From the NCBI GenBank assembly GCA_030539395.1, contig JAUNSC010000020.1, positions 23,230-59,734 of the forward strand: a stretch of DNA of 36,505 bases. The letters run 5' to 3'. Made by a program: the position numbers and the translations under genes. Below, piece after piece: positions 1 to 36,505 of this stretch (position 1 is the stretch's first letter; each line of letters starts with the position of its first letter). This stretch comes from Eubacteriales bacterium (lineage in GTDB: Bacteria; Bacillota; Clostridia; Lachnospirales; Lachnospiraceae). Below the pieces are notes generated by a model, which did not search any database, was not told the origin of the DNA, and saw only the letters and a list, made by a program, of their open reading frames with translations.

Positions 1-1530
1 GGTATTACCATCATTGCGCCCACACCATTTAGAAAGAAAATCGAGGAACAGAAGCTGTATAGAAAGACGCCGTTAATGGGCTGGGCATCCTGGAATTGCT
101 TTAGAACTCATATTAACGAGGAACTGATTAAAAAACAGATGGATGCATTGGTGGACACAGGATTAGCTGATTGCGGTTATATTTATGCCAATATAGATGA
201 TGGATTTTTTGGCGGAAGAGCCTCTGACGGCAGACTGATGATACATAAAGAACGCTTTCCAAATGGTATTAAGGTTCTTGCTGACTATGCTCATGAAATA
301 GGACTAAAAGCAGGAATCTATTCAGATGCCGGCGATAAGACATGCGGCTTTTACTATGACAATGAGGGCGGCAATGGGCTTGATGTGGGACTTTATGGAC
401 ACGAGGAACAGGATTTGAATATGTATCTGGATGAGTTTGGCTTTGATTTTATCAAAGTAGACTGGTGCGGAGGCGTACGCCTGGGTTTGGATGAAGAAGA
501 ACAGTATTCAAAAATTGGACGAATTGTTGATGAAATCCGCCATAGAACCAATCGGTGTCTTGTCTATAATATTTGCCGCTGGCAATTTCCGGGCCCCTGG
601 GCAGCGCAGGTAGCTGATTCCTGGCGAACAGGAGCAGATATTGCACCGGATTTTGCATCAGTGCTTCATCAGATTGACAATATTAAGCCCCTTGCCAGAT
701 ATTGCAGTCCCGGCCATGTAAATGATTTGGATATGATGCAGATTGGCAATGGTCTGAGCTTGGAGGAAGAAAAAACACATTTCTCCATGTGGTGCATGAT
801 GTCTACACCGCTTATGCTGGGCTGCGACCTGACGCAGATGAGACGGGAAACGCTGGAAATTGTAAAAAATAGAGAGCTGATTGCAATTAATCAGGATGAG
901 GCATGTCTTCAGGCTTATCCAATCAAAGAATTCCGAGCAGAGGACGGAACACTGCTGGGAGAAATCTGGATAAAGGATTTGGGTCAGAAAACATCAAATA
1001 AGAAGGCAATCGCCTTTTTGAACAGAAGCAAGGAACCCCTGCAAATGAAAATAAGCTGGAAGGAAGCCGGACTTGCAGGAAAAATCAAGTCTGTCCGAAA
1101 TCTGTGGAGGCATGAGGAGTGTCCCTGCGCAGAGGAAATTGTGCTTACCGTAGCTGCAAAGGATGCGGAAATATACAGAGTAACCAGTGAGCGCGCCTTA
1201 GAAGTAGCAGACCCATGGGACAGAGGGGAAATACAGAAAAAGGAACTCAAAAAAATCAGTATGGAATATGCCCTACAGCTGGCAGCAGAGGGCGGAGTTC
1301 TGGTAGACGTGCGAAGCAGGGAGGAATTTCAGAAAAAGCACCTGGAGGGGGCAATTAATCTTCCATACTGTGACGTGCATGGAATTGCAGAGAAGCATCT
1401 GAAGGATAAGAAGCAGGCAATAATTGTTTACTGTGCAACAGGAAAGCGCAGCAGCCAGTCTGTCAACAGTCTGGTATATCTGGGATATGAAAATGTGTAT
1501 TATTTGGGAGGAATAGGGGAAAGGCTATAG
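1..1530 (+). CDS. GH27 alpha-galactosidase fused to a C-terminal rhodanese domain (5' end outside window)
   Basis: The frame is open from base 1, so the gene begins upstream; ATG 76 is internal because the GH27 opening TPLMGWASWNCF spans it. Family GH27 hydrolyses alpha-galactosides on a TIM barrel. The nucleophile Asp lies in FIKVDWCGG (Asp codon 460-462) and the likely acid/base Asp in SWRTGAD (637-639). A C-terminal beta domain follows to about base 1200. From about 1240 to the stop lies a complete single rhodanese domain: LVDVRSREEF, then the active-site loop YCATGKRS with Cys codon 1432-1434, then YLGGI. I see no frameshift or stop between the domains, so this reads as a genuine fusion. 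The gene ends at a strong terminator and is followed by a sugar-binding protein, consistent with a galactoside-use locus. What the rhodanese contributes is unknown. Confidence 0.9.
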   Translation, partial: GITIIAPTPFRKKIEEQKLYRKTPLMGWASWNCFRTHINEELIKKQMDALVDTGLADCGYIYANIDDGFFGGRASDGRLMIHKERFPNGIKVLADYAHEIGLKAGIYSDAGDKTCGFYYDNEGGNGLDVGLYGHEEQDLNMYLDEFGFDFIKVDWCGGVRLGLDEEEQYSKIGRIVDEIRHRTNRCLVYNICRWQFPGPWAAQVADSWRTGADIAPDFASVLHQIDNIKPLARYCSPGHVNDLDMMQIGNGLSLEEEKTHFSMWCMMSTPLMLGCDLTQMRRETLEIVKNRELIAINQDEACLQAYPIKEFRAEDGTLLGEIWIKDLGQKTSNKKAIAFLNRSKEPLQMKISWKEAGLAGKIKSVRNLWRHEECPCAEEIVLTVAAKDAEIYRVTSERALEVADPWDRGEIQKKELKKISMEYALQLAAEGGVLVDVRSREEFQKKHLEGAINLPYCDVHGIAEKHLKDKKQAIIVYCATGKRSSQSVNSLVYLGYENVYYLGGIGERL

Positions 1531-1553
1531 TGGTTTCTGTAATCCTGCCGCCT

Positions 1554-1605
1554 AAAAAACACTCCCTTCGGAGGTATTTTTGCCTCTGGAGGGAGTGTTT
1601 TTTTT
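1554..1605 (+). terminator. intrinsic terminator after the alpha-galactosidase gene
   Basis: A stem formed by ACACTCCCT and AGGGAGTGT is flanked by an A run on the left and eight T residues on the right. An inner pairing of GGAGG with CCTC extends it. It lies 24 bases after the stop codon. The flanking A and T runs would let it work on both strands. Confidence 0.9.
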
Positions 1606-1767
1606 GCTGGAATCCGGTAAAGGTAAGAGGAATAAAGCAGCTGAAATATTGCAGTGAAATAAAAAAGATAAGAATTTTACAGATGCCATCTAAGAAATTT
1701 TCTAGTTCTGGATCATCATTTTTAGTAAGATTTAATTACAAAATAAAACAAGAAAAGGAGAAGGAAC

Positions 1768-2325
1768 ATGAAGAAAAAAATAGTCACCACTCTTTTAACA
1801 GCCACTATGGTTGCAGGAAGTCTGGCAGGGGGAAGTCAGATGGTTTTTGCGGAAGAAAGCGAAGAACCGGTAACAATTCGTTTTGCATGGTGGGGAAGTC
1901 AGGATCGAGCAGATAAAACGAATAAAGCGGTGGAGCTTTTTATGAAAAAGAATCCAGATATTATTGTGGAAACCAGCTTTTATCCATTTGATTCTTACTA
2001 TGAGAACCTTTCTATTTCAGCTACATCAGACAATATGCCAGATGTATTTCAGGGTTTCATAGGAGCAGGAGATTGTATGCAGTACATGACAGAGGGATTG
2101 ATGGAGCCATTGGATGAATATATTGAGAGCGGCCTGATCGATACGTCATCTATTTCGGAGAGTCTTCTGGATACAGGTATATATGATGGAAAGAACTATG
2201 GAATTTCTCTTGACAGCAATGTTAAATGTATGATTGTAGATCCAGATATATATGAGGAAGCTGGTCTGGAAATCCCGGAGGTTGCTAAACTGATAAGGGG
2301 ATTTTATGCGCTTTTTTGGGGATAG
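1768..2325 (+). pseudogene. sugar ABC-transporter substrate-binding protein, truncated
   Basis: This is the amino-terminal part of a family 1 extracellular solute-binding protein, which captures sugars outside the cell for an ABC importer. A strong ribosome binding site (AAAAGGAGAAGG) precedes ATG 1768. The signal peptide runs to about residue 28 (ending MVFAEE), and the mature start VTIRFAWWGSQDR is typical. The expected Gly-Leu-Glu-Ile-Pro motif is reached near residue 172, after which the frame leaves the family (VAKLIRGFYALFWG) and stops. The product is 185 residues where the family usually has over 400. The break near base 2283 marks a deletion or insertion boundary, and no remainder is visible in the window. 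Confidence 0.85.
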
Positions 2326-2659
2326 GTACATGATGTTCGGAGGTAAATTATATATAACATCACCGCAGAATCTTTCATGAAACAGCCCTACTATTCCAGA
2401 GAAAATCTATTGACAAAGAAATCTGTTTTGCTATAATAAAGTTGCTTGCTCGGAGGGCAAATCATTCGGAAGAAATGATAGGCTGGATAAGGCAACAGAC
2501 TGAAATGTCTGTCACTTATCCAGCCTTTTTTGTGTTTCGTGCAGTGAATAAGTCATCGGAGGATTTGCGGCCGTAGCCGCAGAATCGAGAAAGATGTCGG
2601 GTGCGCTCGGTTATTTAGAAGAATAACCGGGCGCAATTTCATTTTTAAGGAGGTTCAGT
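2326..2659 (+). promoter_or_regulatory. promoter and hairpin-rich leader of the MATE gene
   Basis: This 334-base stretch has no gene. A consensus promoter (TTGACA at 2410-2415, 16-base spacer, TATAAT at 2432-2437) points at the MATE gene. Between them lie a small hairpin (ATCATT/AATGAT, about 2461-2479), an intrinsic terminator at 2481-2531, a GC-rich hairpin (GCGGC/GCCGC, about 2568-2581) and a 14-bp stem (2602-2635, one mismatch). The last ends a few bases before the AAGGAGG site at 2647-2653. A terminator between promoter and gene suggests conditional read-through or attenuation; the signal is unknown. Confidence 0.6.
2481..2531 (+). terminator. intrinsic terminator within the MATE leader
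   Basis: The 11-bp stem GGCTGGATAAG / CTTATCCAGCC is perfect and followed by six T residues. Its loop contains a second perfect stem, ACAGAC / GTCTGT. It sits downstream of the 2410-2437 promoter and upstream of the MATE start, so it would stop transcripts before the gene unless remodelled. Confidence 0.85.
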
Positions 2660-4000
2660 ATGGATTTTTTGATAGGTAAAGTCAAGCCCATGTATTTCAA
2701 GTATCTAACGGCTGCCTTTGGAAGCGCATTGATTTCATCAATTTATGGTGTTGTCGATATGGCTATGGTAGGGCAGTATCAAGGACCGAACGGAACAGCC
2801 GCCTTAGCGGTTGTTAGCCCTATATGGAATATCATATACAGTTTGGGACTTCTCATGGGAATCGGCGGTTCTGTCCTTTTCTCCACATTAAGGGGCGAAT
2901 CCAAAGAAAATCAGAAAAAGTCCAATGAGTATTTTACAGCCGCGCTAATCGGAGTGGTAACATTAGCGATTGTTACATGGGTAATTGTTATCTTTTTTGA
3001 CAGGGAACTCCTGCTGCTGTTTGGGGCAGAAGAAACATTATTACCGCTTGCAAGAAAGTATATTTTCCCGGTCAAGTTTGTCGTTCCCAGTTTCCTGTTT
3101 ACCCAGTTGATGGCTGCTTTTCTGCGGAATGACGGAAACCCCGGACTTGCAACGAAAGCTGTCCTGTTCGGCGGTATCTTCAATGTGCTTGGGGATTACT
3201 TTTTTGTTTTTGTTTTGAATATGGGAATTATGGGTGCTGGGCTTGCTACTGCCATGGGTTCCGTATTCTCTTTGCTGATGATGCTTACCCATTTTCGTAG
3301 CAGGAAGAATACAATCAGACTGGAAAAACCCACCAAACTGTTTTCTATGTTGAAAACAATCAGTATAACCGGTTTTTCCACATTCTTCATTGACGTAGCT
3401 ATGGGTATTTTGACAATGCTGTTTAATCGGCAGATTTTGAAGTATTTGAGAACGGAAGCATTATCCGTTTATGGAATCATTATTAATATCAGCACTTTTG
3501 TCCAGTGTTGCGCTTATAGTATTGGGCAGGCGTCACAGCCTATGATTTCGACAAACTTCGGAGCCAGTCAAGGAAAACGCATTGTTCAAATACTGAAATA
3601 TGCGTTGGGGACTGCCGCGGTGTTCGGTCTTATTTGGACTGCGCTTGCCGAACTTGTACCTAACCTGTTTGTTCGTATTTTTATGACTCCAACAGAAGAA
3701 ATCCTTGCAATCGCGCCCAGCATTATACGCAGCTATGGGCTTTCATTTCTGCTGTTGCCGCTTAATGTTTTTTCGACATATTATTTCCAGGCGTTGATGA
3801 AGCCCACTACTTCTTTCATTGTTTCGGTATCCAGAGGTGCGTTGATTAGCGGCATTTTAATTCATATTTTACCTGCTATGGCGGGAGCTAATGCAATTTG
3901 GTTTTCCATGCCACTAACAGAATTAGTGGTTGCTATATATGTGATTATGATGATGTCAAAATATACAAAACAATTATCCGAAGAAAGGCGGGTGTCATAA
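2660..4000 (+). CDS. MATE-family multidrug efflux transporter (MepA-like)
   Basis: A full-length 446-residue membrane protein of the MATE family, which exports drugs and toxic cations in exchange for Na+ or H+. It shows about twelve hydrophobic helices in two similar halves. The N-terminal signature (YGVVDMAMVGQYQGPNGTAAL) and the second-half equivalent (YGIIINISTFVQCCAYSIGQASQP) are both present. Length matches the family. ATG 2660 is preceded by AAGGAGG with 6-base spacing. The stop overlaps the start of the next gene (TAATG), implying cotranscription with the truncated kinase-like gene. The leader may control expression. Substrate cannot be read from sequence. Confidence 0.9.
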   Translation: MDFLIGKVKPMYFKYLTAAFGSALISSIYGVVDMAMVGQYQGPNGTAALAVVSPIWNIIYSLGLLMGIGGSVLFSTLRGESKENQKKSNEYFTAALIGVVTLAIVTWVIVIFFDRELLLLFGAEETLLPLARKYIFPVKFVVPSFLFTQLMAAFLRNDGNPGLATKAVLFGGIFNVLGDYFFVFVLNMGIMGAGLATAMGSVFSLLMMLTHFRSRKNTIRLEKPTKLFSMLKTISITGFSTFFIDVAMGILTMLFNRQILKYLRTEALSVYGIIINISTFVQCCAYSIGQASQPMISTNFGASQGKRIVQILKYALGTAAVFGLIWTALAELVPNLFVRIFMTPTEEILAIAPSIIRSYGLSFLLLPLNVFSTYYFQALMKPTTSFIVSVSRGALISGILIHILPAMAGANAIWFSMPLTELVVAIYVIMMMSKYTKQLSEERRVS

Positions 4001-4191
4001 TGAACAAGATTATTACCATAGGGCGCGAATTTGGAAGCGGAGGACGCGAACTCGGAAAAAGGCTTGCGGAAAAACTGGGAACTGCATATTACGACCATGA
4101 AATTATTGAGGAGATAGCGAACAAAACCGCACTTTCAGAGCAATATATCCAGAGCATTGTTGAAAGGCGACCAATGATTTCATTCCAATGA
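4000..4191 (+). pseudogene. cytidylate kinase-like protein, truncated
   Basis: The start overlaps the MATE stop. The first 58 residues match the cytidylate kinase-like family: IITIGREFGSGGRELGKRLAEKLG holds the P-loop-like nucleotide site (GSGGRELGKR), followed by YYDHEIIEEIA. After QSIVERRP the frame reads MISFQ and stops at 63 residues, against about 200 in complete members. A one-base slip near 4185 would extend the frame only briefly, so most of the gene is gone. The MATE plus kinase-like pair looks like a cassette cut off on its right side. Confidence 0.8.
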
Positions 4192-4219
4192 ACTGCAGTT
4201 TTATAGAAGCAAACACATA

Positions 4220-4250
4220 GGGGAAGAGAGCCTATAAAAGCTCCCTCCCC
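4220..4250 (-). terminator. possible terminator for the nitroreductase operon
   Basis: Read on the reverse strand, GGGGAGGGAGC and GCTCTCTTCCCC form an imperfect stem about 40 bases after the nitroreductase stop, with a weak T-rich tail. It could equally end the forward MATE transcript. Confidence 0.35.
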
Positions 4251-4290
4251 ACATCTGTTCTTGGATCATCTACACGAATCAGACCCTCCG

Positions 4291-4959
4291 TTATGATGCC
4301 CACTCAAAATTTTCCGCTCCTGCGCCAAGCTCAAAATGGTATTTTACAATACCAAGATCGATCTTGCTGTAAAATCCGATTCCCGCCTTTGCCGTGACCG
4401 TGCTGCCGTCCAGGGAAAAAGTAAACTTTTGCTGGTTCATGGCGGTAGGAGCCAGCAGGGCTGCATCGATGCCTCGGATAAACCATTCAGGAGGTGTACC
4501 CTGAACCTTCATAACGGCTTCCCTTAGCTTGACCTTGTGGGAGACGCCCTGGGTCTGACCATAGCCGATGGCGATGACGAGACAGACCTTTTCGCCCTGT
4601 TCCAGCTGAAACGCGGCCTTGCTCTTGCTGTAGGTCAAGGCGACCCAGCAGGTGTTCAAACCGAGCGTCTGGGCGTAGAGCACGATCTTTTCTCCATAGT
4701 ACCCGCACAGCTCGTCAAGCGCCGCTGTTTTCCGGCCGGCCATCACAATGTAGTTTCTGACGCCGGAAAACTTGCCATAGTGGGCCAGCCTGCTGTCGAA
4801 GGCGTTTGGCTCATCGGTGACAAGCTGGATATGCAGGCTGCTTTCCTCATTGCATTGCGTAATAAAAGCGGAGAGCTTTTCTTTCACGCTACCCTCTAAT
4901 GGTTTATCCGTATAGGAGCGCACCGAATGGCGCTCCCGCATTGCCTGAAACAAGTCCAT
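4291..4959 (-). CDS. nitroreductase-family flavoprotein
   Basis: A 222-residue protein that starts with the FMN-binding signature of the family (MRERHSVRSYTDKPL). It also shows GYYGEKIVLYAQTLGLNTCWV and the C-terminal core around LLAPTAMNQQKFTF. Members reduce nitro groups, quinones or similar substrates with FMN and NAD(P)H; some are putative. ATG 4959 is preceded on the reverse strand by AGGAGG with a suitable gap. It is the last gene of a three-gene reverse operon, starting 12 bases after the metallo-hydrolase stop. The link with an ArsR repressor suggests induction by a chemical stress, which is inference. Confidence 0.85.
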   Translation of the reverse strand: MDLFQAMRERHSVRSYTDKPLEGSVKEKLSAFITQCNEESSLHIQLVTDEPNAFDSRLAHYGKFSGVRNYIVMAGRKTAALDELCGYYGEKIVLYAQTLGLNTCWVALTYSKSKAAFQLEQGEKVCLVIAIGYGQTQGVSHKVKLREAVMKVQGTPPEWFIRGIDAALLAPTAMNQQKFTFSLDGSTVTAKAGIGFYSKIDLGIVKYHFELGAGAENFEWAS

Positions 4960-4971
4960 GTTTGATTCCTC

Positions 4972-5778
4972 CTATAGTTCTATGGTTTGTGGCTTTATCT
5001 GTGGATCATGGTTTGGAGCCACCAGAATACAGCACGGGTCAGCCGCGCACTGGCAGACCCAGTCCACAGATGTCTTTGCCAGCTCTTTATCTACTGTGAA
5101 CCCTGGAATGATTTGATTTTGAATGGATCTTTGCGTGTAGACAGCGTCTCCGGCCAGAATGACATACTTTCCGCCATTCTGAATACGGACGCTGAAATGC
5201 CCATGACTGTGTCCGGGGGTGTTGAACAGAAAGACACTCCCGTCCCCAAACACATCATAGCTCCTGCCTACAGGACCGATTCCGCTTTCTTCATAGAAAA
5301 AGGGCCGCAGGTCTGCAAAATCCCAGTTGGTTTTGACATAGCGGAAGAAATACTTTTTCGAATCTGCGCTCTCCTCGCTGGCCGCTTGGATATGTTTTAC
5401 GCCTTGGAGCAGCGCCAGACCACTGGTGTGGTCAAAATCCAGATGGCTGAAAAACAGGTAGTCGATGTCGGATGGTTTCAATCCCAATACCTCCAACTGG
5501 CAGTCGATGCTCTCACCTTCTTTCAGGATGGGCGTGCTGATCTGATCCAGCAGACCGAAAAAACGATGGGGCTTCTCCGTCACATATTTGGAATTCCAGC
5601 CGCTGTCGATCAATACCCGCCCTTTAGGATGCTCGATCAGATAACACGATACCGGCAATTCCACCTTTTTGTCCTCTCCACGCAGAAAACCTGTGACTGC
5701 CAGAGGATTTCTCTCTTTGTATGGAATCGCCATGTCTACTACGACCTTGCCTGTGTGGAAAATATGCACTTTAATCAT
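4972..5778 (-). CDS. N-acyl-homoserine-lactonase-like metallo-beta-lactamase-fold hydrolase
   Basis: A 268-residue MBL-fold protein. The metal-binding motif appears as SHLDFDHTSGLALL (HxDxDH), later zinc ligands as TPGHSHGHFSVR, then VILAGDAVYT and VAPNHDP. The opening CYLIEHPKGRVLIDSGW is typical of the lactonase-like subgroup. AHL quorum quenching is the type function of AiiA-like members, but many relatives act on other lactones. I chose ATG 5778 over an upstream ATG because TAGGAGTGG precedes it. This start overlaps the ArsR stop by 8 bases (ATGATTAA), indicating coupled translation. Confidence 0.8.
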   Translation of the reverse strand: MIKVHIFHTGKVVVDMAIPYKERNPLAVTGFLRGEDKKVELPVSCYLIEHPKGRVLIDSGWNSKYVTEKPHRFFGLLDQISTPILKEGESIDCQLEVLGLKPSDIDYLFFSHLDFDHTSGLALLQGVKHIQAASEESADSKKYFFRYVKTNWDFADLRPFFYEESGIGPVGRSYDVFGDGSVFLFNTPGHSHGHFSVRIQNGGKYVILAGDAVYTQRSIQNQIIPGFTVDKELAKTSVDWVCQCAADPCCILVAPNHDPQIKPQTIEL

Positions 5779-6130
5779 TGTCGCCACTCCTATCAGGAAC
5801 ATATTTTATGAACTCGCGCACATCAGAAAACAGGGTGAGCAGCGCATCAATTTGACTGGCTTCCGGGTCCAGATAATAATAGATGTAGGTTCCCTCTTTT
5901 CGGCTTTTCACGATGCCTGCGTCCTTCAGAACTTGCATATGATGCGATACTGCCGGACGGGAGAGATTGGTATGCTCAGCGATGTCGATCACTCGATGCC
6001 CGCCGCATTCGCTTTTCAACATGACGCAGATCAAGTGCTGCCTTGTTTCATCTCCGATTGCGGTCAAAATCTTATGGCAGGCTTTGAACTCTTTTTCCAG
6101 CCGCATGACATCTTCTATTGTATTCGCCAT
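5771..6130 (-). CDS. ArsR-family winged-helix repressor
   Basis: A 119-residue regulator, normal length for the family. The helix-turn-helix reads IDIAEHTNLSRPAVSHHMQVLKDAGIVKSRKEGTYIYY, the classic ArsR recognition helix and beta wing. The only cysteines are Cys18, Cys35 and Cys42; there is no ELCVCDL-type metal site, so the inducer may be organic rather than a metal. It leads the operon with the lactonase-like hydrolase and the nitroreductase. The start is supported by GGAGATG upstream on the reverse strand. It most likely represses its own operon through the repeats at 6150-6165. Confidence 0.9.
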   Translation of the reverse strand: MANTIEDVMRLEKEFKACHKILTAIGDETRQHLICVMLKSECGGHRVIDIAEHTNLSRPAVSHHMQVLKDAGIVKSRKEGTYIYYYLDPEASQIDALLTLFSDVREFIKYVPDRSGDND

Positions 6131-6149
6131 TTCATCATCTCCATTTGAT

Positions 6150-6174
6150 TAAACACTTAAACACTTCTATTATA
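6150..6174 (-). promoter_or_regulatory. promoter and probable ArsR operator
   Basis: On the reverse strand a perfect -10 box (TATAAT, 6169-6174) is followed towards the gene by two back-to-back copies of AGTGTTTA (6150-6157 and 6158-6165). Tandem octamers just downstream of the -10 are well placed for repressor binding. The -35 is weak. Confidence 0.55.
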
Positions 6175-6244
6175 GCACTTTTTTCAGAGGATGGCGCATC
6201 CGTAAAGAAAATCGAGATGGATGGCATTGCCTGTGTTCAGATTT

Positions 6245-6289
6245 AAAAATACTCCTCACCGCCACAATGGTAGTGAGGAGTATCTTTTG
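6245..6289. terminator. bidirectional intrinsic terminator
   Basis: A perfect 11-bp stem (ATACTCCTCAC / GTGAGGAGTAT, 6249-6259 and 6273-6283) has an A/T-rich flank on each side. It separates the reverse operon's promoter from the truncated azlC. Its original gene is not identifiable. Confidence 0.75.
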
Positions 6290-6302
6290 TCTTTAGGCTT
6301 TA

Positions 6303-6797
6303 ATTTCCTGCCCATCCATGACCTTGATGATCAATGCACGTCATTTGTTTTATGCAATTTCCATGCTGGATAAATACAAGGGAACCGGCTGGAAAAAATT
6401 TTATCTGATTTTCGGGATGTGTGATGAGAGCTTTTCCATTAACTATACCGCAGAGATTCCAGAGGATGTGGATAAAGTATGGTTTATGTTTTGGGTTACT
6501 TTGCTGAACCACTTTTACTGGTTTTCCGGCGCAACGCTGGGAGGCATTTTTGGTTCCTTTATCCATTTTAATACGGAAGGGCTGGCTTTTGTAATGACAG
6601 CCATGTTTGCAGTGATTTTCATGGAGCAGTGGATGAAGGATAAAAACCATACCAGTGCGCTTCTTTGCTTGGGAATTTCTGCTCTCTGCCTGATTATTTT
6701 CGGGGCGGATCATTTTATCATCCCAGCAATGCTTGCAATTCTTGGCGTACTTACCCTTCTGAGAAATCCAATGGAGAAAGGCGGCGGTACAAAATGA
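6303..6797 (+). pseudogene. azlC: AzlC-like branched-chain amino acid exporter subunit, N-terminally truncated
   Basis: The sequence starts inside the family at MTLMINARHLFYAISML and continues intact to the C-terminus (FGMCDESFSI, YWFSGATLGGIFGSF, AMFAVIFMEQW). AzlC with AzlD exports branched-chain amino acids and their analogues. Complete members have about 230 residues; here about the first 70 are missing and no ribosome binding site precedes ATG 6318. The break lies near 6300, next to the 6245-6289 terminator. The stop overlaps the azlD start by four bases (ATGA), as in intact operons. Confidence 0.8.
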
Positions 6798-7120
6798 CTT
6801 TGACACAGCAGATTATTACGATCCTTATGGTTGTGACCGGGACTATGATTACCCGTTTCCTTCCGTTCCTGCTATTCCCGGCAGACAAGCCTACACCGAA
6901 ATACATAGGGTATCTTGGAAAGGTGCTTCCGGCAGCAGTATTCGGATTGCTCGTTATTTATTGCTTAAAAGATGTCAGTATTCTTAGCGGAAGTCATGGC
7001 TTGCCGGAACTGATTGCGATTGCAGTGGTTATCCTGCTGCATTATTGGAAAAGGCAGATGCTTTTGTCGATTGCGGGCGGGACGATATGTTATATGCTGC
7101 TGGTGCAGTTGTTATTTTGA
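6794..7120 (+). CDS. azlD: AzlD-family branched-chain amino acid transport protein
   Basis: A complete 108-residue protein with four hydrophobic segments, the usual size for AzlD. The family opening ([24 protein letters not shown]) and the motif [24 protein letters not shown] are present. It is the small partner of AzlC. Because azlC is truncated and no promoter is evident, this copy is probably not functional in transport. The start overlaps the azlC stop. Confidence 0.85.
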
Positions 7121-7137
7121 GCTTGGGAGGTTTTCCT

Positions 7138-7710
7138 ATGCACGACATATGGAATCCCTGGCACGGCTGTATAAAGTGCAGCGAGGGGTGCCAGAACTGC
7201 TACATGTATTTTCTTGACCGCGTCTGTATGACTTCTGATTTCTTTTTGGAAGCAGCGGATGGATGGCGGGAGGAAGCGTGGGAGATTATGCGCCAGCGTC
7301 CGGATGTAAAATTTTTTCTGCTGACGAAAAGACCACAGAGGGTAAGAGACTGCCTGCCAGAGGACTGGGGTGAAGGTTGGGAGAACGTTATGCTCAATGT
7401 TACCTGCGAGAATCAGCGAAGAGCCGATGAGCGTATCCCGGTTTTGCTTGATTTGCCGTTTAAGCATAAAGGCATCATGTGCGCGCCGTTCATTGGTGCA
7501 GTGAGTATTGAAAAGTATCTTGGACTCCGGGCAGATTGAGCAAGTGATATGTGGCGGCGAAAATTATGACGGCGCAAGACCTTGTGATTTTGAATGGGTA
7601 AAAAAATGAGGGCAGAATGTGTTGCGCAAAAGATTACGTTTTGCTTTATTGAAACGGGTACATTTTTTGTTAAACTTCCATGCCCGCACACTTGGCACCA
7701 CCATAAATGA
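7138..7710 (+). pseudogene. DUF5131 (phage Gp37/Gp68 family) protein, degraded
   Basis: ATG 7138 follows GGGAGG with 7-base spacing. The family opening DIWNPWHGCIKCSEGCQNCYMY is clear, and the CxNC cysteines resemble an iron-sulfur site. Three lesions are visible. An in-frame loss joins MYFLDR directly to VCMTSDFFLE; complete members have about 30 residues between. A frameshift near 7520 moves the reading to LDSGQIEQVICGGENYDGARPCDFEWVK. A second near 7605 returns it to the first frame (RAECVAQKITFCFIETGTFFVK). The C-terminus then disintegrates before a stop at 7708-7710. Function in the family is not established. Confidence 0.8.
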
Positions 7711-7780
7711 AACTGTGCAGACTGTAGGTTATTGATTTTATTTGTGCCGTTATTTATACTTAGTGCAACATTGTTAGTAA

Positions 7781-7993
7781 AATAATATTAACCAGAAAGC
7801 AGTTGCTGAGGTGATGGGGCATGCCAATTCTATTATTACTGTAGATGTATATACGGATAAGAAAGTAATCATTGAAGATTGGGTGGAGAATATTCAATCT
7901 TTTATTGATGAGGTTCATCCATATAGTGATGAAGATAAGAAATTACTCAAAGAAATGTCTGATGCAGATTGCAATCAGAAAAAGGTGATATAA
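7781..7993 (+). pseudogene. tyrosine recombinase (integrase), C-terminal remnant
   Basis: The frame opens right after a stop at 7778 and carries only the last part of a phage/ICE-type integrase: NQKAVAEVMGHANSIITVDVYTDKK. This includes the conserved GH pair and the nucleophilic Tyr in TVDVYTD. A charged tail runs to the stop. The catalytic Arg and the DNA-binding domains are absent, so it cannot be active. A perfect terminator follows. It is probably the scar of an earlier element that brought in the 2.3-8.0 kb patchwork. Confidence 0.8.
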
Positions 7994-8009
7994 TTGGTGT
8001 CACGTGAGA

Positions 8010-8051
8010 GCAGGGAATGTGCAAATAAAACATTCCCTGCTTTTCTTTTTC
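8010..8051 (+). terminator. intrinsic terminator after the integrase remnant
   Basis: A perfect 11-bp stem (GCAGGGAATGT / ACATTCCCTGC, loop of 9) is followed by TTTTCTTTTTCT. Confidence 0.9.
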
Positions 8052-8148
8052 TATAGGTTTTGCTATAATAAAACGGCTGTGTTTTTGAAATGATTTTAAA
8101 TGAAACTAGCGATGTGCGCGAGTGAAAATTATTACAGAACAAAGAATA

Positions 8149-8160
8149 GAACATATGTTC
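8149..8160. promoter_or_regulatory. LexA/DinR operator (SOS box)
   Basis: GAACATATGTTC is a perfect 12-bp palindrome matching the Firmicutes DinR/LexA consensus core (GAAC, four bases, GTTC). It lies about 270 bases before the uvrB start, so it may control a transcript that starts nearby. Confidence 0.7.
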
Positions 8161-8321
8161 AAAAAGGTGTTGATTTATAGAGTACTTTATGGTAGCATAA
8201 TACCGTAAACAAGGGATAAGAAGATAGGTATAATTATTCGGTTTTTGACGGAAATTATACATTTTATTTTGACTTGTGTTGTCTGGTGCTGCGGAGTCAG
8301 AAAAAGCGTTTAGGTGACCGG

Positions 8322-8392
8322 ATTCGTGTAATTGGGCAAAATAACCCGAAAAACGAACAAATGATCGAAAAACAGCTGGCAATTACACGAAT
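8322..8392. repeat. 13-bp inverted repeat enclosing a LexA-like site
   Basis: ATTCGTGTAATTG (8322-8334) and CAATTACACGAAT (8380-8392) are perfect inverted copies. Between them lies CGAACAAATGATCG (8354-8367), one base away from the DinR consensus. A third direct copy of ATTCGTGTAATT lies beyond the uvrB fragment at 8831-8842. The purpose is unknown. Confidence 0.65.
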
Positions 8393-8432
8393 TTGCTGGC
8401 GAATAGTAATCATAGTAAGGAGAGATTGTGCT

Positions 8433-8777
8433 ATGGAAAGATTTGAATTGGTATCAGAATACAAGCCCACCGGCGACCAGCCGCAGGCGATTGAGAAGCT
8501 CGTGAATGGATTCAAGGAAGGCAACCAATGCCAGACTTTACTAGGGGTTACGGGCTCTGGCAAGACTTTTACGATGGCAAATGTGATACAGGCTTTGAAC
8601 AAGCCGACTCTGATTTTGGCACATAATAAAACGCTTGCTGCACAGCTTTACGGGGAATTTAAAGAGTATTTTCCCAATAATGCCGTTGAATACTTTGTGT
8701 CCTACTATGGAAAAGTGATAAAAAGGGTGCTTTTTGGTGTTGTTTTGTCCATTTGTGACGTATTAAATGACGCATAA
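8433..8777 (+). pseudogene. uvrB: UvrB (excinuclease ABC subunit B), truncated at a probable element junction
   Basis: ATG 8433 follows AAGGAGAG. Residues 1-92 match UvrB closely: [20 protein letters not shown], the Walker A motif [33 protein letters not shown], then AVEYFVSYY. The family continues with Asp-Tyr-Tyr-Gln-Pro, but here the frame reads [14 protein letters not shown] and stops at 114 residues; the full protein has about 660. UvrB is the damage-verifying helicase of nucleotide excision repair. The clean divergence at about base 8709 looks like insertion of the element to the right; the rest of uvrB may lie beyond its far end. The SOS sites upstream show the promoter side is native. 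Confidence 0.9.
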
Positions 8778-8787
8778 TGGACGAAAC
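8742..8787. repeat. imperfect inverted repeat at the left end of the element
   Basis: GTTTTGTCCATT (8742-8753) and AATGGACGAAAC (8776-8787) are inverted copies with one mismatch. The inner sequences TGTGACGTATT and AATGACGCAT continue the symmetry imperfectly. It begins about 33 bases inside the uvrB divergence point, where a recombinase or excision factor would bind. Also possible: a chance hairpin. Confidence 0.5.
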
Positions 8788-9174
8788 AGCACTACTTGGA
8801 TTAGGGAAAATTGTATGGATGGGTGACTTGATTCGTGTAATTCGTGAAAAGGGTTAGTATTCGCCCAGCTTGAAAGTTGGTGAATAAGTATTCTTAATTT
8901 ATCAATTAAAAGGAGCTGGCGCTCCAGAAGACTATTCATCTACTTTTGCATCAGCCCTTTTAGTATTCATGTTACAGAAAACAAGACAACTGAATTCGAA
9001 AGGTAATTAGTGTTTCTGCATATCCGAATATATGTTTGTAGAATGCCACAATGATGTATAAGAGCAGTATGATCTATCCAGTAATTCTGATAAAAAATGA
9101 AAAGTGTAGTGTAAGATTTATAAATTTTTGTTATAATCAAAGTAGGCCTGAGATACCGGAAAGGAGATGGCAAC
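8778..9174. other. gene-free left-end region of the element
   Basis: No credible gene was found in these 397 bases. They contain a direct copy of ATTCGTGTAATT (8831-8842), also present before uvrB. There is a small perfect hairpin (GGAGC/GCTCC, about 8913-8926) and repeated TTAGTATTC words. A TATAAT box at 9132-9137 probably serves the DUF3791 cassette, although its -35 is poor. The layout fits an attachment-site region with recombinase or excisionase sites. Confidence 0.4.
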
Positions 9175-9396
9175 ATGACAAAAGCGGATAGAAATTTATT
9201 AGATTATATTGTTGTTTGTATCAGTGAATTTGCAAACCGGTATGAGATGCATATGAGAGACGCATACGTTTATTTGAACCGTTATAAAGGAATTGAGTTT
9301 TTAAAAGAGTTCTATGATGTGGAGCATACCCTCTCATTTGAAGATGCCCTGGATGATCTGGCTGCAATATGCAGGAAAAATGGAGGTGCAGCTTAG
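9175..9396 (+). CDS. DUF3791-family small protein
   Basis: A 73-residue protein that resembles DUF3791 (DYIVVCISEFANRYEMHMRDAYVYLNRYKGIEFLKEFYDVEHTLSFEDALDDL). It is all-helical and acidic at the end. AAAGGAGAT precedes ATG 9175. The stop overlaps the next start (TAGTG), so it is translated together with the DUF3990 gene. DUF3791 genes commonly neighbour DUF3990 genes; an antitoxin or chaperone role is inferred from that layout only. Confidence 0.7.
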   Translation: MTKADRNLLDYIVVCISEFANRYEMHMRDAYVYLNRYKGIEFLKEFYDVEHTLSFEDALDDLAAICRKNGGAA

Positions 9397-9929
9397 TGAG
9401 ACTTTTTCATGGGTCTAATATGGAAATTGATAAAGTGGATTTGTCAAGGTGCATGCCAAATAAAGATTTTGGATGTGGATTTTATACGACATTGTTAGAA
9501 GAACAGGCATGGAGGATGGCACAGCGCAGGGCAAGAATAGATGGTGGAAAACCAACGGTAACTGTATATGAAGTACCGGATGATCTGGCAGAGAGACCAG
9601 ACCTGAAGTGCCGTATATTTGATGATAAACCTACGATTGAGTGGGCGATATTCATAAAAAATAATCGAGATAGAAAGTTTGCGGATTTTAGCAGTATGGA
9701 GTGTAATCTTGACTGTAAATATGATGTGGTTATCGGACCTGTGGCGAATGATACGGTAGGCCTTTTAATTCGTCAGTTTAGCCGTGGAACGATAGATGCA
9801 GAGTATCTTAGGAAAGAGTTTGATTTTGGAAGACTTACAAACCAATATACATTTCATACTGAGAAAGCTTTGCGGTATTTGAAGAAAGTAGGTGTGATGC
9901 ATGACAAATCAGCAGCAGGAAATGATTGA
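9396..9929 (+). CDS. DUF3990 protein, predicted ADP-ribosyltransferase fold
   Basis: I chose GTG 9396 because GGAGG at 9382-9386 fits it and it overlaps the previous stop. The 178-residue product opens RLFHGSNMEIDKVDLSRCMPNKDFGCGFYTT, the DUF3990 signature. The His of FHGS, the Tyr of GFYTT and perhaps the Glu of TIEWAIFIKNNR could form the His-Tyr-Glu arrangement of diphtheria-toxin-like ADP-ribosyltransferases. That reading is inference. The centre of an overlapping three-gene cassette, it is the likely toxin or effector. Target unknown. Confidence 0.7.
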   Translation: MRLFHGSNMEIDKVDLSRCMPNKDFGCGFYTTLLEEQAWRMAQRRARIDGGKPTVTVYEVPDDLAERPDLKCRIFDDKPTIEWAIFIKNNRDRKFADFSSMECNLDCKYDVVIGPVANDTVGLLIRQFSRGTIDAEYLRKEFDFGRLTNQYTFHTEKALRYLKKVGVMHDKSAAGND

Positions 9930-10113
9930 GTACACCACACAGGAAGTGATTGGATATCTCATAGAAGATAATGGAATTACAATGGAGCAGGCTATGGATC
10001 AGTTTTATATGTCAGATACTTTTGAAAAGTTATGTGACGTAGAGACTGGCATTTATCTGGACGGTTCTGCTTATGTGTATGAGTTACTGAAGCGGGAAAA
10101 TCAAAATAAATAA
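9901..10113 (+). CDS. small acidic partner protein of the DUF3990 gene
   Basis: A 70-residue protein whose start lies 29 bases inside the DUF3990 gene. Its mostly helical, acidic sequence (IGYLIEDNGITMEQAMDQFYMSDTFEKLCDVETGIYLDGSAYVYELL) is distantly like DUF3791. I cannot name it with certainty. Overlap and size suggest it binds or restrains the DUF3990 product. The cassette is followed by an inverted-repeat region and a strong terminator. Confidence 0.6.
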   Translation: MTNQQQEMIEYTTQEVIGYLIEDNGITMEQAMDQFYMSDTFEKLCDVETGIYLDGSAYVYELLKRENQNK

Positions 10114-10178
10114 AATTCAATTAAAGTATATAAAGAGGAAACTATGCGATTTTGCTTTTCGTAAGAATCAAACATTAT

Positions 10179-10228
10179 ATTTAACATTTGTATCGAAATC
10201 AGACATTATATCGATATAAATGTTAAAT
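10179..10228. repeat. 18-bp inverted repeat with nested direct repeats
   Basis: The left arm ATTTAACATTTGTATCGA (10179-10196) and right arm TCGATATAAATGTTAAAT (10211-10228) match at 17 of 18 positions around a 14-base loop. A direct repeat, ATCA(A/G)ACATTATAT, appears at about 10167-10180 and 10197-10210. No T run follows, so it is not a normal terminator. Operator or recombinase site are possible. Confidence 0.65.
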
Positions 10229-10317
10229 AGAGGCGATTGATAAGGAAGTCAACCAGATAATACTAGAGGCAATAATAACAATATGATAACCACAGCTAAA
10301 GCTGTTGAGTATCTTTT

Positions 10318-10357
10318 AATACCTGCAGGAATTAGAAATTCCTGTAGGTATTTTTTT
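10318..10357 (+). terminator. intrinsic terminator
   Basis: ATACCTGCAGGAATT and AATTCCTGTAGGTAT pair over 15 positions with one G-T pair and are followed by seven T residues. It ends the DUF3990 cassette transcript. Confidence 0.9.
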
Positions 10358-10472
10358 GCGCGAAAAAATATTTTTATATTTACAGGGAAATGGAATAAAT
10401 AACCTTCTTCTTAACAGAGGGCAAAATAGAAGGAATTTTGCTTTCAATATTACTGATATGGAGGATAGGAAG

Positions 10473-10619
10473 ATGGTAAAAGGAATTATTGTAGTGGGTA
10501 TTACTCTGTTTTTGTTTTCGTTATACTGCTGCCTTGTGCAGGGAAAGAAAGAGGATGAGGCGTTAGAAAAGATGCTTCGGAAAAAATGGGAGAATGGCGC
10601 TGGAAAGGATGAAGAGTGA
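10473..10619 (+). CDS. small single-span membrane protein
   Basis: A 48-residue protein starting MVKGIIVVGITLFLFSLYCC, one hydrophobic helix, then a charged helical tail (KKEDEALEKMLRKKWENG). GGAGG at 10460-10464 fits ATG 10473 better than ATG 10458. The stop overlaps the next gene's GTG. Function unknown; the pairing suggests a backbone operon. Confidence 0.6.
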   Translation: MVKGIIVVGITLFLFSLYCCLVQGKKEDEALEKMLRKKWENGAGKDEE

Positions 10620-11179
10620 GCATGGGCAGATCAGGAATTTTAACGAAGGAATTTAAAGGGGATGAGAACACAGCTTACCATGATATTATTGCGCTTTTTA
10701 AAATTTACCGGTCTGTGAATTGGAGAATGCAGATCAAAATTAATCAGGTCAAGCATCGTTTCCAGATGGAGTACGGTACGGATGTGGATTCTTTTCTGGA
10801 CAGTATTTATCAGGCGGGTATGGATATTAACCAGGATCTTTCCAGTGAGAAAGAACGGATAGAGTCTATCAACCGTTCAAATAAGTTCCTGAAGCTGATT
10901 GATGAGGCGGTGGAACTTATGAGGAAATATCACCCGAATGGGGAGCGGTATTACTGGGTCCTATATTACAGTTATATGTCGGCCTACAAAGCGGAAAATG
11001 TTGATGAGATTCTGGACAAGCTGGAGCCGCATTTCCCTAAGATTACGAGAATACACCGGGCAACTTATTTCCGCTGGCGGGAGCAGGCTTTTGAGGCTGT
11101 TAGCGGGATCTTATGGGGGTATGAAGGGGAAAGCGTAAAGCTCCTGGAGCAGTTTAAAAAAAATTACAGGGAGGAATAA
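10616..11179 (+). CDS. ArpU/sigma-like helical regulator
   Basis: A 187-residue protein from GTG 10616, overlapping the previous stop; ATG 10622 is an alternative. The N-terminal half is predicted helical (YHDIIALFKIYRSVNWRMQIKINQ). The C-terminal part, YYWVLYYSYMSAYKAENVDEILDKL followed by RIHRATYFRWREQAFEAVSGILWG, has the layout of a sigma region 4-like or ArpU-type helix-turn-helix. Such proteins act as late-gene activators in phages and elements. It is a candidate activator for this element, by inference. Confidence 0.5.
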   Translation: MSMGRSGILTKEFKGDENTAYHDIIALFKIYRSVNWRMQIKINQVKHRFQMEYGTDVDSFLDSIYQAGMDINQDLSSEKERIESINRSNKFLKLIDEAVELMRKYHPNGERYYWVLYYSYMSAYKAENVDEILDKLEPHFPKITRIHRATYFRWREQAFEAVSGILWGYEGESVKLLEQFKKNYREE

Positions 11180-11198
11180 ATTCTTTTTTGTAATACTG

Positions 11199-11260
11199 TT
11201 GACACAGAATTTTCAAAAAAATTATAGTGAAAATGCAAAGGCGCATATATGGCGCAAAAA
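11199..11260 (+). promoter_or_regulatory. promoter and likely autoregulatory site of the parM-like operon
   Basis: TTGACA (11199-11204), an 18-base spacer and TATAGT (11223-11228) form a good promoter. Directly after the -10, GGCGCA occurs at 11240 and again at 11251, 11 bp apart, inside GCGCATATATGGCGC. In ParMR systems the ParR protein binds short repeats next to this promoter, which also serve as centromere; here that is inference. Confidence 0.6.
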
Positions 11261-11294
11261 ATAAGTCAATCATTGGAAAGGAGAACAGGAAGGT

Positions 11295-12248
11295 ATGATT
11301 ATATCCGTGGATACAGGAAACAAGATGATCAAAACAGATACGTTGGAGTTTAGCGCAGGTGTGGAGATTATTGACCAGATGCCGGGAGAGCAGGAAGAGG
11401 TTATTTACTATGATGGCCAGTATTACAGGACAGTCAGCAAAAGGATTTCCTACATGGAAGACAAAACGGAAGATGACCGGTATTTTATCCTGACATTGTT
11501 CGCAATCGCAAAGGAGCTGGAAAAGGCGCGGGACCAGGAATCGCTGATTACGAATGGTCTGGTGGAGGTTGAGCTGCTGGTAGGGCTGCCGCCCGCCCAT
11601 TATGGAAAACACCGGAGGATGTTCCGGGAGTATTTTATGCGGGAAGGCAATATCATAGATTTTACTTATATGAAAACACCGTATAAGATTGTTTTTTCAG
11701 ATGTGAAGGTATATATGCAGGCATACGCGGCCTATTGCCTTGTGGCAGGGCAGCTCAGGCTTTCCAGTCTCCCCAAGGTGCTGGTAATTGATATTGGGGG
11801 CTTTACGGTGGACTATATGATATTGCGGTTTGGACAGTTAGAGCGCAGTTATGTGGACTCGTTAGAGGAAGGGATCATTAAGCTGTACCGGGGCATCAAT
11901 GCCGGAATACGACAGAGATACGGCATTTTGCTGGAAGAATCGGATGTTGATAATATCATCACAAGTAAAAATGTAAGGTTTGAGCCGGAATTGATAGAAC
12001 GTGTCAAGGAGATTGCCGCAAAGTATGTGACAGAGCTTCTGGGAGCCTTCAGAGAGCTTGGTATTGATTTTAAAACCACACAGACGGTATTTGTCGGCGG
12101 CGGCTCTATACTGTTGTCAGAGTTTATCCAGGAAATCTGGAAAAGGTATCAGGGAGAATATTTCATAATCAATGATTCAAAAGCAAACGCGAAAGGTTAT
12201 AAGTTACAGTATCTGGCAGAAAAAAAGGAAATGGGGGCTGAAAAATGA
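11295..12248 (+). CDS. ParM/StbA-like actin-family segregation ATPase
   Basis: A 317-residue actin-fold ATPase. Phosphate-1 motif ISVDTGNKMIK is at the N-terminus, phosphate-2 motif VIDIGGFTVDYM near residue 166, and the adenosine motif VFVGGGSILL near 267. Length matches ParM/Alp proteins, which polymerise to push plasmid copies apart. ATG 11295 follows AAAGGAGAAC. The next gene, overlapping by four bases, is its ParR-like adaptor. Its presence suggests the element spends time as a low-copy replicating circle that must be segregated. Confidence 0.88.
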   Translation: MIISVDTGNKMIKTDTLEFSAGVEIIDQMPGEQEEVIYYDGQYYRTVSKRISYMEDKTEDDRYFILTLFAIAKELEKARDQESLITNGLVEVELLVGLPPAHYGKHRRMFREYFMREGNIIDFTYMKTPYKIVFSDVKVYMQAYAAYCLVAGQLRLSSLPKVLVIDIGGFTVDYMILRFGQLERSYVDSLEEGIIKLYRGINAGIRQRYGILLEESDVDNIITSKNVRFEPELIERVKEIAAKYVTELLGAFRELGIDFKTTQTVFVGGGSILLSEFIQEIWKRYQGEYFIINDSKANAKGYKLQYLAEKKEMGAEK

Positions 12249-12583
12249 GAAAGGAAGATCCTTTCCGGTTTAATCTAAGGTTTGATGAGACGGATGAAGA
12301 CCATCGGAAGGTATGTGATTTTTTAAACGCCTGCGGCAGAAAAAAAGCGCGGTATATTGTGAAGGCTTTTCAGGCTTATTGGGGGATGAATGGGGGTGGA
12401 ACTCCCCCAAAGCCGCAGGAAATGATTGCCGGAGGTACACAAAAGGAAGAAAGAACGGAAAAGATAGAGGAGGAAAGGCATTTTGTCAGTGTGGATACGA
12501 CAGAGTATTCTACGGATGACGCGGAATTGTCGTTAATGAGGAAAAATTATCAAATGTTTGATTCGTTTGGAGAGGAGCTGTAA
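12245..12583 (+). CDS. ParR-like DNA-binding partner of the ParM-like ATPase
   Basis: A 112-residue protein whose first ~45 residues (FRFNLRFDETDEDHRKVCDFLNACGRKKARYIVKAF) look like a ribbon-helix-helix DNA-binding module. The rest is acidic and probably unstructured, as expected for the tail that contacts ParM filaments. The start overlaps the parM-like stop (ATGA). Assignment rests on position and this N-terminal pattern. Confidence 0.7.
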   Translation: MRKEDPFRFNLRFDETDEDHRKVCDFLNACGRKKARYIVKAFQAYWGMNGGGTPPKPQEMIAGGTQKEERTEKIEEERHFVSVDTTEYSTDDAELSLMRKNYQMFDSFGEEL

Positions 12584-12585
12584 AA

Positions 12586-13008
12586 ATGAAAAATAGACAG
12601 GTTGGATTTTTATTTGGAATCAGTGGTATGCAGGTTGTCGGCATTGTAAGCGTAGCTTTAGGTATACATACAGGTATCGTGTTGATTGCGGCGGGAACGG
12701 CATTGCTGGCTGCGGATGCGGCCGGCAGCCTGATTCAATCAGGAATGGATAAGGTTTGCCCCAAATGCAAGGCTTCTATTCCGAAAAAGAGCCGTATCTG
12801 TCCGGAATGCGGACATAGATACCAAGATGGCATAGCTGAGGATGAACTGACTGAGTATATTGAGCGGGAAAAAGAAAAGGATATGACATCTGAAAAGATA
12901 GACCATGATTTTGAAAAAATGGAATCGGTGGCCATAGATGAACTGATGACTTATGATGGAGATATCGAGGATTTTTTAAGAAACAGGTGTAAAGAGGGAG
13001 AAATATAA
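12586..13008 (+). CDS. zinc-ribbon membrane protein
   Basis: A 140-residue protein with a hydrophobic segment pair (residues ~5-45), then a zinc ribbon CPKCKASIPKKSRICPECGHRY with both CxxC knuckles, then a very acidic tail. It is preceded by GAGGAGC and follows the ParR-like gene by two bases, so it belongs to the same operon. Function unknown; similar zinc-ribbon proteins are common in mobile elements. Confidence 0.6.
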   Translation: MKNRQVGFLFGISGMQVVGIVSVALGIHTGIVLIAAGTALLAADAAGSLIQSGMDKVCPKCKASIPKKSRICPECGHRYQDGIAEDELTEYIEREKEKDMTSEKIDHDFEKMESVAIDELMTYDGDIEDFLRNRCKEGEI

Positions 13009-13246
13009 CACGAATTTCAAGTATTGCTGTTGGAAATACATGGAAAAAGTAAGAATTGGGGGAAAGGAAGCTGTTATGATACAAGGACTGGTTTTTTGAC
13101 ATAGGAAACTGGAATACTGAAGATTCCTGGTTTATAATATGACATAATATCCCTGCTTTTTTCCGGAGCAATTATAACCGGGGGTCCGGGGACTGATGTA
13201 CGAATGGGAAGGTAGACGACAATAAAAGAAAATGCGCGAATTTTGG

Positions 13247-13283
13247 AGGCTGTCAGAAGCTAATTCTGACAGTCTATTTTTTT
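13247..13283 (+). terminator. intrinsic terminator after the parMR/zinc-ribbon operon
   Basis: AGGCTGTCAGAA (13247-13258) pairs with TTCTGACAGTCT (13264-13275) around a five-base loop, with seven T residues following at 13277-13283. Confidence 0.85.
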
Positions 13284-13377
13284 GCCTGTCGGATTTTGGA
13301 AAATTACCGTGCGTCCAGTCAAAAATTGGCGGTGTGTTCCCGGGGTTTTAGATTGGGGATATGTCATGCGCGGGCGC

Positions 13378-13418
13378 CTCCTTTTGAATTTTTTGACCGC
13401 AAAAAATTTCAAAAGGAG
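13378..13418 (+). promoter_or_regulatory. hairpin that buries the ribosome binding site of the sigma-like gene
   Basis: CTCCTTTTGAA (13378-13388) is the exact complement of TTCAAAAGGAG (13408-13418), which contains the ribosome binding site of the next gene. After one mismatch, T and A runs add about five more pairs, closing on a short loop. The stem would block ribosome entry unless opened by temperature, protein, RNA or an upstream ribosome. Confidence 0.75.
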
Positions 13419-13425
13419 AATAAAG

Positions 13426-13866
13426 ATGGATAGTAAAGAAAAAGATTTATTAAGCCAGTTCAGCGCGTATGTAAAAGTTTCAATTAAGCACACAAGACAG
13501 CAGTACCTGGAAAAGAGGGCGAGGATCAGAAGCCATGAGACATCCTATGGTGAAGGCGATGGAGTAGAAGACGTGGAAGAAATGGACATTCTCTGCCAGG
13601 TGGCGCTTATGTCGGAAAGTCTGGAAAAAGGAATTATGGATATCCACCTTTTAATAGATCAGATTGACAATTCGCTGCTGTTCCGGGCGGTCTTAGGGCT
13701 CAGCAAACGGCAGAAAGAGGTGCTGTTATTGCGGATCGTTTATACGAAGCGCTTTAAGGAAATAGGCGCCATGCTTGGAATATCGGCCAAGAAAGCGGAA
13801 AATACATATTTTAACTCGATCAGACAGATACGGAAAATGATAGGAGGTACCACGGATGGAATTTGA
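13426..13866 (+). CDS. sigma-70-like helix-turn-helix protein (Tn916 ORF7-type)
   Basis: A 146-residue protein. The C-terminal part LFRAVLGLSKRQKEVLLLRIVYTKRFKEIGAMLGISAKKAENTYFNSIRQIRK is a clear sigma region 4 helix-turn-helix. The N-terminal half keeps only a faint region 2. Such short sigma-like proteins, paired with an ORF8-like protein as here, regulate Tn916-type conjugative elements. ATG 13426 has AAAAGGAG in position, but that site is paired in the preceding hairpin. It overlaps the next gene by 11 bases. Confidence 0.75.
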   Translation: MDSKEKDLLSQFSAYVKVSIKHTRQQYLEKRARIRSHETSYGEGDGVEDVEEMDILCQVALMSESLEKGIMDIHLLIDQIDNSLLFRAVLGLSKRQKEVLLLRIVYTKRFKEIGAMLGISAKKAENTYFNSIRQIRKMIGGTTDGI

Positions 13867-14047
13867 AGATTTATTGTTACGGGCAAGACAATCCGATAAG
13901 GAAGCGCTTTTGGAGATAATCGAACTGTACAGACCGTTGATGATAAAGTACGCGATAGTCGATAAAAAGCTGGATGAGGATCTGTATCAGGAATTGGTAT
14001 ACCGCTTGCTTGTGTGTATAATGAAATTTCCCTATACCAAAGAATAA
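13856..14047 (+). CDS. HTH protein of the Tn916 ORF8 type
   Basis: A 63-residue protein (MEFEDLLLRARQSDKEALLEIIELYRPLMIKYAI, then LDEDLYQELVYRLLVCIMKF) matching the small helix-turn-helix family that accompanies sigma-like proteins in conjugative elements; the pattern also resembles sigma region 1.2/2. The start lies inside the sigma-like gene, implying coupled translation. Together the two may form a split sigma factor. Confidence 0.7.
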   Translation: MEFEDLLLRARQSDKEALLEIIELYRPLMIKYAIVDKKLDEDLYQELVYRLLVCIMKFPYTKE

Positions 14048-14073
14048 AACACTATATATTGTATTTTTTGAGA

Positions 14074-14102
14074 TTGACAAACACTAAATATATGGTTATG
14101 AT
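14074..14102 (+). promoter_or_regulatory. strong promoter of the 14.1-kb leader
   Basis: TTGACA (14074-14079), a 17-base spacer and TATGAT (14097-14102) match the vegetative sigma consensus closely. Confidence 0.75.
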
Positions 14103-14108
14103 AAAGGC

Positions 14109-14251
14109 GTAACGTAAGTTGTTCTGCCAGAAGGCAGGAAATATTTTTGTTCCGGTGAAGGCTGGAAGATGACTTTTGGCAGAAATCTGCCCTGATATCA
14201 TAAGCGCAGAAAGGCATTGATTATTTTGAATGAATAGTCAGTGCCTTTTTT
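14109..14251 (+). ncRNA. structured leader or small RNA ending in a terminator (family not recognised)
   Basis: Transcripts from the 14074-14102 promoter would contain CTGCC (14124-14128), GGCAG (14133-14137), GGCAG (14178-14182) and CTGCC (14187-14191). These can pair 1 with 2 and 3 with 4, or instead 1 with 3 and 2 with 4, giving mutually exclusive folds. The transcript ends in the terminator at 14210-14251 before any gene. It may be an attenuator for the genes from 14338 or a separate small RNA. I do not recognise a known riboswitch class. Confidence 0.5.
14210..14251 (+). terminator. intrinsic terminator of the 14.1-kb leader
   Basis: AAAGGCATTGATTAT pairs with ATAGTCAGTGCCTTT, with G-T pairs in the middle, and T residues follow. 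Confidence 0.8.
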
Positions 14252-14337
14252 ATGTTTTGATGAAGGGAGAACAGGAAAGGAGGGTGCAACTATTAACATA
14301 GTAAGATCAGACAATATGGCAGGAAGGAGGAAACCAA

Positions 14338-14559
14338 ATGAAAAAGAAGAGAATGATATGGACATATGGAACGGTAGTGCTGCCTTTGGACATTGGAAAA
14401 CAGGCGAGGTATCTACAAAATGGGGTACTGAAAGTCACTGAAAAGGTGCTGCGTGTTCTGGAGCAGGCTGAGGACTACATTAAATTTGAGACAGAGAGGT
14501 TTTGCTACTGTATTGAGTATCACATTGCTGAAGAGAACGCCGCGGCAATGGCAGCATAA
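14338..14559 (+). CDS. hypothetical protein, 73 residues
   Basis: AAGGAGG with ideal spacing precedes ATG 14338. The protein is basic at its start, then helical (LKVTEKVLRVLEQAEDYIKFETERFCYCIEYHIAEENAAAMAA). I do not recognise a family. It is the first gene after the structured leader and precedes two other element genes in the same direction. Confidence 0.55.
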   Translation: MKKKRMIWTYGTVVLPLDIGKQARYLQNGVLKVTEKVLRVLEQAEDYIKFETERFCYCIEYHIAEENAAAMAA

Positions 14560-14649
14560 TCAGTGGGGGTATTCGGGCGGGATCGCCGGATATCCCCTGT
14601 ATTAAATGAACCATATTAGAAAGAGGATTATTTTATTAAGGAGGCAGAG

Positions 14650-14967
14650 ATGAAGATTACAAGCGAGTTCAGGACATATGAAGGTGTGTATTTGGAGATT
14701 GGAAGGTATTTGGCAGATGGAAGTCTCTCTATAGCGGCTTGGAACAAGAAAGAAGGCAGTATAGCAAGTCTGACAGTTTGCTTAGTCAATCCATTCTTAA
14801 AAGAGAATGAAGCGTATGTGGATATAAATAATTGTCCGTGGGTGTTGGATTTTATTCAGAAATATCAGTTGGGAGAAGAAAGCGGACATACGGCAAAGAG
14901 CGGATTCTGCACTTATCCGGCTGTAGAGTTTGATTTGGAAAAAATTAAGCTGTACCAGGAGGAATAA
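14650..14967 (+). CDS. DUF4313-like protein
   Basis: A 105-residue protein with the pattern I associate with DUF4313: LSIAAWNKKEGSIASLTVCL, EAYVDINNCPWVLDFIQKYQLG, GFCTYPAVEFDLEKIKLY. AAGGAGGC precedes ATG 14650. The family occurs in conjugative elements of Clostridia, with no known function. It is followed 35 bases later by the next gene in the same direction. Confidence 0.65.
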   Translation: MKITSEFRTYEGVYLEIGRYLADGSLSIAAWNKKEGSIASLTVCLVNPFLKENEAYVDINNCPWVLDFIQKYQLGEESGHTAKSGFCTYPAVEFDLEKIKLYQEE

Positions 14968-15001
14968 TAAGCGACAAGCAGCGTGAAGGGAGGAACAGAC
15001 A

Positions 15002-15571
15002 ATGGCTTTATTTAAACGTATGGATATCTGGTCAATCTATGATGGGCTGGATGAGATTATGGACTATCTTTACAATGGAAATGAAAAGAAGAATATTTAC
15101 TGGGACTATTACAGTGAACAGCTCAATGAACTGGCAAATATCGCTGGTGAGATGTATGAGGAACTGCAGGAAATTCGGGGCCGGCTGTCATATAAATATG
15201 ATCTGCCCTATAAGAAGCTGGAATTTTGTGAAGCGGACCAGGGGATCAACGGCCATACGGATATTTCATGGTGGAATACAGCCGCCTGTATGCTGTCGGA
15301 CACGGACATGGCTGAGCTGCTTGATGGGGAAGGAAACTATGGCTATTCGGACGTGGCGCAGGAAAAGGCAAAGCGAATACGTTCGCTGGAGCGGCTGACA
15401 AAAAAGCAGCAGATGGCATTGTATACCGAAGTACTTGGGTTTATCACAAGGTATCTGGAGCTATACGCAGCTTTTGAAACGATACGTGCAGTAATTAATG
15501 AACTGGAGTACCATCAGTCCGCAATAGTGAAGGATGCGAAGGTCACACTTCCCGGCGAAGCATTTGTTTAG
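15002..15571 (+). CDS. hypothetical protein, 189 residues
   Basis: GGGAGGAAC precedes ATG 15002. The protein is soluble, acidic and largely helical, with many Tyr and Trp near the start (IWSIYDGLDEIMDYLYNGNEKK). A possible coiled segment lies near residues 40-65 and a helical C-terminal third (LTKKQQMALYTEVLGFITRYLELYAAFETIRAV) follows. I recognise no family. Its position among small backbone genes suggests an element-specific role. Confidence 0.6.
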   Translation: MALFKRMDIWSIYDGLDEIMDYLYNGNEKKNIYWDYYSEQLNELANIAGEMYEELQEIRGRLSYKYDLPYKKLEFCEADQGINGHTDISWWNTAACMLSDTDMAELLDGEGNYGYSDVAQEKAKRIRSLERLTKKQQMALYTEVLGFITRYLELYAAFETIRAVINELEYHQSAIVKDAKVTLPGEAFV

Positions 15572-15710
15572 ACTTTAGTTCCTTGTAAACTTTCCGGTGA
15601 GTAGCCTGAAAGAATAATAAGCAGTCTTTTTGGGTCATCGCCCCATTTTGGGATTGATAAATGAAAGAATTGTCTTTATACTGGAAATAAAGATGGAAGG
15701 AGCGATGCTT

Positions 15711-16052
15711 ATGCCACAGACCATTCGTTCACTTTTATCAGAATATTTATCCGCAGTACAGAAGATATATGGTAAACATTTAAAGAGCGTAATCCTCTAT
15801 GGCTCCTATGCCAGAGGGGATTATAATGCTGAATCAGATGTTGATATTATGCTACTGGTGGATTTGACTGAAAGTGAGTTGGATCAATATTCTGATGAAT
15901 TGTCGGAGCTTGGATTTGAATATAATGTTAAACATGATATATGGATGATGCCTGTAGTGAAAAACATCGAGCATTTCCGCCATTGGGTGTCGGCTTATCC
16001 ATTTTATAAGAATGTTCAAAAAGAGGGGGTTATTTTGTATGAAGCAGCCTGA
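15711..16052 (+). CDS. mntA: MNT-type nucleotidyltransferase antitoxin
   Basis: A 113-residue minimal nucleotidyltransferase. The catalytic motif VILYGSYARGDYNAESDVDIMLLVD shows GS, then the DxD pair. In HEPN/MNT toxin-antitoxin pairs the MNT protein silences the HEPN RNase, in studied cases by adding AMP to it. AAGGAG with 8-base spacing supports ATG 15711 over upstream starts. The following HEPN gene overlaps its end but is broken, so this antitoxin has lost its target. Confidence 0.85.
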   Translation: MPQTIRSLLSEYLSAVQKIYGKHLKSVILYGSYARGDYNAESDVDIMLLVDLTESELDQYSDELSELGFEYNVKHDIWMMPVVKNIEHFRHWVSAYPFYKNVQKEGVILYEAA

Positions 16053-16252
16053 TTCTTTGGATGTTGGTACTCAAGTGGATGCAGCGAGGCACCGCCTGCT
16101 GGTGGCAAGAGAAGATTTGGAAACAGCAGATTTTTCATGTTAGTGACTATGATACTTTCTATATTGCATCAAAGGAAGTGACAATGCAGCAGATACAGAC
16201 TGCAGAGCAGATTCTGCATCTGGCGGAAAAATATTTGGAAGAAACAGAATAG
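16039..16252 (+). pseudogene. HEPN-domain toxin, internally deleted
   Basis: ATG 16039 overlaps the MNT stop. The first frame gives the HEPN opening (VDAARHRLLVAREDLETADFSC) and stops near 16141. The HEPN ending continues in another frame (VSDYDTFYIASKEVTMQQIQTAEQILHLAEKYLEE) to 16252. Complete HEPN proteins of this group have about 120 residues; the central ~50, including the helix with the usual Ser-Tyr-Tyr core and the catalytic Arg region, are missing. Toxicity is therefore very unlikely. Confidence 0.8.
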
Positions 16253-16401
16253 TATATAATTTTTCAGGGATATTTGTTATAATTGGTTCTGGACGGTAAG
16301 CGGCAGGCTATCCTGGTATCGAACATGGAAAACGATTGATGTATACATAGGATAAACGGGATAGTCCCGGCGATACGCAGAGCAATGGAATGTTCCGTTT
16401 G

Positions 16402-16451
16402 GGCAATATGGCTGTTTTCTGCGTTGGGCAGAAATACCATATTGCCTTTTT
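16402..16451 (+). terminator. terminator at the end of a structured leader before the deformylase gene
   Basis: GGCAATATGG pairs with CCATATTGCC around a 26-base loop, and five T residues follow. A TATAAT-like box occurs near 16277-16282, so a short transcript of about 160 bases with further stems (for example CGGGA/TCCCG) could end here. It lies before, not after, the deformylase gene, so it may be an attenuator or the end of a small RNA. Confidence 0.7.
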
Positions 16452-16479
16452 ATATGATAGAAGGAAGTGTGAGAAAACT

Positions 16480-16890
16480 ATGGTCAGACCGATTATGAGA
16501 GATGTATTTTTCCTGAACCAGAAATCAGAGCCGGCAACGGAGGCAGACCGACAGGTAGCAGAGGATCTGATGGATACTTTAAAAGCCCATGAGGAAGGCT
16601 GTGTGGGCATGGCGGCAAATATGATAGGCGTCAGGAAAAATATCATTGCGGTAAATATGGGGATTGTAAATGTGGTAATGTATAATCCTCAAATTGTGAA
16701 AAAAACAGGCGCCTATGAGACGGAGGAAGGATGTCTTTCTCTGGAAGGAGTGCGAAAATGCACGAGATACCGGGAGATAGAGGTGGAATATCAGGATGGC
16801 GGCTTCAAAAAGCAGCGGCAGAAATATTCCGGATGGATTGCCCAGATCATCCAGCATGAGTGCGACCATCTGCAGGGAATTATCATATAA
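16480..16890 (+). CDS. def: peptide deformylase
   Basis: A 136-residue protein with the three deformylase motifs: GCVGMAANMIG (motif 1, with the Gln of the usual APQIG replaced by Met), EGCLSL (motif 2) and QHECDHLQG (motif 3, HExDH metal site). Deformylases remove formyl from new proteins; the metal ligands Cys, His and His are all present. The motif 1 Gln normally helps catalysis, so its change is notable, though it is seen in some short clostridial forms. Carried on a mobile element, it could be a spare enzyme tolerant to deformylase inhibitors. Confidence 0.85.
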   Translation: MVRPIMRDVFFLNQKSEPATEADRQVAEDLMDTLKAHEEGCVGMAANMIGVRKNIIAVNMGIVNVVMYNPQIVKKTGAYETEEGCLSLEGVRKCTRYREIEVEYQDGGFKKQRQKYSGWIAQIIQHECDHLQGIII

Positions 16891-16899
16891 GGAGCGCAC

Positions 16900-17127
16900 A
16901 TGGACGGTAAATATAAAGTGATCGAGATATATGAAATGGATTTTGGATGTGAAGAACGGGCAGAGGGAATGGAGGATATGGTGCAGGTTCGCCTTTGTTC
17001 CACTTCAGGGGAAATAATAACGGTACAGGCACCAGACGCCAGTTTATATGAACAGGATATTATTGAGGGAAGTGAAGTCTCTTTGACGGATGGAAAATTG
17101 AAAAAATATTCGGAAATATTCGGATGA
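16900..17127 (+). CDS. hypothetical protein, 75 residues
   Basis: AAGGAGC precedes ATG 16900, nine bases after the deformylase stop. The protein is acidic, with beta-rich sequence (YKVIEIYEMDFGCEER, MVQVRLCSTSGEIITVQAPD, EGSEVSLTDGKLKKY) suggesting a small barrel. No family recognised. It lies in the same run as the deformylase and YjbR-like genes. Confidence 0.55.
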   Translation: MDGKYKVIEIYEMDFGCEERAEGMEDMVQVRLCSTSGEIITVQAPDASLYEQDIIEGSEVSLTDGKLKKYSEIFG

Positions 17128-17144
17128 TGAAAGGATGATTTTGG

Positions 17145-17513
17145 TTGAAACGGGAAGAAATTTTAGAATATGCAAAAAAGGTGTACGGAACAGTGCCGGA
17201 ATACCTATGGAATGAGCATCCAACGTATGCTGTCCTTAGGATGAAGAATACGGATAAATGGTATGCGGTAATTATGAAGGTGCCCAGAGATAAGCTTGGA
17301 ATGGATGGCGATGGGGAAGTCGAAATTATGAATGTGAAGTGCGAGCCGGATACAGCGCGTTCATTATGTCAGGCGCAGGGGTTCTTTCCGGGATATCATA
17401 TGAACAAAGAACATTGGATTTCGATCCTTCTGGATGGAACAGTTGGTGAAATAAAAATTTTGGATTTTCTGGACAGAAGTTATGAGCTGCTTGACAGGAA
17501 AAACCGTAAGTAG
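17145..17513 (+). CDS. MmcQ/YjbR-family protein
   Basis: From TTG 17145, with AAAGGA upstream, 122 residues. Family features are EILEYAKKVYGTVPEYLWNEHPTYAVLR, DKWYAVIMKVPRDKLG, EIMNVKCEP and GFFPGYHMNKEHWISI. Members have a CyaY-like fold and are thought to bind DNA, without a firm role. It follows the 75-residue gene by 17 bases and belongs to the same cargo block. Confidence 0.8.
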   Translation: MKREEILEYAKKVYGTVPEYLWNEHPTYAVLRMKNTDKWYAVIMKVPRDKLGMDGDGEVEIMNVKCEPDTARSLCQAQGFFPGYHMNKEHWISILLDGTVGEIKILDFLDRSYELLDRKNRK

Positions 17514-17568
17514 AGTCATGCGGGACAATATATAGAATTGGAAAACCCGCAAAAGGAGAAGGGCAGAA

Positions 17569-18090
17569 ATGTTATTGACAGTAAGAGGCGATATTACAAA
17601 AATTGATACGGTCAGCGCAATCGTGAACGCGGCGAACACAAGTCTGCTGGGAGGCGGCGGAGTAGATGGGGCAATCCACCGGGCAGCAGGAAAACGGCTT
17701 CTGGAGGAATGCAGGACGCTTCATGGCTGCAGGACCGGTGAGGCGAAGATAACTGGAGCGTATAGGCTGCCATGCAAGTATGTGATCCATACGGTAGGGC
17801 CGGTATGGAACGGCGGCAGCCGCGGAGAACCGGAGCTTTTGGCAAACTGTTATAGAAATTCGCTTCAGGTAGCTGTGGATCATGGAATACGGACGATTGC
17901 CTTTCCGTCCATATCTACAGGCGTGTATCATTTTCCAGTCCAGCTTGCGGCAGAGATTGCTGTCAGAACGGTAAGGGAGTTTATCACTGCACACCCGGAT
18001 AAGCTGGATGTGGTGATGTGGGTATTGTTTGATGAACGTACCGAAGCGGTTTATCAGGCGGAAGTGGAGAGCTATGGAAGAGATAAATAG
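17569..18090 (+). CDS. macrodomain ADP-ribosyl hydrolase (O-acetyl-ADP-ribose deacetylase type)
   Basis: A 173-residue single macrodomain of the MacroD/YmdB type. The ADP-ribose loops are present: [35 protein letters not shown] and [13 protein letters not shown]. Members remove ADP-ribose from proteins or nucleic acids, or hydrolyse O-acetyl-ADP-ribose. AAAGGAGAAGG precedes ATG 17569. It overlaps the next gene. The same element carries a predicted ADP-ribosyltransferase (DUF3990), so a functional link is conceivable. Confidence 0.9.
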
Positions 18091-18550
18091 GATGGATTTG
18101 CGGATCTATGTGGATGCGGATGCCTGCCCGGTGGTTAGTATTGTAGAGAAACTGGCAAGGAAATATGAAATCCCGGTGGTGCTGCTGTGTGATACGAACC
18201 ATATATTGGAGTCTTCTTATAGTGAAGTGAAAGTAATCGGAGCAGGTGCGGATGCGGTGGATTATGCCCTGATTGGGCTTTGTCATAAAGGGGATATTGT
18301 TGTCACGCAGGATTATGGGGTGGCGGCAATGGCGCTTGGAAAAGGTGCTTATGCAATCCATCAGTCGGGAAAATGGTATACGGAGGAAAATATAGACCGG
18401 ATGCTTATGGAGCGCCATCTGGCGAAAAAGGCAAGAAGAGCCACAAAGAAGAATCATTTGAAAGGACCGAAAAAAAGAACCAGTGAGGATGATGAGCGAT
18501 TTGAAGCTTCTTTTGATATGTTGATACAAAAGGTGCTGGAAAACAGATAA
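18074..18550 (+). CDS. YaiI/YqxD (DUF188) family protein
   Basis: About 158 residues from ATG 18074; ATG 18092 is an alternative that matches the usual short N-terminus. The signature [28 protein letters not shown], then [37 protein letters not shown], is typical of DUF188, a PIN-like fold with acidic residues that may bind metal. It has a basic C-terminus and overlaps the macrodomain gene by 17 bases. A nuclease role is suspected for the family but unproven. Confidence 0.85.
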
Positions 18551-18681
18551 ACAGGAATTGGCGTGAAGGTGTGAAAACAAAGCTTTAAAAGTGGCTTTGG
18601 AGAAGTTAAAATATATCTGAACAGTTTAACGTAGTGATGTAACAGTTGATAGTGCTGAAAAGCAGAAAGAGAGGTACAGAA

Positions 18682-19086
18682 ATGGAAGGAAACATGGAAA
18701 GAGTAGTTGATTTTTTAAAGAAGGCCGGTACATATTACCTTGCAACTGTAGAGGGGGATCAGCCCAGAGTGCGCCCGTTTGGTACGGTACATATATTTGA
18801 GGGAAAATTGTATATCCAGACTGGAAAAGTAAAAGAAGTCTCAAAGCAGCTCCTGGCAAATCCCAAGGCAGAAATTTGTGCGTTTATGAAAGGGGAATGG
18901 ATACGCGTGTCCGGAGAACTGGTGGAGGATGATAGAGTGGAGGCGAGACAGTCTATGCTGGACGCATATCCTTCTTTGCAGAAGATGTACGCCGCAGACG
19001 ATGGCAACACACAGGTATTCTATTTAAAAAACGCTACGGCAACCTTCAGTTCCTTTACCCATGAACCGGAGATTATAAATTTTTGA
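18682..19086 (+). CDS. pyridoxamine 5'-phosphate oxidase-like flavin-binding protein
   Basis: A 134-residue split-barrel protein: FLKKAGTYYLATVEGDQPRVRPFGTVHIFEGKLYIQTGKVKEVSKQLLANPKAEICAF is the common pattern of this group, whose members bind FMN or F420. GAGAGGT precedes ATG 18682. It ends the cargo block, just before the transfer-operon promoter. Its substrate is unknown. Confidence 0.85.
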   Translation: MEGNMERVVDFLKKAGTYYLATVEGDQPRVRPFGTVHIFEGKLYIQTGKVKEVSKQLLANPKAEICAFMKGEWIRVSGELVEDDRVEARQSMLDAYPSLQKMYAADDGNTQVFYLKNATATFSSFTHEPEIINF

Positions 19087-19108
19087 TGAGAAAAGAAGAT
19101 AGATGAAA

Positions 19109-19176
19109 TTGCGATACATATGCGTCTATATTGCGACTGGTATGATATTGACATATGATTTTAAAATTTATACAAT
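19109..19176 (+). promoter_or_regulatory. transfer-operon promoter with three 11-bp phased upstream repeats
   Basis: TTGCGA-like words start at 19109 (TTGCGAT), 19120 (ATGCGTC) and 19131 (TTGCGAC), exactly 11 bp apart. TTGACA follows at 19148-19153, then a 17-base spacer and TACAAT at 19171-19176. The same layout, with identical spacing, recurs at 34559-34626. Repeats one helical turn apart next to a -35 suggest cooperative binding of a regulator, probably element-encoded. Confidence 0.75.
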
Positions 19177-19239
19177 GGTAAAGTAAAGTTTTGTGCATGC
19201 GCAAACATGCATGGAGAGCCGCAGAGCATTACATTTAAA

Positions 19240-19269
19240 GGCAGCCATATTGTGTGGTTGTCTTTTTTT
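19240..19269 (+). terminator. attenuator-like terminator in the transfer-operon leader
   Basis: GGCAGCCA (19240-19247) pairs with TGGTTGTC (19255-19262), with two G-T pairs and a short loop, and seven T residues follow. It lies between the promoter and the first transfer gene, so read-through must be regulated or partial. Confidence 0.65.
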
Positions 19270-19298
19270 ATGCAAAATCATAGAGAGGAGGCGGTTGG

Positions 19299-19700
19299 TT
19301 GGCAGGAAAAGTCAAAGAGAAAAAAACGGAAGCGCAACAGTGTTTTAGATCGGGGAACCAGCGATTCGTGCGGGTTCCCCGGTTTGCGTTTATCACCTTT
19401 TTAACAGTTACGCTCTTTACCATGACAGGTATGCCGGTATTTGCGTCTGACATTTTTGGCACCGCAAAAAATGCCATGCAGACGGTTTACACAGATGTGG
19501 CCGGCATCGCAACGGTAGCGGCGGTTGTGTGTGCCGCGGTATGCCTGTTCCTGATGAACTTTTCAAAATCAGGCAGGACAGTGGATGAATCGCGGGCCTG
19601 GCTGAAGCGTATCGTGGTCTGCTGGGCGGCACTGATGACGCTGGGTGCTATCGTGACATATCTGGAAAAGATCATTCCGAAGAGTATGTTCACAGGTTAA
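19299..19700 (+). CDS. VirB2-like pilin or channel subunit of the type IV secretion system
   Basis: A 133-residue protein from TTG 19299, preceded by GAGGAGG. A basic start is followed by a signal-like segment (FAFITFLTVTLFTMTGMPVFA) and then two hydrophobic helices (AGIATVAAVVCAAVCLFLMNF and IVVCWAALMTLGAIVTYL). This matches VirB2-type pilins of Gram-positive conjugative elements. It is the first gene of the transfer operon and precedes the VirB6-like gene. Confidence 0.75.
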   Translation: MAGKVKEKKTEAQQCFRSGNQRFVRVPRFAFITFLTVTLFTMTGMPVFASDIFGTAKNAMQTVYTDVAGIATVAAVVCAAVCLFLMNFSKSGRTVDESRAWLKRIVVCWAALMTLGAIVTYLEKIIPKSMFTG

Positions 19701-19780
19701 CCACTGAAAACAGATAGTTTTATAGCCGGCGCTCTCCCGGCTTTGGAAAGGAGGATATCCTTTACGGGTATGAGTAACAC

Positions 19781-22498
19781 ATGGGCTGGTTATTAGAGTT
19801 ATTATTGGATGGAATCAGGGAGATCTGCTCACAGTTTATTGTGGACATGATGGAACTGGTAACGGAAATGTTTACAGAACTGCTGTCTTGTAACCTGTCG
19901 TTGTTTGAAGAATTGTTTTCGGTAGTCAGTGCCCTTTATAAAAATGTGATCGTTCCAATGGGCATTGCTATATTGCTGCTGATCCTGATCTGGCAGTTGT
20001 TCAAATCTATGTTTGGGAAGAGTGTAAATGGAGAGGAACCAATCGAGCTGCTCATTCGGTCCGCGATCGCACTTTTCTTTGTAGTAGCGGCTAAGCCGAT
20101 TGTGAATTATATCCTCAAATTTGCGGGTACGCCTTATCAATGGGTTGTTGGTACAGAAATTAAGGTAGAGAGTTTTTCGGGATTTGTCTCTGCGCTGGAA
20201 GGCGTTACAGAAGCGTTAGGGATTGGAAAACTGAGCATATCCCTGCTTATGCTTATCATGCAGTTTGTGGTCGCGTGGAATTACTTCAAAATGCTGTTTG
20301 TAATAGCGGAGAGGTATGTCCTTTTAGGTGTGTTCTCCTATACAGCGCCGCTGGCTTTTTCAACAGGAGGCTCCAAATCTACAAATAACATACTTGCCTC
20401 CTGGTCAAAGATGTTCGGCGGTCAGGTTGTTCTGATTATACTGAACGCGTGGTGTATGAAGATGTTCTTATCCGGTTACGGTAACCTGATGGCAAGCAGC
20501 TATGGTTTTACTAAATTTTTTGTCGCCACACTTTGTCTGGTGGGATTCTGCAAGATCACATTTAAGCTGGATTCCTATCTGGCGTCCCTCGGAGTAAATC
20601 TTGGGCGGCCGTCCGCTGGAATGGGAGCAATGGGGCTTATCATGGCAGCTAGCCGGATTTTATCCCAGATTGGAAAAGCAAATGCTGGGGACGGAAGCAG
20701 TGGGCCATCAGCAGGAGTAGAAACATCCGGCACATCCGAAGGAAGTGGTATGACAGAAGGTTTTGCGGGACCGATTCCCATGATGCCGGGAGGAGGTTCC
20801 GGGGCAGATATGGATATGACGGATATGCCGCCTGAAAGCGGATTTGAGGAAAGTACAGAGTCCTCCGGAGAGGGCAAGGACAGTGGTGATTTTGCCTATC
20901 CTTCAGAAAATCCAACGGGTGGCGGAAGTGTATTAGAGGAACTGGGAGTTGTGGCATCAGGAGGGGCAAACGAGACAGGAACGGATTCAGGTATCGATAT
21001 GGGAACCGGAATATCCATCGGAGGTACTGGGGAAGCCAGTGCGGAAGCAAGCTCTTCACAAGATCTGTCAGGCATAGACAAAGACACTGGAGCAAATATG
21101 GATGTCCAGGAAGCCGGATCTGAAATGGATATGAACCTTGCCGGTATCCCGGAATATGATGGACCGCATGAAGGAGAAGCACCAGAGGCAGGTGAAGGCG
21201 CTGGAACTGGAGAAGCGGTAGCGGGTGTTTCAGTGGAAAACGGATACGGGAATAGCAGCGCGGGGATCATCAGTGAAGTTGGAGATTACCCGGTAGAGGA
21301 AGAAACGTTTGACGACACAGGTGAAAGCCCCATGGAACTGGATGGGAACACTATTGACAGTATGGGAAGCCCCGCAAGTACAGAGGGGGTTTCTTATGGT
21401 AATGCGGGAGACGCTTTTGGAAGCACAGGCCTTGCAAGCAGAGGCGACAGTCCGGCCAGAGGCAGGGCAGCGGATACGGGAGCGGGTGGAGCGGCAGATG
21501 CTATGTCAGGAATAGAACCGATTGGCAGTCCGGAAGGCATTCTTAGTGAAATGGGAGCGGATTTCCAGTCTGGAAGGATAGAGCCGTATGGAATGGCAAA
21601 ACCGGCAGGAACAGGAGCTTCAGAATCTGCAGGTGCGGAAATGGGCGGAGCATTATCTGATATGGAATTGGGAGAAAACAGTGGTGCCCTATCCGGAATG
21701 GATTTTGGTGAAAGCGATGGTGTACATTTTGGTCTGGGTTCCGGAGAAAATGGCGGCGCGCATTCTGGAATAGATTCAGGAGAAGATGGTGGTATGCCGC
21801 TTGGTATAAGTTCCGGAGAAAACAGCGGAGCGTATTCTGGCATGGATATGGAAGAGAATGGTGGTATGCCATTCGGTATGCGTTCAGAGGAAAATGGTGA
21901 TAGGTTATCCGGTATTGGCGCAGAAGAAAACCTTGGAATGTCAGCGGGCAGGGAACCGGAAGGGGATGGTGCGTATTCTGACATGAATCCGAAAGGGAAT
22001 GGCGGCATCCTGCCCGGTATGGAAGCTGTAGCCGGAGGAATCGCAATGCCGGAAACTTCTTTTATGCGAGAGCAAGGCGGTACTGCAGATGAAACGGGGC
22101 GAAAAACAGGAGGTGGCAGTCCATATGACGCGGAAGGCGGAAGTGCCGGAGGGCTGAATGCGGAAGGAACATCCATGGAAAATGGGGTTTTTGAAGGAAT
22201 CTCCATGCCAGAGGGAAAAGGAACGCAGGAAAAATCGGAAAAAGGCGAAGATTTGCGGGATGAAGCCGGTAAGCGGCAGGATAATTCTGTTTTTGAGAGT
22301 GAACCTATAGCGGAAATGGAAGGCCAGATGAGCCATATGGGTACTGGACAGGCGATTCCTTCCGGAAGCCAGAAGGGATCTGGGCGAAGGAAACACGCAC
22401 GGGAATTTCGGGAGGTTCCGAAAACAAGAGAGGAACTAAGACGCAGGCAGCAAAACAGGAGTGAACAGAAGCCGACAGACGGCTCACCGTTTGCTTGA
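19781..22498 (+). CDS. VirB6/TrbL-like channel protein with very long repetitive tail
   Basis: A 905-residue protein. About the first 290 residues contain several membrane helices (for example VPMGIAILLLILIWQLF, AIALFFVVAAKPIVNYIL, SLLMLIMQFVVAWNYFKMLFVIAERYVLLGVFSYTAPLAFS), as in VirB6/TrbL proteins that form the inner channel. From about residue 300 to the end the sequence is hydrophilic and rich in Gly, Glu, Ser and Met. It includes about ten 12-residue repeats and ends basic (REVPKTREELRRRQQNRSEQ). Related proteins are usually far shorter. The location suggests the tail is exposed at the cell surface or in the wall. Confidence 0.8.
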   Translation: MGWLLELLLDGIREICSQFIVDMMELVTEMFTELLSCNLSLFEELFSVVSALYKNVIVPMGIAILLLILIWQLFKSMFGKSVNGEEPIELLIRSAIALFFVVAAKPIVNYILKFAGTPYQWVVGTEIKVESFSGFVSALEGVTEALGIGKLSISLLMLIMQFVVAWNYFKMLFVIAERYVLLGVFSYTAPLAFSTGGSKSTNNILASWSKMFGGQVVLIILNAWCMKMFLSGYGNLMASSYGFTKFFVATLCLVGFCKITFKLDSYLASLGVNLGRPSAGMGAMGLIMAASRILSQIGKANAGDGSSGPSAGVETSGTSEGSGMTEGFAGPIPMMPGGGSGADMDMTDMPPESGFEESTESSGEGKDSGDFAYPSENPTGGGSVLEELGVVASGGANETGTDSGIDMGTGISIGGTGEASAEASSSQDLSGIDKDTGANMDVQEAGSEMDMNLAGIPEYDGPHEGEAPEAGEGAGTGEAVAGVSVENGYGNSSAGIISEVGDYPVEEETFDDTGESPMELDGNTIDSMGSPASTEGVSYGNAGDAFGSTGLASRGDSPARGRAADTGAGGAADAMSGIEPIGSPEGILSEMGADFQSGRIEPYGMAKPAGTGASESAGAEMGGALSDMELGENSGALSGMDFGESDGVHFGLGSGENGGAHSGIDSGEDGGMPLGISSGENSGAYSGMDMEENGGMPFGMRSEENGDRLSGIGAEENLGMSAGREPEGDGAYSDMNPKGNGGILPGMEAVAGGIAMPETSFMREQGGTADETGRKTGGGSPYDAEGGSAGGLNAEGTSMENGVFEGISMPEGKGTQEKSEKGEDLRDEAGKRQDNSVFESEPIAEMEGQMSHMGTGQAIPSGSQKGSGRRKHAREFREVPKTREELRRRQQNRSEQKPTDGSPFA
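21647..22024 (+). repeat. 36-bp coding tandem repeats in the VirB6-like tail
   Basis: Units start at 21647, 21683, 21719, 21755, 21791, 21827, 21863, 21899 and 21935, then one of 33 bases and a partial one. Each encodes about G-x3-G-x3-GEN-G, such as GALSGMDFGESD, GAHSGIDSGEDG and GAYSGMDMEENG. They correspond to residues 623-748. The units differ from each other, so they are not recent copies. Confidence 0.85.
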
Positions 22499-22508
22499 AA
22501 GGGGTGAG

Positions 22509-24593
22509 ATGATGCGGGGTGACGAAAGGGATTCCTCGCCCCTGGACGCGGGGGCAGGTGCGGCCGCCCATGCCGCTCATGCCGCGCAGGCTGCTTATGC
22601 GGTGAATGCGGCGGCGAAAGGCGGGACAGCCGCTGCCGGAGCCGCAACAGGTACAGCCCTCGCAGGGCCGCTTGGGGCAGTGATAGGAACATTCGTTTCA
22701 AGTAAAACATTCTGGAAAGTGGTTGCCGGGATTTTCCTGTTTCTTTTCCTGTGGATGTTCATTATTGCGAACCTGATTGGTATTATCCTGAGTTATCTTG
22801 GGTTTGCGAACGCGGATTCTTTTGCAAATGAGGCCCAGTCTGCCCAGTTGTCTAATCTTCGGACAAGGGTGGAGGAAGTTTTTAACAATGAGAAATATGC
22901 AAAAAAGATCCTTGCGGTAATTGAAGCGGAGCGGGATGAAAATATGGAAGAAATCAGGGCTGACCAGACAAAGAATTATGCGGAGCATGAGCTTGTTGTG
23001 GTGGATGAGTATGAGACAAAGCTGAAGCGCAACATCAGCTATTATCTGGCAGTAATGATGGCAGAAAACTGTGATAACGGAACGATGTATTCCTTTTTGG
23101 GGTTTGCAAACAGCCTGGGGCTTGATATGTCAACCGATCTTTCAAGCCCATATGACGCTTATTTTCAGGAGGCGGCGAGAACTTATAACGTGCCTGCCGC
23201 TCTTCTGATTGCGATGGCGAAAGTAGAGTCAGAGTTTAACCCAAACGCGGTTTCCGGTGCCGGTGCTATTGGTATCATGCAGCTTATGCCGGCAACAGCG
23301 GCAGGGCTTGGGGTGTCTGACCCGTATGATCCACGGCAGAATATCATGGGTGGAGCAAAGTATATCGCACAGAATATTGAGCAGTTCAAGAACTATTCAA
23401 ACTGTTTGGAACTGGCAATCGCGGCTTATAATGCGGGTCCCAACGCAGTGGTGGAATATGGGTATCAGATTCCGCCTTATTCGGAAACGCAGGCATATGT
23501 ACAGAAGGTATTGGGCTATGTAGAAATCCAGGAACGCAGGACAACGCCTTCCGCGTCCCAGGACACGGGGCAGCCGGATGATGATTTAGGGAAAGCATAC
23601 GAGATTTTGAAAGAGACCGTGGAAAAGAATGTTGACGGTTTTTTTGCATGGTCCGTTACGGATGAGAGGGAGACAGAATCCACACAGACAGTATATTGCC
23701 GCCAGACAGAGGAAGGACGGCAGGAGATTGATAAGGCAACCTATGAACAGCTTCTTGCTGAAGGCGGCAATGTATGGGAAGAAAGCAGGACGGTGCAGGC
23801 GAAAAGGGTGGAGTATACACTTGCCCTTCTGCTGAACGCGCAGCTTACAAGTACCGGGGGCGGTTACCAGTATAAGTTTGTGATGAATGAGAGTATTTTT
23901 AACCTGGTAATCAAAGTATTAAAGCTGATGCAGGACGGAATAGACGCACTGAAAAATGGATTTTTTTCGTTGTTCCGCTGGACAGACTTCATTACAGGAG
24001 GTACTGGAGGGGAAGATTCCTATCTTGGGGATATAGACGCGACAGGGGATATTATCACTTACGATACAGTAGCAAACTGTCAGAAACGGGTCGTGTATTA
24101 CAACCAGGGGGAAGAACCGTGGGCGAATATTACATATGGCACCAGTACCATTGGATATGCGGGATGCGGCCCGACTTCCCTCGCGATTGTCATTTCCACG
24201 CTGACCGGGCAGACAGTAAATCCCCAGATGACCAGTGCTTACTCCATAGCAAATGGGGAATATGTAAGCGGGGTAGGAACGGCACATTCTTTTCCAACAA
24301 ACGCGGCGCACCATTGGGGGCTTACCTGTGAGCGGGTAGGAAAAGACCGGATGGGTTATGTGGTCCAGTCTTTAAAAGAAGGAAAGATGGTGGTGGAGAT
24401 CTGTGAGGCTTATACCATAACCGGCAGTGGCAGCGGGCATTTTATTGTCCTGACCGGGGTAACGAGAGATGGCTATATCACCATCGCGGATTGCGCGAGC
24501 AGGGAAAGAACCGCGAAAGTGTACAGTCTGGAGACGATTACATCCTATGGACGCGATCTGAGTGAGGGAGCGTTCTGGATTATAGGAAAATAG
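22509..24593 (+). CDS. VirB1-like cell-wall hydrolase: SLT transglycosylase plus C39-like peptidase
   Basis: A 694-residue protein from ATG 22509, chosen because AAAGGGGTGAG precedes it. An Ala/Gly-rich N-terminus is followed by one membrane helix (FWKVVAGIFLFLFLWMFII, about residues 69-90). A soluble lysozyme-like transglycosylase domain follows: AKVESEFN (catalytic Glu near 240), GAIGIMQLMPATA and LAIAAYNAGPNAV. The C-terminal domain has Cys near 553 in YAGCGPTSLAI and His near 644 in GSGHFIVLTG, the C39-like peptidase pattern. It opens the wall for the transfer channel. Comparable elements often have NlpC/P60 here instead. Confidence 0.88.
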   Translation: MMRGDERDSSPLDAGAGAAAHAAHAAQAAYAVNAAAKGGTAAAGAATGTALAGPLGAVIGTFVSSKTFWKVVAGIFLFLFLWMFIIANLIGIILSYLGFANADSFANEAQSAQLSNLRTRVEEVFNNEKYAKKILAVIEAERDENMEEIRADQTKNYAEHELVVVDEYETKLKRNISYYLAVMMAENCDNGTMYSFLGFANSLGLDMSTDLSSPYDAYFQEAARTYNVPAALLIAMAKVESEFNPNAVSGAGAIGIMQLMPATAAGLGVSDPYDPRQNIMGGAKYIAQNIEQFKNYSNCLELAIAAYNAGPNAVVEYGYQIPPYSETQAYVQKVLGYVEIQERRTTPSASQDTGQPDDDLGKAYEILKETVEKNVDGFFAWSVTDERETESTQTVYCRQTEEGRQEIDKATYEQLLAEGGNVWEESRTVQAKRVEYTLALLLNAQLTSTGGGYQYKFVMNESIFNLVIKVLKLMQDGIDALKNGFFSLFRWTDFITGGTGGEDSYLGDIDATGDIITYDTVANCQKRVVYYNQGEEPWANITYGTSTIGYAGCGPTSLAIVISTLTGQTVNPQMTSAYSIANGEYVSGVGTAHSFPTNAAHHWGLTCERVGKDRMGYVVQSLKEGKMVVEICEAYTITGSGSGHFIVLTGVTRDGYITIADCASRERTAKVYSLETITSYGRDLSEGAFWIIGK

Positions 24594-24608
24594 CAGGAGG
24601 GAAAAAGA

Positions 24609-25391
24609 ATGCTGTTAAAAAAAGGGTTTATGCTGGGGGCATTCCTGTTGGCAGGTGCTTTCAGTATGGTTCCGGCTTATGCAAAAAGCGCTGACTCCGA
24701 GCTGCCTGTGATAACCATGTGGCAGGATGGGCATGGTTATCGGGAGGATGGGACACAGATTACCGGAGAGTGGGCGTATGATTCTGTAAATCCGGCGGGT
24801 AAGTATGTCCTGTTTGGGGAAGATGGCGCAGTCATAAGGAAAGCGGAAAGCCAGGATGCGGAAGATATAAGGGAAGACTTCACCGGGACGGAACTGGTTC
24901 CGGCAGTTATAGCATTAAGGGCGGAAACTTTTGAAGGTTTCCATGGGACAATCCAGATACTGTTGGAAGAAAAAAGCGGTATGCGAAAGGAAGCGGAATT
25001 GAATGAAGAAAATTTCTACTCCCTGAACATCTGCGTGAACAGTGGAGATTATGCTTTGTGTAAAGTAGAAGCGAAGGACACCGCGGATTCCTATGTGGCG
25101 GAGTTTTCTTCAGAAGCCGTGCTTCTTCCGGAAAAGGCAACGCGTGTTATGAAAATCCGCGTAACAGATACGAAAGTGGAGCCGCCGGAAGATTCTCTGG
25201 ATGAAAAGGAGCCTGCAAAGCCCCAGGCAGAACCGCATACAAAGCAGCAGGCAGAGAATAAAGAAGGAAAGGAGGGCGGCAGTATGCAGGAAATGGGCGT
25301 AAAAAAAGTGATGGCAATATTTGGCGGCATTGGGGCGGCTTGTCTGGCCGGTGTTTTATTGCTGCGCAGGAAACACAAAAAGTACAACTGA
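24609..25391 (+). CDS. surface protein with signal peptide and C-terminal membrane anchor
   Basis: A 260-residue protein. A signal peptide (LLKKGFMLGAFLLAGAFSMVPAYAKS) leads into a short segment like a wall-binding repeat (WQDGHGYREDGTQITGEWAYDS) and then a beta-rich domain. A Glu/Lys/Pro-rich linker (about residues 188-225) precedes a membrane helix (VMAIFGGIGAACLAGVLLL) and basic end RRKHKKYN. It resembles the CD1107-type element proteins by layout, not by certain homology. It sits between the wall hydrolase and the PrgI-like gene, so a part in mating contact is likely. Confidence 0.65.
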   Translation: MLLKKGFMLGAFLLAGAFSMVPAYAKSADSELPVITMWQDGHGYREDGTQITGEWAYDSVNPAGKYVLFGEDGAVIRKAESQDAEDIREDFTGTELVPAVIALRAETFEGFHGTIQILLEEKSGMRKEAELNEENFYSLNICVNSGDYALCKVEAKDTADSYVAEFSSEAVLLPEKATRVMKIRVTDTKVEPPEDSLDEKEPAKPQAEPHTKQQAENKEGKEGGSMQEMGVKKVMAIFGGIGAACLAGVLLLRRKHKKYN

Positions 25392-25415
25392 GATTAACAT
25401 TGCAGGAGGTATGAT

Positions 25416-25970
25416 ATGTCGCAAAAGGAACGGGTAGATGTCTACACCATACCACCTAATTTTGCAAAGGAAGGGATGATCCTATCCGGAAGAGTAGAGG
25501 CCAGGAACGCCGTAGAAGCGGCAGTCCTGGTTCTTCTTTTACTCCAGATTCTGATGATGCTTGATATAGGGGTAAAGGGAAAAATCTATGCCGGGATTAT
25601 TGTAATCCTTCCGGTAGCGATTTTTGCGGTGATCGGGGTGCAGGGTGAGAGTCTGACATCATTCATTTTCCAGTTTTTCTGTTTCCTAACCAGGCGCAGG
25701 GTGCTTACCGTGCCGGACGGCCAATACCGGTTGAAGCGAAACAGGAGGTTAAGGAAACAGCAAAAGAAACAATACCGGAGGCAAAAGAAGAAAGAGAAAC
25801 AGAAGGGAGGTGGAAACCATAGGAAGCGACGAGGTAAAGGAGCTGAAACAGAAGCTCAAAGACGCGAAGCGCGAAGAAAAGAGAGAGCAGAAAAATTCGA
25901 GAAGGCAGCACAAGGAAGAACGGAAACGGTACAACGAACGCATGAGGAAGGAAACGCAGAGACGCCGTGA
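25416..25970 (+). CDS. PrgI/VirB3-like membrane protein with basic tail
   Basis: A 184-residue protein. The first ~95 residues (YTIPPNFAKEGMILSGRVEARNAVEAAVLVLLLLQILMML and KIYAGIIVILPVAIFAVIGV) have the two-helix layout of PrgI, which pairs with VirB4 in Gram-positive transfer systems. The last ~80 residues are almost all Arg, Lys, Glu and Gln and overlap the VirB4 start region by 161 bases in another frame. PrgI proteins are normally near 100-120 residues, so the tail is unusual. Confidence 0.75.
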   Translation: MSQKERVDVYTIPPNFAKEGMILSGRVEARNAVEAAVLVLLLLQILMMLDIGVKGKIYAGIIVILPVAIFAVIGVQGESLTSFIFQFFCFLTRRRVLTVPDGQYRLKRNRRLRKQQKKQYRRQKKKEKQKGGGNHRKRRGKGAETEAQRREARRKERAEKFEKAAQGRTETVQRTHEEGNAETP

Positions 25971-28599
25971 GGATGAAAAAAAGGAACACAAAAAAATCCG
26001 TGAACAGGAAGCCCAGGAGAGGGCGCTGAAAAAGGAACTCCTTCAGATTTCGCCAGTGGAGGAACGGCAAAAGGCATCTACGGAAGAAAAGGGAATAGAG
26101 GAAAGGACGCGGAAGAAAGAAAAGGAACCGGTTCTGGATCTGCTGCCAGTGACATGGGCGGCTTCTTATCTGCCGGTCAAGCAGGTCAAAAATGGCATTA
26201 TCATTACCTCTGATAACCGTTATGTCAAGCTGGTGGAAATACTGCCGATCAACTTTTTGCTGCGATCACCAGCCGAGCAGCGGAATATTATCTTCTCGTT
26301 TATGTCCTATTTAAAGATTGCCCCGGCGAAAATGCAGTTCAAGGTAGTATCGAAAAAAGCGGATATTTTGGAATACATTGAGAAAATCAAAGAAGAAGCA
26401 GAGAAGGAGACGGATGAACGCTGCCGTATTCTTCAGGAGGATTACGCGCGCCTTATCCGGACACTTGGTACGAAAGAGGCCATTACAAGACGCTTCTTCC
26501 TTATATTTGAGTACCAGTCCTACAATGGGAACAAGAATCCGGATGAAAAGGATGTATTTTTGTATATGAAATCCGCCGTCCAGACTGTAAAGAAGTATCT
26601 TGCGCTGTGCGGGAATGTGGTACTGGAGCATGAAAATGAGACAAGGTTTATTGTAGAGACATTTTATCAGATCCTGAACCGCCAGACCAGTATGAAGGAA
26701 ACGCTGGATGACAGGATACGGAAAGTCCATGACTATTATCTGGAGGAAAACGGGCGGGAAAGTATCCGCCAGATTCCGGTAACAGAGCTGTTCGCTCCGG
26801 AAACGATTGAATTTCGGAACTGGAATTATGTGGTAATTGATGGGATATACCACACGTATTTATTCATTCCGTCACAGAAATACCGGACAAAGGTACCGGC
26901 CGGCTGGCTTTCCTTGTTGATTAACGCGGGAGAAGGCATTGATGTGGATGTCTTCTTTTTTAAGCAGGATAAGACAAAGAGCATGGAACGTATTGGAAGG
27001 AGAATCCGCCTGAACCGGTCTAAAATTAAGGATACCTATGATACAAACAGTGATTTTGACAATCTAAGCGAGTCGATCCACGCGGGCTATTACCTGAAGC
27101 GGGGGCTTAGCGGAAGTGAGGAATTATATTACATGAGTATCCTTATTACAATTACCGGATACAGCGCGAAGGAAGTGGAGTGGCGGGCAAAGGAAATGAC
27201 AAAGCTTTTAAACTCACAGGACATTGGCACCGCAAGCTGTATATTCCGGGAAGAACAGGCGTTTCTCTCGTCATTGCCGCTGCTTGACCTGGATAAAAAG
27301 ATTTACGCAAGGGCGAAACGGAATGTCCTTACATCGGGAGTGGCGGCATGCTATCCGTTCGCTTCATATGAGATGTCGGACAAAGACGGTATCATGATGG
27401 GAGTAAATAAAGCGAACAGTTCCCTGGTGATCGTGGATATCTTCAATACACAGATTTATAAAAACGCAAATATCGCAATTCTGGGAACATCCGGGGCAGG
27501 AAAAACCTTTACGATGCAACTTATGGCGCTGAGAATGCGGCGGAAAAACATTCAGGTATTTATCATTGCCCCGGACAAAGGGCATGAGTTTGCAAGAGCC
27601 TGTACGAACATCGGCGGTGAGTTTATTCAGATTTCCCCGGCTTCCCATAACTGTATCAATGTAATGGAAATCCGTCCGACAGACACAGCGACCAGCGATA
27701 TTCTGGATGGTTACATGGCAGAGCGTTCAGAGCTTGCGATGAAGATACAGAGCCTCCATATATTCTTCAGCCTTTTGATACCGGATATGACACATGAAGA
27801 AAAGCAGCTTCTCGATGAGGCGCTGGTGATTACTTATCAGGAAAAGGGAATCACCCATGACAACCAGAGTCTGGAAGACCCGCAGCGTCCGGGGCAGTAC
27901 CGCAGGATGCCGATACTTGGTGATCTGTATGAGGTGCTGCAAAGAAAACAGGAGTGCAGGAGGATTGCGAACATCTTAAACCGGCTGGTGCATGGTTCCG
28001 CATCCAGCTTTAACCAGCAGACAAACGTAGACTTGGATAATAAATATGTAGTTTTGGATATTTCAGAGCTTTCCGGAGATTTGCTGCTTGGTATGTTTGT
28101 CGCGATTGATTTTGTCTGGACAAAGGCTAAAGAGGACCGGACCGTAGAGAAAGCAATTTTTGTGGATGAGGCGTGGAAGCTGCTGGCGTCCAATGAGCTT
28201 GCCGGAGAGTACCTTCTGGAAATTTTCAAGGTTATCCGCGCGTATGGCGGTGCCGCTGTCTGTGCCACGCAGGATCTGGCGGATTTCTTCGCACTGAAAG
28301 GCGGTAAGCTGGGGCGCGGAATTTTGAACAATTCAAAAACAAAAATTATCCTGAACATGGAGAATGCAGAAGCAGAGCATATCCGGGAGGAATTGGATCT
28401 GTCAGAAGCAGAGATGAATTCCATTATCCATTTTGAACGTGGAAACGGGCTGATATCCACCAACAACAATAACCTGATCGTGGAATTTAAGGCAAGCCAG
28501 TTGGAAAAAGATTTGATAACCACAGACAGGAGAGATTTACAGGAATTAAAGAGCAGAATCCAGAAGTATGGGGCGGATGCGTATGGAAGAAAGGGGTGA
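25810..28599 (+). CDS. virB4: VirB4-like transfer ATPase
   Basis: Up to 929 residues from GTG 25810. That start overlaps its own purine-rich AGGGAGG, so initiation is uncertain; ATG 25942 would remove 44 residues. A charged coiled-coil N-terminus (about 1-105) leads into the VirB4 N domain (LLPVTWAASYLPVKQVKNGIIIT). The ATPase domain has Walker A GTSGAGKTFTMQ near 559, Walker B KAIFVDEAWKLL with Asp-Glu near 786, and the downstream VCATQDLADF motif. VirB4 powers assembly of the channel at the membrane. Only the N-terminus differs from expectation. Confidence 0.9.
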   Translation: METIGSDEVKELKQKLKDAKREEKREQKNSRRQHKEERKRYNERMRKETQRRREDEKKEHKKIREQEAQERALKKELLQISPVEERQKASTEEKGIEERTRKKEKEPVLDLLPVTWAASYLPVKQVKNGIIITSDNRYVKLVEILPINFLLRSPAEQRNIIFSFMSYLKIAPAKMQFKVVSKKADILEYIEKIKEEAEKETDERCRILQEDYARLIRTLGTKEAITRRFFLIFEYQSYNGNKNPDEKDVFLYMKSAVQTVKKYLALCGNVVLEHENETRFIVETFYQILNRQTSMKETLDDRIRKVHDYYLEENGRESIRQIPVTELFAPETIEFRNWNYVVIDGIYHTYLFIPSQKYRTKVPAGWLSLLINAGEGIDVDVFFFKQDKTKSMERIGRRIRLNRSKIKDTYDTNSDFDNLSESIHAGYYLKRGLSGSEELYYMSILITITGYSAKEVEWRAKEMTKLLNSQDIGTASCIFREEQAFLSSLPLLDLDKKIYARAKRNVLTSGVAACYPFASYEMSDKDGIMMGVNKANSSLVIVDIFNTQIYKNANIAILGTSGAGKTFTMQLMALRMRRKNIQVFIIAPDKGHEFARACTNIGGEFIQISPASHNCINVMEIRPTDTATSDILDGYMAERSELAMKIQSLHIFFSLLIPDMTHEEKQLLDEALVITYQEKGITHDNQSLEDPQRPGQYRRMPILGDLYEVLQRKQECRRIANILNRLVHGSASSFNQQTNVDLDNKYVVLDISELSGDLLLGMFVAIDFVWTKAKEDRTVEKAIFVDEAWKLLASNELAGEYLLEIFKVIRAYGGAAVCATQDLADFFALKGGKLGRGILNNSKTKIILNMENAEAEHIREELDLSEAEMNSIIHFERGNGLISTNNNNLIVEFKASQLEKDLITTDRRDLQELKSRIQKYGADAYGRKG

Positions 28600-28799
28600 A
28601 TAGGCAGATGAAAAGATAATGACGGATTGTAGACGCATAACAGGCGTCAAAAAAGGTGTCTATTATGACGCGTAGAAGGCGCATTACCGAAAATATGGAA
28701 ACTTTTTCCTGTTATACGTCATTAAAAGCGCAATAAAGACGCATAATGGGCGCCATTTATAACGGAATAAAAATTATAGCGGAAAGGATGCAAAAACTA
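28600..28799 (+). other. intergenic stretch with clustered GACGC words
   Basis: No gene is supported in these 200 bases. The word GACGCATAA appears near 28631 and 28738, with related GACGCG, GGCGCATTA, AGCGCAATA and ACGTCATTA between them. GGAAAGGA at 28781-28788 is the ribosome binding site of the next gene. Confidence 0.4.
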
Positions 28800-29342
28800 A
28801 TGGAAAATAAACAAAAAGCCGTGGAACGTGAGGTAAAGGATTTGATCCAGAAATACAACGCGCTTTATAAGAGCCAGGTTTATGAGTTCTTTGCGAAGGA
28901 CGGCAGGGAGCAGTTTGTGGGAAGGGCGCTGAAAGCACTGGAAAAGGAGCGGGATATTTATATCAATCAGGAGCTGAAGCTGATTGCCGTTAATGAGGAA
29001 TCTTATGGGGCAAGGGAATATGGCACGCTTCAAAGTGTATGGGCGCTGCTGGGGATTATGGACCAGAAAAAGGTAGAACAGCATTTCCTCGCTTCCCGTG
29101 AGGAATATCCGGTGCGCATTGTATTTGTCGGGGATGGGGAGATCTATGATATCCTGTATGTTTCGGAAGCAGAGGTGTGTGTGACGAATCACCTGTTTGC
29201 AAGAAAGCGGATCGATGGGTGCGGCCATATTGTGGTGGTGGAAAATCCGGAAAATATTCCGGAGATCCAGATTCCGGATGTAGTAGGTTTTTGCACGGTA
29301 AAGGAGGATGGAAAAGTCGAATATTACCGCAAGGATGAGTGA
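28800..29342 (+). CDS. winged-helix protein, possibly DUF5697-like
   Basis: About 180 residues from ATG 28800, supported by GGAAAGGA; ATG 28788 and ATG 28746 are alternatives. The start (MENKQKAVEREVKDLIQKYNALYKSQVYEFFA) looks like a winged helix. The later part (RIVFVGDGEIYDILYVSEAE, HIVVVENPENIPEIQIPDVVGFCTV) looks like a nuclease- or Rossmann-like alpha/beta domain without visible catalytic residues. Family name is tentative. Its end overlaps the next gene by 8 bases. Confidence 0.6.
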   Translation: MENKQKAVEREVKDLIQKYNALYKSQVYEFFAKDGREQFVGRALKALEKERDIYINQELKLIAVNEESYGAREYGTLQSVWALLGIMDQKKVEQHFLASREEYPVRIVFVGDGEIYDILYVSEAEVCVTNHLFARKRIDGCGHIVVVENPENIPEIQIPDVVGFCTVKEDGKVEYYRKDE

Positions 29343-30081
29343 AAATGAGGTCCTTGGCAAGCTGAAAAACCAGTTGGATGACGCGCAGAAAACATCCGGG
29401 GAGGTGGCGCAGCATCTGGCAGAGGCGCGGAGCATTCTATTTGCATACACAAGAAAAAATTCCAATCTGCAATATACAAACTTTTGCGATATGGTGCTGG
29501 AATCCTCTAAAAATGCGGAAAAGCTGACAGAAAAGCTGAGAAGGCTCACACTGGAAGTAACTTTGGACGCACAGCGGTATGAAGACTATAAATCGGACCT
29601 TGTGCTGATACACGGAATCGAGCTTGACTGCATGGATGGAATACTTAAAGTTTCCATGCCGGTTCTGGTTCCGCACAGAAAGGAAAGCTATACGGATTAT
29701 CTGTATAAGCCGCTGCATACCGCATGCCAGCATTGGTGTATCAAACAGATGGAGATGGGCAGGAAAACACCCGTGTATACAAAATGTACGGTATGTTTTA
29801 TACATATTTATGATGAAACGCTGCCTCTTGGAAGGGTGCGGGACCATGATAATTACGAAGAAAAGCATGTATTGGATATACTGTCGAATTTTTTCCTGAG
29901 ATCAGATGGCGGGCTTTATGTGGATACGTGCCACATGACAAGGCTTGGGAAAAAGGACAGGACGGTGATCCTTGTCATGGATGCCAGTTGTTTCCCGGGA
30001 TGGGCTGCCAGGTATTGGACGAATTCTGTTATCGAAAATAATCATGCTTTTTTGGACGGAAAATCCGATAGTATGAAGTAG
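29335..30081 (+). CDS. DUF6100-like protein
   Basis: About 248 residues from ATG 29335, overlapping the previous stop; ATG 29308 lies directly against AAAGGAGG and is less likely. A coiled N-terminal half is followed by the pattern LVPHRKESYTDYLYKPLHTACQHWC and CFIHIYDETLPLGRVRDHDNYEEKHVLDILSNFFL, then GLYVDTCHMTRLG. I associate it with DUF6100, found in conjugative elements of Clostridia, function unknown. The regularly placed His, Asp and Cys could bind metal. Confidence 0.6.
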   Translation: MSENEVLGKLKNQLDDAQKTSGEVAQHLAEARSILFAYTRKNSNLQYTNFCDMVLESSKNAEKLTEKLRRLTLEVTLDAQRYEDYKSDLVLIHGIELDCMDGILKVSMPVLVPHRKESYTDYLYKPLHTACQHWCIKQMEMGRKTPVYTKCTVCFIHIYDETLPLGRVRDHDNYEEKHVLDILSNFFLRSDGGLYVDTCHMTRLGKKDRTVILVMDASCFPGWAARYWTNSVIENNHAFLDGKSDSMK

Positions 30082-30194
30082 CTTAAAAAAGGCGGAAATA
30101 AAGTGTTTTTGAGGGCTGCGGGATATTTCTTTTTTACCCAGGTATTCAACGTATAGGGTATTGTTTTACTTTTCAACCGAAAGGGGATGGAGCC

Positions 30195-31259
30195 ATGAAA
30201 AAACAGGATCGGCTGCTGCTGATGATAGCCATATGCGGAGAATTGCCGGCAAACTTAACGGGGCAGGTTGTTGGCTCCGATTCTTATGCGGCGGCATTGA
30301 TTACCAGGCTAAAGCGGGAAGGATATATTTCAGCCAGAAGCAAAGACGGGTGCAGAGGATATGTGCTAAGGGCCAAGGGACGGCGCCATGTACTTACGAT
30401 TTGTGAAGATGACGCCGGATTTTTTCTCCATGGCGCAATTCAGACGAGCCATGTAAAAAGTGAAGTAAATAAGAGGATACGTCTGCATAGGATGAGCGAG
30501 GTTTGGGTCTTCTTATGGAAGGCGGGAGTTTGCATTTTTCAGAGCCAGAAGCCTGCGTGGAAGACGGTGTCTGAAGGCAACGGAGTGGAAACGGCGGTAT
30601 ACTATGGGAGTCTGGAATTTAAGGGGGATTCTGACGCGATCAAAGGTTCCAGGGCCTGTGGTGTGCTGTTGTCCGGGAATGCTGCCTATGTTGTATATAA
30701 CACGATGGGACAGAGGATGAAGTGGGCAAAAAAGATGGAACGCTCCATGCGTGTGTGGACGGAACGGCTGCTTTTAAAAGGCGGCAGCTCCCATATGGCG
30801 GACGCTCTTATTTTGGGAGAAAATCCTGTATTCCTTAGAGAATTACTGGAGAGTGATGGAGGGATACGGAAGAATCTGTTCCAGGTAGACGATATCTATG
30901 AGCATTATTATTATGTGCCCGTGTGCGGCAGTGCCGCAGTTCAGATATGGCTGCTTGTGGATGGGGAAAAACGTACCAGGCTGTACCAGTTCCTAAGCGG
31001 CGCATTGTCAAAGAAAAGGGAGAAGGAATACGCCATTTGTGACGGGTATGACGCATATGGGAACCCAGTGTATTTTTGCCATGAACTGGAATTGCGGCAT
31101 CTTTTGCGGGTAAAACAGGAAATTGCCTGGAACCAGGCGGGATGCGTGCTATGCCTGGACTATCAGGAAGCGGCACTGAGGATGTATTTTGGGGAGAAAA
31201 TGAAGATACAGGCGGTCATAACAGAGAGATTAACAGAGTATTTGCAGCAGGGCGTGTAA
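30195..31259 (+). CDS. element-specific protein with N-terminal winged helix
   Basis: A 354-residue protein from ATG 30195, with AAAGGGGATGGAG upstream. Residues 1-70 form a likely winged helix (QDRLLLMIAICGELPANLTGQVVGSDSYAAALITRLKREGYI). The remainder is alpha/beta with no motif I can name; RMKWAKKMERSMRVWTERLLLKG is a strongly basic helix. It resembles replication-relaxation-type element proteins in layout only. It lies between the DUF6100-like and replication genes. Confidence 0.55.
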   Translation: MKKQDRLLLMIAICGELPANLTGQVVGSDSYAAALITRLKREGYISARSKDGCRGYVLRAKGRRHVLTICEDDAGFFLHGAIQTSHVKSEVNKRIRLHRMSEVWVFLWKAGVCIFQSQKPAWKTVSEGNGVETAVYYGSLEFKGDSDAIKGSRACGVLLSGNAAYVVYNTMGQRMKWAKKMERSMRVWTERLLLKGGSSHMADALILGENPVFLRELLESDGGIRKNLFQVDDIYEHYYYVPVCGSAAVQIWLLVDGEKRTRLYQFLSGALSKKREKEYAICDGYDAYGNPVYFCHELELRHLLRVKQEIAWNQAGCVLCLDYQEAALRMYFGEKMKIQAVITERLTEYLQQGV

Positions 31260-31298
31260 AGAAACGCCCAAATCTAACTGCAGGAGGGAACTTCTGGT

Positions 31299-32336
31299 AT
31301 GAAAAATGCGTTTGAAACCGGGTGTCCGGCAGTGGATAGAATGAGCCGTTTGCAGATTACAGGAAATGTCATTCCCGTTTCATGGTTTAAAACCATCCGA
31401 AAGGAAACAGGAAAACCGAACTTAAATGCGATTATTATCCTTGCGGATATCGTGTACTGGTACCGTCCCGTTGAGGTTCGGGATGAAGTGACGGGGCAGC
31501 TTATAGGGCTGAAAAAGCGTTTTGCCGCAGATCTTTTGCAGCGAAATTACCAGCAGATGGCGGACCAGTTTGGGATCACAAAACGGGATACGACAAACGC
31601 GGTGGTAGAGCTGGAAAAACTTGGGGTGATCAGGCGGGTGTTCCGAACGGTGGAAAAAGGCGGGCATCTGGTATCTAACGTTTTATTTTTAGAGCTTAAC
31701 GTGGATGTTTTAGAGGCGCTGACATACCCTAAGCAACCGGCAAAGAAGGATACGGGGGAAGTGCGCAGGGGGTATCACCGATTTGAGGGAGAGGTATCAC
31801 CCAAATCAGGGGGAGGTATCACTGAAAACGGGGACACCCTCCCACCGGAAATGGGGAAAGGTATCACCCAAAACGGGGAGACAAATACAAAGAATAACTA
31901 CAGAGAATACAACAGAGATTCCCACATCTTATCTTTCGATGAAGCCCAGAAGCACGTCCGGGGGCAGATCGATTACGACATTCTGAAATTCGACTATCCG
32001 TATGATGAGCGGATTGATGAGATTGTGGGGATCATGGTGGATGTGATGACATCAACGGCACAGGAAATCCGTGTGAACAAAGAGAATAAGCCGGCTGCTG
32101 TGGTAAAAGGGCAGTTTGCGAAAATTGGGAAAGGGCATGTGGAATACGTCCTTCACTGTTTGGATGAAAACCAGACGAAGGCAAGGAACATACGTGCGGT
32201 GCTCATTACCGCGCTCTATAATTCTGTCCACACCATTAGCAGCTATTACGGAAACCTGTACCAATATCACCAGTCACAATGCCAAGTGCAGGACATCTGG
32301 CAGGGAGAGGGGGAAGCGAAAGGCGGAAAGATTTAA
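31299..32336 (+). CDS. replication protein with N-terminal HTH and C-terminal DUF6017
   Basis: A 345-residue protein. The N-terminal region (LNAIIILADIVYWYRPVE, NYQQMADQFGITKRDTTNAVVELEKLGVIRRVFR) is a RepA_N/DnaD-like winged helix. The C-terminal region (QIDYDILKFDYPYDERIDEIVGIMVDVM, AVVKGQFAKIGKGHVEYVLHCLDEN, NIRAVLITALYNSVHTISSYYGNLY) matches DUF6017. AGGAGGGAAC precedes ATG 31299. Between the domains, bases 31771-31881 form iterons, as in RepA_N-type replicons whose origin lies inside rep. It probably starts replication of the excised circle. Confidence 0.75.
   Translation: MKNAFETGCPAVDRMSRLQITGNVIPVSWFKTIRKETGKPNLNAIIILADIVYWYRPVEVRDEVTGQLIGLKKRFAADLLQRNYQQMADQFGITKRDTTNAVVELEKLGVIRRVFRTVEKGGHLVSNVLFLELNVDVLEALTYPKQPAKKDTGEVRRGYHRFEGEVSPKSGGGITENGDTLPPEMGKGITQNGETNTKNNYREYNRDSHILSFDEAQKHVRGQIDYDILKFDYPYDERIDEIVGIMVDVMTSTAQEIRVNKENKPAAVVKGQFAKIGKGHVEYVLHCLDENQTKARNIRAVLITALYNSVHTISSYYGNLYQYHQSQCQVQDIWQGEGEAKGGKI
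31771..31881 (+). repeat. 22-bp iterons inside the replication gene (candidate origin)
   Basis: GGTATCAC starts at 31771, 31793, 31815 and 31860. The first three units are exactly 22 bp apart. A degenerate unit fills 31837-31858, keeping CACCGGAAATGGGG. Each unit ends with a G-rich part (such as AAAACGGGGAGA). Because 22 is not a multiple of three, each copy is read in a different frame and the protein does not repeat. Conservation must therefore act on DNA. Confidence 0.85.
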
Positions 32337-32376
32337 AAAATGGGATTTACCCAGGAAACTGTTATTTGCGGCGGGA

Positions 32377-34242
32377 ATGATCCTGCTGGCTTTTTATGTG
32401 GGGGGATTTTTAGCCACTCTGTTCTTACAGGTTGAGGTACAGTTAAATCCCCTGTACTGCATCCGCAACGGGATATCCACTCTTGCAGGAATAAAATGTT
32501 CAGTGGCGGCTATCGTTTTGTTTGCGGTGGTGGCGGTCCTGATTGTTTGGCAGGGAAAAGGAAACGGCGAGCAGGATGAACGTAACTTTAAGATATCTGC
32601 TGAGGGAACCTACGGGACAGCCGGTTTCATGAAAAAAGAGGAACAGGTACAGGTACTAAAGACGGAGAAGAATACCGAGCGGACAGAGGGAATCATTTTT
32701 GGGAAAGAGCTTGATACCGGAGATATTATCAGTCTGCCGGTGGATTCCAGACTAAACCGGAACATTGCGGTATGCGGTTCTCAGGGGTCCATGAAATCCA
32801 GGGCATTTGCCAGGGTAATGGCCCTGCAGTGTGTGAGGCGGGGAGAGAGCATGTACATAACTGATCCGAAATCAGAGCTGTATGAGGACCTGTGCGCATA
32901 CTTAAAAAGCGAAGGGTACACGGTGAAACAGTTAAATCTGATTCAGCTTATCCATTCCGATGCGTGGAACTGCCTGGCAGAAATTGACGAGGGGGAACTG
33001 ATCGATGTATTCTGTGATGTGGTGATCCGCAACACCACGGATAAGTTCGACCATTTTTACGACAATGTGGAAATGGATCTTTTAAAGGCACTCTGCCTGT
33101 ATGTGTATGAGGAATATCCGCCGCAGCAAAAAACATTTCCGGAAGCGTACAAGCTTTTGCTGAATAAAAGTGTGGAAGCATTGGATTCTATCTTTGAACG
33201 CCTGCCGGGGAACCATCCGGCGAAAGGTCCATACCAGCTATTCTCAAAGGCAGAAAAAGTAAAAGGAAACGCGGTGCTTGGCCTTGGTACAAGGCTGCAG
33301 ATCTTGCAGAATAAGCTGGTGCAGCAGATTACCAGCCACACGGACATTGACCTGACACTGCCGGGAAGGGAAAAGTGTGCTTACTTTTGCATTACTTCCG
33401 ACCAGGATTCCACATATGATATGCTGGCAACACTATTTACTTCCTTTTTAAGCATCAAACTGGTACGGTTTGCGGATAGGACAGAAGAAAGAAGGCTTCC
33501 CATTCCAATGAACTTTATCCTTGATGAGTTCCCCAACATAGGGGTAGTGCCAGATTTTAAAAAGAAATTGGCAACGGCCAGGTCAAGATCGATAGGAATG
33601 AGTATTCTCTACCAAAATATCCCGCAGCTCCAGAACCGCTATCCGGACGGCCAGTGGGAAGAGATTCTTGGAGGCTGTGATTTTTCTATTTTCTTAGGCT
33701 GCAATGATATGACAACCGCCTCCTATTTCAGTGACCGTACCGGAGAAATTACGGTGGCGGTATCTTCTATAAGGAAGAATTATTTTACGATAAGGGCAAC
33801 TGACTATGTTCCGGAGTATTCGGAATCTTCATCGGTAGGAAAGCGCCAGCTTCTTCTCCCGGATGAAGTGCTGCGTTATCCGCTGGATCAGGGACTTCTT
33901 ATTATTCGTGGACAAAAGGTATTGAGGTTCAGAAAAATGGACTATACGGAACACGTTGACGCAAAGAAGCTGAGAATGGAAAAAGTGGAGGCCCATATTC
34001 CGGACTGGTATCATGAATGGAAACGGGAAAAAGCGCAGTTTAATATACAGGATGATACGGACACAGAACCGGGCAGCAGGGAAGAAATGAGGGAGCAAAG
34101 GAAAATGGAGGAAAAAGGTGCCAAGGATACACTGGAAGTAGATGCGGCTTTTCCAAAGAAGGAAAAGAAAGGCAGCAGGAAAAACGGAAAGACAATCATG
34201 AAAGTAGAAGATCTGTTTTCTCCGAAGGAAGGGGGAAATTAA
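32377..34242 (+). CDS. virD4: VirD4/TraG-like coupling protein
   Basis: The open frame extends upstream, but ATG 32377 is the first standard start outside the replication gene. Residues LPRKLLFAAG before it still fit a basic N-terminus, so a non-standard start near 32335 is possible. From ATG 32377 it has about 621 residues. Two membrane helices are followed by Walker A CGSQGSMKSRAF (near 134) and Walker B PMNFILDEFPNIG (near 383). It also shows YFSDRTGE and IIRGQKVLRFRKMDY. Coupling proteins bring the relaxase-bound DNA to the channel. The C-terminus is charged, and no relaxase is visible in this window. Confidence 0.88.
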   Translation: MILLAFYVGGFLATLFLQVEVQLNPLYCIRNGISTLAGIKCSVAAIVLFAVVAVLIVWQGKGNGEQDERNFKISAEGTYGTAGFMKKEEQVQVLKTEKNTERTEGIIFGKELDTGDIISLPVDSRLNRNIAVCGSQGSMKSRAFARVMALQCVRRGESMYITDPKSELYEDLCAYLKSEGYTVKQLNLIQLIHSDAWNCLAEIDEGELIDVFCDVVIRNTTDKFDHFYDNVEMDLLKALCLYVYEEYPPQQKTFPEAYKLLLNKSVEALDSIFERLPGNHPAKGPYQLFSKAEKVKGNAVLGLGTRLQILQNKLVQQITSHTDIDLTLPGREKCAYFCITSDQDSTYDMLATLFTSFLSIKLVRFADRTEERRLPIPMNFILDEFPNIGVVPDFKKKLATARSRSIGMSILYQNIPQLQNRYPDGQWEEILGGCDFSIFLGCNDMTTASYFSDRTGEITVAVSSIRKNYFTIRATDYVPEYSESSSVGKRQLLLPDEVLRYPLDQGLLIIRGQKVLRFRKMDYTEHVDAKKLRMEKVEAHIPDWYHEWKREKAQFNIQDDTDTEPGSREEMREQRKMEEKGAKDTLEVDAAFPKKEKKGSRKNGKTIMKVEDLFSPKEGGN

Positions 34243-34244
34243 GT

Positions 34245-34562
34245 TTGCATTTACCGGTGATTGACATAAAAGAAAATTCCTTGGTACGGTATGGGTTCAG
34301 GTACCTGTTAGAGCACGAATTTGACCTGTACCTCCACGAGGATGATGTGGAAAGGCTGGAGCTGGCAAGGAACTGTATTGAGATATATGAAACGGAGCAG
34401 GAGTTTTTTGACAAGACCGGCTGGAAAAAGGATAATCCGGAGATTTCGGATTTCCACTATTTACAGGAAGAACGGATCTGCCGTTTGATAGACGGGAAAA
34501 TATGGTATTTTTCCGGAATCCAGTATGCGGATGGGCTAAGAAAACTGGCGCAATCAAATTGA
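34245..34562 (+). CDS. hypothetical protein, 105 residues
   Basis: From TTG 34245, three bases after the VirD4 stop, with GAAGGGGGAAAT upstream. The sequence is acidic and helical (LVRYGFRYLLEHEFDLYLHEDDVERLELARNCIEIYETEQEFFDKTGW). No family recognised. It ends the transfer operon: the repeat-promoter module begins at its stop. Confidence 0.55.
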   Translation: MHLPVIDIKENSLVRYGFRYLLEHEFDLYLHEDDVERLELARNCIEIYETEQEFFDKTGWKKDNPEISDFHYLQEERICRLIDGKIWYFSGIQYADGLRKLAQSN

Positions 34563-34626
34563 GAACGAATTGCGACTGTATTGCAACTGGCGTGATATTG
34601 ACATTCGATTCTAACCATTATACAAT
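34559..34626 (+). promoter_or_regulatory. second copy of the phased-repeat promoter
   Basis: TTGAGAA, TTGCGAC and TTGCAAC start at 34559, 34570 and 34581, 11 bp apart. TTGACA (34598-34603) and TACAAT (34621-34626) have a 17-base spacer. The last repeat begins 17 bp before the -35, as in the 19109-19176 copy. It faces the RelB gene and the S1-domain gene. Confidence 0.75.
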
Positions 34627-34786
34627 GATATTCGTAAAAAGAAGGCACATGAAGAACATATTTTATCTGATTGCAGAAGTGTAAGTGTCAGCAGTTTGGT
34701 GTTCGATGACATGATTTTTTGGTAAAAAGATTGCTATTCGCTTGCCGCAAGCAAAATGGATATGCTGTATTCAAGGAGGCGATTTT

Positions 34787-35092
34787 ATGGCGAGAACATC
34801 AAATGTATTTGCGCGTGTGGAGCCTGAGATTAAGGAGCAGGCAGAACAGGTGCTTGACCGTCTGGGGATTCCAATGTCGAATGAGATAGGGATGTTTTTG
34901 AGACAGGTAGTGCTGCAGCGTGGGCTTCCATTTGAAGTGAAGCTGCCGCAGGAAACACCTATTGCATACGGTTCCCTTACAAAAGAGCAATTTGACGCGG
35001 AGATTGAAAAGGGAATGGAAGATATTCAGGCTGGCAAGATATATTCGGCTGATGCAGTTGAGGGAGAATTTAAGCGGGAGTTTGGCATATGA
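34787..35092 (+). CDS. RelB/DinJ-family antitoxin
   Basis: A 101-residue protein. AAGGAGG at 34773-34779 fits ATG 34787. The ribbon-helix-helix start (NVFARVEPEIKEQAEQVLDRLGIPMSNEIGMFLRQVVLQRGLPFEVKLP) is typical of DinJ/RelB, which bind DNA and neutralise a RelE/YafQ toxin. The stop overlaps the toxin start (ATGA), but the toxin gene is frameshifted. Its promoter copies the transfer-operon promoter, so it may instead serve as a regulator. Confidence 0.9.
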   Translation: MARTSNVFARVEPEIKEQAEQVLDRLGIPMSNEIGMFLRQVVLQRGLPFEVKLPQETPIAYGSLTKEQFDAEIEKGMEDIQAGKIYSADAVEGEFKREFGI

Positions 35093-35412
35093 AGTTTGAA
35101 ATAGCCTATACGGCCAGCGTTAAGAGTGATCTACGGAATATATTGCGAAAGATCTGTTAGCACCGGAAAACGCTGCCGGACAGGTACAGCGGATTATGAA
35201 AGAAATCCGCTCCCTTGATGAATTACCTATGCGTTTTCGATTGTATGGGGATGAACCGTGGTACAGCCGGGGACTCAGGTTTTTTTCCGGTAGACAATTA
35301 TCTTGTATTTTATTTGCCGGACGAAAGGACATATACAGTGAACATTGTCCGAATTATGTACGGTGGCAGGGATATCCGCAGACAGTTACATGAAACAAAA
35401 ATAGAATATTGA
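35089..35412 (+). pseudogene. RelE/YafQ-family toxin with two opposite frameshifts
   Basis: ATG 35089 overlaps the antitoxin stop. The opening FEIAYTASVKSDLRNI is family-like, but this frame stops at 35160. The centre is read in another frame from about 35139 (YIAKDLLAPENAAGQVQRIMKEIRSL, GDEPWYSRGLRFF). After a run of seven T (35280-35286) the first frame is again correct (VDNYLVFYLPDERTYTVNIVRIMYGGRDIRRQL). One base fewer in the T run and one change near 35138 would restore about 105 residues, so loss is recent or the T tract varies in length. Confidence 0.85.
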
Positions 35413-35419
35413 TTCAAGA

Positions 35420-35449
35420 GAACAGCTTTTTCATAAGGCTGTTTTTTTT
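35420..35449 (+). terminator. intrinsic terminator after the toxin pseudogene
   Basis: AACAGC (35421-35426) pairs with GCTGTT (35438-35443) around a loop, followed by further T residues. It separates the TA remnant from the S1-domain gene. Confidence 0.7.
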
Positions 35450-35486
35450 GTGCCATTTTTATTTCAAAAAAGACTGGAGGGAAAGC

Positions 35487-36452
35487 ATGGACGAAACAAA
35501 AAGAAAGTCTGCCGCACTGACGGCGGAGAAAGAAATTCCAAGGGCAGCGCTTGATGGGGTGCTGACGATCGATGTGGATTCCAAAGTGGAAAGCATGGAA
35601 GAGCAGGAGGATGCCAGGTGGCACCAGCTTTTAAATGCCCACCGTACCAAAAAGATCCTGACTGGTGAGTTGGGCGGTGTAGAAAAGCTGGAGAGCGGCT
35701 GGGTTGTGGCCGTTACCTATTTTAATGGTTTCCGTATTATCATTCCGATGAATGAGATGATGATCAATTTAAGCGGTGACGGACGGGAAAACGCGGATAC
35801 CTTAAACCGGCAGACAAGGATTGCCAATAACATGCTGGGATGTGAAATCGACTTCATCATTAAGGATCTGGACACAAAAACCAAAAGCGTGGTGGCATCC
35901 AGAAAAGATGCCATGCTAAAGAAACGCCAGATGTTCTACTATTCCGAAGAGGAAGGAGGGCAGCCAATGCTCTATCCGGGCCGTATGGTTCAGGCAAGGG
36001 TCATTGCTGTGGCACCGAAGGCGGTGCGGCTGGAGGTGTTTGGCGTGGAAGTGTCCGTAAGAGCCAGGGATATGGCATGGGAATGGATGGTTGACGCGGC
36101 AGACAAGTTCCAGATCGGGGATCTGGTGCTGGTAACAGTCAATGAGGTCAATCTGAAATCCATTGAGGAGGTCACTGTGGCAGTAGACGCAAAAAGTGCC
36201 ACAGCCAACATCAATAAAGATAATCTGAAAAAATGCCATAAGCAGGGCAAATATGTGGGAACCATCACAGATGTCTATAAAGGCACCTATTTTATCCGGC
36301 TGGATATCGGGGTAAATGCGGTGGCGCACTCCTGCAATATGGCAAGCCTGCCGTCAAAAAAGGATAAGATTGGTTTTGTGGTAACACGGATCAATGATAA
36401 TTATGAAGTGGCAGAGGGGATCATCACCCGTTTGATCAAGCGCAATCCGTAA
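35487..36452 (+). CDS. S1-domain RNA-binding protein of the element
   Basis: A 321-residue protein from ATG 35487, with GGAGGGAAAG upstream; the frame open before it is the terminator region. The N-terminal part is charged. A central region (GGVEKLESGWVVAVTYFNGFRIIIPMNEM) and the C-terminus (GKYVGTITDVYKGTYFIRLDIGVNAVAHSCNM) look like S1-type barrels, which bind RNA or single-stranded DNA. Full-length by appearance. It is not a ribosomal S1, which has more repeats. Homologues of this size recur in clostridial conjugative elements; the role is unknown. Confidence 0.7.
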   Translation: MDETKRKSAALTAEKEIPRAALDGVLTIDVDSKVESMEEQEDARWHQLLNAHRTKKILTGELGGVEKLESGWVVAVTYFNGFRIIIPMNEMMINLSGDGRENADTLNRQTRIANNMLGCEIDFIIKDLDTKTKSVVASRKDAMLKKRQMFYYSEEEGGQPMLYPGRMVQARVIAVAPKAVRLEVFGVEVSVRARDMAWEWMVDAADKFQIGDLVLVTVNEVNLKSIEEVTVAVDAKSATANINKDNLKKCHKQGKYVGTITDVYKGTYFIRLDIGVNAVAHSCNMASLPSKKDKIGFVVTRINDNYEVAEGIITRLIKRNP

Positions 36453-36505
36453 AAATTTTCCACCTGTGCGGTTGAAATATGAAAAATATGGTTTTATTCG
36501 GGAAA

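Follow-up and report, generated by a model that had tools for sequence, protein, structure and literature searches.

The described systems that come closest to the locus studied here are the late promoters of phages and the antitermination RNAs of conjugation operons. According to PMC13123087, the binding sites of Alt of Lactococcus phage TP901-1 are four imperfect direct repeats at −76 to −32, and the phi13 Ltr promoter loses its activity when its repeat region is deleted. Conjugation control through antitermination by RNA is in print for conAn of pLS20, which comprises the ConAn1 protein and the conAn2 RNA, and for canT of Tn916 (PMC8955417 and PMC11658703). The stretch of DNA that we analysed, called the window, is 36,505 nucleotides long; its first 9 kb or so hold host-like genes and are followed by a conjugative element that runs beyond the window's end. 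To our knowledge, there is little on what prompts conjugative elements in gut Lachnospiraceae to transfer.

The T4SS genes of the element occupy 19299–34242 on the plus strand and encode a VirB2-like protein (19299), a VirB6-like protein (19781), an SLT/C39 protein (22461) and the VirB4/TraG ATPase (25810), with the DUF5697, DUF6100 and DUF6017 proteins and the VirD4/TraG coupling protein (32116) in the later part. The label VirB2-like stands for a weak match below the model's cut-off together with the annotation "fimbrial protein" in a plasmid relative; VirB6-like, ParR-like and ParA-type are our own labels from reading the sequences and carry no family match. The DUF6017 gene contains three imperfect 28-nt direct repeats (31787–31881). 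Cargo genes for a nucleotidyltransferase, a peptide deformylase and YjbR, macro domain, DUF188 and PNPOx-like proteins lie at 15630–19086, between the T4SS genes and a candidate regulator gene at 10616–11179.

Two promoter modules of the same design are found in the element. The first has three words at 11-bp steps (19108–19137, plus strand), namely ATTGCGAT at 19108, TATGCGTC at 19119 and ATTGCGAC at 19130, in front of promoter 1 (TTGACA-17-TACAAT, 19148–19176). Its hexamers are TTGCGA at 19109, a weak ATGCGT at 19120 and TTGCGA at 19131, followed by TTGACA at 19148–19153, a 17-bp spacer and TACAAT at 19171–19176. The second module, also on the plus strand, has the words ATTGAGAA at 34558, ATTGCGAC at 34569 and ATTGCAAC at 34580 (34558–34587) in front of promoter 2 (TTGACA-17-TACAAT, 34598–34626), with the hexamers TTGAGA at 34559, TTGCGA at 34570 and TTGCAA at 34581, then TTGACA at 34598–34603, a 17-bp spacer and TACAAT at 34621–34626. 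Both word arrays are kept in relatives. An earlier note on this DNA had placed the words, their 11-bp steps and the TTGACA-17-TACAAT promoters correctly at both sites, and the 17 bp that it gave between the last word and the −35 hold if counted from start to start. Over 78 nt the sites share 76% identity and form the longest of the direct repeats listed for the window; the promoters lie 15.45 kb apart.

A word matrix trained on related loci with the window left out gave the two sites 30.8 and 30.6 bits. The next-best place in the window, with registers overlapping the sites excluded, scored 19.2 bits within a gene on the minus strand (28756). Maxima in ten mononucleotide shuffles of the window were 7.3 to 12.3 bits, so this one further place also lies above the shuffles; the whole-module model, which was built with the window's own sites, gave it 12.8 bits versus 70.9 and 68.4 for the sites. 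It belongs to a partial word array in the DUF5697 region (28719–28759, minus strand) that has no promoter and looks like chance, even with its score above the shuffles in the word scan. A motif scan of the element and its host had been proposed in the earlier note; when the source genome was scanned with a pattern from both sites at up to 3 mismatches, it returned these two sites only, and the reversed-pattern control had no match in the whole genome.

To follow promoter 1 in relatives, 27 loci were gathered via the N-terminus of the VirB6-like protein. The module precedes the T4SS genes in 26 of them, 20 with the words and six (L030, L031, L033–L036) with changed words such as ATTGGGAC-AAAGAGAC-ATTGGGAC at unchanged spacing. 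Individual arrays vary: L027 has two recognisable words, the first and third words of L012 are 21 rather than 22 bp apart, the middle word of L015 is poor and the words of L021 and L037 are weak. A triple-word matrix exceeded 11 bits at the promoter 1 array in 25/27 loci (the exceptions being L012 and L027), a description rather than a test, since the matrix was trained on most of the loci scored; most loci scored by our matrices and models were likewise training loci. The same or nearly the same element is counted in G028 and G300 (L013), G204 and G301 (L014), G025 and G323 (L037) and G159 and G308 (L021), and site sequences are identical between L013 and L014, L021 and L037, and L023 and L024. 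The site alignment (A3) comprises 27 sites, with promoter 2 represented by plus-strand loci alone.

Promoter 2 is tied to a gene for an S1-domain protein (35409–36452, plus strand; family match and relatives), its conserved first gene. A search for S1-like proteins in the 26 genomes behind the promoter 1 loci yielded 30 loci, and the module stands 51–265 bp (from the −35) before the S1 match in 18 of these: in 18/23 at S1 identities of at least 57%, and in 0/7 at 54% or less. L053, with a 17-bp gap, and L059, which is weak, look like variants and were left out of this count, and no module was found before the S1 match in L050, L051 and L064. With the sequence-only module model R2, two places at E < 1e-6 were found in 11 of 14 genomes, three in two genomes (G312, G316) and one in a single genome; the remaining listed matches had E > 0.01. 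The second place in G046 lies 71 kb from the first, before an S1 gene. Because the operator is common to two promoters that are conserved as a pair in relatives, joint control of the two operons is well supported, and one element regulator for both is the best reading. This shared regulator had been proposed in the earlier note with the RelB-like antitoxin (34742–35092, plus strand) among its targets, and that part did not hold for relatives. The gap between −35 and S1 match in the 18 loci is too short for the 351-nt RelB gene, and tblastn found no RelB in L039–L061; RelB, absent in relatives, is thus not a conserved target, and its gene in the window is probably an insertion that separates promoter 2 from the S1 gene. 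RelE-like pieces in two frames lie 3′ of the RelB-like gene (34742–35412), where the partner gene looks broken.

The motif had also been taken for undescribed, but its layout has a precedent at the Alt late promoter of TP901-1. In a search of the TP901-1 stretch for self-similar words at periods 8 to 23, a four-word array at period 11 ranked first and was matched by 0/2000 shuffles. Its words start at −62, −51, −40 and −29 from TATACT, and those of promoter 1 at −63, −52 and −41, with TATGATA (19141–19147, abutting the −35) as a possible degenerate fourth word at −30, within 1 bp of the fourth-word position in TP901-1. The register depends on our reading of TATACT as the −10 and of the array as the published repeats, and would be 8 bp off with TATTAT, 8 nt further on; TATACT was preferred because it brings the words to −74 to −34, close to the range in print. 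Given this choice, the comparison suggests that the words are laid out as in a phage late promoter. What our element shares with the systems of TP901-1 Alt and staphylococcal Ltr and RinA is an array of direct repeats, at 11-bp steps, ahead of the promoter of a long transfer or assembly operon, and the phage word types ATTGGGAT and AAAGGCAC are similar to those of more distant elements. The locus differs from the phage modules in having two promoters, T4SS instead of phage genes, a near-consensus −35, a leader RNA and a terminator, in the distance of its regulator gene from promoter 1 (8.5 kb), and in that no homology of its regulators to Alt is detectable.

The best candidate for the regulator, and the predicted binder of the words, is the 187-aa protein encoded at 10616–11179 (plus strand), putatively related, if remotely, to the late-gene regulators of phages. 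The protein was found in 16/19 loci, the window counted, and the other three start inside parM, so that the gene would fall beyond the locus edge. Relatives of the protein occur in 33 of 299 family genomes (E ≤ 0.001), eight of them at an identity of at least 62%. The word pattern fits 8/299 of these genomes and its reversed control one; five of the eight also hold a close regulator, and the other three are chance-like. A fit to the leader RNA model was found in 6/299 genomes, all among the eight with a close regulator. Fisher's test gave 1.6e-7 for close regulator versus word pattern and 3e-11 for close regulator versus leader RNA model, values to be read with the pattern and model drawn partly from the same elements and with related elements counted repeatedly. 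Among 29 of 38 distinct regulator ORFs (alignment A1), matches to phrog_36 "transcriptional regulator" (22/29), phrog_248 "transcriptional activator" (13/29) and TIGR01637 (3/29) were weak, at E up to 0.1; those to phrog_1558, of unknown function, were better (21/29, best 1.1e-15). The window's protein matches phrog_36 at E 0.094 and Alt of TP901-1 does so at E 0.005; direct profile comparison of A1 with Alt found no homology. No credible relative was found among solved structures (best E 0.13), and in a phage collection 4 of 50,697 records matched, unannotated faecal contigs at 24–33% identity.

Other proteins of the element invite consideration as binders. ParR of plasmid R1 binds 11-bp repeats, and a pair of sigma-like and HTH_16-type regulators is known as Orf7/Orf8 of Tn916. 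The element has an actin-like ParM gene and a ParR-like gene (11295–12583) with a promoter of their own (TTGACA near 11200) that lacks words, and such genes together with 11-bp direct repeats recall ParMRC-type centromeres. Binding of the words by the ParR-like protein (12245), by the sigma-region-4-like protein (13282/13426) or by the HTH_16 protein (13856) would fit the presence of these candidates in most of the word-bearing loci whose upstream DNA is long enough, with ParM/ParR in 13/19, sigma-like in 11/19 and HTH_16 in 12/19 (a zinc-ribbon protein is found in 12/19), but we regard it as very improbable. None of the ParM, ParR, zinc-ribbon, sigma-like and HTH_16 proteins was found in the six changed-word loci, which keep the module, and L019 has the words with no match to the zinc-ribbon, sigma-like or HTH_16 proteins. 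On this ground the ParR-like protein, our early favourite, was dropped as word binder, as were a ParMRC centromere or operator and the sigma-like and HTH_16 pair. Five of the six loci have a ParA-like gene by our reading, and the upstream DNA of the sixth is short. The 10616 protein is present in all six, so among the regulators put forward in the earlier note it is the one that fits.

More distant elements were examined in 15 stretches around regulator relatives of 43–48% identity. Nine hold T4SS relatives, and four of the six others stop at contig ends; in L105 and L109 no T4SS was found within about 20 kb downstream and 8–20 kb upstream of the regulator relative, which speaks against a strict tie between regulator and T4SS. 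Words of the type ATTGGCAC, chosen after a first view of L102 and L108, occupy the same register in L102, L108, L110, L133 and L134, with scores of 22–27, no more than 19 being reached in five shuffles of each; L134 has a copy of one of the L102 sites. The highest-scoring place of L102 is behind the S1 gene, and the one before VirB2 scores 22. L133, a Vescimonas fastidiosa plasmid found separately via a plasmid collection, has the array ACTGGCAC-CTTGCCAC-ATTGGCAC-TTTGCGA followed by TTTCGG-17-TATACT. The exact-register scan did not exceed the shuffles of the loci themselves in L112, L113 and L116, three of the nine more distant T4SS loci, nor in L118. Promoter sequences are identical in L108 and L115 and in L112 and L113. 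The −35 slots of the distant elements are often poor (TTTCGC, TTGAGC, TTGTGC, TTTCGG; TTTACA in L116), a point in favour of activation. In parallel with the word, the regulator's C-terminal motif shifts (HRATYFRWR, NRSTYFRWR, (F/Y)RTYYRxR), and since word and regulator both track lineage, their co-occurrence is confounded. L100 (G114) and L101 (G132) have no T4SS within the DNA examined and decide nothing. Around the remote regulator relatives L090, L091 and L097, a scan of ten large proteins of L117, L122 and L123 showed host genes and integrases and no T4SS or phage structural genes. L118 (G000:C17) is a second, more distant T4SS element in the source genome, with a 27% regulator relative, a leader hairpin and ATGGCAT words that were seen by eye only.

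Two features that the earlier note had missed separate promoter 1 from the first T4SS gene: a new 55-nt leader RNA element (19182–19236, plus strand), whose two helices stack and whose GGAGAGCC bulge region is conserved, and an intrinsic terminator with a T run after it (19237–19265, plus strand). In 23 aligned leaders, near-duplicates left out (alignment A2), 89.9% of the pair cells hold standard pairs, versus 79.7% in column shuffles and 35–52% when the pairing is slid. Pair cells changed on both sides number 44 versus 14.7 in shuffles, with 0/500 as high. Coarser measures gave a weaker signal, with 10 pairs having a double change versus 7.7 (29/500) and 31 further pair types versus 27.1 (19/500). 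Frequent G-U pairs point to an RNA. Rfam gave no match at threshold in the window, and the sole leader match, at E up to 5, is chance-like. The leader model R1 matches 11/26 sources, all 11 of which were used to build it, so the information lies in the misses: R1 has no match in six promoter 2 loci, five more distant T4SS stretches and L118. Terminators are common in the leaders, with 18/26 at promoter 1 and 13/18 at promoter 2 by a strict test (shuffles 0/520 and 1/360) and 21/26 and 16/18 by a relaxed test (shuffles 17/520 and 9/360); none was found in the window's own promoter 2 leader.

A structured RNA in the 5′ leader with a terminator directly after it could act as a riboswitch or attenuator whose folds exclude one another. 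We think this unlikely. Rfam returned no more than the chance-level leader match, and in 10 loci the complementarity of the leader to its own terminator is no better than for swapped pairs (−6.78 versus −6.74 kcal/mol). Leader and terminator fold side by side in 10/10 loci, and competition between them was rejected. Since conAn and canT are already in print, antitermination is the likeliest role of the leader RNA. The likeness of both to it is one of position: conAn lies, like the leader, at the start of a Gram-positive conjugation operon, but that operon has >20 terminators, whereas both strands of 19200–36505 hold 20 terminator-like sites versus 14.0 (sd 4.1) in shuffles, no clear excess; canT, from an integrative and conjugative element, is likewise a leader RNA that precedes a terminator, but was cloned as a 452-bp fragment rather than 55 nt.

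From the observed geometry of the words, the pairing of the promoters, the co-occurrence of the regulator, the lineage-specific words, the covariation of the RNA and the terminators, we think it rather probable that an activator of the phage late type acts at the two conjugation promoters together with a candidate antitermination RNA, with word binding, activation and antitermination as predicted steps. Stacked on the 11-bp-spaced words along a single helix face, immediately 5′ of the −35, the 10616 protein would aid RNA polymerase at the two promoters and so switch on the T4SS genes together with the S1-protein operon, like phage late genes. At promoter 1 a second gate may follow, where the terminator would halt transcripts unless the leader RNA intervenes and, alone or with a protein, renders polymerase resistant to it. 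The activator is favoured by the occurrence of the module at promoter 1 in 26/27 loci, at promoter 2 in 18/23, and of R2 pairs in 11/14 genomes. Against it stand the promoters of the window's lineage, which are near consensus and would not need an activator, the lack of homology to Alt and the E of 0.094 to phrog_36 for the window's protein, the scores of L112, L113, L116 and L118, the lack of a nearby T4SS in L105 and L109, the 8.5 kb between regulator and promoter 1, and the confounding of co-occurrence by lineage. The gene lies directly upstream of its promoter in L102, L108 and L118.

The near-consensus promoters also allow two other roles for a word-bound protein. Q of phage lambda is loaded onto polymerase and carries it through a terminator. 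If the promoters were constitutive and the protein were loaded in this way, it would carry polymerase through the leader terminator, and the terminator shortly downstream of the window's promoter 1, as well as those at both promoters in many relatives, would be explained; yet no terminator was found in the promoter 2 leader of the window, the −35 slots of more distant promoters are poor, and the relative in layout, that of TP901-1, is annotated as an activator, so we judge such loading improbable. Alternatively, the words could be operators of a repressor that keeps the promoters off until the element is induced. The promoters match the consensus at 11/12 positions, as repression would have it, but the words lie upstream of the −35 and leave the core promoter uncovered, the phage precedent activates and the −35 slots of distant relatives are poor, which makes repression quite remote in our estimate.

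Beyond the activator reading of this element, it is possible, if doubtful, that a broad class of gut clostridial conjugative elements operates its T4SS genes like phage late genes, with a phage-derived activator, an 11-bp array at two promoters and a 55-nt RNA as a third kind of conjugation antiterminator, forming a lock with two keys. If so, the leader RNA would pass only transcripts from the proper promoter through the leader terminator. The use of a phage-late layout for conjugation, the second promoter before the S1 protein and the leader RNA are new, and among the titles of the open-access papers searched none was on ArpU-type control of conjugation. Because the operator is short and readable, the leader RNA compact and one candidate ahead of the others as regulator, the decision to transfer becomes testable in a laboratory reporter host, and control of conjugation would be linked to that of phage late genes. 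The leader RNA is a candidate for a new structured RNA family, and in sequence data the word array serves as a marker for the transfer promoters of related elements. In two of the more distant elements, L102 (at 16764) and L108 (at 16618 of the reverse complement), second word arrays lie behind the S1 gene and are followed by a further leader terminator.
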